Shown: positions 1 to 64,000 of the stretch, one piece after another
Layout of the letters: every line of letters begins with the position of its first letter
Numbering within the stretch: the first letter of the stretch is position 1
Assembly (NCBI RefSeq): GCF_001402915.1
Contig: NZ_CP012945.1
Location: 806,001-870,000, forward strand
Reading direction: 5' to 3'
DNA: 64,000 nucleotides
Source of the DNA: Devosia sp. A16
GTDB taxonomy: Bacteria > Pseudomonadota > Alphaproteobacteria > Rhizobiales > Devosiaceae
The notes under the pieces: model-generated
Told to the model about the DNA's origin: nothing
What the model saw: only the letters and a program-made list of their open reading frames with translations
Databases searched by the model: none
Translations under genes and position numbers: made by a program

Positions 1-179
1 AGATGACGCAGCACAATGCGGCGCTGGTGGAGGAAACCAATGCGGCGATCGAGCAGACCGAGGGCCAGGCGCAGCAGCTCGACCGGATCGTCGATGTGTT
101 CGTCGTCGCCGAGGAAGCTCCGGACCGTTCCGGCGACGGCCGGCAGCACTGGCAGCCCCGGATGGCGCGGACCGGCTGA
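1..179 (+). CDS. Methyl-accepting chemotaxis protein, C-terminal end (partial)
   Basis: Only the last 58 codons are in the window, read in the frame starting at base 3. The peptide begins MTQHNAALVEETNAAIEQT and ends near LDRIVDVFVV. This is the usual tail of the cytoplasmic signalling domain of chemoreceptors, just past the hairpin tip that contacts CheW and CheA; the MTQ(Q/H)NAALVEE pattern is diagnostic. The 5' part, with sensor and membrane segments, lies outside the window, so ligand and topology cannot be judged. It ends 124 bases before the LuxR-type regulator. Confidence 0.85.
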   Translation, partial: MTQHNAALVEETNAAIEQTEGQAQQLDRIVDVFVVAEEAPDRSGDGRQHWQPRMARTG

Positions 180-303
180 GACGGCGGCGGGAACCCGGAC
201 AACAACGAACGAAGGGCAGTGCTCCCCGAGTATATTGCCGAACCCGCCTTGCGACGGCCCAAGCGTGATCGTAGCTTCGGCACACGAGCGCGACAGGGCA
301 AGC

Positions 304-1053
304 ATGCCGCGGTTACTTGCGGACAAACTTCAATCGAGCATCACGCGGATCCATGCGGCGGCCGATCCGGGTGCGTTGATGCGCGCCCTGTCCGAAGGCC
401 TGGGCGCGTTCGGCATCGACGGGTTCCTCTTGGCGCTGGACTTCGGCAGCGCCGAAGAGATGCTGTCGACGCCGTTGCAGCAGCTGCCGGGCCATCTCGG
501 GCGCCTGCGTGAACACGACCTGCTGCAGGCCGATCCGATCATCGCCCGTATCCTCGGCGGCGACACGGCCTTCAGCTTCGACACGCGCGAACTGGCCGCC
601 GGCGACCAGCCCGATCCGCGCTGGCGCTCCCTGGTCCGCGACGCCCCGCCGCTATCGGGCAGGGTGCTGCCGCTGCCCAGCGCCGCGGGGCTGAAGAGCG
701 TCGCCATCGTCTGCACCACGGCCGACCAGCCGCTCGACGCGCTCGCCGTCGATTGCGCCGGCATCATCGCCCGGGTGGCGCAGATGCGGGCGCAACTGCC
801 GGCACTGTCCGGGGAGAACAGTGACGGACGGTTGCTGGCCGCCAATCTCAGCGGCGTGCAGCTCGAAGTGCTGACCTGGGCGGCCAGGGGCAAATCCAAC
901 GCCGACATCGCCATCATCACCGGCCACTCGCCCCGCACCGTCAGCTACCACATGAGCGAAATCCTGAGAAAACTCGGAGTCTCCGGCCGCGGTCAGGCCA
1001 TCGCGCTGCTGGCGCGAACCGAGCGCGGCGGTCCCACGCCACCGACGAGCTGA
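304..1053 (+). CDS. LuxR family transcriptional regulator with autoinducer-binding-like domain
   Basis: A 249-residue protein of the length typical of quorum-sensing LuxR regulators. Residues about 20-165 match the layout of the acyl-homoserine-lactone-binding domain, including a QADP segment near 75-78. Residues 182-240 form the LuxR helix-turn-helix, with the conserved GKSNADIA and SPRTVSYHMSEILRKLGV stretches. The ATG at 304 is chosen because the domain begins there; an open frame continues upstream but its peptide is low-complexity. No luxI-type synthase is present, so it may be an orphan (solo) receptor. The ligand is not known. Confidence 0.8.
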   Translation: MPRLLADKLQSSITRIHAAADPGALMRALSEGLGAFGIDGFLLALDFGSAEEMLSTPLQQLPGHLGRLREHDLLQADPIIARILGGDTAFSFDTRELAAGDQPDPRWRSLVRDAPPLSGRVLPLPSAAGLKSVAIVCTTADQPLDALAVDCAGIIARVAQMRAQLPALSGENSDGRLLAANLSGVQLEVLTWAARGKSNADIAIITGHSPRTVSYHMSEILRKLGVSGRGQAIALLARTERGGPTPPTS

Positions 1054-1097
1054 CGACAGGTCGAGTGGCGCCTATCGCGCCTGGGGAGGCAGCAACC

Positions 1098-1394
1098 ATG
1101 TATCCAGCATATCTGGGCGGTCTGATCGTCGGCGCGACGATCGGCGCACTCATTGTCGGCGGCCTCCTCGGCTGGGCCATCCACAAAGCGGCACGGCTCG
1201 ATTACCGCATCGCCGATGCAATCGGCGTTCTGCTGGTCCCGGTGGTCGCCATTTTCGGCACCGCCGTGGAGAGGCAAGGCCCGGTGGTCGCAGTAACGGT
1301 GTATGGACTCGCCGCTCTCATCGCCTATTTCCTGCTGCGACTGTTGCGGCGCTGGATGAGGTCTCCCGGCAGCCGGAAGGCGGGCGAGGAATAG
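1098..1394 (+). CDS. Small membrane protein of unknown function
   Basis: A 98-residue protein with three probable membrane segments at about 6-27, 38-55 and 62-82, and a basic, charged C-terminal tail. The ATG at 1098 has a GGGAGG ribosome site about 8 bases upstream, better than the GTG at 1065. No enzymatic motif is visible. It follows the LuxR-type gene by 44 bases on the same strand and could be co-transcribed. Confidence 0.55.
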   Translation: MYPAYLGGLIVGATIGALIVGGLLGWAIHKAARLDYRIADAIGVLLVPVVAIFGTAVERQGPVVAVTVYGLAALIAYFLLRLLRRWMRSPGSRKAGEE

Positions 1395-1419
1395 CGGGCG
1401 GCGCAGCAGATGGGCGGGC

Positions 1420-2097
1420 TCAGCCGCCCTCACCCACCATGTGATCAGCGACGCTGTAGCTGTGGCTCGCCTGGTAGGCGTTGCGGCCGCGGTTCATGTG
1501 CGTGAGGTTGAAGCGGCGGATGGCGCGCCGCATCCACGGGGTGGCGAGCAGTTGGCGAAGCGACGCGGCGCCGCGCACCCGGATGCCGAAAATGTCGGCG
1601 CCGTTGGGAAAGAACCAGCCGATATCCTCCGCCGCCGCGACGCTCCCGGTCAGCCGGAGCTCATCGAGCTGCTCGGGCGTGACCGAGCCATCGGTGGTGA
1701 AATCGGAGAGGTGCACGATGAAGCGCCCGCGCACCCCATCGCCATCGGCATAGAGGGTGAAGAGCTCCATCCAGCTGGCATTGACCCGCACCAGCGGCTT
1801 GTCGGAGGTGGAAGGGAGGCATGAGACCGACCACCAGAACCGCTCGGTGCGGCGCGGCATCGGGATGCACTGCCTGGCATAGAGGCGCAGCAACTCGAAT
1901 ACCTCCGCCGCCTGCGGCCGGGCGGCGAGCTTATGATAGCGCGGCAGGTACTTGAAGCGCAGCTCGGTCGCTTCCGGCCGCTCCTCGGCGTCAGGCAGTT
2001 CGCTGTCGCCGTCCCGCCAGGCCTGCTGCTGCTCGAGGCCGAGGAACTGCCGCAGCCCTCCGGTGTCGCTGCGTCCTTTCTTCCTCGTCCCCTGCAT
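1420..2097 (-). CDS. Hypothetical protein, 225 residues
   Basis: Not recognised. The start at 2097 is favoured because GGGAGAAG lies 7 bases upstream of that ATG; longer in-frame starts exist up to 2262 but would overlap the next gene's leader. The protein is hydrophilic with no signal peptide or membrane span. It has a basic N-terminus and several aromatic clusters (RFKYLPRYHKL near 45-55, RFWWSV near 80, DIGWFFPNG near 160). It is convergent with the small membrane protein and divergent from the DUF1236 gene. Confidence 0.55.
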   Translation of the reverse strand: MQGTRKKGRSDTGGLRQFLGLEQQQAWRDGDSELPDAEERPEATELRFKYLPRYHKLAARPQAAEVFELLRLYARQCIPMPRRTERFWWSVSCLPSTSDKPLVRVNASWMELFTLYADGDGVRGRFIVHLSDFTTDGSVTPEQLDELRLTGSVAAAEDIGWFFPNGADIFGIRVRGAASLRQLLATPWMRRAIRRFNLTHMNRGRNAYQASHSYSVADHMVGEGG

Positions 2098-2237
2098 CGT
2101 TGCTTCTCCCATCGGTTGCACCAGGGCGAGCGCGCCTGCCGCGCAACGCCACCGCTTTTTCGCGACCATCGCCGGAACCGAATGGCCGCTCGTGGGCTTC
2201 ACTCTGCGGGTTTGGTCACACAAGAAGGATACCCAAA

Positions 2238-2657
2238 ATGAAGAAATTGATCCTGACCTCATTGTCGGTTCTCATCCTCACTGCCGGCGCGGCGTCGGCC
2301 CAGAGCGACGCCGGCGCGGCAGTCGGCGGCACCGCCGGCGGCGTCAGCGGCGCAGTGGCGGGCGGGCTGATCTTTGGCCCGATCGGCGCCGTCATCGGTG
2401 GCTTCACCGGCGCCGTGCTCGGCGCGACGGTGGTTTCCGACGCCTCGGTCGAATATGCGCGGCTCCATCCCACCGAGCCCGTGGTGATCGAAGGCAATAT
2501 CGATGCCGGCTATGTGGTGCCCGATACGGTCGAACTGCATGTGATCGAAGGCGATCCGGACCACGCCTATTTCTACACCAACGACCGGGTCTACTTCGTC
2601 GAACTGAAGGGCCGGACGGTGGTGTATTCGCCCGGCACCGTCGTCGCCGTGAAGTAA
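2238..2657 (+). CDS. DUF1236-type secreted protein
   Basis: A 139-residue exported protein. Residues 1-21 are a signal peptide ending in ASA. Residues 25-66 are a glycine/alanine-rich hydrophobic stretch of the kind seen in outer-membrane-associated glycine-zipper proteins. The C-terminal half carries the pattern GYVVPDTVELHVI then VYFVELKGRTVVYSPGTVV, which resembles the DUF1236 repeat common in Hyphomicrobiales. The family's function is unknown; a periplasmic or envelope role is inferred. The ATG at 2238 follows an AAGGAT ribosome site. Confidence 0.7.
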   Translation: MKKLILTSLSVLILTAGAASAQSDAGAAVGGTAGGVSGAVAGGLIFGPIGAVIGGFTGAVLGATVVSDASVEYARLHPTEPVVIEGNIDAGYVVPDTVELHVIEGDPDHAYFYTNDRVYFVELKGRTVVYSPGTVVAVK

Positions 2658-2679
2658 GGCGGCAGAAGCCAGTTGCGGT

Positions 2680-2714
2680 GGCGCGGGCCCTCGGGTCCGC
2701 GCCATCGGCGTTTT
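2680..2714 (+). terminator. Probable Rho-independent terminator after the DUF1236 gene
   Basis: GGCGCGG (2680-2686) pairs perfectly with CCGCGCC (2697-2703), with an inner CCC/GGG pair, followed by TTTT at 2711-2714. It lies 23 bases past the stop codon at 2657. The T-tract is short and offset by seven bases, so termination may be partial. A second small hairpin (ACTGT/ACAGT) follows around 2725-2740. Confidence 0.4.
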
Positions 2715-2799
2715 CGAGGGGGGCACTGTTTTTCACAGTCGCGGTCGCCCTGTGGTGAGCGCAAAGCCCGTGCTTGCACCCCCGCCGCAATCACCCTAG

Positions 2800-2930
2800 T
2801 TTCAACATCAGGCAGCGAGCTTCGCCGCCTTATGTGGGCCGACTGTGAGGGGACGCTTCGGCGGGTTGCCTCCGGGCCCACGGTGACGGGAAAGCCGATC
2901 GGCGGGTCCCGTTCACCGCGTGGTTTGGCT
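2800..2930 (+). ncRNA. Candidate structured RNA (unknown family)
   Basis: Three adjacent hairpins can be drawn by hand. The first is AGGCaGCGA (2810-2818) with TCGCcGCCT (2822-2830). The second is GTGGGCC (2834-2840) with GGCCCAC (2875-2881), enclosing GAGG/CCTC and a CGC-TTCG-GCG tetraloop stem (2854-2863). The third is CGGTGACGGGA (2881-2891) with TCCCGTtCACCG (2907-2918), whose loop holds the palindrome GCCGATCGGC. The TTCG loop favours the plus strand. No open frame with a ribosome site covers the stretch. It was not matched to a named RNA family, and ends and strand are uncertain. Confidence 0.35.
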
Positions 2931-3002
2931 TGTCTGGACATTGCTGGGGTTGGGTGGCGCCGGTGAATCGGTTGTGCCCACCGTGTTCTCCACCTACTCG
3001 GT

Positions 3003-3078
3003 GTCATCCCAGCGAAAGCTGGGACCCATCTATCCACCTGCGCCGGCTGCGAGTTGGGTCCCAGCTTTCGCTGGGACG
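3003..3078. repeat. Dispersed palindromic repeat, copy A1
   Basis: Left arm GTCATCCCAGCGAAAGCTGG and its near-exact reverse complement face each other around a spacer of about 25 bases that includes CTGCGCCGG. The same arms recur at 3208, 7751, 11356 and, degraded, 38623. The unit is flanked by a CGGTGG-type tail. It resembles REP-like non-autonomous palindromes. Translated forms give peptides such as HPSESWDP, which are not real proteins. Confidence 0.85.
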
Positions 3079-3207
3079 AAACCCGGTGGCTGGGGGCAAT
3101 TCAGTGCCCCACCCGTCTCGATCTTTGGGCCGATCCGCCCTTTCCCTGATGCGGACGAATCCGCTGGCTGGATGCTGGCGGGTGCAACAGGGACCCAAGC
3201 TGATGTC

Positions 3208-3283
3208 CGGCCATCGAGAAGCTGGGATCTATCTATCCATCTGCGCCAACCGCGAGTTGGGTCCCAGCTTTCGCTGGGATGAC
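3208..3283. repeat. Dispersed palindromic repeat, copy A2 (left arm degraded)
   Basis: The right arm, TGGGTCCCAGCTTTCGCTGG plus GATGAC, is intact; the left arm reads CCATCGAGAAGCTGGGAT and has decayed. The right side continues into CACTCGGTGGGTGGGG, a tail also found beside the GIY-YIG gene at about 7400. Copies A1 and A2 sit directly upstream of the first packaging gene. Confidence 0.8.
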
Positions 3284-3349
3284 ACTCGGTGGGTGGGGCA
3301 AGCCCCAGCCCAACCGTCCGGCCTGCATGGCAGCTATCAAAGGTGTCAG

Positions 3350-3655
3350 ATGCCTCGTGCCGGCAGCAAGCCCACAGCCGTCCCGCCGCCGAACCCGGAC
3401 TCGACCTGGCCGCGCAACGCGCCGGAAGATCCGGCGCAGACGCCGCTGGATTTCCTGCTCGCCATCATGCGCAACCCCGAGATTCCGCGCAGCGAGCGGG
3501 TGGATGCGGCCAACAAGGCGGCGCCGTACCTGCATTCCAAGCACGCCACGGTCGACCATCGCTCGTCGGATGGCAGCATGCGGCCGACCATTATTTTCGA
3601 GGGGATGCCGAGCGATGCCCGCAGCGAACAGCGCGACGAAGGGAGCGACAAGTAG
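3350..3655 (+). CDS. Probable phage terminase small-subunit-like protein
   Basis: A 101-residue hydrophilic protein placed immediately before, and overlapping by 41 bases, the large terminase gene, where a small terminase or packaging accessory protein is expected. The central stretch PLDFLLAIMRNPEIP followed by RVDAANKAAPYLHSKHA is a pattern seen in short phage proteins preceding the large terminase. No helix-turn-helix is obvious, so the small-subunit assignment rests mainly on position. The ATG at 3350 has AAAGG six bases upstream. Confidence 0.55.
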   Translation: MPRAGSKPTAVPPPNPDSTWPRNAPEDPAQTPLDFLLAIMRNPEIPRSERVDAANKAAPYLHSKHATVDHRSSDGSMRPTIIFEGMPSDARSEQRDEGSDK

Positions 3656-5168
3656 CGCCGCACATCCCGAGGCCCTGCGCATTGCGCTCCACCCCAAGCA
3701 GTGGGTGGCGTTCGGCTCGGCGGCGACCGAAATTCTTTATGGCGGGGCGGCGGGGGGCGGCAAGTCGCATCTGATGCGGCAGGCGGCGATCAGCTGGTGC
3801 GCCGAGATCGCCGGGCTGCAGGTCTACCTGTTTCGCCGCATCCGCGAGGACCTGAGCAAGAACCACATGGAGGGCCCGTCGGGCTTTCGGGCGCTGCTCG
3901 CCGGCTGGGTGGAATGCGGTTTCGTCACGATCGTCGAGGACGAGATCCGCTTCTGGAACGGCTCGAAGATCTATCTCTGCCACTGCAAGGACGAGAAGGA
4001 CCGCTTCAAGTACCAGGGCGCCGAGATGCACGTGCTGCTGATCGACGAGCTGACCCATTTCACCGAGGTGATCTACCGGTTCCTGCGCAACCGCGTGCGG
4101 ATGACCGGCATTGCGGTGCCCGATAAGTATCGCGGGCGCTTCCCGCGCATCCTCTGCGGCGCCAACCCCGGCGGGGTCGGGCACCAGTTCGTCAAGACCA
4201 CCTTCATCGATGCGGCGGCGCCGCTCGAAATCCAGCGCACCAGTGCGGCCGAAGGCGGCATGCTGCGCCAGTTCATTCCGGCGCGGCTCGAGGACAACCC
4301 GACGCTCACCACCGAGGACCCGACCTATGAGGCGCGGCTCGAGGGGCTGGGCAGCGCCGCCCTGGTCAATGCCATGCGGCACGGCGACTGGGACATCATC
4401 GACGGCGCCTTCTTCGATTGCTGGCAGACGCGGCTGCATGTCGTCGAGCCCTTCGGTATTCCGGCGGACTGGGCGAAGTTCCGCTCAGGCGACTGGGGCA
4501 GCGCCCGGCCGTTCTCGTTCGGCTGGTGGGCGATCGTCGGGGATGACACCCGGCACCCGGTGAGCGGCGTGCTGCTGCCGCGCGGCGCACTGATCCGCTA
4601 TCGCGAGTGGTATGGGTGCGAACCCGGCAAGCCCAACAAGGGGCTGAAGCTCACCGCCGAACAGGTGGGCAAGGGCCTCGCCCAGCGTGAGACCGAAACG
4701 GTTGGGCTGGGCGTGCTCGACCCGGCGGCCCTTGCCGAGGATGGCGGGCCCTCGATCGCGAGCCGCATTACGCTCGGCTCGGGCGACAAGCGCATCTTCT
4801 TTCGCGGCGCCGACAACAAGCGGGTGTCGCAGCGCGGAGCCATGGGCGGCTGGGACATGCTGCGCCAGCGCTTCGTCGGCACCACGCTCGACGAGGATGG
4901 CAAGCCCAACTCGGAGGGGCGGCCGATGATCTATTGCTTTTCCACCTGCCGCGACTCGATCCGCACCATCCCGATGCTGCGGCACGACCCGGCGCGGCCC
5001 GAAGATCTCGACACCGACATGGAAGACCACGCTGCCGACGACTGGCGCTATGCCGCGATGTCTCGCCCCTGGGTGCGGACCCGGCCGACGACCGAGCCGC
5101 AGCTGCGGCGGTCGGGGTACGCGGCAGTGAGCGGCGGTGCGACGCCGGGTGACTGGCAGAGTTATTGA
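3615..5168 (+). CDS. Phage terminase large subunit (packaging ATPase-nuclease)
   Basis: A 517-residue DNA-packaging motor. Residues 43-51 (GGAAGGGKS) are the Walker A loop; residues 140-145 (VLLIDE) are Walker B with the catalytic Glu at 145. The RNase H-like nuclease half begins near SGDWGS, with Asp293 a likely metal ligand, and ends with acidic residues near EDHAADDW. Length and motif order match headful-type large terminases. The ATG at 3615 has GAGGGG about ten bases upstream; the long upstream open frame is not conserved-looking. It acts at the portal vertex to pump and cut DNA. Confidence 0.9.
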   Translation: MPAANSATKGATSSAAHPEALRIALHPKQWVAFGSAATEILYGGAAGGGKSHLMRQAAISWCAEIAGLQVYLFRRIREDLSKNHMEGPSGFRALLAGWVECGFVTIVEDEIRFWNGSKIYLCHCKDEKDRFKYQGAEMHVLLIDELTHFTEVIYRFLRNRVRMTGIAVPDKYRGRFPRILCGANPGGVGHQFVKTTFIDAAAPLEIQRTSAAEGGMLRQFIPARLEDNPTLTTEDPTYEARLEGLGSAALVNAMRHGDWDIIDGAFFDCWQTRLHVVEPFGIPADWAKFRSGDWGSARPFSFGWWAIVGDDTRHPVSGVLLPRGALIRYREWYGCEPGKPNKGLKLTAEQVGKGLAQRETETVGLGVLDPAALAEDGGPSIASRITLGSGDKRIFFRGADNKRVSQRGAMGGWDMLRQRFVGTTLDEDGKPNSEGRPMIYCFSTCRDSIRTIPMLRHDPARPEDLDTDMEDHAADDWRYAAMSRPWVRTRPTTEPQLRRSGYAAVSGGATPGDWQSY

Positions 5169-5190
5169 GTGTGCCGCTGCATGGCCCCCC

Positions 5191-5346
5191 TTCCCCTTCT
5201 CCCTCAGGGGAGAAGGTGCCCGTAGGGCGGTTGAGGGGTGAGGCGGCGCAACGCGCGTTCGCCGAGAGACCGAACCCCTCACCCTAGTTTCGCTACGGAC
5301 CTGACGGTCCTAGCTGCACTGCCCTCTCCCCTCAGGGGAGAGGGGA
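5191..5346. repeat. Dispersed inverted repeat, family B, copy 1
   Basis: Two GC-rich units of the type CTTCTCCCTCAGGGGAGAAG and CTCTCCCCTCAGGGGAGAGG face each other at the two ends. The interior carries GTTGAGGGGTGAGG on one side and CCCTCACCCTAG on the other. Related arrangements occur at 10089-10245 and 51161-51328. It fills most of the 244-base gap between the large terminase and portal genes, where no gene is visible. Confidence 0.75.
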
Positions 5347-5412
5347 CCCCGCCTACCGCGCGTAGGGCGAGTCGCGTGGTTCGACCCGCCCGCGACGGAC
5401 TTAGGAGTTCCG

Positions 5413-7377
5413 ATGAGCGATTTCGCCAACACCGCGGCTGCGCCAGTCGCGCCCCCTGCCCCAGCGGCCACTGTGCCTGGCCGGTCGCTAACCCGGCTGA
5501 AGCAGGATTATCTGAACTATCTCGATGGCAAGCGCGCCGAGATCGACGAGCAGCAGGAAGCGCGGCGCTATTATCATGGGGCGCACTGGACGGCCAAGCA
5601 GATCAAGACGCTGAACCAGCGCAAGCAACCCGTCGTCACCTACAATCGCCTGGCGCGCAAGATCAACGCCGTGGTCGGCCTGCTCGAGCGGCAGCGCCAG
5701 GACCCCAAGGGCTATGCCCGCACGCCGCGCCACGAGGATGGCGCGGAGGTGGCGACCGCGGTGCTGCGCTATGTGCTCGACGAGCAGCGCTGGCAGGAAA
5801 AATCGCCGATCGCCGCGCTCAACGGCGCAGTCGACGGCATTGGCGGGCTCGAGCTGACGCTGGAAGCAGGCGACCGGGGCGACACCGAAATCGGCTTCGA
5901 GGTGGTGGACCCCGCGGGGTTCTTCTACGACCCGACCTCGACCCGCGCCGATTTCACCGACGCCGCCTATATGGGGATCGGCAAATGGGCCGATGCCGGC
6001 GAGCTGCTCGCTGCCTTTCCCGACAAACAGCGCGAGATCGAAGCCTCGGTGGACCTGGGGAGCGAGCTCACCAGCAACCCGGACAGCGACGACAAATGGG
6101 TGACCGGCGACGAGCACCACCGCCGCGTGCGGGTGATCGACCACTGGTACAAGCGCGGCAACCAGTGGTGCTTCGCCATCTATACCGGCGCCGCCATCCT
6201 CGCCGAGGGCGAGAGCTACCTGCGCGACGAGAAGCGCCGCACCATTTCGAAATACGTGATGTTTTCGGCCAATGTCGACCACGACGGCGACCGTTACGGC
6301 TTCTTCCGCAACATGAAATCGGCGCAGGACGAGATCAACCAGCGCCGCTCCAAGGGACTGCACACCAGCCAGTCGCGCCGCATCGTCATCCGCGACGGCC
6401 AAGGGCTGGAGCCCGAGAAGATTCGCGCCGAGCTCGCCCGCCCCGATGGCGTGGTGGTGGTGCCGGTGGGCGCCGAGATGCCGCAATTCGACGATGCGGC
6501 GCGCGGCGCCGAGCTCAACGCCAACCTGGGCTTCCTCGAGGAGGCGAAGCAAGAGATCGAGAATTACGGCTTCAACCCCGCGCTGATCGGCTCGGGCATC
6601 CAGGATATGTCGGGCCGGGCCATCGCGCTGCAGCAGCAGGCGGGCGTTGCCGAGCTCGGCCCATACCTGCTCGGCTATCGCGGCTGGAAACAGCGGGTCT
6701 ACCGGGCAATCTGGAACGCGGTACAGAGCCTGTGGACGGCGGAGCGCTGGATCCGCGTCACCGACGACGAGGGCCTGGGCAACTGGCTGGCGGTCAACCG
6801 GCTGGCCATCGACCCGGCGACCGGAGTGCCGACGATCACCAATGCGCTCGGCGCGCTCGATGTCGACATCATCCTCGACGAGGGGCCGGATACCGTGACC
6901 ATGCAGGCCGACACCAACGACTCGGTGCGCCAGGCGCTGCAGGCGGTCGGCCCGCTGCTGCAGCCGGCAGTGGCCGCGGCGGCGCTGGAAGTGCTGATCG
7001 AAACCTCCTCGATGCCGGCCTCGGCCAAGAAGAAATTCCGCGACGCGACGCGGCAGCGGCCGCAGCCGCCCAACCCGCTCGAGCAACAGGCGGCGATGCT
7101 GCAGCAGCAGGCGGCCATGCTGGAGCTCGAGGGCAAGGCGCTCGACAACCGCAAGACCGAAGCCGAGACGGCAAAGCTCAGGGCGCAGGCGGTCGATATC
7201 GGCGCCGAACGCGCCGCCGAAGAGGTCGAGCAGCGCATCGATGCGGTGGAGCGGCAGGACGAGCTGTTGTCCCGTCGCGAGGAGCAGGACGCACGGCGTG
7301 CCAACCGACAGCTGGAGCTGGCCGGGCGGGCGCTGCAGTTGCGGGCGGCTGAGGTGCGGGCGCGACAGGGTGGGTAA
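5413..7377 (+). CDS. Phage portal protein (P22-like)
   Basis: A 654-residue protein forming the dodecameric ring through which DNA enters the head. The early segment YLDGKRAEIDEQQEARRYYH followed by HWTAKQIKTLNQRKQPVVTYNRL is characteristic of P22-type portals, as are length and the glutamine/alanine-rich, coiled-coil-prone C-terminus (about 540-650), which may form a barrel. The start at 5413 follows a TTAGGAG ribosome site. The position after the large terminase supports the call. Confidence 0.88.
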   Translation: MSDFANTAAAPVAPPAPAATVPGRSLTRLKQDYLNYLDGKRAEIDEQQEARRYYHGAHWTAKQIKTLNQRKQPVVTYNRLARKINAVVGLLERQRQDPKGYARTPRHEDGAEVATAVLRYVLDEQRWQEKSPIAALNGAVDGIGGLELTLEAGDRGDTEIGFEVVDPAGFFYDPTSTRADFTDAAYMGIGKWADAGELLAAFPDKQREIEASVDLGSELTSNPDSDDKWVTGDEHHRRVRVIDHWYKRGNQWCFAIYTGAAILAEGESYLRDEKRRTISKYVMFSANVDHDGDRYGFFRNMKSAQDEINQRRSKGLHTSQSRRIVIRDGQGLEPEKIRAELARPDGVVVVPVGAEMPQFDDAARGAELNANLGFLEEAKQEIENYGFNPALIGSGIQDMSGRAIALQQQAGVAELGPYLLGYRGWKQRVYRAIWNAVQSLWTAERWIRVTDDEGLGNWLAVNRLAIDPATGVPTITNALGALDVDIILDEGPDTVTMQADTNDSVRQALQAVGPLLQPAVAAAALEVLIETSSMPASAKKKFRDATRQRPQPPNPLEQQAAMLQQQAAMLELEGKALDNRKTEAETAKLRAQAVDIGAERAAEEVEQRIDAVERQDELLSRREEQDARRANRQLELAGRALQLRAAEVRARQGG

Positions 7378-7385
7378 GCGGACAC

Positions 7386-7399
7386 CTGAGGGGCCTCCA
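7386..7399. repeat. Imperfect inverted repeat flanking the GIY-YIG gene (left)
   Basis: CTGAGGGGCCTCCA here matches CTGAGGGGGCTTCA on the opposite strand at 7743-7730 in 12 of 14 positions. The pair brackets the GIY-YIG gene. It may mark the ends of a mobile unit, or be chance similarity in GC-rich sequence. Confidence 0.3.
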
Positions 7400-7425
7400 A
7401 CTCGGTGGGTGGGTTGGCCCGGTGC

Positions 7426-7728
7426 CTACCAGATGCCCTTGCCAAGCGAAGGAAACAGGTCATCCCAATTCGGGTTCAGGTCCCGGAACAGCTCGATCTT
7501 CCAAGCACGCTGCCACGTCTTGATCTGCTTTTCTCGCGTGATGGCTGCCTCGATCGAGTCGTGTGGCTCGAACCACACCAGCCGGGTGACATCGTACTTG
7601 CTGGTAAAGCCGGCGACGACGTGCTCGCGATGTTGCGCGACACGACCCATCAGGTCGTTGGTGACGCCGGTGTAGAGCGTCCCGTTTCGCCGCGAGGCGA
7701 GCAGGTAGACGAAGTAGGTTTTGTGCAC
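7426..7728 (-). CDS. GIY-YIG nuclease family protein
   Basis: A 100-residue stand-alone GIY-YIG domain of the short COG2827 type. FVYLL (6-10) and LYTGVT (18-23) form the signature strands, followed by catalytic Arg29, His33 in RVAQHR, then REKQIKTW and a C-terminal NPNWDDLF. It lies antisense between the portal and scaffold genes. The GTG at 7728 has GAGGGGG upstream; the alternative ATG at 7755 lies inside palindromic copy A3. Such proteins cut or nick DNA, but the target is unknown. Position beside a repeat and flanking inverted repeats suggests a mobile unit. Confidence 0.8.
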   Translation of the reverse strand: MHKTYFVYLLASRRNGTLYTGVTNDLMGRVAQHREHVVAGFTSKYDVTRLVWFEPHDSIEAAITREKQIKTWQRAWKIELFRDLNPNWDDLFPSLGKGIW

Positions 7729-7750
7729 CTGAAGCCCCCTCAGACTCGGT

Positions 7751-7827
7751 GTCATCCCAGCGAAAGCTGGGACCCAACTCGCCGCAGCGCAAGTGGGTAG
7801 ATGGGTCCCAGCTTTCGCCGGGATGAC
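7751..7827. repeat. Dispersed palindromic repeat, copy A3
   Basis: Nearly perfect arms GTCATCCCAGCGAAAGCTGG and its reverse complement around a spacer CTCGCCGCAGCGCAAGTGGG. It abuts the 5' end of the GIY-YIG gene and separates it from the scaffold gene. Bases 7830-8006 hold no gene that I can support apart from the scaffold leader. Confidence 0.85.
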
Positions 7828-8006
7828 AGCCGGTGGGTGGGAAGAATTGTGCCACTTCCCAAGGCCCGCACCGCTCCCACACCACGAATTCCGTCCGCGC
7901 CACGATACGGCGCACGGGACAGCCGGCGCCCTTATGCCGGTTTCGCAGCGCTCTCCGCGACAGTGAGGGTCACGCCAATCGGACGCGAAAGTCCGGGAGA
8001 CACGAG

Positions 8007-8810
8007 ATGAACGACGACACCAACAGCTACGGGACGAGCGAGAGCTCGCCCGGGGCCGACGACACCGCCCTGTTCAACGCCACGGTGGCGGGCGAAGCGC
8101 CCGTTGCCGAAGCCGCGGCGGAACCCGTCATCGCGCCGGCTGCCGAAGCGCGGCCCGAACCTGCCATCCCCCCTGCCCGGCTCCGCGAGGAAGCCGATGC
8201 GCGGCGGGCGGCCGAGCGGGACCGGGACGAGCTGAAGCAGCGGCTCTATCGGCTCGAGGCGCAGTTGCAGCCGCAGCAGCAGGCGGCGCGGCCACCGGAA
8301 TTCTGGGACAACCCGGATGAATGGGGCCGCTCGCTGGTGACCCCGATCCACGAGCAGCTGTTCCAACAGCGGCAGGGGGTTTCCCGGCTGCTGGCGGAAG
8401 AAAAGCATGGGTCGGACACGGTACGGGCCGCCTACAACGCGCTGGGCCAGGCCATGCAGGCCGACCCGGCGGTGCAGACCGACTACCTCCGGATCATGCG
8501 TTCGAACCACCCTTATGGGGAGCTCGTCGCCTGGCACAAGAAGCGCCAGGCGTTCGATGAGATCGGCAGCGACCCCGCTGCCTATCGCAACCGCGTGCTC
8601 GACGAGGCGATGCGGGACCCCGAGGTCCAGCAGCGTTTCCTCGCCCAGCTGCGCGGCGCTGCCCAGCCCAATGTCGAAGCCCCCCGTCGTTCAGCCGTGC
8701 CGCATATCCCCTCGCTGCAAGGCATCGGCACCGCCGCCGGCCCCGCATCCGCGGCCGGCGACCCCTCCGATGCCGAGCTGTTCTCGGCAACCACCCGCCG
8801 GCGACGCTGA
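8007..8810 (+). CDS. Probable phage scaffolding protein
   Basis: A 267-residue acidic, alanine/proline-rich protein with a predicted helical, charged region (RLREEADARRAAERDRDEL near 55-75) and a low-complexity N-terminus. It lies between portal and major capsid genes, the normal place for a capsid scaffold. The sequence includes PEFWDNPDEWGRSLVTPIHE, seen in scaffold-like proteins of similar phages. The ATG at 8007 follows a GGGAGA ribosome site. Assignment is by position and composition, not by a catalytic motif. Confidence 0.65.
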   Translation: MNDDTNSYGTSESSPGADDTALFNATVAGEAPVAEAAAEPVIAPAAEARPEPAIPPARLREEADARRAAERDRDELKQRLYRLEAQLQPQQQAARPPEFWDNPDEWGRSLVTPIHEQLFQQRQGVSRLLAEEKHGSDTVRAAYNALGQAMQADPAVQTDYLRIMRSNHPYGELVAWHKKRQAFDEIGSDPAAYRNRVLDEAMRDPEVQQRFLAQLRGAAQPNVEAPRRSAVPHIPSLQGIGTAAGPASAAGDPSDAELFSATTRRRR

Positions 8811-8843
8811 AGCGCGCCCGGCTGAAACCCAGGACCATCTGAC

Positions 8844-10045
8844 ATGGCTCTTTCTCCCAACCACCCCAATAATGAAGTGATCAAGTTCCGCCAGGATGTC
8901 GCCTATGACTTCCTGCGCTCGTCGCGCTTCGACCCCTATATGGGCGACGACTCCACCTCGGTGATCGTGCGCATGTCGGACCTCGAGGCCGACGGCAAGG
9001 AAATCCGCGTGCCGCTCGTCACCCAGCTCTCGGGCGATGGCGTCGGCGCCGGGACGCTGCGCGGCAACGAAGAGCAGATCGACAGCTACGGCATGCCGCT
9101 CTGGGCCGACTGGGCCCGAAACGCCGTGGCCAATAACCGGGCGCAGAACAAGGAGAGCTCGTTCTCGGTGCGCTCCACCGCCCGCAGCCTGTTGCGCGGC
9201 TGGTCCAAGCGCATCGTCCGTGACGACCTGGTCGATGCGCTGCTGTCGATCCCCACTTCGGCGATGCAGGCCGGCCGCTTCGGCAACCCCGGCAACCGCG
9301 TCAACGGCATCAAGTGGTCGGCGGCGACCGCCGGCAACAAGAATGCCTGGGTCACCGCCAACCCCGACCGCGTGGTGTTCGGCTCGGCGCTCTCCAACTA
9401 CTCGACCACCTTCGCCACCGCGGTGGGCAATGTCGAGCGACCAGCGACAAGATGTCGGCGGCAGTGGGCAGCCTCTTGAAGGACCAGGCCAAGCAGACCG
9501 GGGTCGATCCCAACAACCCCGGCGTCTATAACGGCCGGCCCAAGATCAGCCCCTATATGGAGGCCGAGGGCGACCAGGAATGGTTTGTCTGCTTCGTCGG
9601 CGCCCGCGGCTTCCGCGACCTCAAGGCCGACCCGGTGATGACCGCCGCCAACCGCGACGCCCGCAACCGCGAAGGGGGCGATCCGACCAAGGCCAACCCG
9701 CTCTTTACCGGCGGGGCGCTGGTCTACGACGGGGTGATCTATGTCGAGATCCCCGAGATCACCCAGCGCCTGCTGCTGAAGGGCGCCGGCGCCGCGGGGA
9801 TCGATGTCGAGCCGGTGTTCCTCTGTGGCCAGGGCGCGCTCGCCTATGCCCTCGGCCAGATGCCGCGGCCCACGACGCTGGAAGACGGCGACTACGACTT
9901 CGTCACCGGCATGGGCATCGAGGCCCAGTACGGCGTCGGCAAGATCGCCAAGGCCCCGCTGGCGGCGGGAGCCTCGGCCACCATCGGCAGCCTCGTCGAC
10001 TGGGGCATGGTGACCGGGTTCGTCGCCGGGGTGGGGAACAGCTAA
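8844..10045 (+). pseudogene. Phage major capsid protein, interrupted by a frameshift
   Basis: Two frames together encode one capsid protein of about 400 residues. The first (8844-9479) starts MALSPNHPNNEVIKF and contains VPLVTQLSGDGVGAGTLRGN, typical of the Phage_capsid_3/N4-gp56-like fold. It reads VGNVE near 9434 and then goes out of frame. The remainder, from ATSDKMSAAVGSLLKDQAKQ to VAGVGNS, lies in the frame ending at 10045. A single missing base near 9435-9437 explains the break. No slippery heptamer is present, so an indel (real, or a sequencing error) is likelier than programmed frameshifting. If real, no full-length capsid protein is made. Confidence 0.82.
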
Positions 10046-10088
10046 GCGAGGGCTTCGCCCTCGTCCGTTCCAGCAGTGCGGTGATCGC

Positions 10089-10245
10089 CTTCTCCCCTTG
10101 TGGGAGAAGGTGCCTGAAGGGCGGATGAGGGGTCCTCTCCGCGTACTCCAATCGCTCGTTGCTTGCGCTCCGAGCGCGCTACACTTCGTTTCGCGGACCC
10201 CTCATCCGGCGCTGCGCGCCACCTTCTCCCACAAGGGGAGAAGGC
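10089..10245. repeat. Dispersed inverted repeat, family B, copy 2
   Basis: CTTCTCCCCTTGTGGGAGAAGG near 10089-10110 followed by GGCGGATGAGGGGTCC faces the reverse complement GGACCCCTCATCC... and CTTCTCCCACAAGGGGAGAAGG at 10196-10245, so the whole unit can form a long cruciform or hairpin. It occupies the 338-base gap after the capsid gene. The rest of the gap (10246-10383) holds another GC-rich CCCTCC/GGGAGG stretch and the next gene's leader. Confidence 0.75.
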
Positions 10246-10383
10246 AAGTCGGTGCACAATCGCAAGCTCTGATTGCCCCCTCCACCACCCCTTGGGTGGT
10301 CCCCCTCCCCCGCCCCGCGGGGGAGGATCAACGCACCGCCGGTGCCTTCCTTCCCATTCCCCCTCACCAAAAGGAGATCGGCC

Positions 10384-10806
10384 GTGGCTGATCGTAATGC
10401 CTATAGCCAGCCGCAGGTTGGCAACCAGGGCTTTGCCCGGACCATGAAGTGCCTGGGCGCCGATGTGGCGCTCGCCGTCGGCGACCTCGCGCTCAACAAG
10501 ACCGTGGGCCTGTTCGTCGCGCCGCGCGGGTTCGTCCTCACCGGGATCTCGGTGGTGGTGCCCGACCTCGACAGCAACGGTTCGCCCCTCCTCGCCTTCG
10601 CCATCGGCGATGCCGCGGACGATGACCGCTTCATCGCCACCGGCGCCACCACCGGCCAGGCCGGCGGCACCAATACGACGCTGGCGGCGACGGGCCTCAA
10701 CTACGAGTTCACCGCCGACACCGAGATTGTCTGGAAGACGGTCGCTGCCGCGGCCACCGCGGTCGCCGGCACCATCCAGCCGCGCTTTTTCGGCTACATG
10801 AAATAG
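10384..10806 (+). CDS. Phage structural protein, possible head decoration protein
   Basis: A 140-residue protein with alternating small and aliphatic residues suggesting a beta-rich fold, for example VGLFVAPRGFVLTGISVVVP and the C-terminal GTIQPRFFGYMK. It follows the major capsid gene, where decoration or head-stabilising proteins are often encoded. The start is the GTG at 10384, six bases after AAGGAG; no ATG fits as well. No catalytic motif is seen, so the role is inferred from position. Confidence 0.55.
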   Translation: MADRNAYSQPQVGNQGFARTMKCLGADVALAVGDLALNKTVGLFVAPRGFVLTGISVVVPDLDSNGSPLLAFAIGDAADDDRFIATGATTGQAGGTNTTLAATGLNYEFTADTEIVWKTVAAAATAVAGTIQPRFFGYMK

Positions 10807-10815
10807 GTGCCGGCC

Positions 10816-11163
10816 ATGGCGACGGTCACCTACCACGCCCCCCTGGGCGACAGCGAAGTGGTGAGCCTGATGGGGCTCCGCTTCTTCGATGGCGAGCCGC
10901 GCGAGCTCGACGATGCCGAGCACCCGGGCCTGCTCGCGAAACTGGCAACCAACCCGCATTTCGCGGTCGAGGGTGCGGTGCTCAGCGTGCTCGACGCGAC
11001 CGATCCGCCGCCGATCGGTTTACGGGCCGTGCATCGCGGCTTCGGGCGCTACGCGATCGTCCGCGGCGACGAGGACGCCGAGATCCGCGACGGCCTCAAC
11101 AAGGCCGAAGCCCACGCCTTCAACGCGCTGTCGGAAGCAGAGAAGCGGGCGTTTGTGGGTTAG
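10816..11163 (+). CDS. Hypothetical phage protein, 115 residues
   Basis: A small hydrophilic protein beginning MATVTYHAPLGDSEVV, with a C-terminal acidic helix (AEAHAFNALSEAEKRAF). It lies nine bases after the preceding structural gene and before the connector genes, so it is probably translated with them and may be a head or head-completion protein. I do not recognise a family. A GTG at 10807 is an alternative start. Confidence 0.5.
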   Translation: MATVTYHAPLGDSEVVSLMGLRFFDGEPRELDDAEHPGLLAKLATNPHFAVEGAVLSVLDATDPPPIGLRAVHRGFGRYAIVRGDEDAEIRDGLNKAEAHAFNALSEAEKRAFVG

Positions 11164-11190
11164 GGGCGGCCGCCCCACCCACCGGCTCGC

Positions 11191-11314
11191 TTCCCTCCCC
11201 CGCGGCGCTACCGCGTCCGCTAGGAGGGGAGGGATTGAGGGAGGGGGTGGCGCAGTCAGCACCGAGCGTCCCTCACCACCCCCTCCCCGGTCTATACAGT
11301 GGGGAGGGGAGCAG
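11191..11314. repeat. GC-rich inverted repeat in the gap before the connector genes
   Basis: CCCTCCCCCGC near the left end and GGGGAGGGGAGC near the right, with internal GGAGGGGAGGGATTGAGGGA and CCCTCACCACCCCCTCC segments, form a nested inverted arrangement related in style to family B. No open frame with a ribosome site is visible. With copy A4 it fills the 355-base gap at 11164-11518. Confidence 0.5.
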
Positions 11315-11355
11315 AGTGGCGGCGCGACCCCGGCCGTTAGCTCCACCCACCGGCC

Positions 11356-11433
11356 GTCATCCCAGCGAAAGCTGGGACCCAATTCGCAGCCCGCGCAGAT
11401 GGATAGTTGGGTCCCAGCTTTCGCTGGGATGAC
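11356..11433. repeat. Dispersed palindromic repeat, copy A4
   Basis: Both arms are intact: GTCATCCCAGCGAAAGCTGG on the left, and its reverse complement ending GATGAC on the right, around a spacer of about 26 bases with CGCGCAGATGG. It is flanked by CCACCCACCGGC on the left. It is the fourth of five copies in the window. Confidence 0.85.
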
Positions 11434-11518
11434 ACCGAGCGTGGGGTGATCGCAGTGGGGTTACCTCCACCACCGCGCCCTGCCCCACCAGCCCTCCCCC
11501 CTCACCCAGGAGCTCCCA

Positions 11519-11857
11519 ATGCCCAGGACCCGCCACGACCTCGTCAACCGCGCATTGGCCGAACTCGGCGTGGTCGGCGCCGGGCAGACGGCTGCGGCCG
11601 AGGATTTCGATGAGATCGACAAGGCTGTTGCCCCCGTGATGAGCGACCTCGCCACCCGCGACATCTGGGTGTGGGGCGACCCCGATGCCTATGACGACGA
11701 TGCCTTCGACCATCTCGCGGTGCTGCTCGCCAATGCCCGGGCCCGCGCCTTCGGCCTCGCGTCCGACGAGCAGAAGCGGCTCCTCGCCGAACAGCGGCTG
11801 CGTGGCCTCAAGCCCACCATCCTTTCCGGCCGCACCCAGGAAATCGAGTATTTCTGA
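11519..11857 (+). CDS. Head-tail connector / tail accessory protein (P22 gp4-like)
   Basis: A 112-residue, mainly helical protein starting MPRTRHDLVNRALAELGVVG. The opening helix with an R-(D/T)-L-V-N-x-AL-x-x-LGV pattern and the short length fit P22 gp4-type connectors that extend the portal ring after packaging. The ATG at 11519 has CAGGAG upstream. The stop overlaps the next start (TGATG), so the two are translationally coupled. Confidence 0.6.
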   Translation: MPRTRHDLVNRALAELGVVGAGQTAAAEDFDEIDKAVAPVMSDLATRDIWVWGDPDAYDDDAFDHLAVLLANARARAFGLASDEQKRLLAEQRLRGLKPTILSGRTQEIEYF

Positions 11858-13275
11858 TGCCCCCGATCAGCTGGCCTACCGGCACCGCGCCGGGGGTGAA
11901 CCCTACCGAAACCGGCGGACGGCTGATCAATGCCATCGCCGAGCGCGCTCCAGCCGGCTCGCGCAGCGAGATCGTCTGGCGGCGCGTCGCCGGGCTGATC
12001 GCCCGCTTCACCACCACCCAGACCGCCATTCGCGGCGCGCTGCTGGTGGGTTCGGTGCTCTATGTCGTCTCCGGCAACCGGGTCTATTCGATCACCTCGA
12101 GCTATGTGGTGACCGAGCTCACCGGCACGGTGGGCGGCAGCGGCCCCGTCACCATGGCGCGCAACATGAAGGCGCCGGTGCCCGACGTGCTGATCGTCCA
12201 TTCGGGGGGCATGTCGCAGATCAACATCTCGGGCGCCTCGGTGGCGGTGTTCAGCGATGGCGACCTGCCCTCGGTCAATTCGATCTCGTGGGTCGATGGC
12301 TATTTCATCGTCACCGCCGAGAGCGGCCTCGTCTACCAGTCGGGGCTCAACGACACGACGTTCGCCTCGGTCGACCGCACCACGGCCGAGGCCGACCCCG
12401 ACGGGCTTTACCGCGCCATCGCCTCGGGCAGCGACCTGATCCTGATGGGCACGGCCTCGCTCGAGTTCTATGCCAATGCCGGCAACCCCACCGGTTTTGC
12501 ATTCAACCGTTCGGTGGTGGTGCCGATCGGGCTCAAGGCCCCCTATGCGGTGGCCGGGTTCGAGCCGGGCTTTGCCGATACGGTGATCTTCGTTGCCAAC
12601 GACAACACGGTGCGCAAACTCCAGGGCTATGAGCCGGCGCCGATCTCGGGGCCGGACCTCAACCGGCTGATCGAGGCGGTGAGCAACCCCGCCGAGCTCG
12701 TCGCCTGGGTCTACCAGGCGGCCGGGCACGCCTATTGGGTGCTGAGCGGGCCGGGCTGGACCTGGGTCTACGACGTCTCGACCGGCAGCTGGCACGAGCG
12801 CCAGAGCTATGGCTTCCCCGATTGGCGCTGCCGCTACGGCGTCGCCGCCTGGAGCAGGTGGTTCACCTTCGACCTCGAAAGCGGCACGGCCTTCGAGCTG
12901 AACTCGACAGCAAAGCGCGACGGGGCGCGCCCGCTGGTCTGGACGCTCCGCTCCAACCAGGCGCACCGTTTCCCCGGGCGCGCCGTGGTGCACAAGGCGA
13001 GCTTCGATTTCGAGACCGGCATCGGCCTCGACGCCGGTATCTCGCCGATCGAAACCGACCCGGTGGTGCGGATCCGCTGGTCCGACGATGGCGGTCGCAA
13101 CTGGGGCAACCCCTTGACCAGGCGGCTGGGCACGCAAGGCGAAGACCTGCCCATCGACATCAACAATGCCGGCCTTACCGGCCGCAAGGGCCGGATCTGG
13201 GAGATGAGCATCTCCGACCCCATCGAGATCGCGTTCTTCGGTGGCGCCATGGATATCGAGGAGCGCGCCGCATGA
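11857..13275 (+). CDS. Packaged DNA stabilisation / tail hub protein (P22 gp10-like)
   Basis: A 472-residue beta-rich protein with repeated blade-like segments (for example GSVLYVVSGNRVYSI, GYFIVTAESGLVYQS, TVIFVANDNTVRKLQ, WVYDVSTGSWHERQS). Length, position after a gp4-like connector and the early ETGGRLINAIAE stretch suit the P22 gp10 family, which plugs the portal channel and joins the head to the tail needle or spikes. Start and stop overlap both neighbours, a sign of tight coupling in the late operon. Confidence 0.72.
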   Translation: MPPISWPTGTAPGVNPTETGGRLINAIAERAPAGSRSEIVWRRVAGLIARFTTTQTAIRGALLVGSVLYVVSGNRVYSITSSYVVTELTGTVGGSGPVTMARNMKAPVPDVLIVHSGGMSQINISGASVAVFSDGDLPSVNSISWVDGYFIVTAESGLVYQSGLNDTTFASVDRTTAEADPDGLYRAIASGSDLILMGTASLEFYANAGNPTGFAFNRSVVVPIGLKAPYAVAGFEPGFADTVIFVANDNTVRKLQGYEPAPISGPDLNRLIEAVSNPAELVAWVYQAAGHAYWVLSGPGWTWVYDVSTGSWHERQSYGFPDWRCRYGVAAWSRWFTFDLESGTAFELNSTAKRDGARPLVWTLRSNQAHRFPGRAVVHKASFDFETGIGLDAGISPIETDPVVRIRWSDDGGRNWGNPLTRRLGTQGEDLPIDINNAGLTGRKGRIWEMSISDPIEIAFFGGAMDIEERAA

Positions 13276-13649
13276 GCACCTCGGACAGCCTCAGGCCGAT
13301 CCCGCATCCGAGCGCCCGGCTGATCAGCGCCGACGGGACAATCGCAAAACCCTGGTACGACTGGCTGAACCAGCTGGCGGAAAAGCTCGCCGAGCTGACC
13401 CCGCTCGAAGGCGCCGCGACCTTCGATCCGCCCAGCCTCGCCGATGGCGCCGGCGCCACGACGAGCGTGACCGTCCCCGGCGCGGCGCCCGGCGACTTCG
13501 CCACGGCCGCGTTCTCGCTGCCGACGGGGGGCCTCACCGTCACCGCCTGGGTGAGCGCCCAGAACACCGTTTCCGTCCGCTTCCAGAACGAGAGCGGCGG
13601 CCCCCTCGACATCGCCAGCGGCAGGCTTGCCGCGCGCGTGCAGAAATAG
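13272..13649 (+). CDS. Hypothetical phage protein, 125 residues
   Basis: The start overlaps the previous stop (ATGA). The N-terminal half contains KPWYDWLNQLAEKLAEL, a short amphipathic helix of the kind found in tail or connector proteins. The C-terminal half has a beta pattern (GGLTVTAWVSAQNTVSVRFQN) reminiscent of a small virion-surface domain. No enzyme motif is present. Its place between stabilisation and ejection-type genes suggests a minor virion component. Confidence 0.55.
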   Translation: MSTSDSLRPIPHPSARLISADGTIAKPWYDWLNQLAEKLAELTPLEGAATFDPPSLADGAGATTSVTVPGAAPGDFATAAFSLPTGGLTVTAWVSAQNTVSVRFQNESGGPLDIASGRLAARVQK

Positions 13650-13658
13650 GAGCCTCGT

Positions 13659-14378
13659 ATGGCTGACTTCTTCGAAACCATCGGCGACTGGCTGGGGCTC
13701 AACAAGGGCAAGGCGACGCAGAAGGCCGCCGAGCAGAACCGCGGCGTCATCGACCAGTTGGCCAGGACCGGCCGGCCGATCATCGAGGGCATCCAGGGCG
13801 TCACCGGCGATTACCTGGATCTCGGCAAGCTCGGCGCCGACCGCTATGCCGATGCCATGGGACTCAACGGCCCCGACGGCTACGCCCGGGCCGAAGCAGC
13901 GTTCCGCGCCGGGCCGGGCTATCAGTTCGCCCTCGACCAGGGGCTCGACGCGGTGGCCCGCAAGGGCTCGGCCCTGGGCCGGCTCGACAGCGGCAATACC
14001 GATCTCGACCTGATGCGCTACGCCACCGGCTATGCCGACCAGGCCTGGGGCAACTGGATGAACGGGCTCTCGGGCTACAACAACATGTACGGCGCCGGCG
14101 TCGGCAACGACGTCGCCGCCCGCGGCCTCGGCCTCGATTTCGAGAGCGGCCTCGCCTCCAGCTACATGGGCGCCAACAACCAGGTGGCAGCCGGCAAGGA
14201 AGCCGGCCAGGGCGCCATGCTCGATGCGCTGGGCTCGATCGTCGGTATCGCCGGCCAGGCGTTCGGCGGCGGTGCCTTCGGCGGCTATGGCGGCTTCGGT
14301 GGCGGGCAGACGCCGCTCAACTATGGCGCCCCGCAATATACCGGCCAGCTGCGCCCCGGCTACCAGGCCGGCGTCTGA
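13659..14378 (+). CDS. Putative DNA ejection / internal virion protein
   Basis: A 239-residue protein with an amphipathic N-terminus (MADFFETIGDWLGLNKGKA), a helical middle part containing ALGRLDSGNTDLDLMRYATG, and a glycine-rich hydrophobic C-terminal region (about 190-225: GIAGQAFGGGAFGGYGGFGG). This mix fits small ejection proteins of podoviruses, which leave the head and cross the cell envelope at infection. The GGAG-like site before the ATG and nine-base spacing from the previous gene support expression in the late operon. The family assignment is inferred. Confidence 0.55.
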   Translation: MADFFETIGDWLGLNKGKATQKAAEQNRGVIDQLARTGRPIIEGIQGVTGDYLDLGKLGADRYADAMGLNGPDGYARAEAAFRAGPGYQFALDQGLDAVARKGSALGRLDSGNTDLDLMRYATGYADQAWGNWMNGLSGYNNMYGAGVGNDVAARGLGLDFESGLASSYMGANNQVAAGKEAGQGAMLDALGSIVGIAGQAFGGGAFGGYGGFGGGQTPLNYGAPQYTGQLRPGYQAGV

Positions 14379-14413
14379 TCGGCTGTCCGCAATTCTCCAA
14401 GGAGGCCTGAGAC

Positions 14414-14872
14414 ATGGCACTTACCTATCCCGAATATGCGGCCTTGCAGCCGTCGCAGACCAGGCTCACCGACCTGCTCGATCTGTGGAACCAGGGCGTC
14501 GCGCAGGGCAAAGCCGATCGCTACGAGCGCGAAGCGCCGCAGCAGTTCGCGAATGCGGCAGCCCCGCTGTCGGAGTTCGGGCTGACGATGCCGCCCGATC
14601 AGCTGCGGGCGCTGTTCGCCAACCCGCAGACGCGCCCGTTCGCGATACAGATGGTGCAGGAGGCGACGCAGCGTCGAGCCGATGCCTATGCCTCGTCGGG
14701 CCAACGCGAGGAAACGGCGCGGACGCCGCGGCCCGAAGCGCCGACAAATCCACTGGTGTGGCGCGGGGGCGGCATTCGCTACCTCCGAGGCGGCGATTAC
14801 CGCTTCATCGGCGGTGACGCCGACGCCGGCGACCCCGCAAATTGGAGAGACTCTGATGGCCGGCCCCTGTGA
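14414..14872 (+). CDS. Hypothetical phage protein, 152 residues
   Basis: A hydrophilic protein beginning MALTYPEYAALQPSQTRLTD after an AAGGAGG ribosome site. The C-terminal part is rich in glycine and aromatic residues (RGGGIRYLRGGDYRFIGGD). It stands between two ejection-type genes, which suggests a minor virion protein. I do not recognise a family. Confidence 0.5.
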   Translation: MALTYPEYAALQPSQTRLTDLLDLWNQGVAQGKADRYEREAPQQFANAAAPLSEFGLTMPPDQLRALFANPQTRPFAIQMVQEATQRRADAYASSGQREETARTPRPEAPTNPLVWRGGGIRYLRGGDYRFIGGDADAGDPANWRDSDGRPL

Positions 14873-15026
14873 GAACTATGCGGCGCGCGCCGACAGAGGC
14901 TGCCGCCGCCAAGCTTCCCAAGCAGCTGCAACGAGGGTGCCACGGACACATAACGTTCGCTCCCGGTCAGGCCCCGCTGATTCACGCGCCTCCGTCGGCC
15001 CCTCCCCCAAAACAACCAATAGCTAA
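14856..15026 (+). CDS. Possible small phage ORF, 56 residues
   Basis: The ATG at 14856 is preceded by GGAGAG at a good six-base spacing, and the frame overlaps the previous gene by 17 bases. The peptide starts MAGPCENYAARADRG and is basic and serine-rich towards the end. No homology is recognised and base composition gives no clear coding signal, so it may be spurious. Confidence 0.3.
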   Translation: MAGPCENYAARADRGCRRQASQAAATRVPRTHNVRSRSGPADSRASVGPSPKTTNS

Positions 15027-15038
15027 CAAGGTGCAATA

Positions 15039-16610
15039 ATGGTTGGTGTCCCGTTCAACCCTCGGCAGCCGACAGGGCTGGTCGATACCTCGCACGCCGC
15101 GGCCAACGCCGCCCAAGATCCGTTGCTCAGCCTTTACTTGGCCAACAATGGTTTCGAACCCGCCGGCGCCAAGCCGGACTTCACCGAGAACCTGGCTCGT
15201 GCTGCCGGGCAAGGTTTGACGTTCGGGTGGGGTGACGAACTGCTTTCCTTTGGCCAGGCGGGCCTCGACCAGTTGCTGCATGGCGATGATGGCAAGGACT
15301 TCTGGCAACGCTACGACTCCAATGTCGCTCGCGAGCGCCGCAACCTCGAAGCCTTTCGTCAGGAAAACCCCATTGCGGCCTATGGTGCCGAGATCCTGGG
15401 GTCGCTCCCGACGGCTTTTTTTACAGGGGGAGCAGGCACAGCCACCGGCTTGGGCCGGATCGGCACAAACCTCCTGGTCAACGGGATACAGGGCGCGGTC
15501 TACGGCGCCGGCTCGGCCACGGGCGACACGCTTGCCGACCGTGGCTGGGGTGCCCTGATTGGCGCGGGAACCAGCGCCGGGACCGGCGTTTTGCTCGACG
15601 GTGCTACCGGAGTAGTCGGCCAGCTCTCCAGATCCCGAGCTGCAACGAAGGCGGATGCCGCCGCGCCAAAGAGCGATGGCCTTGGTGCGATGTCGAAGCA
15701 GGACCTCGGCGCGGCGAAGAGCGCCGGCGTGCAAATCAAACCGATCGCCACCACCCTTCTCCGGCAGGATCTCGATCGGTTGCTCGCCGACGAGGGGATG
15801 CTGGTGGATGGAGAACTGGTGGGTATCTATGACAAGGTGCGCGACGCAATGGGGCACCTGGACCAACTCTCCGACAAGCCAATGACCTTCAAAGCATTCG
15901 ACTTGCTTGAGCGTAGTTTCCGGGAGGCAGCGAGGAGTCCGAACGACGAAGAAGCGAAGCTCGGGAAGGCCCTGTTGCAACAGCTGGATCAGTTCCCGGA
16001 AAGCCTGCCACAGAACGCCTTCAGCGGCTCCGGCGACGGCATCGAAGCGGCGACCAGATGGCGGTCGAGCATCAACCTGCGAGACCGGCAGAAGCGGACC
16101 AAGATGGTCGAAGAGATGATCGACAGCGCCAAAAGGTCGGGTTCGTTCGCCAAGACGCTGCACGAGAAGGTGGTGAGCCTCTTGGACGACAAAACTGCCC
16201 GCGGCTTGTTCAGTGATACGGAGATCAAACAGATGGAGCGCTTCGCGCAAGACAGGGGCGCTCTCGGTGGGCTGATGCAGACTCTGTCAGGTGATGGCGT
16301 GTGGGGAGCGGTTGCTGGGGCTGTCCCGGGTGCTTTGACGACGATGATCGATCCGTACGCAGGGCTCGGCGCGGCATTCCTTGGAGCGGCCGCAGGGGCG
16401 CCAACAGTGCGCACGGTTCTCAACAGAGGTGCATCCCCCTTCGGCAAGGAACTGCGCGCCAGCGTTGCATCGGGCAACCCGCCTACTCCGACTAACCCGT
16501 TGGACCTACGCTGGCTCGCACCGGGCCTCGGCAACACCGAGCACGTGCGCGAGCCTCTCCATATCATCGTCCGGGGCGGCACGAACAGCCAGACGCCGCC
16601 TCCCGCATGA
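15039..16610 (+). CDS. Putative phage ejection / internal virion protein, 523 residues
   Basis: A long protein with a glycine/alanine-rich hydrophobic zone at about 118-185 (AYGAEILGSLPTAFFTGGAG, then GWGALIGAGTSAGTGVLL) and another near 420-450 (YAGLGAAFLGAAAGAP). They flank a charged helical middle. Such alternating membrane-active and soluble segments are typical of the largest ejection protein in podoviruses, and the gene follows the smaller ejection-type gene. The ATG at 15039 has AAGG seven bases upstream. Base composition is slightly less GC-rich than upstream structural genes. Function is inferred from architecture and place. Confidence 0.55.
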   Translation: MVGVPFNPRQPTGLVDTSHAAANAAQDPLLSLYLANNGFEPAGAKPDFTENLARAAGQGLTFGWGDELLSFGQAGLDQLLHGDDGKDFWQRYDSNVARERRNLEAFRQENPIAAYGAEILGSLPTAFFTGGAGTATGLGRIGTNLLVNGIQGAVYGAGSATGDTLADRGWGALIGAGTSAGTGVLLDGATGVVGQLSRSRAATKADAAAPKSDGLGAMSKQDLGAAKSAGVQIKPIATTLLRQDLDRLLADEGMLVDGELVGIYDKVRDAMGHLDQLSDKPMTFKAFDLLERSFREAARSPNDEEAKLGKALLQQLDQFPESLPQNAFSGSGDGIEAATRWRSSINLRDRQKRTKMVEEMIDSAKRSGSFAKTLHEKVVSLLDDKTARGLFSDTEIKQMERFAQDRGALGGLMQTLSGDGVWGAVAGAVPGALTTMIDPYAGLGAAFLGAAAGAPTVRTVLNRGASPFGKELRASVASGNPPTPTNPLDLRWLAPGLGNTEHVREPLHIIVRGGTNSQTPPPA

Positions 16611-16846
16611 GTGGAGCGCGTCTTGGGACACTTCAGCGGTGACCTGGTGACTGTGACGGGCGGCGCGGCCACGCAGCAGCCGCCACGGGCCCGCCCGTCG
16701 AGCGGAGCACAAAATTGCGCTAACCGCGGTTCCTTCGCTGCCGCGACAAACAACCCGTGAGAACCGGGCTGCCTTCACCGGCCAACCCCGTTCGCACAGA
16801 GGCAATTGAGGGACTTCGGCAACAAGGGCCCGACCCATGACTCGGA

Positions 16847-17233
16847 TCAAACCACCGTTAGTAGTCGGACGAAGCAATAAATCGCCAGCAGCAACCCAAC
16901 AGAACTTCCCAACAAGCTCTTTGCGTTCTGGTGAAATTCAAACGACTCACGAAACGTTCTCATCTCAAGGCGTTCACTTTCAGTAATGAGATCCAGCGCT
17001 GTCTTTATCTCAACAACCGCACCCGCCGTCTGAAACGCCAGGCGGTTGTGCCCCATCTGAAGGTAAAGAAACGTTCCGGCAATCGCGACGTAGAGTATGC
17101 CGCCGATGGACACGATCATTACATCAGTGCGATCTGTAACTCGCCCAAGGACGTACCAAAAAGCCAGTGGGATAGGCAGGCCGGTTGCCAGGGCCCACAG
17201 GTACGAGAAGACCAAACCCAGCGTCCGCCTCAT
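16847..17233 (-). CDS. Small membrane protein, paralogue 1 of the antisense cassette
   Basis: A 128-residue protein with membrane segments at about 5-29, 37-58 and 106-127, and a charged helical loop (about 75-105) between the second and third. The motif VLGRVTDRT at 28-36 and the layout are shared with the gene at 17518-17934. The ATG at 17233 is chosen because GGGAGA lies seven bases upstream. A perfect inverted repeat, TATGTTC-GG-GAACATA, lies just upstream. Not recognised; the context (antisense cargo in a phage late operon) hints at superinfection exclusion or defence, which is inference. Confidence 0.65.
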   Translation of the reverse strand: MRRTLGLVFSYLWALATGLPIPLAFWYVLGRVTDRTDVMIVSIGGILYVAIAGTFLYLQMGHNRLAFQTAGAVVEIKTALDLITESERLEMRTFRESFEFHQNAKSLLGSSVGLLLAIYCFVRLLTVV

Positions 17234-17249
17234 GCAACGATCTCCCATG

Positions 17250-17265
17250 TATGTTCGGGAACATA
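17250..17265. promoter_or_regulatory. Perfect palindrome upstream of membrane paralogue 1
   Basis: TATGTTC and GAACATA flank a GG centre, directly 5' of the ribosome site of the gene starting at 17233. A related palindrome sits at the same distance before the paralogue at 17934. It looks like a repressor operator, or an RNA hairpin near the transcript start. The rest of 17266-17517 shows no gene. Confidence 0.45.
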
Positions 17266-17517
17266 ATGGCGCTGACACAAGCTGGGAAGGTCGCGCGAAC
17301 CGCAGTTCCCGTCGTTGTAGCGGCAAAACCAGGATCGCCCCGATCTCGGACTGTCGGCCTGGCTGTCGCGCAACGGCCACGATGATCTTGCTGCTCAGCT
17401 TGCGGCCGGCAAATTGACCCCGCGCGCAGCATATGAGGCGTCACGGCAGCGGTCACCCGCGAGTTGGCCCTTTTGACGGGGCCTGCCATCCGGCAAAAGG
17501 GCCGCGCACCCAATGGG

Positions 17518-17934
17518 TTACCCCCCAAAAAGAGAAAAAAGCGGCGCGAAACGCATAAAACACAGCACGAATATGATCAGCGACGTTAGCTGCAGTATCC
17601 CGACCCTATACTGACGCTGAGAGACTTTTTCATTAAAGAATTCTTTCAGCTTTCTGTCCTCATTACTGATGTCAAGACTTTTGTTACCATCTCTGACCGC
17701 AAAAAAGGCCGACTCTGTAACAATCTTCACTACAGTGAGCGTTTGATACTGCAGTAGGTACATCAAACTCGAAAGCACACCGTACATCATTCCGGCTACG
17801 GTAACAATCAGTATCTCGGTACGGTCTGTGGCACGCCCCAGTACATACATAACGAGGTAGATGCCAAACAATCTGGATCCGAAGAGCCAGATGTACGAGA
17901 CAACCAATCGTTCCCTTTGCGAAAACGAAAACAT
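17518..17934 (-). CDS. Small membrane protein, paralogue 2 of the antisense cassette
   Basis: A 138-residue protein with membrane segments at about 11-32, 41-63 and 111-133, and a charged loop rich in Lys, Glu and Asn between 80 and 110. It shares VLGRATDRT (31-39), segment order and loop type with the gene at 16847-17233, so the two are diverged paralogues. The ATG at 17934 follows CCAGGAGAGG. Its DNA is clearly less GC-rich than the surroundings, which suggests later acquisition. No known family is recognised. Confidence 0.65.
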   Translation of the reverse strand: MFSFSQRERLVVSYIWLFGSRLFGIYLVMYVLGRATDRTEILIVTVAGMMYGVLSSLMYLLQYQTLTVVKIVTESAFFAVRDGNKSLDISNEDRKLKEFFNEKVSQRQYRVGILQLTSLIIFVLCFMRFAPLFSLFGG

Positions 17935-17952
17935 GCAACCCTCTCCTGGTAG

Positions 17953-17965
17953 TGTTGGGCCAACA
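17953..17965. promoter_or_regulatory. Palindrome upstream of membrane paralogue 2
   Basis: TGTTGG-G-CCAACA lies 19 bases 5' of the ATG at 17934, the same relative place as the palindrome before paralogue 1. Both share TGTT and AACA outer arms, though centres differ. It could be the binding site of a common repressor. Confidence 0.4.
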
Positions 17966-18111
17966 TAGAGATGGCGGGGTCGGCAGTGAAGAGGCCGCCG
18001 TGCCGGTGCCACTTCGGGCATCTACATCAAGACTTTGGCGGATGAAGAGGCCCAACACCCAAAGCAGGAACACGGCCACCGACGCCACAGCCTGAGCCAC
18101 CAGAGACACGA

Positions 18112-18261
18112 CTAGGCGTAAGGTGCGCCGACCCCGACAACTATGAGAGCGCCAGCGATCACGCCGACCCCCACACTCATGGCAAGCGGATCGGTGACCC
18201 CAAGCCACTCGAATACGGCATACATCCACTCCTGGACCTTCACGAGTGTGAGTTCCCCCAT
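18112..18261 (-). CDS. Possible single-span membrane peptide, 49 residues
   Basis: The frame starts MGELTLVKVQEWMYAVFEWL and ends with a hydrophobic segment (about 27-46: AMSVGVGVIAGALIVVGVG). The ribosome site is weak. It lies in the 443-base gap between two clearer membrane-protein genes on the same strand, and its membrane span fits that cassette. It could equally be a remnant or a non-coding stretch. Confidence 0.3.
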   Translation of the reverse strand: MGELTLVKVQEWMYAVFEWLGVTDPLAMSVGVGVIAGALIVVGVGAPYA

Positions 18262-18377
18262 TTGCACCAATACGCCACGCTAGGGGGCTAACTCCTTGTT
18301 GCGGCAATGCCCGCACGCAATCAAACCGGGAGCTCGCGCTGTCCGGACCACCGGGAGCGTACGACCGGGGCAAGGCT

Positions 18378-19019
18378 TCATCCTCTTACGTTGCGGAGCC
18401 ACGTTGCGAGGGAGACGCCCAGGCCGCCGCCGACAAGGGCGCCGGCGATCACTCGCCCCTCCGATGAGAAGACGTCCCGGAACGCATACAGGGTTACCCC
18501 GAGGGCGAGCACCACGAGCAACCCCAGGAAGCCGAAGAGTGGTCGGTTCGGGATATACAGCAACGGCCGCCGCATGGCCCATTGCGCCATGACCACCTGG
18601 TTTCCGACGAAAAAGCCCAGCATTGCTGAGACCTGCGCAAGCCCGTCCTGATCCTCAAAATCCCCGCGGTAGACAAAGGTCGCCACCAAAGCCAGCGCCG
18701 CGGCGGCGGCAAAAATGTACGAGATGTGCGGCCCCTCGGATTGGCGCATCATGTCCATTAATGGGTCAGATGACTTGTAGCGGTCGGGCCTCGTGTCAAC
18801 GTCCTCGTCACGCGCCACAGGAGGCGGCCTCCAGAGCTTTCTTGCGACCCAAACGACGGTCCAAGGAGCCACGCCAAATAGCAGCACCAGCAGTGGGTTC
18901 AGCTTGACCTGGGAGGCGGTTGTCGACGCGAACACCCCTACCAGGACCGCGATCACATACGCGCTTTCCCAGAACATGGTCTCGCCGCGCGTCAGCACGG
19001 AACGCTTTCGCTCAGACAT
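18378..19019 (-). CDS. Multi-span membrane protein of the antisense cassette
   Basis: A 213-residue protein with about five or six membrane segments (roughly 17-33, 41-58, 99-117, 127-146, 160-178 and 187-207) and a cytosolic-looking loop at 62-98 rich in Arg and Asp. AAGGGGGA precedes the ATG at 19019. No transporter or enzyme signature is visible. It is followed and preceded by other small membrane-protein genes on the minus strand, opposite to the flanking virion genes. Confidence 0.65.
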   Translation of the reverse strand: MSERKRSVLTRGETMFWESAYVIAVLVGVFASTTASQVKLNPLLVLLFGVAPWTVVWVARKLWRPPPVARDEDVDTRPDRYKSSDPLMDMMRQSEGPHISYIFAAAAALALVATFVYRGDFEDQDGLAQVSAMLGFFVGNQVVMAQWAMRRPLLYIPNRPLFGFLGLLVVLALGVTLYAFRDVFSSEGRVIAGALVGGGLGVSLATWLRNVRG

Positions 19020-19068
19020 TCATCCCCCTTGGAAACACCTGGGCGCTGGCACGCGCTTCTTGATACCA

Positions 19069-19338
19069 TCACCACCGGCGCGGCCCTTTCCCGCCGAGGG
19101 ACCGCTCGAACAAGCGGTCGCCAAGCCAGTTCTTCACGCTCCCCGCAGCCCATCCCCAGAAGAAGGACATGGCAGCAGCTGACACCGGGGACTGAAGCAG
19201 TGTGTTGTCGGATTTCGGCATGTGGAGGAACGGGCCGAGAAACACCAGCACCCCCACTACGCCGCCTGCAACGGCCCCCCATGGCAGCGGGTTTGTTCGC
19301 TTCGTCCCCGGCTTCGGTCGCTGATCGGGATCTGTCAT
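19069..19338 (-). CDS. Two-span membrane protein of the antisense cassette
   Basis: An 89-residue protein with a proline- and lysine-rich N-terminal tail (1-19), probable membrane segments at about 20-38 and 51-68, and a basic C-terminus (GGKGPRRW). A strong GGGAGGAAA ribosome site precedes the ATG at 19338. Size and shape resemble holins or small exclusion proteins, but the late cluster has other holin candidates at 27.3-27.9 kb. Confidence 0.6.
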   Translation of the reverse strand: MTDPDQRPKPGTKRTNPLPWGAVAGGVVGVLVFLGPFLHMPKSDNTLLQSPVSAAAMSFFWGWAAGSVKNWLGDRLFERSLGGKGPRRW

Positions 19339-19405
19339 CGTTTCCTCCCTCTATTGCTGGACCCGACATAAACCGGGCTCGGACACACCCGCATCACCAT
19401 CACGT

Positions 19406-19783
19406 TCAGCTCGTGGTCTGGCCTTCGCTGAGCTTGCCGCAGGGCAGATACATGAGCCACACGGCGATCTCCTTGAGCCAGCCGCCGCGCCGGACTTTCG
19501 CCTCCGCCCAGCTGTCGACGCCCAGACACCAGTCAAGATGCGCCCCCGACATGCCGAAGCGCTCCGACGCGACCTGGTACAGCGCCGCAACGACTTCCGC
19601 GCAATCCTGCGGCGGCGCGCAATAACCTTCGTCGACCGGAAGCTTCTGCATCGAGGCGTGGCCCATTCCGACTGTCCAGGTAAACAAGCCGTAGCCGCCC
19701 CCAAGCACGATCGCCAGCAACAGCACAATTGCCGGTCCGCGCGACCACCAAGAAGCCGTCTTGACACTCCCTATATCAGTCAC
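19406..19783 (-). CDS. Single-span anchored protein with cysteine-bearing outer domain
   Basis: A 125-residue protein with one membrane segment at about 17-35 and a C-terminal domain of about 85 residues containing four cysteines (in GYCAPPQDCAEV, LDWCLGV and LPCGKL). These could form disulfides if the domain is periplasmic. The GTG at 19783 has GGGAGGGC upstream and is preferred over the ATG at 19912, which would run into the tail gene on the other strand. It is the first gene of the antisense cassette. No family recognised. Confidence 0.6.
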   Translation of the reverse strand: MTDIGSVKTASWWSRGPAIVLLLAIVLGGGYGLFTWTVGMGHASMQKLPVDEGYCAPPQDCAEVVAALYQVASERFGMSGAHLDWCLGVDSWAEAKVRRGGWLKEIAVWLMYLPCGKLSEGQTTS

Positions 19784-19868
19784 AGCGCCCTCCCCCAGAG
19801 CTGAGTCCCCGCAGTATTGAATGCACGGGCAGTTGTGGCGCGTCCATCCCTCCCCCGGAGACTTCCCC

Positions 19869-20870
19869 ATGGCAGCCATCTGGCCCGGCTCGCGCGTGCC
19901 CAATTTCGGCATCGGCGACCAACTGTATTTCTACGACACCGCCACCTCGACGCCGCAGGTGGTTTATGCCGATGGCGCGCTGAGCGTGGCGCATGATCAG
20001 CCGATCCTTGCCGATGCGCGCGGCATGTTCCCGGTGATCTACCTGAGCCCGGCGCCGGGCAGCTACCGGCAGAAGCTCACCGACGCCAATGGCGTCCTGA
20101 TCTTCGACGACGACGATATCGACGTGCCGCAATCGGCCGATTACGAGCCGCCCGACCCGGGCGTCACCGACCCGACGCTGCTGGTCACCACCGGCATGCG
20201 CATCGGCTACTATGGCACGGCGGCGCCGGCCGGCTGGGTGCGCTGCAACGGCCGGACGCTGGGCTCGCCCACCTCGGGCGCCACCGAGCGCGCCAATGCC
20301 GATTGCCAGGCGCTGTTCCTCCACCTGTGGACCGCCGACGCCACGCTCGGCGTCAGCGGCGGGCGCGGTGCGTCGGCGGCTGGCGATTGGGCCGCCAACA
20401 AGACCATCGCCCTGCCCGACTATCGCGACCGCATCGCCATCGGCCTGGGCGGCATGGGCAACGCCGATATCAACCTGATCCCCGATGCGACGGTCGACGG
20501 CGGTGAAACCAACAACACCCTCGGCGCGACCGTCGGCTCTGCCGCCCAAACGCTCACCGCCGCGCAAATTCCTGCCCACAAGCACGATGCCGGCTCACTG
20601 CTGATGCCCAACCACGGCCACCCGGCCAAGATTTCGGCCCGCAACGACAATGGGCCAGTCCAGACCAACTACGGCGGCATGGGCCTCATCGGCATCGGCA
20701 CCAACTCCTACCCCGCCTATTCCGGCACGATATCGGACACGGCTGGTCAGCAGATCGGCGGCTCCGGCACCGCAGCGATTGGCGGCGCCACAGCAGATAG
20801 CACGGGGGGCGGCGCCTCGCACCCCAACGTCCAGCCCTCGTTGTTCGAACTCGTGATCATCAAGCTCTGA
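19869..20870 (+). CDS. Phage tail collar domain protein
   Basis: A 333-residue tail protein. Residues about 107-135 (GMRIGYYGTAAPAGWVRCNG) and ALPDYRDRIAIGLGGMGN near 180 are the signature of the phage tail collar fold. IPAHKHDAG and PNHGHPAKI follow, histidine-bearing loops common in trimeric tail fibre tips. The C-terminus ends HPNVQPSLFELVIIKL, a usual ending for this family. The ATG at 19869 follows CGGAGA. It probably binds the cell surface during adsorption. Confidence 0.82.
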   Translation: MAAIWPGSRVPNFGIGDQLYFYDTATSTPQVVYADGALSVAHDQPILADARGMFPVIYLSPAPGSYRQKLTDANGVLIFDDDDIDVPQSADYEPPDPGVTDPTLLVTTGMRIGYYGTAAPAGWVRCNGRTLGSPTSGATERANADCQALFLHLWTADATLGVSGGRGASAAGDWAANKTIALPDYRDRIAIGLGGMGNADINLIPDATVDGGETNNTLGATVGSAAQTLTAAQIPAHKHDAGSLLMPNHGHPAKISARNDNGPVQTNYGGMGLIGIGTNSYPAYSGTISDTAGQQIGGSGTAAIGGATADSTGGGASHPNVQPSLFELVIIKL

Positions 20871-20877
20871 GGCGGCG

Positions 20878-21216
20878 ATGTACGAACTGCAGTTCTTTGC
20901 CACCGACGATGCCGACTGGGCGCAGCGGGTGGACCTGATCGACGATGCGACCAACCAGCCGCTCGACACGGCCGGCGTGCTGTTCGAGCTCGAGGTCGGC
21001 GAGCATGGCGCGCGCCGGCTGTTCGCCACCTCGGCCGATGGCAGCATCGCCATCCCCGAAGCCGGCACCATTCAGTGGCGCTTCAGCACCGCCCAGTTGG
21101 GCGCGCTCGATATCCGCAACACCTACAAGGTCGGCTGCCGGATGACCAACGGCACCGGCACCACGCAGCTGTTCACCGGCACGCTGGCTTTCGTCGGAGG
21201 CGGGTTCGGCAGATGA
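20878..21216 (+). CDS. Hypothetical tail-associated protein, 112 residues
   Basis: A beta-rich protein starting MYELQFFATDDADWAQRVDL, with a C-terminal TQLFTGTLAFVGGGFGR. The gene sits seven bases after the collar gene and overlaps the fibre gene (ATGA). The compact beta pattern suggests an adaptor between tail and fibre, as in small proteins preceding phage fibres. No family assigned. Confidence 0.55.
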   Translation: MYELQFFATDDADWAQRVDLIDDATNQPLDTAGVLFELEVGEHGARRLFATSADGSIAIPEAGTIQWRFSTAQLGALDIRNTYKVGCRMTNGTGTTQLFTGTLAFVGGGFGR

Positions 21217-22670
21217 GCGACACCATCACCCCGCGGCTCAGAATCAAGGCGCAGCCCGAGATCGCGGTGCGCGCCAAGGCGGTGCCGCCGCCAAAAGTGC
21301 GGCTGCGCGTACTGCCGACGCTGCTGCCGATGCAGATCGAGCTCGGGAACACCGGCGCCATGGTGCAGTGGCGCTATCTCAACGGGGTCTGGCAGGACCT
21401 GATCGCCATCGACGATATCGACACCACCGTATCGGTCGGAACGGTGACCACCCTGCCGCCCGGGGCGCCGGCGAGCGTGGTGAACGTCGGGACGGCCAAG
21501 GACATGGTGCTGAATTTCGGCATTCCGGCCGGCGTGCAGGGCATCGAGGGTCCGGCCGCGACGGTGGCCGTCGGCGCCACCACCACCGTCAATGCCGGTA
21601 TTCCCGCCGCAGTGGTGAATGTCGGCACGCCCAACGACGCGGTGTTCGATTTCGCCATCCCGCAGGGGCCGGCCGCAACCGTGTCCGTGGGCACCGTGAC
21701 GACGCTGGCGCCGGGCGCAGCCGCGACCGTGGTCAACGCCGGCACCTCGGGCGCCGCGGTGCTGAACTTCGGCATCCCGCGCGGCGCGCCGGGCATCCTG
21801 ACTTCGGTGGTGGCCGGAGCCAACGTCGCCGTCGACACCACCGACCCGGCCAACCCGATCGTCACCGCCGCCGGCAATGTAAGCGGTCCGGCCAGCGCGG
21901 TGGACAATCGCGTTGCGGTGTTCGACGGGGCCACGGGCAAGCTGCTCAAGGACAGCGGCGTCATCCTCGGCAACTCGGCTTCACGGAACGTCGGAACGGC
22001 CGCCGGCACGGTCGCGGCCGGCGACGACAGCCGCATTGCCGGCGCCATCCAGTCGAGCATCCTCTCCACGCAGGGCGACATCCTCGTCAGGAGCGCCAGC
22101 GCCCCGGCGAGGCTTGGCAAGGGCGCGCAGTACCAGGTGCTGCAGGCCGGAGCCACGGACCCGATCTATGGCGCGCTCAACCTCGCCCAGGCAGCGGCGG
22201 TGACTGGCATCCTGCCCGCGGCGAACCACCCCGATGCCACGACGGCCGCCAAGGGCATCTCCGAATTCGCCACAGCCGCCGAATACCGCACCGGCACCGA
22301 CACGGTGCGCGCCCTGGTGGTCGACCAGGTGTGGGCAGCCGCCGGGCTCGCGGTGCTGACCGATGGCGCCAACATCGCAGTGGACTTAGCCGCCGGGTTC
22401 AATTTCGGCGGCAGCTCGAACGCCGTTCTTGGCCTCGGCGGCGACCGCAGCCTGTCGGCGCCCACCAACCTTAAGAACGGCCAGACCGGCGTCCTATGGT
22501 TCGGCGCGGTGACCTCGACCCGTATCCTCACGCTCAACGCCGCCTGGCTATTGCTCGATGGCGTCGAGGCCGGCCCCTATTCCATCACCACGGCGCAGGA
22601 ACTCGGCATCGCCTACGTCATCCGGGCGAGCCGAACCTATGTCACCGCCATCATGAGGAGAGCAGCGTGA
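21213..22670 (+). CDS. Phage tail fibre-like protein with internal repeats
   Basis: A 485-residue protein. Residues 72-194 hold three repeats of about 40 residues built on (T/A)TVSVGTVTT, P-G-(A)-A-(S/T)-V-V-N-x-G-T and VLNFGIP(R)G, a beta-rich triplex repeat found in phage tail fibres. Downstream segments such as AVFDGATGKLLKDSGV and ATTAAKGISEFATAAEYRTG are also typical of trimeric fibre shafts. The start overlaps the previous stop. The C-terminal domain (about 390-485) is the probable receptor-binding tip. Confidence 0.75.
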   Translation: MSDTITPRLRIKAQPEIAVRAKAVPPPKVRLRVLPTLLPMQIELGNTGAMVQWRYLNGVWQDLIAIDDIDTTVSVGTVTTLPPGAPASVVNVGTAKDMVLNFGIPAGVQGIEGPAATVAVGATTTVNAGIPAAVVNVGTPNDAVFDFAIPQGPAATVSVGTVTTLAPGAAATVVNAGTSGAAVLNFGIPRGAPGILTSVVAGANVAVDTTDPANPIVTAAGNVSGPASAVDNRVAVFDGATGKLLKDSGVILGNSASRNVGTAAGTVAAGDDSRIAGAIQSSILSTQGDILVRSASAPARLGKGAQYQVLQAGATDPIYGALNLAQAAAVTGILPAANHPDATTAAKGISEFATAAEYRTGTDTVRALVVDQVWAAAGLAVLTDGANIAVDLAAGFNFGGSSNAVLGLGGDRSLSAPTNLKNGQTGVLWFGAVTSTRILTLNAAWLLLDGVEAGPYSITTAQELGIAYVIRASRTYVTAIMRRAA

Positions 22671-23092
22671 CCATCGTCCACCAGACCGACGGCGCATGGG
22701 CGCCGATCCACGGGGTGCAGACCCTCACGCGCATGATCGCAACCTGCACGGTGACCTATCACGATGGCCGGCAGATGGAGGTTGCGTGCGAACCCTACCC
22801 GGTGGCCGAGACGCTCGACATTGGCAAGGTCGAACAGCTGATTGCCGACGGCCTTTGGGGCGATGATGACCTCGCGCCATACGGTTTGCGAACCGCCCGC
22901 GCGGAGGAGGTTCCCGAGGGCCAGCAGCGCATCGGCTCCCCCTCGTATGTGGAGCGGGATGGCGAGATCCTCGAGCGGTGGGAGACCGAAGAGATCCCGT
23001 CCCCACCAGCCGACCCCACCGCAGCGGAAAGACTCGCGGCGCTTGGGCTGAGCGTGGACGACCTGAAGCAGCTTCTGGGAGCCGCGGAATGA
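22667..23092 (+). CDS. Hypothetical protein next to the tail fibre, 141 residues
   Basis: The GTG at 22667 overlaps the fibre stop (GTGA) and follows GAGGAGAG. The acidic protein starts with VTIVHQTDGAWAPIHGVQT and ends SVDDLKQLLG. Small acidic proteins directly after a fibre gene are often fibre assembly chaperones, but no conserved chaperone motif is seen, so this role is only a suggestion. Confidence 0.5.
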   Translation: MTIVHQTDGAWAPIHGVQTLTRMIATCTVTYHDGRQMEVACEPYPVAETLDIGKVEQLIADGLWGDDDLAPYGLRTARAEEVPEGQQRIGSPSYVERDGEILERWETEEIPSPPADPTAAERLAALGLSVDDLKQLLGAAE

Positions 23093-23898
23093 TCGACCTC
23101 ACGCCGCCTCCGCTGATCCTGCCCCTCCACTATGAGACGAAGCGCCCCGCGATCATCAGGGTGGAGCCGAATCCGCAGCGGCACTTTCCGCGGTTGCAAC
23201 CGGCTGAGCGGGCCAAGGCGATGTTGCCGGGGATGGTGCCAATAGTTGCGGGAAGGGTCGCGCTGAGCCTCCTGTTTAATGCAGGCTACTCGTCCAGCGC
23301 GGACGCCTCATCCTACAGTTTTCCCACCTCCGGTATTCCCTTCGGCGACAAGCTGGTCATCGCGACCGCCCACTGGAATTCGACACAGCCCCTCCGAACA
23401 GTGACTTCCCGCACCATTGGGGGGCTGGCAGCTACCTCAGCGATCGGGGGAGGCCTTGCGTTCTCGGGACAAGCTGGCTCGTCCATTGGCCTTGATATCT
23501 TCTACTGCCGATTGTCAGACGCCAACCCGACCATTGCATGGTCGCTAGACGCTGCCGGCAGCGTTCGGGCCTACACCGGCGTCTGGTATCTGACGGGGAG
23601 CCTGCTCAGTACGGTGCCCTATGACAGCGACAAAACCGCGTCGGCCGGCACCTCAATAAGCCGCCAGATCGACATTGCTGCTGGAGGCGTCGGCGTGATG
23701 GCGCTTACCATCGACAACGCCGTGGCACCCACCATATCCGGCCTGGACACGACGGATTGGAACCTCACCCACGCTGAAGGCGGTACGCGCATGGCGGGCG
23801 GTCGATACGCCTCCGCAGCGGGGCAGATAAATCGGTCAATTTCCGCAACGTACGCCTCCGGCGCGGGGGAGGCTATGGCCGTGGCGTCGTGGCGCTAG
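23089..23898 (+). CDS. Hypothetical phage protein, 269 residues, beta-rich
   Basis: Overlaps the previous gene (ATGA). After an N-terminal proline-rich stretch, residues about 55-269 form a regular Gly/Ser/Thr/Ala beta pattern (for example TIGGLAATSAIGGGLAFSGQ and VRAYTGVWYLTGSLLST), suggesting a secreted or virion-surface beta-sandwich such as a fibre accessory or cell-surface-binding domain. No catalytic motif recognised. It ends four bases into the convergent small gene at 23895. Confidence 0.55.
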   Translation: MIDLTPPPLILPLHYETKRPAIIRVEPNPQRHFPRLQPAERAKAMLPGMVPIVAGRVALSLLFNAGYSSSADASSYSFPTSGIPFGDKLVIATAHWNSTQPLRTVTSRTIGGLAATSAIGGGLAFSGQAGSSIGLDIFYCRLSDANPTIAWSLDAAGSVRAYTGVWYLTGSLLSTVPYDSDKTASAGTSISRQIDIAAGGVGVMALTIDNAVAPTISGLDTTDWNLTHAEGGTRMAGGRYASAAGQINRSISATYASGAGEAMAVASWR

Positions 23899-24095
23899 TA
23901 TTCTAGGGACTGAGCTATGATCTCGGCCTTCATTGCTACCTCGGGGCTATCCCCCCGTTCATAGAACTCGCGCATCCGCTTTGTCTGCGACATCACCTCG
24001 CTGACATCAGGTCGGAATCCCCAATCCTTTACGAACAGGTTGACGATGGCCTCTCGCCATTCGTCCCACCCCAGCGGTTGCTCGGAAACCTTCAT
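23895..24095 (-). CDS. Hypothetical small protein, 66 residues, antisense
   Basis: A soluble peptide starting MKVSEQPLGWDEWREAIVNL, with a helical, charged C-terminal half ending IIAQSLEY. The ATG at 24095 has GAGGA upstream; an ATG at 24128 is less well supported. It is convergent with the phage gene at 23089, and their stop regions overlap. Not recognised; another antisense insert in the phage region. Confidence 0.45.
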   Translation of the reverse strand: MKVSEQPLGWDEWREAIVNLFVKDWGFRPDVSEVMSQTKRMREFYERGDSPEVAMKAEIIAQSLEY

Positions 24096-24210
24096 CTCCG
24101 CAGTCCTCGTTATGCCAGCTGGTTTCATTCATAGCGCCCGATGCGTTCTCCGAGTCTAGTGGGTCGCCTTGGGTCGGCGCAACGGCCTACCCGCCTCCTC
24201 GGAGATTTCC

Positions 24211-24438
24211 ATGACCTCAGACGGCTGCACCGGCTTCTGGCCGCTCGAATGGCTATTCCCGAAGATCAGCGCCTGCTGCTCGGTCCACGACTTCGGCGGC
24301 ACCGATGGCACGCTGCTCGACTGCCTTCAGGCGGCGCTTCCCCCATGGGCGTGGGCCATCGCAGCGTTCTGCGTGTCGCTGATGATTCTGTTCCGCCCCA
24401 TCTACAACCTGATCAAGCGCTTCCTGCGGCTGCGCTGA
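24211..24438 (+). CDS. Small membrane protein with CCxxHD (phospholipase A2-like) motif
   Basis: A 75-residue protein. The N-terminal part has DGCTGF (4-9) and CCSVHDFGG at 22-30, the order seen in the calcium loop and His-Asp dyad of phospholipase A2-like folds (Cys-Cys-x-x-His-Asp). Residues about 46-63 are a membrane segment and the C-terminus is basic. It is too short for a full secreted phospholipase, so it may be a minimal or degenerate version. Position before lysis genes suggests a role in envelope attack or entry. The ATG at 24211 follows CGGAGA. Confidence 0.5.
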   Translation: MTSDGCTGFWPLEWLFPKISACCSVHDFGGTDGTLLDCLQAALPPWAWAIAAFCVSLMILFRPIYNLIKRFLRLR

Positions 24439-24608
24439 CAGGTTCACAACCCGTGGACCGAGGCCTCTCCGCCCAGTTGAGCGGGATCGCTGAACTCTAG
24501 CCTGAGCCACCCAGGAAATGCTAGGTAGCGCTGACATTGCTGGCCGCCAAGTCGCGTGCACTCCTGCTCTAGATGTCAGGCCCCCGTGGCAGCGCTGGAA
24601 GAGAGATT

Positions 24609-25397
24609 ATGGGGCTCGCAGTCGTCAATACGTTCTGGACTGGCCCTCGATTGGGCCCCATCCATGCGGCCTGCCTCCGGTCGTTTGCGACGCAGGGACA
24701 TGTGGTGCGTCTGTTCGCGTATGACGTGCCGGGCGATGTGCCCCCGGGCATCGAAGTTCTTCCAGCCTCGGAAATTCTCCCCTTTGCCGCGGTGCAGAGC
24801 TACGCGAAAGGTAAACATTTCGAGCTTATCTCGGACCTGTTCCGATATCGATTGCTGGCCGCCTCGGCGGGACTATGGGTTGATGCCGATTGCTTCTGCG
24901 TGAGCGGTATCGAGGACGACGACTATATTTTCGGACGGGAAACCTCGCTCGGCCTGAACACTGCGGTTCTCAAACTTCCCGCAGCATCACCGGTTCTGTC
25001 GGCACTTTGCGCCATAACGCCCGGTTTTATCCCGCCATGGGAAACGAGGCGCCGCCGCAACACCTTGCGGCTGCTGCGGATGATCGGCCGCCCCCGTGGG
25101 CTCGAACAGATGACATGGGGAACAGCCGGTCCTGCGGCGTTCACATATTATGCCAGGCAGCACGGCATCTATCATCTCGCCGCACCTTCCGACGTGTTCT
25201 ATCCAATCCACTGGGACCACGCCGAACGGCTATGCCGCGCTGACCTTACCCTGGCGCAACTGACGACGCCGCACACGAAGTCCATTCACCTCTATACCTC
25301 GGTGCTGAAGGATCGGACGTTCCCGAGCCAGCAGCCGGAGCCTGGCTCGCCCCTGGCCCTGCTCGCCGGCCCCGAGCTTGCCGCGGAGGCAGGTTGA
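24609..25397 (+). CDS. Glycosyltransferase with DXD motif (capsular / OCH1-like)
   Basis: A 262-residue protein. It begins VVNTFWTGPRLGPIHAACLR, the usual opening of sugar-transferase families with a DXD motif, and has SDLFRYRLLAASAGLWVDAD near 75-96, where DAD is the nucleotide-sugar/metal site. ERRL-type secretion signals are absent, so it is probably cytoplasmic. The substrate cannot be told. The ATG at 24609 has AGAGAG upstream. It is one of two glycosyltransferases between tail and lysis genes, which fits surface-antigen conversion by a prophage. Confidence 0.75.
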   Translation: MGLAVVNTFWTGPRLGPIHAACLRSFATQGHVVRLFAYDVPGDVPPGIEVLPASEILPFAAVQSYAKGKHFELISDLFRYRLLAASAGLWVDADCFCVSGIEDDDYIFGRETSLGLNTAVLKLPAASPVLSALCAITPGFIPPWETRRRRNTLRLLRMIGRPRGLEQMTWGTAGPAAFTYYARQHGIYHLAAPSDVFYPIHWDHAERLCRADLTLAQLTTPHTKSIHLYTSVLKDRTFPSQQPEPGSPLALLAGPELAAEAG

Positions 25398-25499
25398 CAA
25401 CGTGACGGGGGCCCCGTCCCGCGCGATGGCTTGACGGGAGGTCAATGGTTGGGCACCACAGGTGCACCATCGGCGGGGGGCAATCCAGCCGAGGCCACC

Positions 25500-26399
25500 G
25501 TGCGTCAGATCTATCTCTACGACCGGACGTTCCGGTCGGCGACCGACAACACCCGGACGCCACACACCACCATCGCACCGGCGGCGAGCGCGGTGACCGG
25601 TCCGCTCGTCTCCTGTCTGATGGTCACCCGCGGCGATCTCGGCCGGGTGCATCTGGCGATCGAGCAGTTCAATCGCCAGACCTACGCGCCGCGCGAACTG
25701 GTGATCGTCTGCGACGCGGTGAGCGAAGCACTCGACGCGCTGGTGGGACAAGCCGGCCACAATGTTCGACTGGTGCGGGCCAGCGGTGCGCTCAGCCTCG
25801 GAGAATTGCGGAACCTGAGCGTGGCCGAGGCGCAGGGCGATCTCGTCTGCCAATGGGACGACGACGATCTCTACAGCGCAGACCGCATCGCGCATGGCGT
25901 GGGCGCGCTGTTGCAGGTGGGAGCAGACGCGCTGTTCCTGCGCCAGTGGTTCATGTGGTGCCCGGCGCAGCAGGTTCTCGTCCTCTCCCGCTCGCGGATG
26001 TGGGAAGGTTCGATGATCGCCCGCAAGGCAGCGCTCGCGTCCTACCCCGCCCTGTCGCGCGAAGAAGACACCAGAATGGTGGACGCCATGGTGCCGAGGT
26101 CGTCGATCGCGTTGCTCGATGATCCGCTGTCCTACTGCTACTGCATCCACGGGCAGAACACCTCGCCCGGCGACCATATGCAGGTGCTCATCGACACCAC
26201 GAGGCCGCGCTTCCGCTACGCCGAAGGGGTCGCCGCCTTCGCGGCGAACTTCGCCTTCGCGAGCCACCCTGCACTCGGCCGGGGCGAGGCCGAACGGATC
26301 ATCGGCTCGGCGAGCCCGAGAGGTATCAGGCGCGAGGCGAGGCGACTGCGGCTCTATACGACGTTCAGCCCGCTCATCCGTCGGTTCCGGGGGACCTAG
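25500..26399 (+). CDS. Glycosyltransferase family 2 protein
   Basis: A 299-residue GT-A type enzyme. LVSCLMVTRGDLGRVHLAIE and APRELVIVCDAVSE are the first strands; CQWDDDDLYSADRI carries the DXD-type metal site. The rest follows the usual GT2 layout, with EEDTRMVDAM as a probable catalytic-base region. The GTG at 25500 has GAGG five bases before it; a TTG at 25431 is possible. It probably acts with the preceding transferase on a cell-surface polysaccharide or lipopolysaccharide. Confidence 0.75.
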   Translation: MRQIYLYDRTFRSATDNTRTPHTTIAPAASAVTGPLVSCLMVTRGDLGRVHLAIEQFNRQTYAPRELVIVCDAVSEALDALVGQAGHNVRLVRASGALSLGELRNLSVAEAQGDLVCQWDDDDLYSADRIAHGVGALLQVGADALFLRQWFMWCPAQQVLVLSRSRMWEGSMIARKAALASYPALSREEDTRMVDAMVPRSSIALLDDPLSYCYCIHGQNTSPGDHMQVLIDTTRPRFRYAEGVAAFAANFAFASHPALGRGEAERIIGSASPRGIRREARRLRLYTTFSPLIRRFRGT

Positions 26400-26585
26400 G
26401 CGCCCCTATCCACTCGCGGCAGGTCGGACGGCTTGTGGACTGACCGCTTTTTGCTCTGAACCCATGCTCCTCGCCGTGCGGCGGTTCCACCAGATTGTCT
26501 GAAACACGGATCGGCCAGGCGGGCTTCTGTCCGCGCTCGAGCTGACGCGCTTCGCGCTTCTTTCTCACATCCCCGGAGATCTCCC

Positions 26586-27290
26586 ATGCCTTCCAACGTG
26601 CCCGCGGGCGCGGCGATACTGCTTGACTTCATCGCCAGGCTCGAAACCAACCGCCAGGGCCAGGCGGCCTATGAAACCATTATCGGCTATCGCAACGAAA
26701 AGCCCGGCTGCTTGCCCAGGCCGATCACCGAGATGACGCTCGAGGAGTTGCTGGCCGAGCAGAAGCGCTGGGTGAAGAGCCTCAGGGCACCGAGCGGCGC
26801 TGCCGGCCGCTACCAGATCATCCGCCCGACCTTGCTGAGCCTCATCGCCGAGCTTGGCGTGCCGCTGAGCGCGACCTTTTCGCCCGAGCTGCAGGATCGC
26901 TTCGGCCTGGCGCTGCTCGAGCGGCGCGGCTGGAGCCGGTTCGTCGCCGGGACCTTGCAGCTGCGCGACTTCGGCAACCGCCTGGCGCGCGAATGGGCGA
27001 GCTTTCCGGTGCTCGCCGACCAGCAGGGCGCGCATCGCGCCGTAAAGCGCGGCGAAAGCTACTACGCCGGCGACGGCATTAACGCCTCGCTGGCGAGGGC
27101 CGCCGATGCCGAAGCGGTGCTGGCTAAAGCGCTGGACGCAACGACCCGCCCCGAGCCTCCCGCCCCTGTGGCCCCGACCGTCCCTGCACCTGAGCCGCGC
27201 AACGGCGGCATCGCCGGCTGGCTGCTCCTCGCGCTGGTCGTCGCGGCGGCGTTCGGCTGGGCCGCTCTCAGCATCCCGCTCCCGTTCTGA
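26586..27290 (+). CDS. Phage endolysin, lysozyme-like, with C-terminal membrane anchor
   Basis: A 234-residue protein. Residues about 8-150 have the lambda-R/lysozyme-like pattern: LLDFIARLETNRQGQAAYET with candidate catalytic Glu20, then SGAAGRYQIIRPTL and LQDRFGLALLERRGW. A proline/alanine linker (about 182-203) leads to a hydrophobic segment at about 207-226. The C-terminal membrane span is unusual for a soluble endolysin and may tether or time it. The ATG follows CCGGAGA. It cleaves peptidoglycan for lysis, together with the small membrane proteins downstream. Confidence 0.7.
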   Translation: MPSNVPAGAAILLDFIARLETNRQGQAAYETIIGYRNEKPGCLPRPITEMTLEELLAEQKRWVKSLRAPSGAAGRYQIIRPTLLSLIAELGVPLSATFSPELQDRFGLALLERRGWSRFVAGTLQLRDFGNRLAREWASFPVLADQQGAHRAVKRGESYYAGDGINASLARAADAEAVLAKALDATTRPEPPAPVAPTVPAPEPRNGGIAGWLLLALVVAAAFGWAALSIPLPF

Positions 27291-27300
27291 GGAAATCGAA

Positions 27301-27663
27301 ATGACTGCACTGTTCTCATCCGTCGTCCTCCATTGGTGGCTGCGCCGCATCCTCGAACTCGGGCCGCTCGTCTCCGGCGCGCTGTCGTGGTTCCTGAACC
27401 AGCCGCCCGAGGTGCAGCAGACGCTTCTCGCCATCCTTGAGGGCAACTGGGCCACCGTGACGCTCGGCACCATCGTCACCATCGGCGGCTACATCTGGTC
27501 GTTCATCAGCACCCGGCGCAACCAGGTGACGATCGACGGCCAGCAGGTCCCCTTGCAGCAGATTCCGCAGAAGGTGGCCGTCGAGGAGATCGCCCGCACC
27601 GCCATCCTCAAGCGCAGCCGCACCCTCGCCGACCTCCTCGCCGAAAAGCTGGGGCGGCGCTGA
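27301..27663 (+). CDS. Membrane protein of the lysis cassette, possible holin
   Basis: A 120-residue protein with a short N-terminal hydrophobic zone (about 14-35), a span at about 52-71 (VTLGTIVTIGGYIWSFIST) and a charged C-terminal helix. It lies ten bases after the endolysin gene and overlaps the next start (TGATG). Size and position fit a holin or holin regulator. The ATG has GAGGAAAT upstream. Confidence 0.55.
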   Translation: MTALFSSVVLHWWLRRILELGPLVSGALSWFLNQPPEVQQTLLAILEGNWATVTLGTIVTIGGYIWSFISTRRNQVTIDGQQVPLQQIPQKVAVEEIARTAILKRSRTLADLLAEKLGRR

Positions 27664-27896
27664 TGGCCGGCCCCCGCTTCGACCTCACCATCAATCTCGG
27701 CCACATCATCACCTTCGGCGGCCTGCTGGTTACCATGGCGATCGGCTGGGCCACCTTCGACGGGCGGCTGCGCGCCGTCGAGAAGACGCTCGAAACCGCC
27801 ACCGCCACGCTGGTCGAACAGGTCCGGCAGGGCGCCGAACTGTCCGCGGTTTCGGCGCGCGTCGATCGGCTGGAGCGCCTGGCGGAGATGCGCTGA
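27663..27896 (+). CDS. Small membrane protein with coiled coil, lysis cassette
   Basis: A 77-residue protein with one span at about 12-31 (LGHIITFGGLLVTMAIGWAT) and a helical heptad-like tail (36-75). This shape resembles phage holin-associated or i-spanin-like proteins. It is translationally coupled to the previous gene and is the last gene of the phage late cluster. Confidence 0.55.
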   Translation: MAGPRFDLTINLGHIITFGGLLVTMAIGWATFDGRLRAVEKTLETATATLVEQVRQGAELSAVSARVDRLERLAEMR

Positions 27897-27975
27897 GCAC
27901 CCGCCGCTTAAGTTCGGAACCGGATCTTACCTCACAAGTTGTCGATGCCGAGGGCAACAAGAGGAGAAGAACACC

Positions 27976-28413
27976 GTGAACAAGATTGCCACTCTGATGA
28001 TCGCCGTCGCCCTGGCGAGCAGCCCGTTTGCCGCCGTGGCGCAGGATGCCAAGGCAACGACCAGCACCAGCACCTCGACGGACGCCATGGCGAGCGGGAG
28101 CGTGAACTACGGCTCGCTCATCTCGAGCCTCAATGCGGGGAAGATGGCCGACCTGGGCACCTACACCCCAACCTCGAAGGTGAGCTGCGTGAAGGTGTCG
28201 ACATTGAAGGGGGACGCCTCGGCTGACCTCAAGGCGCTGGATAACGCCCTGAGCAAGAACGCCGCCCAGGTGGCGAGCCTCAAGACCTCGATCGAGGGCA
28301 ACGCCGACCTCAAGACCAAGCTCGAAACCAGCAGCTGCCCGATCGACAAGATCGTCGCCGTGACCACGGAAGCGGACGGCTCGTTCACCGTCTTCGTCGA
28401 CGACCGCAGCTGA
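27976..28413 (+). CDS. Secreted hypothetical protein, 145 residues
   Basis: The GTG at 27976 follows GAGGAGAAG. Residues 1-22 are a signal peptide ending AVA before QD. A Thr/Ser-rich stretch follows, then a helical domain with two cysteines (in KVSCVKV and SSCPIDK) that may form a disulfide. It is probably a periplasmic host protein at the right edge of the phage cluster; the family is not recognised. Confidence 0.6.
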   Translation: MNKIATLMIAVALASSPFAAVAQDAKATTSTSTSTDAMASGSVNYGSLISSLNAGKMADLGTYTPTSKVSCVKVSTLKGDASADLKALDNALSKNAAQVASLKTSIEGNADLKTKLETSSCPIDKIVAVTTEADGSFTVFVDDRS

Positions 28414-28461
28414 GTGTTTCAGGCCGCTCCTGAACGGACAGCCGGCTGATCGGCGCACCGG

Positions 28462-28493
28462 AGCCCCGCCCTCCCCGAGGTCGGGGCTTCTTG
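28462..28493 (+). terminator. Rho-independent terminator after the secreted protein gene
   Basis: AGCCCCG (28462-28468) pairs with CGGGGCT (28482-28488), followed by TCTTGCT. It lies about 50 bases after the stop at 28413. Confidence 0.5.
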
Positions 28494-28614
28494 CTATCCG
28501 CTGCCTCCCCCCGAAGCCCGGCCGGCCAGCGCGCATCCCAGATGGAACCAACCGCTTCTACGCACATTGATGGGGCAAGGTGAAGCGCCCCCAAGAACGC
28601 GAAGCCTCGATCTC

Positions 28615-28647
28615 GGGCCCCGGCCGCCACAGGCGCCGGGGCCTTTT
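28615..28647 (+). terminator. Second hairpin with T-tract, probable terminator
   Basis: GGCCCCGG (28616-28623) pairs perfectly with CCGGGGCC (28636-28643), followed by TTTT (28644-28647). It reads as a plus-strand terminator and could also close the minus-strand gene ending at 28682 as a weaker bidirectional hairpin. Confidence 0.55.
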
Positions 28648-28681
28648 GCTGCGCGCCGCTCGAACCGGCCACCCATCGCGG

Positions 28682-29305
28682 CTAAGCGGGCGCGATCGGC
28701 CCGCGGGTTGCGGCGCGCCGGCCGAAGCGCCGGCGCCAGGCGCCTGCCGCCCCTGCTCTCAGGCGATCGAGCGGGCCGATGCGGAAGGGCGCGAGCAGCG
28801 CGTCCCACACCTCGGCGCTGCCGGTCCAATCGCCCACCGCGCCTTCCGGCGGTTCGGCCACGAGGTGGAAGGTGAGGCGCGGATTGTAGCGTGAGACCGC
28901 CGCGCGCACTCCGGCGACGACCTCGCCCGGCACCGGCCGGCTGAACACCAGCAGCAGCGGGCCGCGGCCTCTGAGGCGCGACCGGGTCCTGCGGCAGAGA
29001 TGCTCGTGCCGGGCCCGCGCCGCCGGGTAATGCGCGTCGAGCTCCGCCGCCGTGAGCCCCCGCGGAAACTCGTGTTGATGCGAGGTGCGGTAGCGCGCGT
29101 TCCACACCACCCCCTCCTTCACCACCAGGTCCTCACGCTCGAACAGGCCAGCGAAATCCTGGCGCAGGTAGCACTGGAGCGCCTCGGGCGGCGTCACCTG
29201 CCAATCGAACACCCCGCTCGGCGAGGCATCCCCGAAGACACGCAGCAAGTGATGCTTGCCCCGGCAGTTCGGCCCCAGACTGATCGCCGCGCGGACCCTT
29301 TGCAT
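28682..29305 (-). CDS. DUF1796-like putative cysteine peptidase
   Basis: A 207-residue protein. ISLGPNCRGKHHLLRVFGD then SPSGVFDWQVTPPEALQCYL fits the DUF1796 pattern (SLG-x-x-C at the start, FDW and an S-x-x-FDW motif next), proposed to be papain-like with Cys near residue 14. HQHEFPRGLTAAE supplies candidate histidines. The reaction and substrate are unknown. The ATG at 29305 is chosen over a TTG at 29341. Such genes often accompany glycosyltransferases. Confidence 0.55.
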   Translation of the reverse strand: MQRVRAAISLGPNCRGKHHLLRVFGDASPSGVFDWQVTPPEALQCYLRQDFAGLFEREDLVVKEGVVWNARYRTSHQHEFPRGLTAAELDAHYPAARARHEHLCRRTRSRLRGRGPLLLVFSRPVPGEVVAGVRAAVSRYNPRLTFHLVAEPPEGAVGDWTGSAEVWDALLAPFRIGPLDRLRAGAAGAWRRRFGRRAATRGPIAPA

Positions 29306-29356
29306 GCGGCCGAACCTGACATGGCGTGGCCGGCACGGCAATCGGCGGCACGCGGC

Positions 29357-29920
29357 TCAGCGGGGCGGCTTCTCCAGCATGGCGACGATCTGCAGCGTGC
29401 GCGCCTTCAGCCGGTAGCCATAGCGGGCATCGGGATATCGCGGCATCGGAAAACGCAGCATGGCGGCGAGCATGGCCGCATCGCCAAAGCCGAGCTGTTC
29501 GAGGTCGATATCGAGGCGGGCGGCGGCGCGCTGGATGCCGGCGGCGTTCCAGCCGAAATCGGCGATGCTCAGATAGGCCCAAAGGCAATCGGGCTTGGAG
29601 ACCTGCCGCGCCAGCCCCAGCGCCAGCAGCACTTCGCTCGCCTCGCTCGACAAGACGCCCTCGCGCGGCCAGCGCACCATGCGGACCAGCCGCTGCTCGA
29701 TGCTCGGACGAACCCGGGTATCGCGACGCCGCACCCGCCGCCAGGCGTTGCGCAAGCCTTCGCGGGCATCGATTCCGGCATGTCTGCGATAGCGGGGGTC
29801 CTCGGCCAGCACCACCGCACGTGCAATCAGCTCGCCCCACTCGTTCGCGGGCCGGGGATGCAGTTCCAGGATCCGTTCGACCGCATCGACGATGAGCTCG
29901 AGCTCTCGCCAGCGGAGCAT
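29357..29920 (-). CDS. Hypothetical protein, 187 residues
   Basis: A soluble, arginine-rich protein starting MLRWRELELIVDAVERILEL, with the middle segment ALGLARQVSKPDCLWAYLSI and an ending KARTLQIVAMLEKPPR. The ATG at 29920 follows GAGGGGC. It precedes the DUF1796-like gene by 51 bases, so the two may form an operon. No family recognised. The 199-base gap to the response regulator holds its promoter region and CTAAC repeats. Confidence 0.5.
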   Translation of the reverse strand: MLRWRELELIVDAVERILELHPRPANEWGELIARAVVLAEDPRYRRHAGIDAREGLRNAWRRVRRRDTRVRPSIEQRLVRMVRWPREGVLSSEASEVLLALGLARQVSKPDCLWAYLSIADFGWNAAGIQRAAARLDIDLEQLGFGDAAMLAAMLRFPMPRYPDARYGYRLKARTLQIVAMLEKPPR

Positions 29921-30065
29921 GCGCCTGCCCCTCGTCCTCACTCTCCCCCGCGCCGCAATACTGGCCGTGGCCGCAGGATTTGCCAAGCCGGCATTTGCAT
30001 CTGGACGCCGCCGGCGCTTCCCCCGGCCCACCGCAAGAGGGTCCCCGCCGCTCCGCAAAAACGCT

Positions 30066-30081
30066 CTAACGCCGCCCTAAC
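30066..30081 (+). promoter_or_regulatory. CTAAC direct repeats (11-bp period) before the response regulator gene
   Basis: CTAAC at 30066-30070 and again at 30077-30081, 39 bases before the start at 30120. The same motif and period recur before the exporter operon (32073-32088). OmpR-type regulators bind direct repeats with about this spacing, so this is a candidate autoregulatory site. Confidence 0.45.
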
Positions 30082-30119
30082 ACGGCGTAGGCTAGTGACG
30101 GGCGCCGGAGGGATTTGGT

Positions 30120-30776
30120 TTGCGCGTATTGGTGGTTGAAGATGAGCGGCAGCTGGCGGATTCGATCGCCGAAGGCCTGCGCCTCCATGCCATGGCGGTG
30201 GATGTCGCCTATGACGGGGCCGCCGGGCTCGATCGGGCGCTGGTCAACGAGTACGACGTGCTGGTGCTCGATCGCGATATCCCGCTGGTGTCAGGCGACG
30301 AGGTCTGCGCCACGCTGGTCGAAAGCCATTCCCCTACCCGCATCCTGATGCTCACCGCCGCCACCGCCGTGGCGCAGCGGGTGGCCGGGCTCGGGCTCGG
30401 CGCCGACGATTACCTCACCAAGCCCTTCGCCTTTGCCGAGCTGGTGGCCCGCGTGCAGGCGCTTGGCCGCCGCGCCCGGCCGGCCATCCCGCCGGTGCTC
30501 GAGCGCTCCGGCCTGCGCCTCGATCCGCATCGCCGCAGCGTCGCCCGTGACGGGCGGCCGGTGGAGCTGTCGAAAAAGGAGTTCGCCGTGCTCAAGGAGC
30601 TGCTGCGTGCCGATGGCGGCGTCGTCTCGGCGGAGCAGTTGCTCGAGAAGGCCTGGGACGAACAGATCGACCCGTTCTCGGGGGTCGTGCGTTTCACCGT
30701 GATGAACGTGCGGAAGAAACTCGGCGAGCCGCAGCTGATCGAAACGGTGCCGGGCGTGGGGTACCGGCTCAAATGA
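30120..30776 (+). CDS. Two-component response regulator, OmpR/PhoB family
   Basis: A 218-residue regulator. The receiver domain (1-112) has the acidic pair Glu7/Asp8, phospho-acceptor Asp51 (VLVLDRDIP), Thr79 in MLTA and Lys101 (LTKPF). The winged-helix domain (about 125-218) ends FTVMNVRKKLGEPQLIETVPGVGYRL, typical of OmpR-type effectors. The start is a TTG at 30120 with GGAGGG upstream. The stop overlaps the kinase start (ATGA). It probably controls the exporter operon downstream. Confidence 0.9.
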   Translation: MRVLVVEDERQLADSIAEGLRLHAMAVDVAYDGAAGLDRALVNEYDVLVLDRDIPLVSGDEVCATLVESHSPTRILMLTAATAVAQRVAGLGLGADDYLTKPFAFAELVARVQALGRRARPAIPPVLERSGLRLDPHRRSVARDGRPVELSKKEFAVLKELLRADGGVVSAEQLLEKAWDEQIDPFSGVVRFTVMNVRKKLGEPQLIETVPGVGYRLK

Positions 30777-32032
30777 CGCGGCTCCTCAAATTCCTCGGCT
30801 TTCCCTGGACCATCCGCACCCGGCTGAGCCTGCTCTATGCCGGCGCCTTCTTCGTCGCCGGGGTGGCGCTGATCGTCGCCATCTACCTTTATCTCGGCGT
30901 GGTGCTCGACCGGCAGTTCAGCATCCGGCTGGTCAACGACGCCGCTCCGGGGGCCGAGGGCCAGATGGGGGCGCCGGGCGTGCTGCCGCCGCGCGAGCTG
31001 ATGGACGAGGCGGGGCGCATCAGCGTGCTGGTCCGGCAGGCCCGGCTGAACACGCTCGACACCATGCTGATGGTGTCCCTGGCGCTGGTCGGCTTTCTCA
31101 CCGTGCTCGCCGGCCTCATCGGCTGGCTGGTGGCGGGCCAGGCGCTGCGCCCGCTGCGCGACATCACCGCCACGGCACGACGGGTGGCCGACCGGAGCCT
31201 GCATGAACGGATCGCGCTCGATGGCCCCAAGGACGAGATCCGGGATCTCGCCGATACGCTCGATCAGATGCTGGAGCGGCTCGACCGCTCCTTCGACAGC
31301 CAGCGCCGTTTCGTCGCCAATGCCAGCCATGAGCTGCGCACCCCGCTCACCATCACCCGCACGCTGATCGAGGTAGCGCTGCTCGAGGCCGGCGCGGACG
31401 ACAAGCTGCGCCAGCTCGGCACCACGCTGCTCGCCGTCAACCAGCGCCACGAGAAGCTGACCGATGGGTTGCTGACCCTCGCCAGCAGCGAGCAGCGCGG
31501 CGATTTCCATCCGGTCGGGCTCAGCGACATTGCCGGCCATCTCGTCACCGAACTCCGCCCCATCGCCGACAAGGCCGGCGTGCGGCTCGAAACCGCCTTG
31601 CAGCCGGGCATGGTGGAAGGCGACGCCTTCCTCATCGAGCGGCTGATCCAGAACCTTCTCGAAAATGCCATCCAGTACAATCTCGGTGAGAACGGCTGGG
31701 TCCGGGTGAGCACCGCCGTGAGCGGCAAAGCCGTGGAACTCACGGTCGAAAACACCGGCCCGGTGGTGCCGGGCTATGAGGTTCCCGGGCTGTTCGAACC
31801 GTTCCGCCGGCTCGCCTCCACCGAGCGCCTCGCCGGCACTGGCCGCGCCCCGATCACCCGCGGCGCTGGCCTCGGCCTCTCCATCGTCCGCTCGGTCGCC
31901 CAGACCCATGGCGGCGCGGCGGAGGCAACGCCGCGTGAGGACGGGGGGCTGGTGGTGCAGGTACGGTTTCCGGCGGCGGGCTCGCATCTGGGCAACATCG
32001 AGCCGCAAACTCGGCACCCACCTTCCCCTTGA
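30773..32032 (+). CDS. Sensor histidine kinase
   Basis: A 419-residue inner-membrane kinase with spans at about 20-45 and 97-122 bounding a short periplasmic loop of about 50 residues, then a HAMP region (about 122-175). The dimerisation helix carries His186 in ANASHELRTPLT. N-box NLLENAIQYN and G-box GAGLGLSIV complete the ATPase domain. The small sensor loop suggests detection of membrane-close or envelope-active compounds. It is coupled to the regulator gene. Confidence 0.9.
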   Translation: MTRLLKFLGFPWTIRTRLSLLYAGAFFVAGVALIVAIYLYLGVVLDRQFSIRLVNDAAPGAEGQMGAPGVLPPRELMDEAGRISVLVRQARLNTLDTMLMVSLALVGFLTVLAGLIGWLVAGQALRPLRDITATARRVADRSLHERIALDGPKDEIRDLADTLDQMLERLDRSFDSQRRFVANASHELRTPLTITRTLIEVALLEAGADDKLRQLGTTLLAVNQRHEKLTDGLLTLASSEQRGDFHPVGLSDIAGHLVTELRPIADKAGVRLETALQPGMVEGDAFLIERLIQNLLENAIQYNLGENGWVRVSTAVSGKAVELTVENTGPVVPGYEVPGLFEPFRRLASTERLAGTGRAPITRGAGLGLSIVRSVAQTHGGAAEATPREDGGLVVQVRFPAAGSHLGNIEPQTRHPPSP

Positions 32033-32064
32033 TGGGGAGGTGGGCATCGCGTCTGTGGCGAGCC

Positions 32065-32088
32065 CTAACCACCTAACACCCATCTAAT
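32065..32088 (+). promoter_or_regulatory. CTAAC repeats before the export operon
   Basis: CTAAC at 32065 and 32073, and CTAAT at 32084; the last two are 11 bases apart as in the regulator's own promoter region. They end 47 bases before the start at 32135. They are the likely sites for the adjacent OmpR-type regulator. Confidence 0.45.
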
Positions 32089-32134
32089 ACCCAATCTCGT
32101 ACGTCCGTCTCACCCCAACGACGGAGACGCGACG

Positions 32135-32605
32135 ATGCTCACTCGAGCTTTACTTCCCTTGGCCCTCGCCGGCCTGCTGCTTGCGGCGCCTGCTACGGCG
32201 CTGGCCCAGCAGCCGACCGATGATGACGATGCCGCCCTCGCCTATGCCAAGTGCATGCGGGACAACGGCTATGCCGAGTTCCCCGATCCGACGCCCGGCG
32301 AGGGTATGCGCTTCCTCATCACCCCCGGCGGTGCTGCCCGCTTCGAGAAGGCTGCCACGGCCTGCCGGGCGCTTGCGCCGGCCGGGCTGCGCGACGACGG
32401 CGTCACCCCCGAGCAGCTCGATGGGCTGCTGAAGCTCGCCCAATGCGTGCGGGACAATGGCCTGCCCAATTTCCCCGACCCCGGCGCCGACGGCCGCTTC
32501 GATGTGACGAGGATCGGCGCCGGCCCGGACGATCCCAAGCTCAAGGCGGCAATGGGCGCCTGCCGCGACCTGAGCCGCGGCGCCCGGATCATGATCGGCG
32601 GATGA
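32135..32605 (+). CDS. Secreted protein with two CMRDNG-type repeats
   Basis: A 156-residue exported protein with a signal peptide to about residue 24 (ALA before QQ). Two related units follow: KCMRDNGYAEFPDP with a later Cys in TACRAL, and QCVRDNGLPNFPDP with GACRDL. Each probably holds one disulfide. Proteins with this C-(M/V)-R-x-(N/H)-G-x-x-x-FPDP motif are known beside ABC export operons, mainly in actinobacteria. Coupled to the adaptor gene by ATGA, so it is probably an envelope partner of this exporter. Confidence 0.65.
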   Translation: MLTRALLPLALAGLLLAAPATALAQQPTDDDDAALAYAKCMRDNGYAEFPDPTPGEGMRFLITPGGAARFEKAATACRALAPAGLRDDGVTPEQLDGLLKLAQCVRDNGLPNFPDPGADGRFDVTRIGAGPDDPKLKAAMGACRDLSRGARIMIGG

Positions 32606-34071
32606 TCAATCTGCGCACCATCCTTTCCGGCGGCGCCATCGCGGTGGTCGCCGGGGCCGTCGCGCTTGCGGGCCTCGTCGGGCTGCAGCCGGCGCCTCCA
32701 GCGGCTGCGCCGACCCTGGCGCCCGTCGCGACGGCCGAGATCACCCGGGGCGCGCTGGTCGACAGCAAGACCGTCACCGGCACGCTCGGCTACAGCGAGC
32801 TCGCGGCGTTGCGGCCGACCCTCGCCGGCGCCTCCGCCATGGTGACGGCGCTGGCCCCGCTCGGCGCGATCGTCTCGCGTGGCGAAGCGCTCTACGGGCT
32901 CGACGGCCAGCCGGTGATCCTGTTCTACGGCACGGTGCCGCAGCACCGCACGCTACGCTTCGAGACCGACAGCCCGGTCTGGGTCGAGCTCGAACAGAGC
33001 GAGGCCGCGGCGGCGGCCGCCGAGCTGACGCTGCAACTCGAACAACAGCGGCTCGCCGACGCCGAGGCGCGTCGCGCCGACCTGAGCGCCCGGCGGGCCG
33101 ACGCCACGGCCGAGAAACCCGCCCTGCCCGAGTTCGTGCAACTGGCCGGCGCAGTCAGCGTCGCGGCCGCCAGGCTCGAGCGCGTCAGCGAGCTCTCGGC
33201 CGCCCAGCTGACCCCCGCCGCCGAGATCGCCGCTGCCGAAGCCGAACTCGCCACCGCCCGTGCCGGCTTCGCCGCCGCCATCCGCAGCCTCGACAAGGAT
33301 CTGGCGGCCGCCGGACTCGATGCGGTGGCCGCCCGCGTCGCCATCGCCGACGCCACGGTGAAGCGCGACAGCCTGCGTGAGGCCCGCGATGCGCTGCGTG
33401 CCCGCGCCGGCGACACCACCGATATCGCGCAGCTCGCCGCCAACCTCGCCGCGCTGGGCTATGCCGGCCCGCTGGCCGCTGAGGTCCGCGCTTGGCAGCG
33501 CGCCTCCGGCCTCCCTGTCACCGGCATTGTCGGGGCGAGCCAGGTGGTGATCGCCGAGGGGCCGGTGCATGTCGCGGCGCACGACGCGGCGATCGGCGAA
33601 ACCCTGCTCGCCGCCTCGGCCGAGCGCAGCTCGATCCTCGACTATTCCTCGACCACCAAGCTGGTGACGGTGCCGCTCGCCGTCGCCGACCAGGCGCTGG
33701 CCGCCGTGGGGCGGGCGGTCACCATCACGCTGCCCGACGATCGCCAGGTGGCCGGCAAAATCTCCGAGGTCGGCTCGGTGGTGAAGGACGGCAATATCGA
33801 GGTCACCATCGCCATCGCCGACCAGGCGGCGCTGGCCGGGCTCGAGGTCGCCTCGGTGGATGTCGATTTCGTCAGCGAGCGCCGCGACGATGTGCTGTCG
33901 GTGCCGATCGCGGCGCTGCTGGCGCGCCCCACCGGCGGCTTTGCCGTCGAGCTGGTCGAGGATGGCGGAACGCGGCTGGTCCCGGTCGAGACCGGGCTGT
34001 TCGCCGCCGGCCGGGTCGAGGTCAGCGGTGAAGCCATCGCCGCGGGCGCGCGGGTCAGCGTGCCCGGATGA
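32602..34071 (+). CDS. Periplasmic adaptor protein of an ABC exporter (HlyD/MacA-like)
   Basis: A 489-residue protein with an N-terminal membrane anchor (about 8-28), a lipoyl-like beta region (about 45-110), a long alanine-rich coiled-coil hairpin (about 130-265), then a peptidoglycan-binding-like insert (about 274-316: LAANLAALGYAG, VRAWQRASGLPVTG), and beta-barrel and membrane-proximal domains to the end. This is the plan of adaptors that link MacB-type ABC pumps to the outside. It overlaps its neighbours at both ends. Confidence 0.8.
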   Translation: MINLRTILSGGAIAVVAGAVALAGLVGLQPAPPAAAPTLAPVATAEITRGALVDSKTVTGTLGYSELAALRPTLAGASAMVTALAPLGAIVSRGEALYGLDGQPVILFYGTVPQHRTLRFETDSPVWVELEQSEAAAAAAELTLQLEQQRLADAEARRADLSARRADATAEKPALPEFVQLAGAVSVAAARLERVSELSAAQLTPAAEIAAAEAELATARAGFAAAIRSLDKDLAAAGLDAVAARVAIADATVKRDSLREARDALRARAGDTTDIAQLAANLAALGYAGPLAAEVRAWQRASGLPVTGIVGASQVVIAEGPVHVAAHDAAIGETLLAASAERSSILDYSSTTKLVTVPLAVADQALAAVGRAVTITLPDDRQVAGKISEVGSVVKDGNIEVTIAIADQAALAGLEVASVDVDFVSERRDDVLSVPIAALLARPTGGFAVELVEDGGTRLVPVETGLFAAGRVEVSGEAIAAGARVSVPG

Positions 34072-34754
34072 GCCCGCCGATCGTCTCGCTCGACAACGTC
34101 TCGCGCGCCTTCGCCGGCGGCGTCCTGGCGCTGCGCGATGTCAGCCTGGAGATCGCGCGTAGCGAGCTCGTCGCCATTGTCGGGCCCTCCGGCTCGGGCA
34201 AATCCACCATGCTCAACATCATCGGCACGCTCGATCGCGCCAGCAGCGGCACGGTGGCCATCGACGGGCTGGCGGTTGCCGAGCTGGGCGACGATGACCT
34301 GTCGGCGCTGCGGGCCCGCCGCATCGGCTTCGTGTTCCAGCACTTCCACCTGTCGCCGGGCGTCTCGGCGCTCGACAATGTCGCCGATGGCCTGCTCTAT
34401 ACCGGCACCCCACTCGGCGAACGACGCGAGCGGGCGGCGGCGGCGCTCGCCGAGGTCGGGCTGGCGCATCGGCTCGACCACCACCCGCACCAGCTGTCGG
34501 GCGGCGAAAAGCAGCGCACCGCCATCGCCCGCGCCCTGGCGCGCCGCCCGCTGCTGCTGCTGGCCGACGAGCCGACCGGCGCGCTCGACAGCGCCTCGGG
34601 CGAAGGCGTAGTTGAGTTGCTGCTCGGGCTCCAGCGGGCCGGCACCGCCGTGGTGGTGATTACCCACGATCGCGAGCTCGCCGCCCGTTTCGACCGGCAG
34701 GCCACGATGCGCGACGGCCAACTGGTCGAGGACAAGCGGCGAGGTGCGCGATGA
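34068..34754 (+). CDS. ABC exporter ATP-binding protein (MacB/LolD type)
   Basis: A 228-residue ATPase with Walker A GPSGSGKST at 39-47, Q-loop FVFQHFHL, signature LSGGEKQRTAIA, Walker B LLLLADEPTG and H-loop VVVITHDRE. Length and the LSGGEKQR variant place it with the MacB/LolD lipoprotein or antibiotic exporters, not with importers. It pairs with the permease encoded next (ATGA overlap). Confidence 0.9.
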   Translation: MSPPIVSLDNVSRAFAGGVLALRDVSLEIARSELVAIVGPSGSGKSTMLNIIGTLDRASSGTVAIDGLAVAELGDDDLSALRARRIGFVFQHFHLSPGVSALDNVADGLLYTGTPLGERRERAAAALAEVGLAHRLDHHPHQLSGGEKQRTAIARALARRPLLLLADEPTGALDSASGEGVVELLLGLQRAGTAVVVITHDRELAARFDRQATMRDGQLVEDKRRGAR

Positions 34755-35950
34755 GCCCCTTGCCGCCGGCCCGGCTGCTTCCCGTCGATATCCTCCGCCT
34801 CGCCGCCTACGGGCTCAGGGCTCGGCCGCTGCGTGTCGTGCTCTCGGCGCTGGGCATCGCCATCGGCATCGCCGCGATGATCGCGGTGGTCGGCATTTCC
34901 ACATCGAGCCGCGCCCAGCTCAACCAGTTGCTGCAGCAACTGGGCACGAACCTGCTCAGCGCCAGCCCCGGCACCTCGCTGTTCGGCGAAGCCGCGACCC
35001 TGCCGCCCGAATCGGTTTCGATGCTCGGCCGCATTCCTGAGGTGAGGGAGGTCAGCGCCATCGGCGCGCTGGCCGATGCGAGGATCTATCGCAGCAACCG
35101 CATCCCCGCGAGCCAGTCGGGCGGCCTCGCCGTCTATGCGGCGCGGCTCGACCTGCTCGAAACCCTCGGCGCCACCGTCGCTGCCGGCACCTGGCTGAAC
35201 GACGCCACGGCGCGCTACCCGGCGGTGGTGCTCGGCGCCCGCGCCGCCACCCGGCTCGGCATCGGCCGCGGGCTGATCGGCCAGCCGGTCTGGGTCGGCG
35301 GCCGCTGGTTCACCGTGGTCGGCATCCTCGCGCCGGTGTCGCTGGTGCCCATGCTCGATCTCAGCGCCCTGATCGGCTGGCCGGCCGGCGAGCGCTATCT
35401 CGATTTCGACGGCGACATCACAACGCTCTATGTCCGCGCCGAGCCAGCGGCGGTGGATACCGTGAGGGGCCTGCTTGCCGCCACCGCCAACCCCGAGGCG
35501 CCCAACGAGGTCGACGTGTCGCGCCCCTCCGATGCGCTGGCCGCCGAAGCCGCCGCCGACCTCGCCTTCACCGGGCTGTTGCTCGGGCTCGGGGCGGTGG
35601 CGCTGCTGGTGGGCGGCATCGGCGTCGCCAACACCATGGTGATCTCCGTGCTGGAGCGCCGCGCCGAGATCGGCCTCCGCCGCTCGCAGGGGGCGACGCG
35701 CGGCCATATCCGCCTGCAGTTCCTGGGCGAAGCACTGCTGCTGGCGCTGCTCGGGGGCGGCAGCGGCGTCATCATCGGCGCGCTGGTGACCGCGGGCTAC
35801 GCCCGGCTGCAGGGTTGGCCGGTCGATATCCCGGCGTGGGTGCCGCTCGGCGGCATGGCGGCAACGCTGCTGATCGGCGCGGTTGCCGGGCTTTATCCGG
35901 CGATCCGCGCCGCCCGCCTGGCCCCGACGGAGGCGCTGAGCGCCTCGTAA
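34751..35950 (+). CDS. ABC exporter permease (MacB/FtsX type)
   Basis: A 399-residue membrane protein with one N-terminal span (about 26-52), a large periplasmic MacB-like domain (about 55-265), and three C-terminal spans (about 277-300, 325-348, 365-388) ending in ARLAPTEALSAS, a standard FtsX/MacB ending. With the ATPase, adaptor and two-repeat secreted protein it makes a four-gene efflux unit placed under the two-component system. Confidence 0.88.
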   Translation: MSPLPPARLLPVDILRLAAYGLRARPLRVVLSALGIAIGIAAMIAVVGISTSSRAQLNQLLQQLGTNLLSASPGTSLFGEAATLPPESVSMLGRIPEVREVSAIGALADARIYRSNRIPASQSGGLAVYAARLDLLETLGATVAAGTWLNDATARYPAVVLGARAATRLGIGRGLIGQPVWVGGRWFTVVGILAPVSLVPMLDLSALIGWPAGERYLDFDGDITTLYVRAEPAAVDTVRGLLAATANPEAPNEVDVSRPSDALAAEAAADLAFTGLLLGLGAVALLVGGIGVANTMVISVLERRAEIGLRRSQGATRGHIRLQFLGEALLLALLGGGSGVIIGALVTAGYARLQGWPVDIPAWVPLGGMAATLLIGAVAGLYPAIRAARLAPTEALSAS

Positions 35951-36158
35951 ACACCGGCCTTGAGCTCCCCTCCCCCTTGAGGGAGAAGGGAGCCCGCCGT
36001 TCCCCGCAAGTCATTGCAGATGCAACGAACATTCCCCCCGCCGCGATTCTCTGCAATTCTATGGCTGGCGCCGCGACGGATTGTCGGTAAATTCGCCGGC
36101 GGGGCTCGGGGGACGGGGGCATTTTCGTCGACCGCCGGGCGAAAACACGAGAGTGAAG

Positions 36159-36986
36159 ATGGCTCACAAGCACAATATTCTGACTGTTGCGCTGCTGGCC
36201 GTGATGGCGATGGTCGTCACGCCGGTGCTGGCGCAGGAAAAGACGCCCAACGACCCCAGGCTGTTCACGCCGGGCAAGCTCACCGTCTCGACCTCCGAGC
36301 CGAGCTATCCGCCATGGGTGCTCGACAACAACCCGGAAGCCGGGGAAGGCTTCGAGGCGGCTTTGGTCTATGCGCTCGCCGCCGAGCTCGGCTTCAAGAA
36401 GGAAGACGTGGTGTGGGTCGACGTGACCTTCGACGGCGCCATCGCGCCGGGCCCCAAGCCTTATGATTTCTCGATCCAGCAGATCTCGGTGACGCCGGAG
36501 CGCGCCAAGGTGGCGACCTTCTCCGACGTCTACTACCAGTCCGACAAGGCGGTGATCGCCCTGCCGAACTCGACCGTGGCTGCCGCCAAGAGCTTTGCCG
36601 ATCTGAAGGCCGCTCGCTGGGGCGTAGCCGTGGGCACCACCGATTTCGACTACGTCACCCACGTGCTCGGCATCGACAATGCCGCCGTCTATGATGACCA
36701 GGCCGGCGTGTTCCAGGCGCTGCAGGGCGGCCAGATCGACGCCACCGTCGCGGCGCTGCCGACGGCGCTCTATGCCACGTGCTGCCAGGTACCGGAGGCC
36801 AAGATCACCGCGATCCTGCCCAAGGATCCCAAGGACGAGGGCCTCGGACTGCTCTTCGCCTACGAGAACCCGATCGTGCCGTGGATCAACGAAGGCCTCG
36901 CCAAGCTCAAGGAAAAGGGCGTGATCGACGAGCTGGCCAAGAAGTACCTGATCGCCGATCCGAGCATTCCCGAGATCACGCAATGA
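36159..36986 (+). CDS. Amino acid ABC transporter substrate-binding protein
   Basis: A 275-residue periplasmic binding protein of the family 3 (polar amino acid) fold. The signal peptide covers about 1-26 (VLA before QE). LTVSTSEPSYPPWVL and GFEAALVYALAAELGF are the usual first-lobe strands; DFSIQQISVTPERAKVATFS and the later ARWGVAVGTTDFDYV follow the family order. A Cys-Cys pair (ATCCQVP) may be a ligand-pocket feature. The ATG at 36159 is preceded by GAGAGTGAAG. Its stop overlaps the permease start. Confidence 0.88.
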   Translation: MAHKHNILTVALLAVMAMVVTPVLAQEKTPNDPRLFTPGKLTVSTSEPSYPPWVLDNNPEAGEGFEAALVYALAAELGFKKEDVVWVDVTFDGAIAPGPKPYDFSIQQISVTPERAKVATFSDVYYQSDKAVIALPNSTVAAAKSFADLKAARWGVAVGTTDFDYVTHVLGIDNAAVYDDQAGVFQALQGGQIDATVAALPTALYATCCQVPEAKITAILPKDPKDEGLGLLFAYENPIVPWINEGLAKLKEKGVIDELAKKYLIADPSIPEITQ

Positions 36987-37819
36987 CACGACGACCCGGC
37001 AAGGGACGCCGGCAGATTGCTCTCAAGGACCGGCTCACGCCGGTCCTTATTAGTTTGGTCAGCGTCGTGGTGGTGTTCGGCGCCATCGCCTATTTCGTCG
37101 GCTCGGCCGAGCAGTGGCCGCGCATCCAGAACCAGTTCTTTTCGTTCGAGGCGATGCTCGAGGCAGCGCCCGGCGTTGCCGGCGGCTTCCTAGTTTCGCT
37201 GCAGATCTGGCTGATCAGTCTTGTCTGCATCGGCATCTGGGCGCTGGTGCTGGCGATCTTCCGCGCCATGAGCGGCCCCTGGTTCGCGCCGCTCCGCGTC
37301 TTCGCCATCGTCTATGTCGATCTGTTCCGCGGCCTGCCGGCGCTGCTGCTGGTGCTGCTGTTCGGCTTCGGCATTCCGGCGCTCAACCTGCCCGGGCTCC
37401 CCAAGGAAGGGCTGTTCTGGGGTGGCGTGGCGCTGATCCTCAGCTATTCGGCCTATGCCACCGAAGTCTATCGCTCCGGCATCGAGGCGGTGCATGAAGG
37501 CCAGGGCATGGCGGCCAAGGCGCTCGGCCTCACCCAGTGGCAGACCCTGCGCTATGCCATCCTGCCGCAGGCGCTGCGCAACGTCGTGCCGGCCATGCTG
37601 AATCTGGTGGTCGCGCTGCAGAAGGATGTGGCGCTGCTCTCGGTGCTGGGCGTCCGCGATGCAGTGCGCGAAGCGCAGATCTACACCGCCCGCACCTTCA
37701 ACTATTCCTCGCTCGTCGTCGCCGCGATCCTGTTCCTGCTCGCCACCATTCCCCTGGCGCGCCTGACCGATCATCTGCAGCGTCGCGACCGAGCGCGCCG
37801 CCTCCAGGGTGCCCGCTGA
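36983..37819 (+). CDS. Amino acid ABC transporter permease
   Basis: A 278-residue HisM/GlnP-type permease with an N-terminal span at about 22-45 and four or five more. The cytoplasmic EAA loop is seen as YRSGIEAVHEGQGMAAKALG followed by LTQWQTLRYAILPQALRN. Only one permease gene is present, so the channel is probably a homodimer. It overlaps both neighbours. Confidence 0.88.
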   Translation: MTRRPGKGRRQIALKDRLTPVLISLVSVVVVFGAIAYFVGSAEQWPRIQNQFFSFEAMLEAAPGVAGGFLVSLQIWLISLVCIGIWALVLAIFRAMSGPWFAPLRVFAIVYVDLFRGLPALLLVLLFGFGIPALNLPGLPKEGLFWGGVALILSYSAYATEVYRSGIEAVHEGQGMAAKALGLTQWQTLRYAILPQALRNVVPAMLNLVVALQKDVALLSVLGVRDAVREAQIYTARTFNYSSLVVAAILFLLATIPLARLTDHLQRRDRARRLQGAR

Positions 37820-38577
37820 TGAGCAACCGCATCGAGATCGAACAGCTCACCAAATTCTATGGCGAGCGCCAGGTGCTGGACGCAGTGGATCTGTCGATCG
37901 CCGCGCACGAGGTGGTGTGCCTTATCGGCGCTTCCGGCTCCGGCAAATCAACCCTGCTCCGCTGCATCAACGGGCTCACCGAGTTCGACGAAGGCACGGT
38001 CAGGCTCGACGGGGTCGATATCTACGACGAGAGCTTTGGTCGCACCGGGCTCTACAAGCGGGTCGGCATCGTCTTTCAGGCCTATAACCTGTTCCCGCAC
38101 ATGAGCGTGCTCGAGAACATCACGCTGGCGCCGATCCGCGTGCACGGGCGCGACCGTCGCGAGGCCGAGGCAGCCGGGCTGAAACTGCTCGAACTGTTCG
38201 GGCTGGGGCAATATGCCAAGGCCTATCCCGAGCAGCTCTCGGGCGGCCAGCAGCAGCGCGTCGCCATCGTCCGCTCGCTCGCCACCGAACCCGACGTGCT
38301 GCTGCTCGACGAGGTGACGGCGGCGCTCGACCCCGAGCTGATCGGCGAGGTGCTGAAGATCATCCGCGATCTGAAAACCAGCGGCATGACCATGGTGATC
38401 GTCACCCACGAAATGGGCTTCGCCCGCGACGTCGCCGATCGCGTCTGCTTCCTCGACAACGGGCGCATCGTCGAACAGGGCGAACCGCACCGGCTGTTCT
38501 CGAAGCCGGAAAACCCGAGGACGCAGAAGTTCCTCGAGCGGATTATCGCAGCGGGGCGGCTGGAAGCGACGGTTTAG
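37819..38577 (+). CDS. Amino acid ABC transporter ATP-binding protein
   Basis: A 252-residue GlnQ/HisP-type ATPase: Walker A GASGSGKST (about 37-45), Q-loop IVFQAYNLFPHMSV, signature LSGGQQQRVAIVRSL, Walker B VLLLDEVTAAL, and H-loop MVIVTHEMGFARDVADRV. The phrase THEMGFAR is typical of polar amino acid importers. It ends the three-gene operon 36159-38577. Confidence 0.92.
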   Translation: MSNRIEIEQLTKFYGERQVLDAVDLSIAAHEVVCLIGASGSGKSTLLRCINGLTEFDEGTVRLDGVDIYDESFGRTGLYKRVGIVFQAYNLFPHMSVLENITLAPIRVHGRDRREAEAAGLKLLELFGLGQYAKAYPEQLSGGQQQRVAIVRSLATEPDVLLLDEVTAALDPELIGEVLKIIRDLKTSGMTMVIVTHEMGFARDVADRVCFLDNGRIVEQGEPHRLFSKPENPRTQKFLERIIAAGRLEATV

Positions 38578-38622
38578 TGCGGTTGCACGGGCCAAGCCCC
38601 GTGCCCGCACAACCCACCGGCT

Positions 38623-38689
38623 GTCATCAGGGACCCATCCATCGGCTTGTGCGGGCGGTGAGTTGGGTCCCTTCTTTCGCAGGGATGAC
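38623..38689. repeat. Dispersed palindromic repeat, degraded copy A5
   Basis: GTCATCAGGGACCCATCCAT on the left and GGGTCCCTTCTTTCGCAGGG plus ATGAC on the right keep the ends of family A, but the left arm has lost its central part. It lies between the amino acid importer and the M20 gene, outside the phage region, showing that the family is a host-wide element. Confidence 0.7.
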
Positions 38690-38729
38690 ACCGAGTATTG
38701 GGTGAGCGTTGTGGGTAGACGATCGCGCA

Positions 38730-39893
38730 CTACCCGTTCGCGGCCAGATAATCCTCCACCAGCGCCACCCAATATTTCGCCGCCGGCGCGATCACCGCGT
38801 CGTTGAAATCATAGTTCGGGCTGTGCAGATCCGCGCTCGCCCCATTGCCGACGAACAGGTAGCTCCCCTTCTGCTTTTGCAGCATGAAGGCAAAGTCCTC
38901 GCTCACCAGCAGCGGCTTCAGCGATCCGACCTTGGCCTCGCCGAAATGCCTTACCGCCACCTGCCGGGCGAACGCGGTCTCGTCGTGATGGTTGAAGAGC
39001 GCCGGAAAGCCCGGCGGGTGCACCACTTCGGCGACGGCCCCAAAACTCGCCGCCTGCGCTTCGGCCAGCAGCTTGATCCGCTCGCGGATCCGATCGCGCA
39101 CCGCCTCGCTAAAGGCGCGGGTGTTGAGTTGCAGCTCGACGCTGTCGGGGATGACGTTGGGCATCGAGCCGCCGTGCAGCATCCCGATGGTGACCACCGC
39201 CGTTTCCAGTGGGTCGATATTGCGCGAGACGATCGATTGCAGCGCCAGCACCAGCGACGAGGCCGCAACGATGGGATCGACCGCCTCGTGCGGCATGGCG
39301 CCGTGACCGCCCTTGCCTCTGATGGTGATGACGATCCAGTCGACCGCCGCCATAGCCGGCCCGTCGATGAAGCGGAACTCGCCCTCCGGCACCCCCGGCC
39401 AGTTATGCATGCCGAACAGCGCGTCGACCGGGAACCGCTCGAACACTCCGTCCTCGATCATCTGTACCGCGCCGCCGACTTCCTCGGCGGGCTGGAAGAT
39501 CAGCCGCACCGTGCCGGAGAAATTGCGTTTCTCCGCCAGCTCCCTGGCTGCGGCGAGGAGGATGGTGGTGTGTCCGTCATGCCCGCAGGCATGCATCACA
39601 CCCGGCTTGGTGCTGGCATAGTCGAGGCCGGTGGCTTCGGTAATCGGCAGTGCGTCCATATCGGCGCGGAGCCCGATCGTGCGCTCCCCTGCCCCGGCCC
39701 TGAGCGTCGCCACCACGCCGGCGCCGCCAATGCCGGTTGCCACCTCATAACCCCAGCCGGTGAGCAGTTCGGCGACCAGCGCACTGGTGGCGAGTTCCGC
39801 GCGGCTGAGCTCCGGCGCGGCGTGCAGCCGGCGGCGCAGGGCGATGAAATCGGCAATGTCGTTCGGGGCGGAAATGGGCGGAGTGACTTTCAT
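38730..39893 (-). CDS. M20 family amidohydrolase (hippurate hydrolase-like)
   Basis: A 387-residue metallohydrolase. Metal ligands are visible in HACGHDGHTTILL and FQPAEEVGGAVQMIEDG; MHNWPGVPEG and GHGAMPHEAVDPI are further family motifs around the lid domain. It removes acyl groups from amino acids or related amides in the cytoplasm. The gene is convergent with the amino acid importer, which suggests use of imported acyl-amino acids, though this is inference. Confidence 0.88.
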   Translation of the reverse strand: MKVTPPISAPNDIADFIALRRRLHAAPELSRAELATSALVAELLTGWGYEVATGIGGAGVVATLRAGAGERTIGLRADMDALPITEATGLDYASTKPGVMHACGHDGHTTILLAAARELAEKRNFSGTVRLIFQPAEEVGGAVQMIEDGVFERFPVDALFGMHNWPGVPEGEFRFIDGPAMAAVDWIVITIRGKGGHGAMPHEAVDPIVAASSLVLALQSIVSRNIDPLETAVVTIGMLHGGSMPNVIPDSVELQLNTRAFSEAVRDRIRERIKLLAEAQAASFGAVAEVVHPPGFPALFNHHDETAFARQVAVRHFGEAKVGSLKPLLVSEDFAFMLQKQKGSYLFVGNGASADLHSPNYDFNDAVIAPAAKYWVALVEDYLAANG

Positions 39894-39949
39894 GGCGAGC
39901 GCCTGTATCGCAGACTTCCGACCCCGATAGAACAGGTCTTACGAGCCCC

Positions 39950-40564
39950 ATGCACCACCCCTTGCTCGATCTGCTGACCGGCGCCGCCGAGGGCCGCTTC
40001 CCTGAAGTCGATGGCGCCGTCACCGTGCTGCCGCCGCTCGCCGGCGGCTGGGAATGTTCGGTGGCTTTTACCGCCCATGCGGTGGTCGCCACGGCGCGCT
40101 CCGCCGACGAGGTGCTGGGCCAGGGCCCGGATGGTTATGGCGGCTCGATGGCGCCGGATTTCCTGCGCTGGCTCGCCGGGCCCCGGGGCTTTGTCGGGGT
40201 CATCGACGTGATGCTCTATACGCGCGGCACCGGCATTTCGAAGCTGCCGCTCCGTACCGACGCCGACGATCACCCGCGCGTGCAATATGCGCGGCAATAT
40301 CGCTCCGACGTACGCGTCTATGGCGATGAGCGCGGCCTCGTCACCATCGGCGCCGGCCTCGGCGGGCGACGCGAGCTGAGTGTCGAGGCCGACACCCACA
40401 ATCGCGGCTTCGGCACCTCGCTGATCAAGGAAGCCATCGGCCTCGTGCCCGAAGGCGAGTTGCTGTTCGCCGCGGTCTCCCCAGGCAATGCCCGCTCGCT
40501 GCGCGCCTTCCTCAGCCTCGGCTTCACCCCGATCGGCAGCGAAGCCCTGATCCGCCCGGCCTAA
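39950..40564 (+). CDS. GNAT family N-acetyltransferase-like protein
   Basis: A 204-residue protein. The C-terminal half holds the acetyl-CoA region: ADTHNRGFGTSLIKEAIGLV, corresponding to the R/Q-x-x-G-x-G/A loop, and VSPGNARSLRAFLSLGFTPI, the usual N-x-x-(S)-x-x-x-(F/Y)-L-x-x-GF motif. The N-terminal half is less typical. The substrate is unknown. It is divergent from the M20 gene and its stop overlaps that of higA. Confidence 0.7.
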   Translation: MHHPLLDLLTGAAEGRFPEVDGAVTVLPPLAGGWECSVAFTAHAVVATARSADEVLGQGPDGYGGSMAPDFLRWLAGPRGFVGVIDVMLYTRGTGISKLPLRTDADDHPRVQYARQYRSDVRVYGDERGLVTIGAGLGGRRELSVEADTHNRGFGTSLIKEAIGLVPEGELLFAAVSPGNARSLRAFLSLGFTPIGSEALIRPA

Positions 40565-40977
40565 GCCGCACGTTTCCCGCGCTTTGGTGCTGCCTTGGGT
40601 TTTACCTGCGCGAGGTGGTACGGCGCCACCAGCATGTCGGCGGGCAGGCGCCAGCGTTGGTTGAGCAGATGAACCATGTCGAGCGTCAGCCGGCGGTGCT
40701 TGTTCAACACTTCGCTGGCGCGCGACCTCGAGCCGATCAGCGCGGCAAAATCCCCCTGCGTCTTGCCGAAAGTGACCATGTACGACTTGATCGCCTCCAC
40801 CGGATCGGGGGTGGCGATGACCCAGTGCTGGCTCTCGTAGCCTTCGATCAGGGCAGCAAGCACGTCGAAGCGATCGGCCTCAGGGGTGCCGGGCGCGGGC
40901 TGCGTCTCGAAATACCTGACGATCTCGGCCAGCGCCCAATCATAGTCAGCCTCGGTCTTGATGGGACGAACATCCAT
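40561..40977 (-). CDS. higA: HigA family antitoxin
   Basis: A 138-residue antitoxin. Residues about 68-125 form a Cro/C1-type helix-turn-helix (KTQGDFAALIGSRSRASEVL then RRLTLDMVHLLNQRWRLPAD). The longer N-terminal segment with EADYDWALAEI is typical of HigA partners of this HigB subtype. The ATG at 40977 is chosen because GGAGAAGG lies seven bases before it; the GTG at 40983 would be too close. It neutralises HigB and probably represses the operon through the two palindromes upstream of higB. Confidence 0.85.
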   Translation of the reverse strand: MDVRPIKTEADYDWALAEIVRYFETQPAPGTPEADRFDVLAALIEGYESQHWVIATPDPVEAIKSYMVTFGKTQGDFAALIGSRSRASEVLNKHRRLTLDMVHLLNQRWRLPADMLVAPYHLAQVKPKAAPKRGKRAA

Positions 40978-40979
40978 TG

Positions 40980-41276
40980 TCACACCTTCTCCACGTCGAT
41001 CTTGTCGTAGTCCCCATGGGTCCCGACAAACTTGATCAGCACGCGCCTGAATGGGTAGGCCACGTGGCAGACCAGTCGATATTTGTTCCCACCGATATCG
41101 AAGACGACACGATTGTCACCCACGAAATCCACCGTCGTACCGAACTGCTTCTTCACATCGGCGGGCGTGGCCCACTCGGCTCTTGACGCGATACCATGCC
41201 ATACGCTCAAGGGCGTTTCGGCGTCGGGATGGATCGCCCAGAACAGCTTCAGCGTGCGTTTGGCGATCACCTGCAT
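40980..41276 (-). CDS. higB: HigB family mRNA interferase toxin
   Basis: A 98-residue toxin of the RelE/HigB fold. Its opening MQVIAKRTLKLFWAIHPDAE, the middle RAEWATPADVKKQF and the ending VCHVAYPFRRVLIKFVGTHG are characteristic of this HigB group; Arg, Lys and His residues in the last stretch are the probable ribosome-dependent RNase site. The toxin gene comes first, as usual in higBA. Two palindromic sites lie just upstream. Confidence 0.88.
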   Translation of the reverse strand: MQVIAKRTLKLFWAIHPDAETPLSVWHGIASRAEWATPADVKKQFGTTVDFVGDNRVVFDIGGNKYRLVCHVAYPFRRVLIKFVGTHGDYDKIDVEKV

Positions 41277-41285
41277 ATCGAAGAG

Positions 41286-41334
41286 ATATAGTCCATTCCC
41301 ATTTTGGGAACAAGAAGATTCCCATTCTGGGAGC
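41286..41334 (-). promoter_or_regulatory. higBA promoter with two HigA operator candidates
   Basis: On the minus strand TTGTTC (41314-41309) and TATATC (41291-41286) are 17 bases apart and resemble -35 and -10 boxes, 10 bases before higB. TTCCCATTTTGGGAA at 41297-41311 is a palindrome within the spacer, and TTCCCATTCTGGGAG at 41320-41334 a second copy, centres 23 bases apart. Binding there would block the promoter. Confidence 0.6.
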
Positions 41335-41342
41335 TGCTCCCC

Positions 41343-42167
41343 TCACCGCCCGCCGAACGCTCCCGTGGTCAGCCCCGCGATGAACGCGCGGTTGCCGAAC
41401 ACGAACACCAACAGCACCGGCACGATGGCGATGACGCTGCCGGTCATCAGCAGCGGCCAATCGGTATTGTACTGGCCCTGCAGCGTCGCCAGCGCCACGA
41501 TCGCCACCTGCATGTCGGGCTTGGTGGTGGTGATCAGCGGCCAGAGGAAATTGTTCCACTGCGCGACGAAGGTGAAGATGGCGAGCGCCCCGAGCGCAGG
41601 CTTGGCCAGCGGCAGGACGATGGTGAGGTAGATCTGGGCATGCGAAGCGCCGTCGATCCGCGCCGCTTCCATCAGCTCCGCCGGGATCGACTTCAGGTAC
41701 TGGCGCAACAGGAACGTGCCGAAGCTCGAGAACGCATAGGGCAGGATCAGCCCCTGGTAGGTATCGATCCAGCCCAGCGTCTTGATCATGATGAAATTGG
41801 GGATCAGCGTCACCTGCGAGGGCACCATCAGCGCCGCGAGGTAGATGAGGAACAGCGCTTCGCGGCCGCGGAACCGCAGGCAGGCGAAGGCATAGGCAGC
41901 CATCGAGCAGGTGATGAGCTGCAGCAGCGTCACCAGCACCGAAACCACGAGGCTGTTGGCCATGGCCCGCCCGAACGGGATGGTGGTGAAGATGCGCCGG
42001 TAATTGTCCACCTGCGGGTCGGCGGTGAACAAGGTCGGCGGGAACTGGAACACCTCGGCCGCCGGCTTGAACGAGGTGGCGATCATCCAGACGAACGGCC
42101 CGCTCATCAGCAGCGCGCCGATCAGCAACACCACGAACAGCACCCAGTCGGTGACGCTCTTACCCAT
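41343..42167 (-). CDS. Carbohydrate ABC transporter permease (MalG type)
   Basis: A 274-residue permease with six spans. The EAA loop reads MEAARIDGASHAQIYLTIVL, followed by PLAKPALGALAIFTFVAQWN, standard for the MalG half of CUT1 importers. Its start overlaps the preceding permease by eight bases. The last gene of a minus-strand sugar operon that begins at 47610. Confidence 0.9.
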   Translation of the reverse strand: MGKSVTDWVLFVVLLIGALLMSGPFVWMIATSFKPAAEVFQFPPTLFTADPQVDNYRRIFTTIPFGRAMANSLVVSVLVTLLQLITCSMAAYAFACLRFRGREALFLIYLAALMVPSQVTLIPNFIMIKTLGWIDTYQGLILPYAFSSFGTFLLRQYLKSIPAELMEAARIDGASHAQIYLTIVLPLAKPALGALAIFTFVAQWNNFLWPLITTTKPDMQVAIVALATLQGQYNTDWPLLMTGSVIAIVPVLLVFVFGNRAFIAGLTTGAFGGR

Positions 42168-43062
42168 AATGCACCCAGCGGCGCTGCAGCTTGTACTGCA
42201 CCAGCGTGAAGGCCAGCACGATCAGGAACAGCACCATCGCCGCGGCGCTGGCGTATCCCATCTGATAGAACTGAAAGCCGTTCTGGTAGATGTAGTAGAC
42301 CAGCGTGTTGGTGGCGTTGGCGGGGCCCGCCTTGGTCATCACCAGCACCAGTTCGAACACCTGGAAGCTGCCGATGATCGAGATCACCAGGACGAAGAAG
42401 GTGGTGGGCGAGAGCAGCGGCAGCGTGATGTGCCAGAACCGGTCCCAGCCGGTGGCGCCGTCGAGCGCGGCGGCGTCATGCACATCCTTGCCGATGTTCT
42501 GCAGGCCCGCGAGGAACAGCACCATCGCGTAGCCGAGGTTTTGCCAGATCGAGACGATGATGATGGCCGGCATGGCCCAGCGGGTCGAGCCCATCCATTT
42601 GGGCAGGTCGGTGACCCCGACGAGGCTCAGCCCGGCATTGATCAGCCCGAAATTGGAGTTGAACAGCCAGGCCCAGACCAGGGCCGCGGCAATGGTGCTG
42701 GTGACCACCGGCAGGAAATAGACCACGCGGAAGAAGGTCTGCCCCTTGAGGCCGCGGTTCAGCGCCAGCGCGCAGGCCAGCGCCAGGGCGATCTGCACCG
42801 GCACCGAGACGAGGACGAAATAGCCGGTATTGCCCAGCACCTTGGCGAAGATCTCGTCATGCGCCAGCGCAATGTAGTTGCCCAGGCCCACCCAGGTCAC
42901 CTCGTTGAAGAGGTTCCACTGGGTGAACGAGATGAAGAAGGCCGAGATCACCGGAATGGCGGTGAAGATGGCGAACAGCACCAGGCTCGGCGCGAGGAAC
43001 AGCCAGGCGGCCCGCTCCTCGGCGCGCGCGACCTTGGTCAGCTGCGGCCGCCTTCGAGCCAC
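42160..43062 (-). CDS. Carbohydrate ABC transporter permease (MalF type)
   Basis: A 300-residue permease. The EAA loop is DAAALDGATGWDRFWHITLP, then LLSPTTFFVLVISIIGSFQV; LVMTKAGPANATNTLVYYIY is a regular feature of MalF-type partners. Six spans are expected. It overlaps the amidohydrolase gene by one base and the MalG-type gene by eight. It forms the heterodimeric channel with the latter. Confidence 0.9.
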   Translation of the reverse strand: MARRRPQLTKVARAEERAAWLFLAPSLVLFAIFTAIPVISAFFISFTQWNLFNEVTWVGLGNYIALAHDEIFAKVLGNTGYFVLVSVPVQIALALACALALNRGLKGQTFFRVVYFLPVVTSTIAAALVWAWLFNSNFGLINAGLSLVGVTDLPKWMGSTRWAMPAIIIVSIWQNLGYAMVLFLAGLQNIGKDVHDAAALDGATGWDRFWHITLPLLSPTTFFVLVISIIGSFQVFELVLVMTKAGPANATNTLVYYIYQNGFQFYQMGYASAAAMVLFLIVLAFTLVQYKLQRRWVHYG

Positions 43063-43937
43063 TATTTGTCGATCCCGTAGATATAGGCGGCGTTGCGATA
43101 GAAGATCCGGTCCTTGTCGTCGGCGCTCAGCCCCATGGTGTCGAAGGCCGCCTTCCAGCGCTCGATGTCGCCCTTCACCCGGCGCAGGTCCGAATCCGAA
43201 CCGTAGACGAGCTTGCGCGGCGAGATTTCCTTGCCGATATAGCCGCCTTCGACGATGTGGTTATGCACCACGTCGCCGCCGCTGATGTCGAAATAGAGCC
43301 GCGGCCGCCAGCGCGCCACGGCGCTGGCGGTGCGGTAATCCGGCCAGCCCAGATGCGCCCCGATGATGAACAGTTCGGGGAAATAGAAGGCGATGGTGTC
43401 GAGATAGATCGGCTGCATGCGGGCGCTGGAATAGCCGTAGCGCTCGCGCTTCATGCCGCGCGACAGCCGGGTGACCAGCGCCTCCTCGTCGGCGCCTTCC
43501 GGGATGGCCTTCCAGGCATCCTCCTTGCCGCCTTCGAGATAGTCGACCGGGCCGCCCAGGATGCCGGTATGGAACAGGATGCGCAGCCCCCGCGCCTGCG
43601 CCGCCTCGTAGAACGGGTAATAGGCCGGGTCGTCATAGTTGCGCGACACACCCGAGATCTTGATGCCGTGAAATCCCCGCTGGTAGAAATCCTCGACCAG
43701 CGTCACCGGATCCTTGTCGAGTTCGAGCCGGCCGAGCGCGACGATCAGGTCGGGCCGCCGCTCAAGCGCGCCGGCCAGCGCGTCATTGCCGCGGCCGGGA
43801 TTGGCGAGCAGCGCAACCTTCTCGATCCCCGCTTCCTCGCAGGTATCGGACAGCGCCTCGAGAAAGCCGATCTCGGCGCCGCGCGAGAACAGCTTGTCCC
43901 AGAAGCCGTAGTGAACGTGTGCATCGAAGACGCGCAT
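43062..43937 (-). CDS. Amidohydrolase family protein (amidohydrolase 2-like)
   Basis: A 291-residue TIM-barrel hydrolase with HVH (7-9) at the first strand, LFHTG (His117) and IIGAHLGWPDYR carrying another metal ligand, and YGSDSDLRRV near the end with the usual catalytic Asp. These mark the amidohydrolase 2 family, which includes decarboxylases and lactonases. Placed within a sugar uptake operon, it may open a lactone or handle an aromatic aglycone; the substrate is not known. Confidence 0.75.
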   Translation of the reverse strand: MRVFDAHVHYGFWDKLFSRGAEIGFLEALSDTCEEAGIEKVALLANPGRGNDALAGALERRPDLIVALGRLELDKDPVTLVEDFYQRGFHGIKISGVSRNYDDPAYYPFYEAAQARGLRILFHTGILGGPVDYLEGGKEDAWKAIPEGADEEALVTRLSRGMKRERYGYSSARMQPIYLDTIAFYFPELFIIGAHLGWPDYRTASAVARWRPRLYFDISGGDVVHNHIVEGGYIGKEISPRKLVYGSDSDLRRVKGDIERWKAAFDTMGLSADDKDRIFYRNAAYIYGIDK

Positions 43938-44015
43938 GGGTCAGATCCAGTTTGCTTTTGAGAAGAGGCCGGGGCGCCTAATCGCGTCCCGGCCGGCAGA
44001 GTGGCCTGCCATGTG

Positions 44016-45248
44016 CTACTTGGCGAGTTCGGCGTTGACCTTGTCCTTGATGGCGCCCAGCGCGTCGGCCGCCGTGCTTTCGCCGTTCCACACCAGGTCC
44101 AGCGCCGGCTGGATATAGAGGTTGGAGAGATCGACGAAGCGCGGGAACTGCGGGAACTGCTCGCCCACCTCGGCTTCCCTGAGGAACACGTCGCCGAACG
44201 GCGCCTTGAACGCGGCCCGCACCGTCTCGTTGCCGGTCATCGCCGGCACCGCCGCCGCCTTGGCGCTGGCAAAGATCGACTGGCCCTCGGGCCCGGCGAG
44301 GTACTGGAGGAACGCCCAGGCAGCCTCAGGGTTCTTGCTGTTGGCGTTGATGGCGAAGCCGGCGCCACCGGTACGGTTGGAATGGATGCCGGTCGGCCCG
44401 GCCGGCAGGTTCGCCACCGCCCACTTGAACGGCACTTCGGCAAAGGTGCCGAGCCGCGAGGGGTTGGTGATCACCATCGCCGCCTGCCCGCTACTGAACA
44501 GCTGCGCGGTGCCACCGGCCTGTTCGGCCTCGAGGAAGTTCGGCATGACCTTATCCTTGTTGATCAGGTCGCCGATATACTGGATGGCCTCCACCGCCGC
44601 CGGCTCCGCCAACAGGAACGTCGTCGGCTTCAGCGGATCGTCAAACACCTTGCCGCCGTTCTGCTGTACCCAGGTCGCCCAGTCGTTGGACTCGAGCGCC
44701 AGGCCATAGCGGGTGATGCGGCCCCCCTCGGTGGTGGTCAGCTTGATCGCTGCATCGCGCAGATCCGCCCATTTCCAGTCGGCGTTCGGATAGGCGACGC
44801 CGGCGGCGTCGAAGGCGTCGGAATTGTAGTAGAGCGCGCTCGGCGCGCTGTCGCGCGGGATCGAATAGAGCTTGCCCTCGTAGCTGTGGGTGAGGAGCGA
44901 ACTCGGCACATACTGATCGATCGGGAAGTTGCTTTGTTTGATCAGGTCGTCGAGCGGCGCCAGCGCACCACGAGCGGCATAGCTCGGCACATTGGTGATG
45001 AAGAACACGTCCGGGCCGGCGCCGGCGGCGAGCTGGGCGTCGAGCCGGGTGAAATAGCCCGACCAGGGCGCGTGCTGGATCTCGATCTTCACATCGGGAT
45101 GCGCCGCCTGGTACTTCGAAACGATTTCCTCGAAGGGTGGCAGTTCCGGCGGGTCGCCCCAATATCCGAAAGTAATCGTCGACTGTGCGAGCGCAGGAGA
45201 AACCAACCCTAAAGCAGCGACGGCGTAGGCAAGCCACTTCTTAGCCAT
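44016..45248 (-). CDS. Carbohydrate ABC transporter substrate-binding protein
   Basis: A 410-residue family 1 binding protein with a signal peptide to about residue 21 (ALA before Q). TITFGYWGDPPELPPFEEIV and HPDVKIEIQHAPWSGYFTRL are the usual first-lobe stretches; AAGAGPDVFFITNVPSYAAR is the conserved domain-1 strand. The ATG at 45248 follows AAGGGAG; a longer start at 45302 lacks a ribosome site. It is separated by 77 bases from the upstream kinase gene and may have its own promoter there. Confidence 0.9.
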   Translation of the reverse strand: MAKKWLAYAVAALGLVSPALAQSTITFGYWGDPPELPPFEEIVSKYQAAHPDVKIEIQHAPWSGYFTRLDAQLAAGAGPDVFFITNVPSYAARGALAPLDDLIKQSNFPIDQYVPSSLLTHSYEGKLYSIPRDSAPSALYYNSDAFDAAGVAYPNADWKWADLRDAAIKLTTTEGGRITRYGLALESNDWATWVQQNGGKVFDDPLKPTTFLLAEPAAVEAIQYIGDLINKDKVMPNFLEAEQAGGTAQLFSSGQAAMVITNPSRLGTFAEVPFKWAVANLPAGPTGIHSNRTGGAGFAINANSKNPEAAWAFLQYLAGPEGQSIFASAKAAAVPAMTGNETVRAAFKAPFGDVFLREAEVGEQFPQFPRFVDLSNLYIQPALDLVWNGESTAADALGAIKDKVNAELAK

Positions 45249-45325
45249 GACGGACTCCCTTGTCTGTGGTCTGTGCTTATTCTCTACAAATCCTATAGAC
45301 AATCACTACTAAGATAGTGCCGAGC

Positions 45326-46258
45326 TTACGAGGCTGTTTCGAGAAACATCTTTCCCCTGCCCTGCTCCCCGGCGAATTTTTTGAGCGCGCTCAGCGTCGG
45401 CGCCGCCAATGCGCCGTAGTCGGTGACCGACAGCGAGCCGGCGAGCACGCCGAGCTCCGCTGCCTCCTCGGTGCACCGCCCCGAGCAGAGCCCATAGAGG
45501 AACCCGCCGTTGAAGGTATCGCCGGCCCCGGTGGTGTCCTTGACCGGCACCTGAGGCGCCGCAACCTTGATCCAGCGGCCGCAGTCTGCGACCAGCGCCC
45601 CGGCGGCACCGCGCTTGATGGCGACGATCGGCACCAGCTCGGACAGCTGTGCCGCGGCCTTTTTGGGATGCTGCATGCCGGTAAGCGCCATCGCCTCGTC
45701 CTCGTTGGGCGAAAACACGTCGAGCAGGCTCAGGAACTCGCGCACCCCGGGCGTCTCGAGGGTGAAGTCGCCGCCGCGGCAATCGGCAAACAGCTTGGCG
45801 CCGCCGGCCCTCGCCTCGCGCATGAAGGCCAGCCATTCCGGCTCGAAGCGGAAGGTCTGCAGCAGCCAGGTCGGTCTGACCCGCGCGAGCGTGCCGGCCG
45901 GCGGCGGCACGATGGCGCCGTCCCCATAGGTGAGGAAACCCCGGTCGCCACCGCTCGAAAACACCGAGGTGACGCGGCGCAGCGGCGTGTCGAGCCTGTT
46001 GAACAGCATCGGGCTCAATCCGTCGCGCGCTGCCTGTTCGAGCACCAGGCCGCTGAACAGGTCGGAACCGAAATCTGCCGCCCAGTGGGTATCGAGCCCC
46101 AGCCGGGTGAGCGCCAGGGCGATGTTGTAGGTGCCGCCGGGCAGCACCGCGAGGTCGCGCGCCACCAGTTCGGCCCCGAGCCTGGGCGGGCCCGGCAGAT
46201 CGGCAAAGATCAGGTCGCAGTAATATTCGCCGGTGAGCAGCACGTCGCAGGAACGCAT
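45326..46258 (-). CDS. PfkB family carbohydrate kinase
   Basis: A 310-residue sugar kinase. LPGGTYNIALALTRLGLDTH is the first PfkB signature, and VKDTTGAGDTFNGGFLYGL the second, containing the catalytic Asp and the anion hole. It phosphorylates a sugar or nucleoside with ATP in the cytoplasm. The ATG at 46258 overlaps the stop of the GH4 gene (TGATG). Coupling to a GH4 enzyme suggests that it phosphorylates the imported glycoside or a product sugar. Confidence 0.85.
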   Translation of the reverse strand: MRSCDVLLTGEYYCDLIFADLPGPPRLGAELVARDLAVLPGGTYNIALALTRLGLDTHWAADFGSDLFSGLVLEQAARDGLSPMLFNRLDTPLRRVTSVFSSGGDRGFLTYGDGAIVPPPAGTLARVRPTWLLQTFRFEPEWLAFMREARAGGAKLFADCRGGDFTLETPGVREFLSLLDVFSPNEDEAMALTGMQHPKKAAAQLSELVPIVAIKRGAAGALVADCGRWIKVAAPQVPVKDTTGAGDTFNGGFLYGLCSGRCTEEAAELGVLAGSLSVTDYGALAAPTLSALKKFAGEQGRGKMFLETAS

Positions 46259-47610
46259 CACGACCACTTCCCGACATGGCCGGCATGAGCAGCGAGAAAC
46301 TTGTCGACCAGCGGCTCGGCCCGCGAATAGGAGAGCACCAGCGGGTGCGCCACCAGCGCTTCCACTGCCAGGGCCCGGCTCCGCTCGGCCACCGCCTCGA
46401 CCGTCAGGCGTTCGTAGTGCTTCACCGAGTTGACCAGGTACGCCTGCGCATCGGGCATGGCGCCGATCGGCTGCGGCCGGATGCCGTGATGGTCGACCAC
46501 ACAGCTGACCTCGACCACGTCGCTGTCGCGCAGGCCGGCGATGGCGCCCGCATTGGGCACGTTCAGCCCGGTGCGGATCGGCGTGCCGCCCTGCAGCGCC
46601 TCGATCAGGTCGAGCGCCACCCCGGCATAGCCTTCGCCGTCATGCGTATCGGCTTTGGCCGCCACCGGCTCGGCATCGTCATGCGTATGCTGCATGTAGC
46701 TCGCACTGCGCTCGCGCTCATAGGCGAAATAGATATCGAGCGCCTGTGCGGGGTCGGCTAGCAGCTCGGCTTGGCGCAAGCGTGGCAAGAGCTTCTGGTT
46801 GAGGGCGCGGATCTCCTCGCCGCGGGTCGGCCCGGCCGCGCCCGCCGCCACCGCCTCGTCGGCATAGTAGTAGTAATAGAGATACTCGTTGAGCCACATG
46901 CCGTGCCGGCGCACCACATGCGGCGCGAACACCCGCTGCACCGTGCCGGCGAGGAAATGGTCGTCGGCCAGCGCATCGGGCAGCACATCGCGCCCCGCCA
47001 CTTCGGCGCGACGGGTGAACGACAGGTGATTGAGCCCGAATACCTCGGCCCGCACCGCCCGCTCGGGCAGCCGCAGCCACTTGGCGATGGCGCTCTGCGC
47101 GCCATTGGCGCTGTCGCAGATGCCGACGCTGCGCGTGTAGCCGGCGTCGCGCAGCGCCTGGGTGACCAGCCCCGCCGGGTTGGTGAAATTGAACAGCCAG
47201 GCGTCGGGGCTGACCCGACGCAGCGTTTCGGCATAGGCAAGGATGGTCGGGATGCTGCGCAGCGCCATGGCGAAACCGGCAGCCCCGGTGGTCTCCTGCC
47301 CCAGCACCCCATGCGACAGCGCAATGCGCTCGTCGGCGATACGCCCATCGATGCCGCCGGGGCGCACCGTGGTCACCACATAGCTGGCGCCGGCAAAGGC
47401 GGTTTCGGCATCGGTGGTGGTGGAAATCTCCACCGCGCCGCCGGCGCGCCGGGCCAGCTCGGTGGCGAGCGCGCCGATCAGCTCGAGCTGCGCCGCATCG
47501 ACGTCCATCAGGCAGATCTCAGTGAGCCCGGTCCGAGCGGCGCGGCGCAGCGCCTGGTCGACGAATAGCGGGGCCCGCAGCCCTCCCCCTCCGACAACGA
47601 CCAGCTTCAC
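46258..47610 (-). CDS. GH4 family glycosidase (6-phospho-beta-glucosidase-like)
   Basis: A 450-residue NAD- and metal-dependent glycosidase. VVGGGGLRAPLFVDQAL is the NAD loop; LFNFTNPAGLVTQAL is the family core; SVGICDSANG and FGLNHLSF supply the Cys and His metal ligands. The usual C-N-x-P after the cysteine is replaced by C-D-S-A-N-G. HMWLNEYLYYYYYAD-like aromatic clustering is seen near 240. GH4 enzymes cleave by an oxidation-elimination route, often on 6-phospho-glycosides. It leads the operon. Confidence 0.85.
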   Translation of the reverse strand: MKLVVVGGGGLRAPLFVDQALRRAARTGLTEICLMDVDAAQLELIGALATELARRAGGAVEISTTTDAETAFAGASYVVTTVRPGGIDGRIADERIALSHGVLGQETTGAAGFAMALRSIPTILAYAETLRRVSPDAWLFNFTNPAGLVTQALRDAGYTRSVGICDSANGAQSAIAKWLRLPERAVRAEVFGLNHLSFTRRAEVAGRDVLPDALADDHFLAGTVQRVFAPHVVRRHGMWLNEYLYYYYYADEAVAAGAAGPTRGEEIRALNQKLLPRLRQAELLADPAQALDIYFAYERERSASYMQHTHDDAEPVAAKADTHDGEGYAGVALDLIEALQGGTPIRTGLNVPNAGAIAGLRDSDVVEVSCVVDHHGIRPQPIGAMPDAQAYLVNSVKHYERLTVEAVAERSRALAVEALVAHPLVLSYSRAEPLVDKFLAAHAGHVGKWS

Positions 47611-47637
47611 CCGGCGCCCCCTTCATTCCCACAACTG

Positions 47638-47665
47638 ATCATATCCAGTCATAACAGGTAGGCAA
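47638..47665 (-). promoter_or_regulatory. Sigma-70-like promoter for the GH4-led sugar operon
   Basis: On the minus strand TTGCCT (47665-47660) and TATGAT (47643-47638) are 16 bases apart, 28 bases before the GH4 start. It lies in the intergenic region shared with the divergent GntR gene, whose product may act here. No clear palindromic operator was identified. Confidence 0.4.
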
Positions 47666-47745
47666 GATGGAATCGTGCGGCTAAGTTTGATCGGCGGGCG
47701 CGGCGCCCGCTTCCAAAGCGCAATCAGTTCGGTTACCCCAAAGCC

Positions 47746-48507
47746 ATGGCCAACGGCGTGACGCGCGACGATCCCCTACCGCTCTACAAGCAGGTCAAGG
47801 AACGCCTGCTGCGGGCGCTCGACGACGGCACCATTCCGCCCCGCGCCAAGCTCGCTTCGGAACGCGAACTGGTGGAGCTCTACGGCGTCAGCCGCATCAC
47901 CATTCGCCAGGCCATGACCGAGCTGGTGCTCGAAGGGCACCTGCGCAGCCACCCCGGCAAGGGATTCTATCCCACCGGCCGCCCCAAGGGCGTCTATGAG
48001 CTCGAACTGCTGCGCAGCTTCACCGCCACCGCCGTGGCGCATGGCCGCCGGCCGGGCAGCCGGCTGTTGACCGCCGCCGAGCTCGAGCCGCCCGACGACG
48101 TGGCGCGGGCGCTGCAGCTCGGCCCGGGCGCCTTGGTGATCTCGCTCCGCCGCCTGCGCCTCATCGACGACCAGCCGGTCGCCATCGCGCATGACTGGAT
48201 GCCCGCCGCGATCGTCCCCGGCATTCTCGAACTCGACTGGACCGCGGCGAACAGCTCGCTCTATGCCGAGCTCGCCGGGCGCTATGGCCTCAAGCCGCAG
48301 CGCGGCCACACCATCCTCTCGGCCCGGCTGGCCGACGACGAGGGAAGTCGCCTCCTTGAGCTGCCGCCCCCGGCGGCGGTGCTGGGGGTCGAGCAGATGG
48401 CCTTCGACGGCGACGAGCGCCCGCTCAACCTCACCCGCTCCACCCACCACCCCACCCGCTACCCGCTGCGCCTCGACCAGGATTCGCGCACCAGCCGCGC
48501 GCGATAG
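47746..48507 (+). CDS. GntR family transcriptional regulator (HutC/UTRA type)
   Basis: A 253-residue regulator. DPLPLYKQVKERLLRALDDG, then LASERELVELYGVSRITIRQ and MTELVLEGHLRSHPGKGFY are the GntR winged helix (about 5-75). The remainder is a UTRA ligand domain with DDQPVAIAHDWMPAAIVPGI and EQMAFDGDERPLNLTR. UTRA regulators respond to sugar phosphates or related small molecules. Divergent placement points to control of the GH4-led operon. Confidence 0.88.
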   Translation: MANGVTRDDPLPLYKQVKERLLRALDDGTIPPRAKLASERELVELYGVSRITIRQAMTELVLEGHLRSHPGKGFYPTGRPKGVYELELLRSFTATAVAHGRRPGSRLLTAAELEPPDDVARALQLGPGALVISLRRLRLIDDQPVAIAHDWMPAAIVPGILELDWTAANSSLYAELAGRYGLKPQRGHTILSARLADDEGSRLLELPPPAAVLGVEQMAFDGDERPLNLTRSTHHPTRYPLRLDQDSRTSRAR

Positions 48508-48529
48508 ATTTCACCGGCGTCTCTTTGAT

Positions 48530-48615
48530 CCTCCCCGCCACGCGGGGGGCCAGACTGTCACCCCTCCATCCGGCTCGGACATGAGGGGTACGCTCCCCCT
48601 CGCGGGAAGAGGACA
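48530..48615. repeat. GC-rich inverted repeat between operons (family-B-like)
   Basis: CCTCCCCGCCACGCGGGG at the left, CACCCCTCCATCCGG in the middle and ACATGAGGGGTACG with CTCGCGGGAAGAGG at the right make a nested inverted arrangement like the family B repeats. It separates the GntR gene from the convergent TIM-barrel-like gene and may act as a two-way terminator. Confidence 0.45.
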
Positions 48616-48647
48616 GGGGTGGGGGCAGCCCGCACCGGCGGCAGCGG

Positions 48648-49325
48648 TCAGTTGAGCCGCCCCGCCGCCTCGACGATCGGCGCCACCGCGCGTCGCATGC
48701 CCTCCGGCTCCAGCCCCGTCACCACCACGCCCAGCAGCACCGCGCCGATGCCGGCCGCCTTGAGGCCGGCCATATCGGCGGCGGTGAAGCGCTTCTGGCT
48801 CGGGGCGATCACCGGCCGGCCCGACTGCGCGGCGATCTCGGCGAACCGGGCGAGGTCGGCGTCGTTCAGCGGCTGGCCGTATTCGGCAAAGCGCCCGATC
48901 GAGGCCTCGACCATGGCGCCGGGAATGGCGCGGATCGCCGCGATATCGGCCGCCCCACTCTCGCTGTCGAGCGCCAGGATCGGCTTCAGCCGCGATTGCA
49001 GCAGGTGCGGCTGCACATGCTTCAGATAGATGTTCCAGCCCTCGACGCCGTAATCGGCCAACGCCTGGAGTTCATCGAGGCTCGGCTGCGTTTCCTGCCC
49101 GCTCATGACCAACATGGGCTTGCCCAGCTTCGCCAGCGCTTCGATGAAGCCCCGCTCCTCGGCAAAGCTGCCGAAGGTGGTGCCGCTCGCCCGGTGATAG
49201 GCGTTGAGATGGAACTTCAGCCCGAACGCCCCGGCATCCACCGCCGCTTTCGCCAGCTCGAGATAATGCCGCCCCAGCGACACCAGCACCGGCAGCTCTC
49301 CGGCGCGCATTGCAGCTTCGATCAT
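48648..49325 (-). CDS. Probable TIM-barrel protein of a sugar operon
   Basis: A 225-residue protein with alternating strands and helices: LPVLVSLGRHYLELAKAAVD, FGLKFHLNAYHRASG, KPMLVMSGQETQPSLDELQA, RPVIAPSQKRFTAADMAGLK, and IGAVLLGVVVTG near the end. The order suits a (beta-alpha)8 barrel such as an aldolase, epimerase or phosphate-binding barrel. No named family is certain. Two bases separate it from the preceding permease gene, so it is co-transcribed and probably handles the imported sugar. Confidence 0.6.
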   Translation of the reverse strand: MIEAAMRAGELPVLVSLGRHYLELAKAAVDAGAFGLKFHLNAYHRASGTTFGSFAEERGFIEALAKLGKPMLVMSGQETQPSLDELQALADYGVEGWNIYLKHVQPHLLQSRLKPILALDSESGAADIAAIRAIPGAMVEASIGRFAEYGQPLNDADLARFAEIAAQSGRPVIAPSQKRFTAADMAGLKAAGIGAVLLGVVVTGLEPEGMRRAVAPIVEAAGRLN

Positions 49326-49327
49326 GG

Positions 49328-50185
49328 TCAGCCCTTCAAGCCCGTGTGAGCCAAACCCTCGATGAACTGGCGCTGGGCGAAGATGAACACCACCAGCACC
49401 GGCAGCGCCGTCAGCGTCGCGGCGGCGAGCTGGGTGTTCCACATCGGCCCCTGGTAGACGTCCACATACTGGGTCAGCGCCTGCGGCAGGGTGAAATTGG
49501 CGGGCGTGGTGAGAAACACGATGGGCTCGAGATAGAGGTTCCACGAGTGGAGGAAGGTGAAGATGGCGACCGCTGCCAGCGCCGGCTTCGCCAAGGGCAG
49601 CGCGATCTGCCAGAAGATGCCGAAGCGACTGAGCCCATCGACCTTCGCTGCCTCCTCGAGTTCCACCGGCAAGGCGATGAAGAACTGCCGCATCACGAAG
49701 GTGGCGAAGACGCTCGGCGCGCCGAAGATCGGCACCAGGATCAGCGGCCAGTGGGTGTTCACCAGCCCCCATTTGAGGAACATCTGGAACAGCGGGACGA
49801 TGGTGACTTCCGAAGGGATCAGCAGCCCGAGCAGCACCACCATGAAGATGAGGTTGGCGCCGGGAAACTTGATCCGCGCAAAGGCGTAGCCGGCCAGCGA
49901 CGACACCGCCATGGTGCCCACCGTGACGATCGCCGCGATGTAGCACGAGTTCCAGTATTGCTGCGCGAAAGGCTGCAGCTTGAACACCTCCGCGTAGGTC
50001 GACCAGTCGAAGCGCGACGGGATCAGCTCGGGCGGAAAGGCGAAGATGTCCGAGATCGGCTTCACCGAACTCGTCACCATCCACCAGGTCGGAAACACGA
50101 ACGGGATGGCGAGGACGCAGAGGAGGCCATAGAGCGCGACGCGGGCGCGCGGCGACAGCTCGCTGCGGGGGGTCTCAGTTCTCAT
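49328..50185 (-). CDS. Carbohydrate ABC transporter permease (MalG type), second operon
   Basis: A 285-residue permease with EAA loop EEAAKVDGLSRFGIFWQIAL followed by PLAKPALAAVAIFTFLHSWN. The N-terminal TWWMVTSSVKPISDIFAFPP is the usual first periplasmic loop in the MalG half. The start lies inside the end of the partner gene (11-base overlap). Confidence 0.9.
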   Translation of the reverse strand: MRTETPRSELSPRARVALYGLLCVLAIPFVFPTWWMVTSSVKPISDIFAFPPELIPSRFDWSTYAEVFKLQPFAQQYWNSCYIAAIVTVGTMAVSSLAGYAFARIKFPGANLIFMVVLLGLLIPSEVTIVPLFQMFLKWGLVNTHWPLILVPIFGAPSVFATFVMRQFFIALPVELEEAAKVDGLSRFGIFWQIALPLAKPALAAVAIFTFLHSWNLYLEPIVFLTTPANFTLPQALTQYVDVYQGPMWNTQLAAATLTALPVLVVFIFAQRQFIEGLAHTGLKG

Positions 50186-51101
50186 AGAAGACGATCCGTT
50201 TGCGCATCTGCCACTGCGCGAAGGTGAGCACCGCGACGATCAGGAAGAGCAGGATCGAGATCGTGGCACCGTAGCCGAAACGGTGAAACTGGAAAGCCTG
50301 CTGGTAGAGGTAGTAGACCAGCACCGTGGTCGACATGCCCGGCCCGCCCTGCGTCAGCACCGCGATCTGTGCGAATACCTGGAGCGAACCCACGATGGTG
50401 ATGATCATGGTGAGGAGGATGGTGGGCGAGATCAGCGGCACGGTGATTGCGTGGAACTGCGTGAAGCGGCTGGCGCCATCGACCCGCGCAGCTTCGTAGA
50501 GCTCGCGCGGCACCCCCTGCAGCGCCGCGAGGAACAGCACCATGTTGAGCCCGACATTCTTGAACACCTGCACCACGATCACCGAGGCCATGGCGGTCGG
50601 CGGCGAGCGCAGCCAGTTGGGCCCACTGATGCCGATGAGCTGCAACAGCCCGTTGATGCCGCCATTGGCCTGTAGGAGGAAGCTCCAGACGATCGTCCAG
50701 GCGACCAGCGACACCACCACCGGCGAAAAGAAGATGGTGCGGAACACCGTGATGCCCCGAAGCTTCTGGTTGACGAGAATCGCCAGCAGCAGCGCCAGGG
50801 AGAGGTTGAACACCACCAGCCCGGCCGAAAAGATCGCCGTGGCGCCCAATACGTCGCCGAGCGCCGGATCGGCCGCGAGCTTCTGATAGTTCGCATCGCC
50901 GACGAAGCGGAACGTGCCGGCCAGCACGTTCCACTCATGCAGCGAGTACCAGATCACCAGTCCGAGCGGGATCAGCACGAACAGCACGATGCCGACGAGC
51001 TGGGGCGCGATGAACAGATAGCCCACCAGGCTGTCCCGCCGCTCCATGGTCCAGAACGGCCGCTTGCGCGATCGGTCAGCGGTGAGGGCGGCAGTGGGCA
51101 T
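50175..51101 (-). CDS. Carbohydrate ABC transporter permease (MalF type), second operon
   Basis: A 308-residue permease: LVGYLFIAPQLVGIVLFVLI first span, EAA loop YEAARVDGASRFTQFHAITV, and VLTQGGPGMSTTVLVYYLYQ near the C-terminus. The ATG at 51101 is chosen; the frame extends upstream to 51263 but through the family B repeat, which is not coding. It pairs with the MalG-type gene downstream. Confidence 0.9.
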   Translation of the reverse strand: MPTAALTADRSRKRPFWTMERRDSLVGYLFIAPQLVGIVLFVLIPLGLVIWYSLHEWNVLAGTFRFVGDANYQKLAADPALGDVLGATAIFSAGLVVFNLSLALLLAILVNQKLRGITVFRTIFFSPVVVSLVAWTIVWSFLLQANGGINGLLQLIGISGPNWLRSPPTAMASVIVVQVFKNVGLNMVLFLAALQGVPRELYEAARVDGASRFTQFHAITVPLISPTILLTMIITIVGSLQVFAQIAVLTQGGPGMSTTVLVYYLYQQAFQFHRFGYGATISILLFLIVAVLTFAQWQMRKRIVFYEN

Positions 51102-51160
51102 TGGGGGGAGTCCTGTGTGGGCAGCTGCAAAGTGTCGAGCAGGTCGATCAAGGCACTGGT

Positions 51161-51328
51161 CCCTTCTCCCCTCAGGGGAGAAGGTGGCGCGAAGCGCCGG
51201 TTGAGGGGTGAAGCGCCGCAACGTGCTGGCTTGTCCAGCATGCCGAGAGATCGCACCCCTCACCCAGCTTCGCTAACTCGCTGGCGCTCGCAAGCTTCGC
51301 TTCCCTCTCCCCTGAGGGGCGAGGGGAG
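51161..51328. repeat. Dispersed inverted repeat, family B, copy 3
   Basis: CTTCTCCCCTCAGGGGAGAAGG at the left with GGTTGAGGGGTGAAGCG, and CACCCCTCACCCAGCTTCGC with CTCTCCCCTGAGGGGCGAGG at the right. The layout matches the copy at 5191-5346 closely. It lies between the solute-binding-protein and permease genes of one operon, where such hairpins can lower downstream expression. Confidence 0.75.
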
Positions 51329-51364
51329 GTGGGGAGAGAACCCGGCGCCTCTCCCCCAACCTCG

Positions 51365-52615
51365 TCACAGCATCGGCTGGATCCGGTCGCACACCGATTT
51401 CAGCACTGCCGGCACGTCGGCCTCCGGCACCCACAGCGCGTCGAGCGCGGCGCGGGCGGTCTGCTGGATTTCGGCGAAGCCGGCATGACCGGGCTTCACC
51501 TTGCCGGTGGAAATGCCCTTGATCACCACGTTTTCGATCTGGGTCGGCGAGAGCAGCGGATTGGCGGCGCCGAGCACGTCGGCGTTGAGCAGGCTCGAGC
51601 GCGGCGGCGGGAAGAAGGCCGCGAGTTTCCTGGCGTTGTCCGGGCTGGTGAAGAAGGCGAGGAAGTCGGCCGCCACCTGAGGGTTCTTGCCCGAGGCGAA
51701 GACGCCGATGCCGGCCTGCCCGATCACCGCATATTCCCCGGCCGGACCGGAGGGCAGCGGCACCAGGTCCCAGCTGAACGGGTTCTCCTTGGGCAAGAGC
51801 GAGGCACGCGAGATCTGCGTGATGGTCATCGCCGCGTCGCCGGCGAAGAAATCGGCGGTGATGCCCGGGCCGGGGATCGCCTTGTCGGTGAAGATCGCCT
51901 TGTGGATAAAGCTCATCGCATCGACCATCGGCTGATCGGTGAACGTGCAGGTCTTGCCGTCGGCGCTCCACGGCGAAGCGCCCCAGCCGTTCCAGATCGA
52001 GGCGAGGTTGTCCCACACCTTGTAGTCGAAATCGCGGACGATCAGCCCCTGCTTGCCGGCGGCGGCGACGGCGGTGTTGATCGCCTCGGCCTTGTCCCAG
52101 GTCCATTCGCCCTTGGCGATCAGTTCTGCCGGCGTCTCCTGCCCGGCGGCCTTGATCACGTCGTTGTTGACGAACACGCCGAAGGGCGAGGTGGAGAACG
52201 GATAGGCGTAGATCTCGCCATCGGCCGTCCACAGCGCCAGGGCGCTCTCGGTGACGTCTGCGAGGTTGTAGTCGGGCGCCGCCTCGAACGTCGCCTTGAG
52301 CGGCGCCAGCGCGCCCGAACTGACGAAATCGCCTGCCGTGGTCTCGAGAATCCAGGCGAGGTCGGGGGCGTTGCCGCCGGCGATCTGCGTGGTCAGCGTG
52401 GTGGTGTAGCCATCGAAGGGCAGCGAGTCGAAGCTCACCTTCACATCCGGATGCTGCGCCGTGTAGGCGGCGGCGATCTCGTTGAACAGTTTCAGGTGCG
52501 CTTCGTTGGCGCTCCAGATCGCCATGCGGATATCGGTGGCGAAGGCCGGCATGGCCGCCATCGGGATGGCGATGCCGGCGGCAAGCGCCGCCAGCTTCAG
52601 GTCGAACAGTTTCAT
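51365..52615 (-). CDS. Carbohydrate ABC transporter substrate-binding protein, second operon
   Basis: A 416-residue family 1 binding protein. The signal peptide covers about 1-26 (AFA before TD). DIRMAIWSANEAHLKLFNEI, HPDVKVSFDSLPFDGYTTTL and GGNAPDLAWILETTAGDFVS are the typical first-lobe strands; GQAGIGVFASGKNPQVAADF is a late family stretch. A perfect AGGAGGAAA site precedes the ATG at 52615. The sugar is not known. Confidence 0.9.
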   Translation of the reverse strand: MKLFDLKLAALAAGIAIPMAAMPAFATDIRMAIWSANEAHLKLFNEIAAAYTAQHPDVKVSFDSLPFDGYTTTLTTQIAGGNAPDLAWILETTAGDFVSSGALAPLKATFEAAPDYNLADVTESALALWTADGEIYAYPFSTSPFGVFVNNDVIKAAGQETPAELIAKGEWTWDKAEAINTAVAAAGKQGLIVRDFDYKVWDNLASIWNGWGASPWSADGKTCTFTDQPMVDAMSFIHKAIFTDKAIPGPGITADFFAGDAAMTITQISRASLLPKENPFSWDLVPLPSGPAGEYAVIGQAGIGVFASGKNPQVAADFLAFFTSPDNARKLAAFFPPPRSSLLNADVLGAANPLLSPTQIENVVIKGISTGKVKPGHAGFAEIQQTARAALDALWVPEADVPAVLKSVCDRIQPML

Positions 52616-52650
52616 GGTTTCCTCCTTTGTCGTCGTCTTCTGGTCGATGG

Positions 52651-54261
52651 TCAGTAGCCCCTGACGTCGGGCCAGCGGGTCTCGATGCCTTCGGCATAGA
52701 GCCGGGCCTGGAAGTCGGAGAGCAGTGCGTCGTCTGCCTGCACCTGGTGCGGCGTGACATCGTGGTTGAGGCAATAGGCCGTGAGCAGCCCCGCCACTTC
52801 GCCGATGTTCCACTCCACCGGATGCAGCCGGTAGCAGCCATTGGTGATGTGGGTGGTGCCGATGGTCTTGCCGGCCGGGATCAGGTTGCCGACCCGCTCC
52901 GGCAGCAACGCGCCGAGCGGAATCTCGAACGGGCACGAGGCCACGTCGATATAGTTGTCGCCGCCGGTCGAGGGGTGGAGGTCGATCCGGTACATGCCGA
53001 TGCCGACACTGTCGCGATAGTTCACCGCGCCGCGCTCGCCGCGCACCTCATAGGAAAGATCCTGCTCGACGATGGTGGTCACCGCCCTGATGCGGCGGCT
53101 CTCGCGGATATAGGGCGCCATGGCGAGGCCATGGTTGGTGCCGGTGATGTCGCCGCGCAGCCGCAGGCCCGGGAACCCCTGCCCGCCATCTTCGCGCGGC
53201 GCCTCGGTCTGCAGCCAGTAGAACACGGAGTAGGCGAGATCGGCGGCGTCGCGGATCCGCTCATTGTACACCGCCTCCGGCACATCGATGATCGGGTGTT
53301 CGAAATAGTCGAGCATCGGCCAGTTCACGAGGCAGATGTCCGAGGCGTAGGCACCGGGAACGAAATTGCGCCGCGCCGCGATGCGCCTGAACGTCCAGAG
53401 GTTCCCGTCGCCGGGGTTCCTGCGCTGGTCGGCATCGACCAGCGTCGGGTCGTCGTCCGGGTTCGGGGTGAAGCTGCGCACCGTGGTTTCGAGGGTGCGC
53501 GGATGCGGCGCGACGAAGCCGATCAGCGGGCCGCCCCAGAAGCTCGGCGTATAGGCGCGCCACTTGTCGTAGTTGCGCGGCTTGTCGCCCACCTGGTTGC
53601 CGTCGACATGGTCGATGGCAAAGCAGATCGACACCGCCTGCGAGTTGGTCGGCTGCGCCTCTGATGGAGCCGACGGCTCGCCGGTGTCGCCCTGGCTCTC
53701 GAAGCCGGTGACATATTCGGTGCCGGTCATCGGGAGCAGGTCGCCGAGTTCGGTGGCCTCGATGATGTATTTGCCGGTGACGACGATCTCGTCGCCGCTG
53801 TCGCGATGCCTCAGCGTCACCGCCCGCACCCGGTCGCCATCGACGTCGGCGGCGATCGGCTTGTAGGGCTGCAGCACGGTGAGCTTGCCGCCGCCGCGAT
53901 ACGGCATCAGCATCGCTTCCATCACCGCCAGCCCGACGCGCGGCTCGTGGCAGAGCCGCGACACGAACCCGGCGCCGGGGTTGAGGTCGCCCCAGGCGCG
54001 GCTCTTCTCGGTGAGCGGGTAGTGGTCGCGGTAATATTGCCGGATGCCATCGCGCAGCGCCCGATAGGAGCGGGTGATGCCGAACTGCTCGACCCAGCTA
54101 TGCTCGTCGGGCGGCACCGCCTGGCTGGTCATCTGCCCGCCCAGCCAGTCGAACTCCTCAGTCATCACCACGCTGCGGCCCGAGCGCAGGGCGCCGAGCG
54201 CCGCTGCCACGCCGCCGAGGCCGCCGCCGATGACCGCGATATCTGCCGAGTATTCTTTCAC
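52651..54261 (-). CDS. FAD-dependent oxidoreductase
   Basis: A 536-residue flavoprotein. IAVIGGGLGGVAAALGALRS with EE after the next strand is the dinucleotide-binding motif at residues 8-36; DWLGGQMTSQAVPPDEHSWV follows, and GKYIIEATELGDLLPM is the second FAD contact. The C-terminal GNLIPAGKTIGTTHITNGCY completes the FAD_oxidored (PF12831-like) plan. In sugar operons such enzymes oxidise sugars or cyclitols. The start is a GTG at 54261. Confidence 0.82.
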   Translation of the reverse strand: MKEYSADIAVIGGGLGGVAAALGALRSGRSVVMTEEFDWLGGQMTSQAVPPDEHSWVEQFGITRSYRALRDGIRQYYRDHYPLTEKSRAWGDLNPGAGFVSRLCHEPRVGLAVMEAMLMPYRGGGKLTVLQPYKPIAADVDGDRVRAVTLRHRDSGDEIVVTGKYIIEATELGDLLPMTGTEYVTGFESQGDTGEPSAPSEAQPTNSQAVSICFAIDHVDGNQVGDKPRNYDKWRAYTPSFWGGPLIGFVAPHPRTLETTVRSFTPNPDDDPTLVDADQRRNPGDGNLWTFRRIAARRNFVPGAYASDICLVNWPMLDYFEHPIIDVPEAVYNERIRDAADLAYSVFYWLQTEAPREDGGQGFPGLRLRGDITGTNHGLAMAPYIRESRRIRAVTTIVEQDLSYEVRGERGAVNYRDSVGIGMYRIDLHPSTGGDNYIDVASCPFEIPLGALLPERVGNLIPAGKTIGTTHITNGCYRLHPVEWNIGEVAGLLTAYCLNHDVTPHQVQADDALLSDFQARLYAEGIETRWPDVRGY

Positions 54262-54295
54262 TTCAAATCCACTTGTCTTGTCGCGGCGAAGTCGG

Positions 54296-54319
54296 CTGAA
54301 AAGTCTCTCGACTTTTCAG
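54296..54319. other. Perfect 10-bp inverted repeat between lacI and the oxidoreductase gene
   Basis: CTGAAAAGTC (54296-54305) and GACTTTTCAG (54310-54319) flank TCTC. The stem includes the lacI stop codon. No T-run follows on the minus strand, so it may be an mRNA-stabilising or attenuating hairpin, or an operator for the downstream genes. Confidence 0.45.
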
Positions 54320-55380
54320 TTCGCCGCCTGTGTCGGTTGAATGGGGCCGAGGGTTTCGCCCTCGATCGGTTCGCATGGGAGCACCACCTGCTCGCCCTTC
54401 GAGCCGGCTTCGATCCGCTCGCACAGCATCTGCGTGGCGCGCCGCGCCATTTCCTCGCGCGGCACCGAAAAGGTGGTGAAACGGGTGCCCGACTGCATTG
54501 GGCGAAGGTGGCTGCCGAGGACCACGATCGAGAGGTCCCCCGGCACCGCGAGGTTTTGCGAGCGCGCTGCCGCATCGACGATCACCGCGTCGGCCATTTC
54601 GGTGAAGAACACCACGGTCGCGCCCGAGGCCCGGATCGCCTCGAGCATCGGCAGCGCCCTGCCCCCGACCTCGGCGATGTGCAGCACCAGTTCGCCGTCG
54701 GTGACCTCAGAGGCAAAGCCGTTCCACCGGTCCACCGAGGATTCGGCGCCCTTGCTGGGGCCGACATAGGCGAGCCTGGTGTGCCCCTTGGCCTTGGCGC
54801 GGCGGACCATTTCGGCGGTGGCCGCGACGTAGTCGGCCCCGACATAGGGTACTGGCTCCCCCACGGGATCGCGGCGGCCGACGGCGACGAACGGGTAGTC
54901 GCCGGCCACCAGCCGCTTCAGCTCGGCGCGGTCGAACTCGCGCCCGAGGATGACGCAACCATCGGCCAGTCGCAGCCGGTTGTGCTCGTCGAAGATCTTG
55001 CGCTTGCCGCGATTGGCCGGCGCGCCGGTGAGCAGCAGCAGGTCATAGCCGAGCGCCTGCGCAGTCTCCTCGATGCCGAACAGGAACGGCGCGAAGAAAT
55101 CAGCCTGGGCGCTCGGGAATGCCGGCTCGTAGGTGAAGACGCCGAGGATCCGGTTGAGCCCCTTGGCCATGCGCCGGGCGATGGGATCGGCGACATAGCC
55201 GGTCTCCCGGATCGCCTTCTGCACCCGCTCGCGCGTCTCATCGGGAATGCGGCCGGCGGCCGCCTTGGCGTCGTTCAGCACCAGCGACACCGTCGCCTGG
55301 CTCACCCCGGCGATCCGCGCGATATCGCGCTGCGTCAGCCGCCCACCCTTCGCCAAATCGGCCACTCCCTCGATTCCCAT
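54316..55380 (-). CDS. LacI family transcriptional regulator
   Basis: A 354-residue repressor. RLTQRDIARIAGVSQATVSL with VLNDAK is the LacI helix-turn-helix (about 14-40), followed by the hinge YVADPIARRMAKGL and a periplasmic-binding-protein-like sugar domain to the end. The ATG at 55380 lacks a ribosome site because the operator abuts it; a TTG at 55356 has GAGGGAG seven bases upstream and may be the true start. It leads the operon with the oxidoreductase and importer. Confidence 0.88.
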   Translation of the reverse strand: MGIEGVADLAKGGRLTQRDIARIAGVSQATVSLVLNDAKAAAGRIPDETRERVQKAIRETGYVADPIARRMAKGLNRILGVFTYEPAFPSAQADFFAPFLFGIEETAQALGYDLLLLTGAPANRGKRKIFDEHNRLRLADGCVILGREFDRAELKRLVAGDYPFVAVGRRDPVGEPVPYVGADYVAATAEMVRRAKAKGHTRLAYVGPSKGAESSVDRWNGFASEVTDGELVLHIAEVGGRALPMLEAIRASGATVVFFTEMADAVIVDAAARSQNLAVPGDLSIVVLGSHLRPMQSGTRFTTFSVPREEMARRATQMLCERIEAGSKGEQVVLPCEPIEGETLGPIQPTQAAN

Positions 55381-55381
55381 T

Positions 55382-55414
55382 GCTAATGCGTATTAGCTGC
55401 TAATGCGTATTAGC
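55382..55414. promoter_or_regulatory. Tandem palindromic operators of the LacI-type repressor
   Basis: GCTAATGCGTATTAGC occurs twice, at 55382-55397 and 55399-55414, each with 6-bp perfect arms and a CG step at the centre, as in LacI-family operators. Centres are 17 bases apart. They lie directly upstream of the lacI start and would let the repressor control its own operon, and perhaps the divergent aldo/keto reductase. Confidence 0.7.
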
Positions 55415-55553
55415 GAAGTTTTCGATCGGGAGTCAACCGCGTTCTCGCCAGCATTCCCTATGCTTGCTGTTGTCGGGACGCGTGGATGGCCCTATCCAGC
55501 CCAGAACCAGTCTCCGGCTTGCCGACGGGCCTCTGCGTTCTCCAGGTCGGTAG

Positions 55554-56606
<1,053 letters not shown>

Positions 56607-56804
56607 GGGTCGATTGACCCCGATCTTTCCGTGTTCCTCCCCCCGCGCGCGGGGAGGATCACCAGAGTGTGGTGCGCAAGGCCTTGTGCGATTGCCGGCC
56701 TTGACGGGGCAAGAGACGTTTGAAAGCGACTGGCTCGCTCGAAGAGGCGCTGCGCCACCACGCGGGCGGTCGGCTGTGCAAGTCTCGCCCGCCCCGGGCA
56801 AAGC

Positions 56805-58046
56805 TCACGTCGCCCGCACGCCCTTGCCCAGGTCCGACAGCGTCAGTTCGCGGCGGACTGCCTCCACCCCGAACAGCTCGGCGTGCAGCCGGTGCAGGGC
56901 TTCGCCCAGGGCGCCGATCAGCGTGGCGCGGTCGGCGAGCGCGCTGGCTTCGACCACCGGCGGCTCGCGCATCAGGCGGGGCAGCAGGCCGCGCACTCGC
57001 TCGACGATCTCGGGCCTGAGCCCGATACTGCCGCCCAGGACGATCAGGTCGGCATCGATCACCGCATGCACCGCGCCGATCGCCAGCGCCAGCAGCCGCG
57101 CCGTCTCGTCGATGGCGGCGACCGCTGCCGCCTCGCCGCGACCATAGGCGGCGAGGATTTCGGCTACCGCGAACCCGCTGCCGCCGCCATATCCCTCGTA
57201 GCGCCGCTGCAGCGCATCGACATTGGCCGCCGTCTCGAAGGTGCCCGACGCAAAGCCCGAAGGGTCGAACGGATTGCCGCCGAGCGGCAGGTAGGCGATT
57301 TCGCCGGCCGCGCCGCGCCCGCCGCGCAGCAGCTTGCCGTCGGCGACGATGCCCATGCCGACGCCGCGCCCGACGCCGAAATAGGCGAAGTTGCGGGCGC
57401 CGCGCGCCACCCCCTGCCACAGCTCGCCCAGCGCCGAAAGCTTGACGCCGTTCTCGATGCTCAAGGGCACGCCGATTTCGGAGCGCAGTTCCTCGACCAC
57501 GTTGATATCGCCCAAGTGCGGAATGGAGGGGGCGATGTCGATATGTCCGGTCACCGGGTCCACCACCCCGGGGCTGCCGACCACCGCCACCTTCACCCGC
57601 TCGCGCGCCACCCCGAGCCGGTCGGTCAGCTCGCGATAGAGCACGCCGATCTGGCGCACCACGCTGGTGCCGCCGCGCGGATCGGTGCCTGCGCCGATCT
57701 CGCCCACCACATCGCCGCGGATATTGGCGAGCGCGATCTGCGCGATCTCGCCCTCGAGCCGGATGCCCAGCACATAGGCGGAGCCGGCCCTCAGCTCATA
57801 GGTGGGGGCGCTGCGACCGAGCTTGCCCTGCATCTTGCCCGAGACTTCCAGCCAGTCCTCGCGCTCGAGTTCGAGCACCACCTGCGTGGTGGTCTGGCGC
57901 GACAGCCCGGTGAGCTTGGCCAGCATGGCCCGTGAGGTCGGGCCATGCAGCAGGATGGTTTCCATGATGGCGCGAACCGACAGCTGCCGCGCCACCGGCG
58001 GCAGCTGGCTGGGTCGAACCGGGGCCTGGTCGCTGTCCGGGCTCAC
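56805..58046 (-). CDS. ROK family transcriptional regulator, catalytic and zinc residues lost
   Basis: A 413-residue regulator. Residues about 22-75 are a MarR/Crp-like winged helix (ILLHGPTSRAMLAKLTGLSR then QTTTQVVLELER). The ROK sugar-kinase fold follows. At SIENGVKLSALGE, Gly200 stands where active kinases have Asp. The zinc motif is gone: GEIAYLPLGG has no His, and FDPSGFASGTFE has no cysteines. It therefore probably senses a sugar without phosphorylating it. The start is a GTG at 58046, eight bases after the upstream gene. Confidence 0.82.
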   Translation of the reverse strand: MSPDSDQAPVRPSQLPPVARQLSVRAIMETILLHGPTSRAMLAKLTGLSRQTTTQVVLELEREDWLEVSGKMQGKLGRSAPTYELRAGSAYVLGIRLEGEIAQIALANIRGDVVGEIGAGTDPRGGTSVVRQIGVLYRELTDRLGVARERVKVAVVGSPGVVDPVTGHIDIAPSIPHLGDINVVEELRSEIGVPLSIENGVKLSALGELWQGVARGARNFAYFGVGRGVGMGIVADGKLLRGGRGAAGEIAYLPLGGNPFDPSGFASGTFETAANVDALQRRYEGYGGGSGFAVAEILAAYGRGEAAAVAAIDETARLLALAIGAVHAVIDADLIVLGGSIGLRPEIVERVRGLLPRLMREPPVVEASALADRATLIGALGEALHRLHAELFGVEAVRRELTLSDLGKGVRAT

Positions 58047-58054
58047 GGTGCCGG

Positions 58055-58921
58055 TCAGCGCTCCAGCCGGGCGAGGAGGCTCGAGGTATCCCAGCGCTTG
58101 CCGCCCATCGCCTGCACTTCGGCATAGAACTGATCGACCAGCGCGGTGAGTGGGAGCTTGGCGCCATTGCCACGTGCTTCATCGAGCACGATGCCGAGGT
58201 CCTTGCGCATCCAGTCGACGGCGAAGCCGAAATCGAACTTGCCGGCATTCATCGTCTTGTAGCGGTTTTCCATCTGCCAGGACTGCGCGGCGCCCTTCGA
58301 AATCACGTCGATCACCGCCTCGATATCCATGCCCGACTGCTTGCCGAAATGGATCGCCTCGGCGAGGCCCTGCACCACCCCGGCAATGCAGATCTGGTTC
58401 ATCATCTTGGCGAGCTGGCCGGCGCCCGGTTCGCCGAGCAGCCGCGCCGCCTTGGCAAAGCTCATGATCACCGGCTGGGCGATGTCGAAGGTCGCCTGGT
58501 CGCCGCCGACCATCACCGTCAGCTGGCCGTTCTCGGCCCCCGCCTGGCCACCCGAGACCGGCGCGTCGAGAAAGCCGAAGCCGGCAGCGGTGGCCGCGGC
58601 ATGGAGTTCGCGCGCGATGCCGGCCGACGCCGTGGTGTGGTCGACGAACACCGCACCCTTCGCCATTGTCTTGAACGCGCCATCGGCGCCCAGCGTCACC
58701 TCGCGCAGGTCGTTGTCGTTGCCGACACAGGCGAAGACGATGTCCTGGCCCTGGGCCGCCTCGGCCGGCGTCTTCGCCAGCTTGCCGCCCTGCTCCGACA
58801 CCCACTTTTCGGCCTTGGCCGTGGTGCGGTTGTAGACGGTCACGTCGTGACCCTTGGCCTTAAGGTGCCGGGCCATCGGATAGCCCATGACGCCGAGCCC
58901 CAGGAAAGCTGCCTTGACCAT
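58055..58921 (-). CDS. NAD(P)-dependent oxidoreductase, 3-hydroxyisobutyrate dehydrogenase family
   Basis: A 288-residue beta-hydroxyacid dehydrogenase. FLGLGVMGYPMARHLKAKGH is the NAD loop; DAPVSGGQAGAENGQLTVMV is the substrate motif; GAGQLAKMMNQ carries the catalytic Lys. Possible substrates include tartronate semialdehyde and sugar-acid intermediates. It is co-transcribed with the ROK gene and the oligopeptide-type importer, so sugar-acid catabolism is plausible. Confidence 0.88.
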   Translation of the reverse strand: MVKAAFLGLGVMGYPMARHLKAKGHDVTVYNRTTAKAEKWVSEQGGKLAKTPAEAAQGQDIVFACVGNDNDLREVTLGADGAFKTMAKGAVFVDHTTASAGIARELHAAATAAGFGFLDAPVSGGQAGAENGQLTVMVGGDQATFDIAQPVIMSFAKAARLLGEPGAGQLAKMMNQICIAGVVQGLAEAIHFGKQSGMDIEAVIDVISKGAAQSWQMENRYKTMNAGKFDFGFAVDWMRKDLGIVLDEARGNGAKLPLTALVDQFYAEVQAMGGKRWDTSSLLARLER

Positions 58922-58932
58922 GATATTCCTCT

Positions 58933-60627
58933 CTAGATGCTGGTTTCGGTGTAGCGCGCGCGCTGCTGCATGCGTGGCCGGCGCGGATCGGGATAGGGCA
59001 CGGCGGAGATCAGTGCCTGCGTATACGGATGACTGGGCGCCGTACAGATGGTGTTGGCATCGCCGACCTCGACCACCCGGCCGCGCCGCATCACCGCGAC
59101 GCGGTCGCAGAAATAGCGGATCACTCCGATATCGTGGCTGATGAAGATGAAGCTCAGCCCCAGCCGGGCCCTGAGTTCGATCAAGAGGTCGAGGATCTGG
59201 CTGCGGATCGAGACGTCGAGCGCCGAGGTCGGTTCGTCCGCGATCAGCACCTTGGGGTCGAGCGCCAGCGCCCGGGCAATGCCGATGCGCTGCCGCTGCC
59301 CGCCGGAAAAGGCGTGCGGATAACGATCCATCATCGCCGCATCGAGCCCGACCAGCTCGAGCAGCTGGCTCACTCGCGCGTTGAGGTCAGCGGTGGACCC
59401 GCGCCGGTTGATCAGCAGCGGCTCGCCGACGATCTGGCGCACCGTCATGCGCGGGTTGAGCGAGGCGAACGGATCCTGGAAGATGAAGCGGATCTCGCTG
59501 TAGAGGCTGCGCAGCCCGGCCTTGTCGAGCCCGCGCACCGCCACCGGCGGTACGCCGGGCGGCGAGTAGACCACTTCGCCATCGGTCGGCTCGACTGTCC
59601 TCAGGATCAGCCGGCCCAGGGTGGTCTTGCCCGACCCGCTTTCGCCGACGATCCCCAGCGTCTCGCCGGCCCTGAGCTCGAGACTCACGTCGTCGACCGC
59701 CCGCAGCGTGCCCTTGGCCTTGCCGCCGAACGCCCCGACGCCGAGCGGGTAGGTCTTGCCCAGGTTGCGCACCGTGAGGATCGGCCCCGTCCCGGCGACC
59801 GGCGCCGGCCGTTCCGCCGGCTGCTCGAGCTTCAGCGTGGCGGCCAGCAGCCGCTGCGTGTAGGGGTGGGTGGCGCCGTGGAAAATCCGGTCCACCGGCC
59901 CGGCTTCGACCACCTGCCCGCGATACATCACCGCCACGTCGTCGACCGTTTCGGCCACCACGCCCATGTCGTGGGTGATGAGGATCATCGCCATGCCGCG
60001 CTCGCGCTGGATGCGGCGAATCAGGTCGAGCACTTCGGCCTGCGTGGTGACGTCGAGCGCCGTGGTCGGCTCGTCCGCGATGAGCACCCGCGGGTTGCAG
60101 GCCAGCGCCATGGCGATCATGGCGCGCTGCCGCATGCCGCCCGAGAACTCGTAGGCATACCGGTCGATGGCCTGTTCCGGGTTGGGGATTTCCACCTGTT
60201 CGAGCAGTTCGATGGTGCGGGCCCGCGCTGCCTTGCGGTCGAGCTTCAGGTGCAGCTCCAGCACCTCCATCACCTGCGCGCCAATCGTATGCACCGGCGA
60301 CAGCGAGCTCATCGGCTCCTGGAAGATCATCGAGATGTCGGCGCCGCGAATGGCGCGGATCGCCTCGCCGCGCCGCGGCAATTGCGCGATGTCGATGTTG
60401 CCGAGGCGGATCGCGCCGCCGGTGATCCGCCCGGGCGGATCGACCAGTTGCATCAGGGCGCGCGCAGTCACGGATTTGCCCGAGCCGCTCTCGCCGACAA
60501 TGCCCAGAGTCCGCCCGGCCCTGAGATCGAAGCTGACATTGTCGACGGCGCGAAAACTGCCCTGACGCTGGGCGAAATCCACCGTGAGGTCGCGGACCGA
60601 GAGGACGATGTCGGGTTCAGTTGTCAT
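58933..60627 (-). CDS. ABC transporter with two ATP-binding domains (DppD-DppF type fusion)
   Basis: A 564-residue protein with two nucleotide-binding domains. The first has Walker A GESGSGKS and signature [15 protein letters not shown], the second GESGSGKTT and [15 protein letters not shown]; each Walker B is VLIADEPT(T/S)ALDV. Both end with oligopeptide-transporter C-terminal segments such as [10 protein letters not shown] and [19 protein letters not shown]. It drives both halves of the importer encoded just upstream on this strand. Confidence 0.92.
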
Positions 60628-61774
60628 AGGGGTCCGCCGCGTCTCGAAGGCCGTCGCCGAGGAAATTGAAACTCAGCACCGCCACCATCACGAACAGAGC
60701 CGGCCAGAACAGCAGCCAGGGGGCGCTGGTGATGGCGCGCAGGTTCTGCGCGTCCTGCAGCAAGACGCCCCAGCTCACCACCGGCGGCTTCAGGCCGATG
60801 CCGAGGAAGGACAGCGAGGTCTCGGCGATGATCATCGCCGGCACCGCCAGCGTCACCATGGCGAGGATGTGGCTGGTCATCGAAGGCAGCATCTGGCGGA
60901 AGATGATCCGCATCTCGCCGGCCCCGTCGAGCCGCGCCGCGGTGACGAAATCCTCGTTGCGCAGCGAGAAGAAGCGGCCGCGCACCTCGCGCGCCAGCGA
61001 AGTCCAGCCGAGCAGCGAGACGATGGCGGTGACGGTGAAATAGACCTCGATTGGCCCCCAGCTCAGCGGGATCGCCGCCGCCAGCCCCATCCATAGCGGG
61101 ATGGTGGGCATGGCGCTGATCACCTCGATCAGCCGCTGGATGACGCTGTCGAGCCAGCCGCCGTAATAGCCGGAAATGCCGCCGAAGAAGACGCCGAGCA
61201 ACAGCGAGATCACCACCCCGACCAGCCCGATCGACATCGAGATGCGGGTGCCGTGGATCAGCCGGCTCAGCACGTCGCGCCCCAGCCGGTCGCTGCCCAG
61301 CAGGTATACCACTTCCTTGGGGTCGGTGGCCCCGATCAGGTGGATATCGGCATCGATCAGCCCGAACAGCTTGTAGGGCTGCCCGCTGACGAACAGCCCG
61401 AGCGGAATGATCTTGTCGGGGTTGGCGGTAAAACTCCGCCGCATCGCCTCGGTGTCGACGGTGATGTCATAGCCTGAAGCATGGAAGTTGAAGGCCCAAC
61501 CGCCATCGGGGGTCGGCGCGAACAGGTTGATGCCCTGCGGCGGCGCATAGGTATATTGCGGCCGGGTCGTTTCCGGGCTGTAGGGCGCGAGGAACTCGGC
61601 AAAGATGCCGGTCAGATAGAGCAGCACCACGACTATCAGCGACACCACCGCCAGCTTGTGGCGGCTGAAGCGCCAGGCCATCAGCCGCCATTGGCTGGCG
61701 GTCGCCGCGGCGCTGCCCGACCGCGCCAGCACCGGCTGCGGCAGATCGGTTTCCGATTGGGACAGCTCGCTCAT
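60617..61774 (-). CDS. Oligopeptide-type ABC transporter permease (DppC/OppC)
   Basis: A 385-residue permease. RFSRHKLAVVSLIVVVLLYL is the first span. About 90 residues (65-155), including APPQGINLFAPTPDGGWAFN, form an enlarged periplasmic loop before LLGSDRLGRDVLSRLIHGTR, the OppC hallmark. The EAA loop ends in VTAARLDGAGEMRIIFRQML. Such enlarged OppC-like permeases often belong to oligosaccharide importers. It overlaps both neighbours. Confidence 0.9.
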   Translation of the reverse strand: MSELSQSETDLPQPVLARSGSAAATASQWRLMAWRFSRHKLAVVSLIVVVLLYLTGIFAEFLAPYSPETTRPQYTYAPPQGINLFAPTPDGGWAFNFHASGYDITVDTEAMRRSFTANPDKIIPLGLFVSGQPYKLFGLIDADIHLIGATDPKEVVYLLGSDRLGRDVLSRLIHGTRISMSIGLVGVVISLLLGVFFGGISGYYGGWLDSVIQRLIEVISAMPTIPLWMGLAAAIPLSWGPIEVYFTVTAIVSLLGWTSLAREVRGRFFSLRNEDFVTAARLDGAGEMRIIFRQMLPSMTSHILAMVTLAVPAMIIAETSLSFLGIGLKPPVVSWGVLLQDAQNLRAITSAPWLLFWPALFVMVAVLSFNFLGDGLRDAADPYDN

Positions 61775-62760
61775 TGCTGGTACCTGACGCGCGGATCGAG
61801 CACGGCGAGCAGGATGTCCGAGATCAGCATGCCGATCAGCGTCAACACGCTCATGATCAGGATGAAGGCGCCCGCCAGATACATGTCCTGGCTGACCAGC
61901 GCGCGCAGCAGCAGCGGGCCGGCCATCGGCAGGTTGAGGACGATCGCCGTGATGGTGACGCCGGAGATCAGCGAAGGCAGCACCCAGCCGATGGTCGAGA
62001 CGAACGGGTTGAGCGCGAGGCGCACCGGGTAGCGCATGATCAGGGTGAACTCCGACAGCCCCTTGGCGCGGGCAGTGACGACATAGGGTTTACTGAGCTC
62101 ATCGGAGAGATTGGCGCGCATCACCCGGATCAGCGCCGCGGTCGAAGAGATGGCGATCACCACCACCGGGATCCACAGGTGGTGCAGCAGGTCGATGAAC
62201 TTGCCCAGGCTCCACGGCGCCTGCTCATATTCGGGCGAGAACAGCCCGCCGACATTGAGCCCGAACCAGGTGAAGCTCACATACATCAGCCCCAGCGCCA
62301 GGATGAAGGTCGGTACCGCCAGCCCGACAAAGCCCAAAAAGGTGAAGACATAATCGCCGATCGAATAGCGGCGCACCGCCGAGTAGATGCCGATCGGAAT
62401 CGCCAGCGCCCAGATCAGCACGAGGCTCAGCGCCGAGACGAAAATCGTCACCCCCATGCGGTCCCACAGCAGCCGGCTCACCGGCTGGCCCCAGTCGAAC
62501 GACCAGCCGAAATCGCCGCGCAGGATGATGTTGGAGATCCAGTTCCAGTACTGCACGTAGAACGGCTGATCGAGCCCGTAGAGCGCGGTCAGCCGGTCGA
62601 TCGAGGCCCGGTCGAGCGACTGTCCGGAATCGGCGATCGCCGAGGTCAGCGAGGTCAGGAAATCACCCGGCGGCAGCTGGATGATCAGGAACGACACCAG
62701 CGACATGCCGAACAGCGTAGGGATCATGTAGAGGAGGCGCTTGAGGATATAGAGCAGCAT
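61771..62760 (-). CDS. Oligopeptide-type ABC transporter permease (DppB/OppB)
   Basis: A 329-residue permease with MLLYILKRLLYMIPTLFGMS as the typical DppB opening, YGLDQPFYVQYWNWISNIIL and GDFGWSFDWGQPV in the first periplasmic loop, and YVVTARAKGLSEFTLIMRYP as the EAA loop. The ATG at 62760 fits this opening; the longer frame to 62823 lies in the upstream gene's end. It couples to the OppC-like gene (ATGA). Confidence 0.92.
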   Translation of the reverse strand: MLLYILKRLLYMIPTLFGMSLVSFLIIQLPPGDFLTSLTSAIADSGQSLDRASIDRLTALYGLDQPFYVQYWNWISNIILRGDFGWSFDWGQPVSRLLWDRMGVTIFVSALSLVLIWALAIPIGIYSAVRRYSIGDYVFTFLGFVGLAVPTFILALGLMYVSFTWFGLNVGGLFSPEYEQAPWSLGKFIDLLHHLWIPVVVIAISSTAALIRVMRANLSDELSKPYVVTARAKGLSEFTLIMRYPVRLALNPFVSTIGWVLPSLISGVTITAIVLNLPMAGPLLLRALVSQDMYLAGAFILIMSVLTLIGMLISDILLAVLDPRVRYQQ

Positions 62761-62764
62761 CGCG

Positions 62765-64000
62765 TCAGGGCCCGAACTCGACCAGCACCACCTCGTTGGT
62801 GTGGATCTCGGGCAGGTCGACATGCAGCCGCCCGGCCTGGAGGCTGGTGGCCGGCACCAGCCCCGACACCAGCAGCCGCGCCGTGGCCGTCGTGGCGCCC
62901 GGCGGCAGGGCGACGGACACCGACTGGCCGCGCAGCGGAATGGTTTCGCGGATCGAGCCCTTCATCATCATCGGGTTGGTGAGGTTTACGAGGTGCACGG
63001 AAAACTGCCCCGCTCCCTCGCGCGTGGCAATGTCGACGACGCCGGGGCCGGCCGATTGCACCCGCGCCGCAGCACCCAGCGCCCAGCGGAAGGCATTGTC
63101 GAGCAGCCGCGCATGGTCGGCATTGGTCACTTCCCAGAAGATCTCGCCGACATTCCAGGGGAAGTAGACCACCCGGCCCTTGCCCATCCTGCGGGCCAGG
63201 ACCGCCGGTTCACGGGCCGGCTCGCGTGCGTATATTTCCTCCATCGGCAGGTCGGGGAAATGCGGCACGAAGCGGAATGGCACCTCCGCCTCCCCCTCGA
63301 GCCGGAGCGGAATGCGACGAGTGCCGCCCATGATGCGGCTGGCGCCGTCAAACCCCTGGAGGATCGGGTGTTCGGTGCCATCGAGCGCGATATAGGTGTT
63401 CTTGACCGGCCCCTCGGTCGGCCCGGCAACGCTGGCGCCGAACAGGCGCGACAGCCCGAAATCGGCGCGCTGCACCCCGTGCTCGTCATAGAGCGAGGTT
63501 TCGAAGCTGGTGACCAGCCCGCCGCCGCGCTCGACATAGCGGGTGAGCATGTCGCACTGCCCCTCCGACAGGAATGCCGCATTGGCGACGGCGATCAGCC
63601 GGTAGCGATCGAGCGCTTCGTCGGTCATCACCAGGTCGGAGAGCAGGTCGAACGGCATCCGCGCCTCGACCAGCGCATGGTAGAAGCCGAGCTCGTGCCC
63701 CTCGGCATTGTCGCGGTCGTCCGAATGCCAGGTCCTGAGCGTTGTGCTGGGGTCGAGCAGCGCGATCTCGGCGGTCGGCTTGAGCTTTGACAGCACCGGC
63801 TCGAGCTCGGCATGCAGCCCATAGGTCTCGACGATCGGCGGCAGCCAGCGGTTGTCGTGCACTTTGGCGTTGAACTTGGTGAACCAGGGCCTGAGCCCAT
63901 GCGCCATGCCGTCGATCATCCACATGCGGATTTCCTCGGGCGATTGCACGGAATCCTTCCAGCGCCATTTCTCTTCCACCGAGGTCGAGGTGACCAGCCC
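62765..64000 (-). CDS. Large glycoside-hydrolase-like protein, C-terminal part (partial)
   Basis: The gene enters from the right edge; its last 411 codons are in the window. AEIALLDPSTTLRTWH, then RYRLIAVANAAFLSEGQCDM and LTRYVERGGGLVTSFETSLY, is the glutamine-amidotransferase-like (beta-galactosidase trimerisation) fold found after the barrel of GH42-like or related glycoside hydrolases. MGKGRVVYFPWNVGEIFWEV and a final beta domain (about 300-404) follow. It probably releases sugars from the oligosaccharide taken up by the neighbouring importer. Confidence 0.7.
   Translation of the reverse strand, partial: GLVTSTSVEEKWRWKDSVQSPEEIRMWMIDGMAHGLRPWFTKFNAKVHDNRWLPPIVETYGLHAELEPVLSKLKPTAEIALLDPSTTLRTWHSDDRDNAEGHELGFYHALVEARMPFDLLSDLVMTDEALDRYRLIAVANAAFLSEGQCDMLTRYVERGGGLVTSFETSLYDEHGVQRADFGLSRLFGASVAGPTEGPVKNTYIALDGTEHPILQGFDGASRIMGGTRRIPLRLEGEAEVPFRFVPHFPDLPMEEIYAREPAREPAVLARRMGKGRVVYFPWNVGEIFWEVTNADHARLLDNAFRWALGAAARVQSAGPGVVDIATREGAGQFSVHLVNLTNPMMMKGSIRETIPLRGQSVSVALPPGATTATARLLVSGLVPATSLQAGRLHVDLPEIHTNEVVLVEFGP

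Follow-up and report, generated by a model that had tools for sequence, protein, structure and literature searches.

The closest described counterpart of the genes analysed here is sieA, the superinfection-exclusion gene of phage P22. According to the sections of the published work drawn on here, sieA lies on the minus strand, with gene 16 on one side and the following tail gene on the other (gene 16-sieA-gene 9), has an annotated promoter of its own, and encodes a small three-span protein from a position adjoining the ejection genes on which it acts. In the same sections of PMC10883804, SieA is reported in enterobacterial genera only, and two P22 SieA types sharing 24% identity exclude the same phages, so strict specificity is not predicted by the P22 precedent; in section 20, the authors regard SieA-like recognition of very divergent ejection proteins as hard to understand. 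Phage SieA records are nearly identical (40/41 at 99% or more). Phage morons offer a second parallel, with promoter-like sites, a position on the opposite strand, odd GC content and variable presence. Bacteriocin and polymorphic-toxin arrays hold orphan immunity genes, which are kept after partner decay beside C-terminal pieces of the partner.

We analysed a window of 64,000 nt from Devosia sp. A16 (contig NZ_CP012945.1, positions 806,001-870,000), and all coordinates are relative to this window. Six minus-strand membrane-protein genes (A to F) lie between the gp16-like ejection gene and the collar gene of a P22-type virion cluster, which is the layout of sieA in P22, and the Devosia cassette likewise adjoins ejection genes. 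The preliminary description had counted five clear genes and a possible sixth at 16847-19783; all six are present. The features are as follows.

13659..14378, plus strand: gp7-like DNA ejection protein (phrog_598 'DNA ejection', 8.9e-9)
14414..14872, plus strand: small protein at the gp20 place (by position and by-eye sequence comparison)
15039..16610, plus strand: gp16-like ejection protein, type I (phrog_5880, 7.7e-17; phrog_21712, 8.5e-5; relatives)
16847..17233, minus strand: gene A, 128 aa, three-span membrane protein and nearest partner to the gp16-like gene of type I
17260..17288, minus strand: promoter-like site of A, TTCCCA-17-TATGTT, 26 nt before the ATG
17336..17473, plus strand: conserved remnant X, ending 45 bases short of the B stop (same remnant in three other phages)
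17466..17503, minus strand: inverted repeat 3' of B, possible terminator, arms 10, loop 18 (by eye)
17518..17934, minus strand: gene B, 138 aa, three-span membrane protein, paralogue of A, GC 0.45
17962..17990, minus strand: promoter-like site of B, TTCACT-17-TATGTT, 27 nt before the ATG
18112..18261, minus strand: gene C, 49 aa, relative of the family nearest to type III gp16-like genes
18378..19019, minus strand: gene D, 213 aa, membrane protein with several spans (hydropathy gives 5, and 6 in a relative)
19069..19338, minus strand: gene E, 89 aa, small membrane protein
19406..19783, minus strand: gene F, 125 aa, GTG start, membrane-anchored protein
19869..20870, plus strand: collar or fibre-type tail protein, slot boundary (phrog_8763 'tail protein', 1.8e-39)

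A relative of the window gp16-like protein matches phrog_26400 'DNA ejection protein' (8.7e-15). The protein at the gp20 place had no match in PHROG and Pfam searches; its C-terminal part varies with the gp16-like type among relatives, as judged by eye. The gene at the coat-protein place of this virion cluster seems broken, and no integrase was seen.

Each of the six proteins has at least one hydrophobic span (1 to 5, by hydropathy), and purine-rich sites precede the start in A, B, D, E and F, which bears out the small membrane proteins and the frequent ribosome sites described previously. The single gene reported as less GC-rich is B (0.45), compared with 0.53 in A and 0.60-0.65 in C to F; the adjoining gp16-like gene has a GC content of about 0.63, and values farther out are 0.67-0.71. 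A and B share 31% identity (E 3e-12) and are paralogues; hydropathy gives three spans in each, as in SieA, whereas C to F differ in spans. The AlphaFold2 model of A (pLDDT 77.9) predicts helices at residues 2-31, 35-79 and 85-127, while the model of D was uninformative (pLDDT 43.7). C matches its own family across approximately 30-36 residues only and then ends early, and it appears to be truncated. The dN/dS values, for the relative pairs yielding a value, were 0.13-0.61 for A, 0.25-0.52 for B and 0.09-0.34 for E, the last pointing to purifying selection. D, which is split in one relative (G007), showed the weakest conservation of the tested genes (0.52, 0.53 and 1.03), and F gave 0.41 from a single pair with 7 differences. 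Judged from sequence comparison, the minus-strand frames are more than chance: they are kept in relatives, and dN/dS covers A, B, D, E and F. Loss of the frames among relatives, which had been named as grounds for rejecting the cassette, was thus not found in the genes tested.

The six proteins had no convincing match in Pfam, NCBIfam, PHROGs or PADLOC, in keeping with the earlier impression that they belong to no known family. PADLOC returned 0 families at E up to 1, no protein had a PHROG match below 0.04, and none matched a lysis family (holin, spanin); the endolysin of the window lies at 26586-27290, away from the cassette. A search of the six proteins with the SieA family (phrog_7745) gave no match at E up to 1, while the SieA control scored 9.2e-109. 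Homology of A and B to SieA was rejected, as the A/B profile scores SieA at 7.0 bits; the SieA motif FxRYPxEAxxFNK, taken from the sections of PMC10883804 drawn on here, was by inspection absent from the A and B translations. The best family match of the six, that of C to DoxX_2 (0.0048; 17.5 bits, cut-off 26.3), was also dropped. Fold searches with the A model against viral structures and the PDB gave no match at E < 0.001, and the hits of the A/B profile to PDB sequences (TMCO1, 0.014; MJ0480, 0.34; FtsB, 0.4 and 0.59) were weak and probably reflect coiled-coil similarity. By tblastn, A had no match in 72,556 plasmid records, and B, D, E and the gp16-like gene had none in 50,697 phage records; one I-family and one G-family protein likewise had no match in the phage records. 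A search for the I family in 397 genomes of the order also came back empty, a result without evidential weight. Within the searches made, relatives of A and B were found in this phage group only, and the scattered homologues with housekeeping roles that would have argued against the cassette did not appear.

The promoter-like pattern TT[GC]N3-N17-TA[TCA]NNT, chosen after the sites had been seen and applied to related sequences, precedes 17/41 antisense genes compared with 1/175 virion genes. It was absent from all D, E, F, H, I, J and K genes and from the window C, and a stricter consensus promoter scan found 0 sites (1.2 expected) and did not report those of A and B. Where P22 sieA has an annotated promoter in the sections drawn on, the Devosia cassette has promoter-like sites only. 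The proposal of a moron-type cassette is well supported by the opposite strand, the variable content, the odd GC and the promoter-like sites before A and B. Unlike random moron cargo, however, the Devosia genes are recurrently coupled to one virion gene.

This coupling was assessed in 24 slots behind gp16-like genes in 15 phages (window included); the 60 minus-strand genes called in these slots fall into about a dozen families. Loci L022 (100% identity with the window across the listed genes), L027 (apparently the same as G004), L083 and the partial loci L023, L031, L032, L034 and L035, which do not cover a slot, were left out. Cassette content varies between relatives at the same place, and a span was predicted in 57/60 called minus-strand genes compared with 0/12 called plus-strand ORFs. 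As a new finding, the family nearest to the gp16-like gene tracks the gp16-like type. The nearest antisense family was shared by 11/18 same-type gp16-like pairs, compared with a shuffled mean of 2.64 (p 5e-5; 20 collapsed modules), in shuffles that take no account of common descent. For the second pairing test, G002s1, V629s1, G004s2 and V629s2 were collapsed; assignment to gp16-like types and antisense families was manual, family L being loose. The pairing is not strict: A-family genes stand nearest to type I and type II alike, with A clades cutting across both types; type II also occurs with H and L, type III occurs with C or K, and K adjoins a weak type VI piece. The pairing may still be one of linkage, and adjacency alone could hold the pairs together. 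According to the sections drawn on, SieA is one gene with three types, whereas the Devosia group has up to six genes in a row; unlike SieA, these genes are tied to the gp16-like type and have gp16-like pieces between them.

A second new finding is that some of the distal antisense genes adjoin broken C-terminal pieces whose gp16-like type is known. Such pieces of intact types lie to the left of 13/38 distal antisense genes, or 17/38 when remnant X, a query from the window itself, is included; reversed queries gave 0/38, and 20 shuffles gave 0 each. V629 was left out of this search, as it has modules in common with G004. Among the distal genes with such a piece, 9 (K counted) come from families with an intact partner, and in 8 of these 9 the piece is of that partner's type; in relatives, D adjoins pieces of two gp16-like types. 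No piece was found beside 21/38 distal genes (X query included), and the window genes C to F belong to these. Antisense genes are still open beside a dead partner in G004 (J and I), V206 (I), V182 (J) and V444 (G and I), and V303 has a split gp16-like gene alongside an A gene that is 98% identical to the window A. Remnant X adjoins B or a dead B in 4/5 phages and, from its position, may be a gp16-like C-terminal piece; it had no similarity to 819 long ORFs, intact gp16-like proteins included, which slightly lowers the odds both of the explanation preferred below and of the immunity code considered at the end.

Among candidate functions, superinfection exclusion has the best support, given the P22 layout and the association with gp16-like types. 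We estimate a probability of about 0.57 that the row represents stacked superinfection-exclusion-like genes, which evolve as partners of ejection proteins, act at the inner membrane and have accumulated by successive module replacement. The analysis shows the position, the conservation, the pairing by position, the gp16-like pieces in relatives and the promoter-like sites; that the proteins sit in the membrane, are expressed in the lysogen, touch ejection proteins and block the entry of DNA is inferred, as is the identity of X as a gp16-like piece. The cell carrying the integrated phage would make small inner-membrane proteins, with at least A and B probably driven by their own promoters. When a related particle docks, its gp7-, gp20- and gp16-like proteins would form a conduit, and the antisense membrane protein would disturb the gp16-like (perhaps gp20-like) part, so that no DNA would enter. 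A new ejection module would arrive jointly with its antisense partner, and the old gp16-like gene would decay to a C-terminal piece while its antisense gene would often be retained, protecting the cell against ejection types absent from its own phage. In the window, the partner of A would be the type I gp16-like gene now in place, and that of B probably a lost type X. Rather than the one system first described, the cassette is more plausibly a stack of genes that were acquired separately, some of them tied to ejection-protein type.

The antisense genes could instead be unrelated lysogenic-conversion genes, acting on host envelope or fitness, in a permissive slot where pairing arises by hitchhiking. 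The mosaic content of about a dozen families fits this explanation, as do D, E and F, which have no clear partner, and the different small antisense ORFs found in the slot in 4/11 regions of other Hyphomicrobiales prophages; but the near-universal spans and the recurrence of the same pairs as broken modules make it unlikely. We are more doubtful that each antisense protein serves its own gp16-like protein, as self-immunity or as a folding or assembly partner. The pairing with gp16-like type, seen in broken as well as intact modules, and the membrane character of the proteins agree with such a role, but a self-partner would not need open genes beside dead partners, of which there are six, and the antisense genes have promoter-like sites of their own rather than late-gene co-expression. 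Small prophage membrane proteins are often of the abortive-infection or membrane-depolarising kind, so some of the genes might encode infection-triggered effectors of this sort; the pairing with ejection type would not be expected of them, the PADLOC search was empty, and we regard this as very improbable. In the lysogen, antisense RNA from the convergent transcripts might silence the ejection or collar genes, with the proteins secondary; this fits the convergent layout (-17 to +391 bases between the stop codons of gp16-like and antisense genes, 22 modules) but is hardly credible, as the proteins are under purifying selection and the nearest antisense gene overlaps the gp16-like gene in only 4/22 modules, by 4-17 bases.

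The stacked-exclusion explanation can be carried further, tentatively and with considerable doubt, to a polymorphic code of attack and immunity. Whole modules, each consisting of the C-terminus of the gp20-place protein, the gp16-like gene and the antisense partner, would be swapped; many phages would carry two modules of different types at two sites, lysogens would hold orphan exclusion arrays, and the gp16-like pieces would record the order of replacement. As the virion cluster of the window is seemingly broken and lacks a visible integrase, the cell would keep this array for its own protection. The likeness to orphan immunity genes lies in retention after partner decay, beside partner C-terminal pieces; unlike in those arrays, the partner here is a virion DNA-ejection protein, and toxicity and immunity are putative.

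With about a dozen families, several of them sorted by ejection type and available as intact pairs, broken pairs and orphans, specificity becomes directly testable, and position offers a way of finding exclusion genes. These results suggest that DNA ejection, like toxins, may face immunity arrays.

The source genome is a single contig of 5.03 Mb, and near-identical virion genes were found at five Devosia genome loci. The virion genes follow the P22 order, and the slot behind the gp16-like ejection-protein gene holds six membrane-protein genes (A to F) in the opposite orientation. The features of the region are as follows.

from 3615: terminase, the first virion gene
7426-7728, minus strand: 100-residue ORF between portal and next virion gene
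8844-10042: coat-place gene, named by position only
11857-13275: stabilisation protein, gp10/Hc3-like
from 13659, plus strand: gp7-like ejection protein
between the gp7-like and gp16-like genes, plus strand: 152-residue protein in the gp20 place
15039-16610, plus strand: gp16-like protein, type I
16847-17233, minus strand: A
17258-17273, minus strand: perfect inverted repeat before A
17336-17473, plus strand: remnant X
17518-17934, minus strand: B
18112-18261, minus strand: C
18378-19019, minus strand: D
19069-19338, minus strand: E
19406-19783, minus strand: F
from 19869, plus strand: collar or fibre gene, after the slot
to 27290: endolysin, then two small genes up to 27896, both without a PHROG match

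The preliminary description had placed minus-strand genes between the ejection-type and collar genes, and all of A to F were confirmed there. Over the pairs giving a value, dN/dS was 0.09-0.61 for A, B, E and, in relatives, the related families G and I, indicating that these are genuine genes. F differed from its counterpart in the related copy G007 at only seven positions (dN/dS 0.41). D is less certain: one pair gave a dN/dS of 1.03, against 0.52 and 0.53 for two others, and the gene is split in G007. C, the possible sixth gene, looks truncated since it matches its family over about 30-36 residues before coming to an end. A and B are paralogues with a common signature near YVLxRVTDRTEVLIV in nine sequences. 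The model of A (pLDDT 77.9, pTM 0.54), a kinked helix plus a long helical hairpin, is compatible with three spans, and fold searches with it gave no significant match.

The survey of slots took in fifteen phages, the window's among them, in which at least one slot is covered; together they have 24 slots that follow a gp16-like gene. A hydrophobic span was present in 57 of 60 called minus-strand genes, which are not independent as some phages have modules in common, vs none of 12 plus-strand ORFs. Many phages carry a second ejection module between a 112-residue gene and the stabilisation gene, with antisense membrane genes behind it (the copies L018, L021, L024, L025, L026, L028, L029, L033 and L049); the window has none at this site.

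We grouped gp16-like proteins by BLAST and recorded the nearest antisense family in 24 modules. Type I was nearest to A (5/5), type IV to G (2/2), type V to J (2/2), type VII to L (2/2) and type VI to I (one module). Type III had C in four modules and K in one, type II had A and H twice each and L once, and two single types had L-like genes. After near-identical modules were collapsed to 20, the family was common to 11 of 18 same-type pairs (shuffles: mean 2.64, max 10; P = 5e-5, kinship ignored); uncollapsed, it was common to 21 of 33 (4.78 in shuffles, kinship likewise ignored). By eye, the C-terminal part of the gp20-place protein also varies with gp16-like type. The association of antisense genes with ejection-protein types is well supported as an evolutionary pattern in this phage group. 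Among the matches listed in the open-access literature (titles and abstract openings), none described stacked antisense genes that pair with types of ejection protein.

On the plus strand between distal antisense genes, we detected broken gp16-like C-terminal pieces. For 13 of 38 distal antisense genes, the 600 bases to the left held such a piece from a gp16-like type that also occurs intact, compared with 0/38 for reversed queries and 0 in each of 20 letter shuffles of the regions. For families with an intact gp16-like neighbour elsewhere, the piece was of the matching type in 8 of 9 cases, or 6 of 7 independent ones, since G004 and V182 have one module in common. The matches were family I with type VI (four, one I gene broken; the V206 case rests on 16 residues), J with V (two), G with IV (one) and A with I (one, this A broken; A is elsewhere also nearest to type II). 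The sole mismatch was K beside a 19-residue type VI piece. The other four pieces lay beside D genes, which have no intact partner (types VI and II, two each, one event each). The remaining distal genes, among them the window's C, D, E and F and the distal C genes elsewhere, had no such piece.

Adding remnant X as a query raised the count to 17 of 38, the window's own match following by construction as the query was taken from it. This plus-strand remnant adjoins the B genes of the window and V206 as well as the broken B genes of V002 and V444; it is absent beside B of G010, and no further copies were found in genus genomes or viral contigs. An X profile gave no meaningful score against 819 long ORFs, intact gp16-like proteins included. 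From its place and strand, we infer that X is a gp16-like C-terminus.

The pattern TT[GC]NNN-17-TA[TCA]NNT stood before genes of families A, B, C, G and L, in 17 of 41 antisense vs 1 of 175 virion genes (200 shuffles: mean 0.27, max 3), with the caveats that it was picked only once the sequences had been viewed and that the rows are related to each other. The upstream regions of antisense and virion genes were also told apart by a generic, hand-built E. coli weight matrix (P = 3e-9). The pattern itself was lacking before every D, E, F, H, I, J and K gene, and likewise before the window's C, G007's A and some of the other C and L genes; a stricter scan of 16500-20000 found 0 promoters (1.2 expected by chance). 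The inverted repeat before A (TATGTTC-CC-GAACATA) overlaps its -10-like site and was not found upstream of the other A genes examined.

B relatives were present in 4 of 19 genus genomes, the window's own counted, and in the same four among 136 family genomes; the A/B profile matched 1 of 397 order genomes, the window's own. The stabilisation protein occurred in 6 of 19 genus genomes, its own counted. Viral contigs gave 14 loci by stabilisation protein, 13 by gp7-like protein and 7 by A/B profile, in largely identical sets of contigs. One of these, V303, has a split gp16-like gene (two pieces, 93% and 84% identical) and an A 98% identical to that of the window, directly followed by D, so either the window gained B and C by insertion between A and D or V303 lost them. 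At order level, 4 of 11 slot regions had small antisense ORFs and one had a 302-residue antisense gene.

Within the virion cluster, a relative's 400-residue protein matched the coat-place gene in two frames that overlap, 8844-9554 and 9425-10042, so the window's copy seems to be broken; relatives have an open one. In L021, the D. insulae copy, the stabilisation gene (4249-5664) was matched as two pieces and also seems broken. The 100-residue ORF, present in V182 and shortened in V444, looks by motif like a GIY-YIG nuclease and is possibly mobile. No integrase or replication gene was noticed in the gene list for 3615-27896 and flanks or among 10 proteins compared with PHROGs. One chromosomal locus is common to the window and G007, and another to G002 and G004. 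It may be that the element can no longer integrate, or that it has been domesticated like a gene transfer agent.

The stabilisation protein matched 51 phage records, each at <60% identity (38% the best among matches listed). Its best match, Pam5, has two antisense ORFs in the same slot, of 45 residues without and 128 residues with a predicted span; VvAW1 and DSL-LC05 show no antisense ORFs behind their ejection genes. P22 itself is annotated with sieA (13336-13830, minus strand, annotated promoter) between gene 16, whose end lies at 13313, and gene 9. Membership of A and B in the SieA family was rejected, as they are not SieA relatives; by layout of the slot, the array would work like this superinfection exclusion protein from outside its family.

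Incoming ejection modules seem to displace older ones from the left, and an old module would leave a C-terminal stub plus its antisense gene. The antisense gene is open and the stub dead for J and I in G004, I in V206, J in V182, and G and I in V444, and probably also for B in the window and V206. Other antisense genes are dead too (A and B in V444, B in V002, I in V182, D in G004 and V182). The function of the antisense proteins is inferred: genes kept after their partner is gone are more in keeping with a defence against particles from outside than with aid to the phage's own virion.
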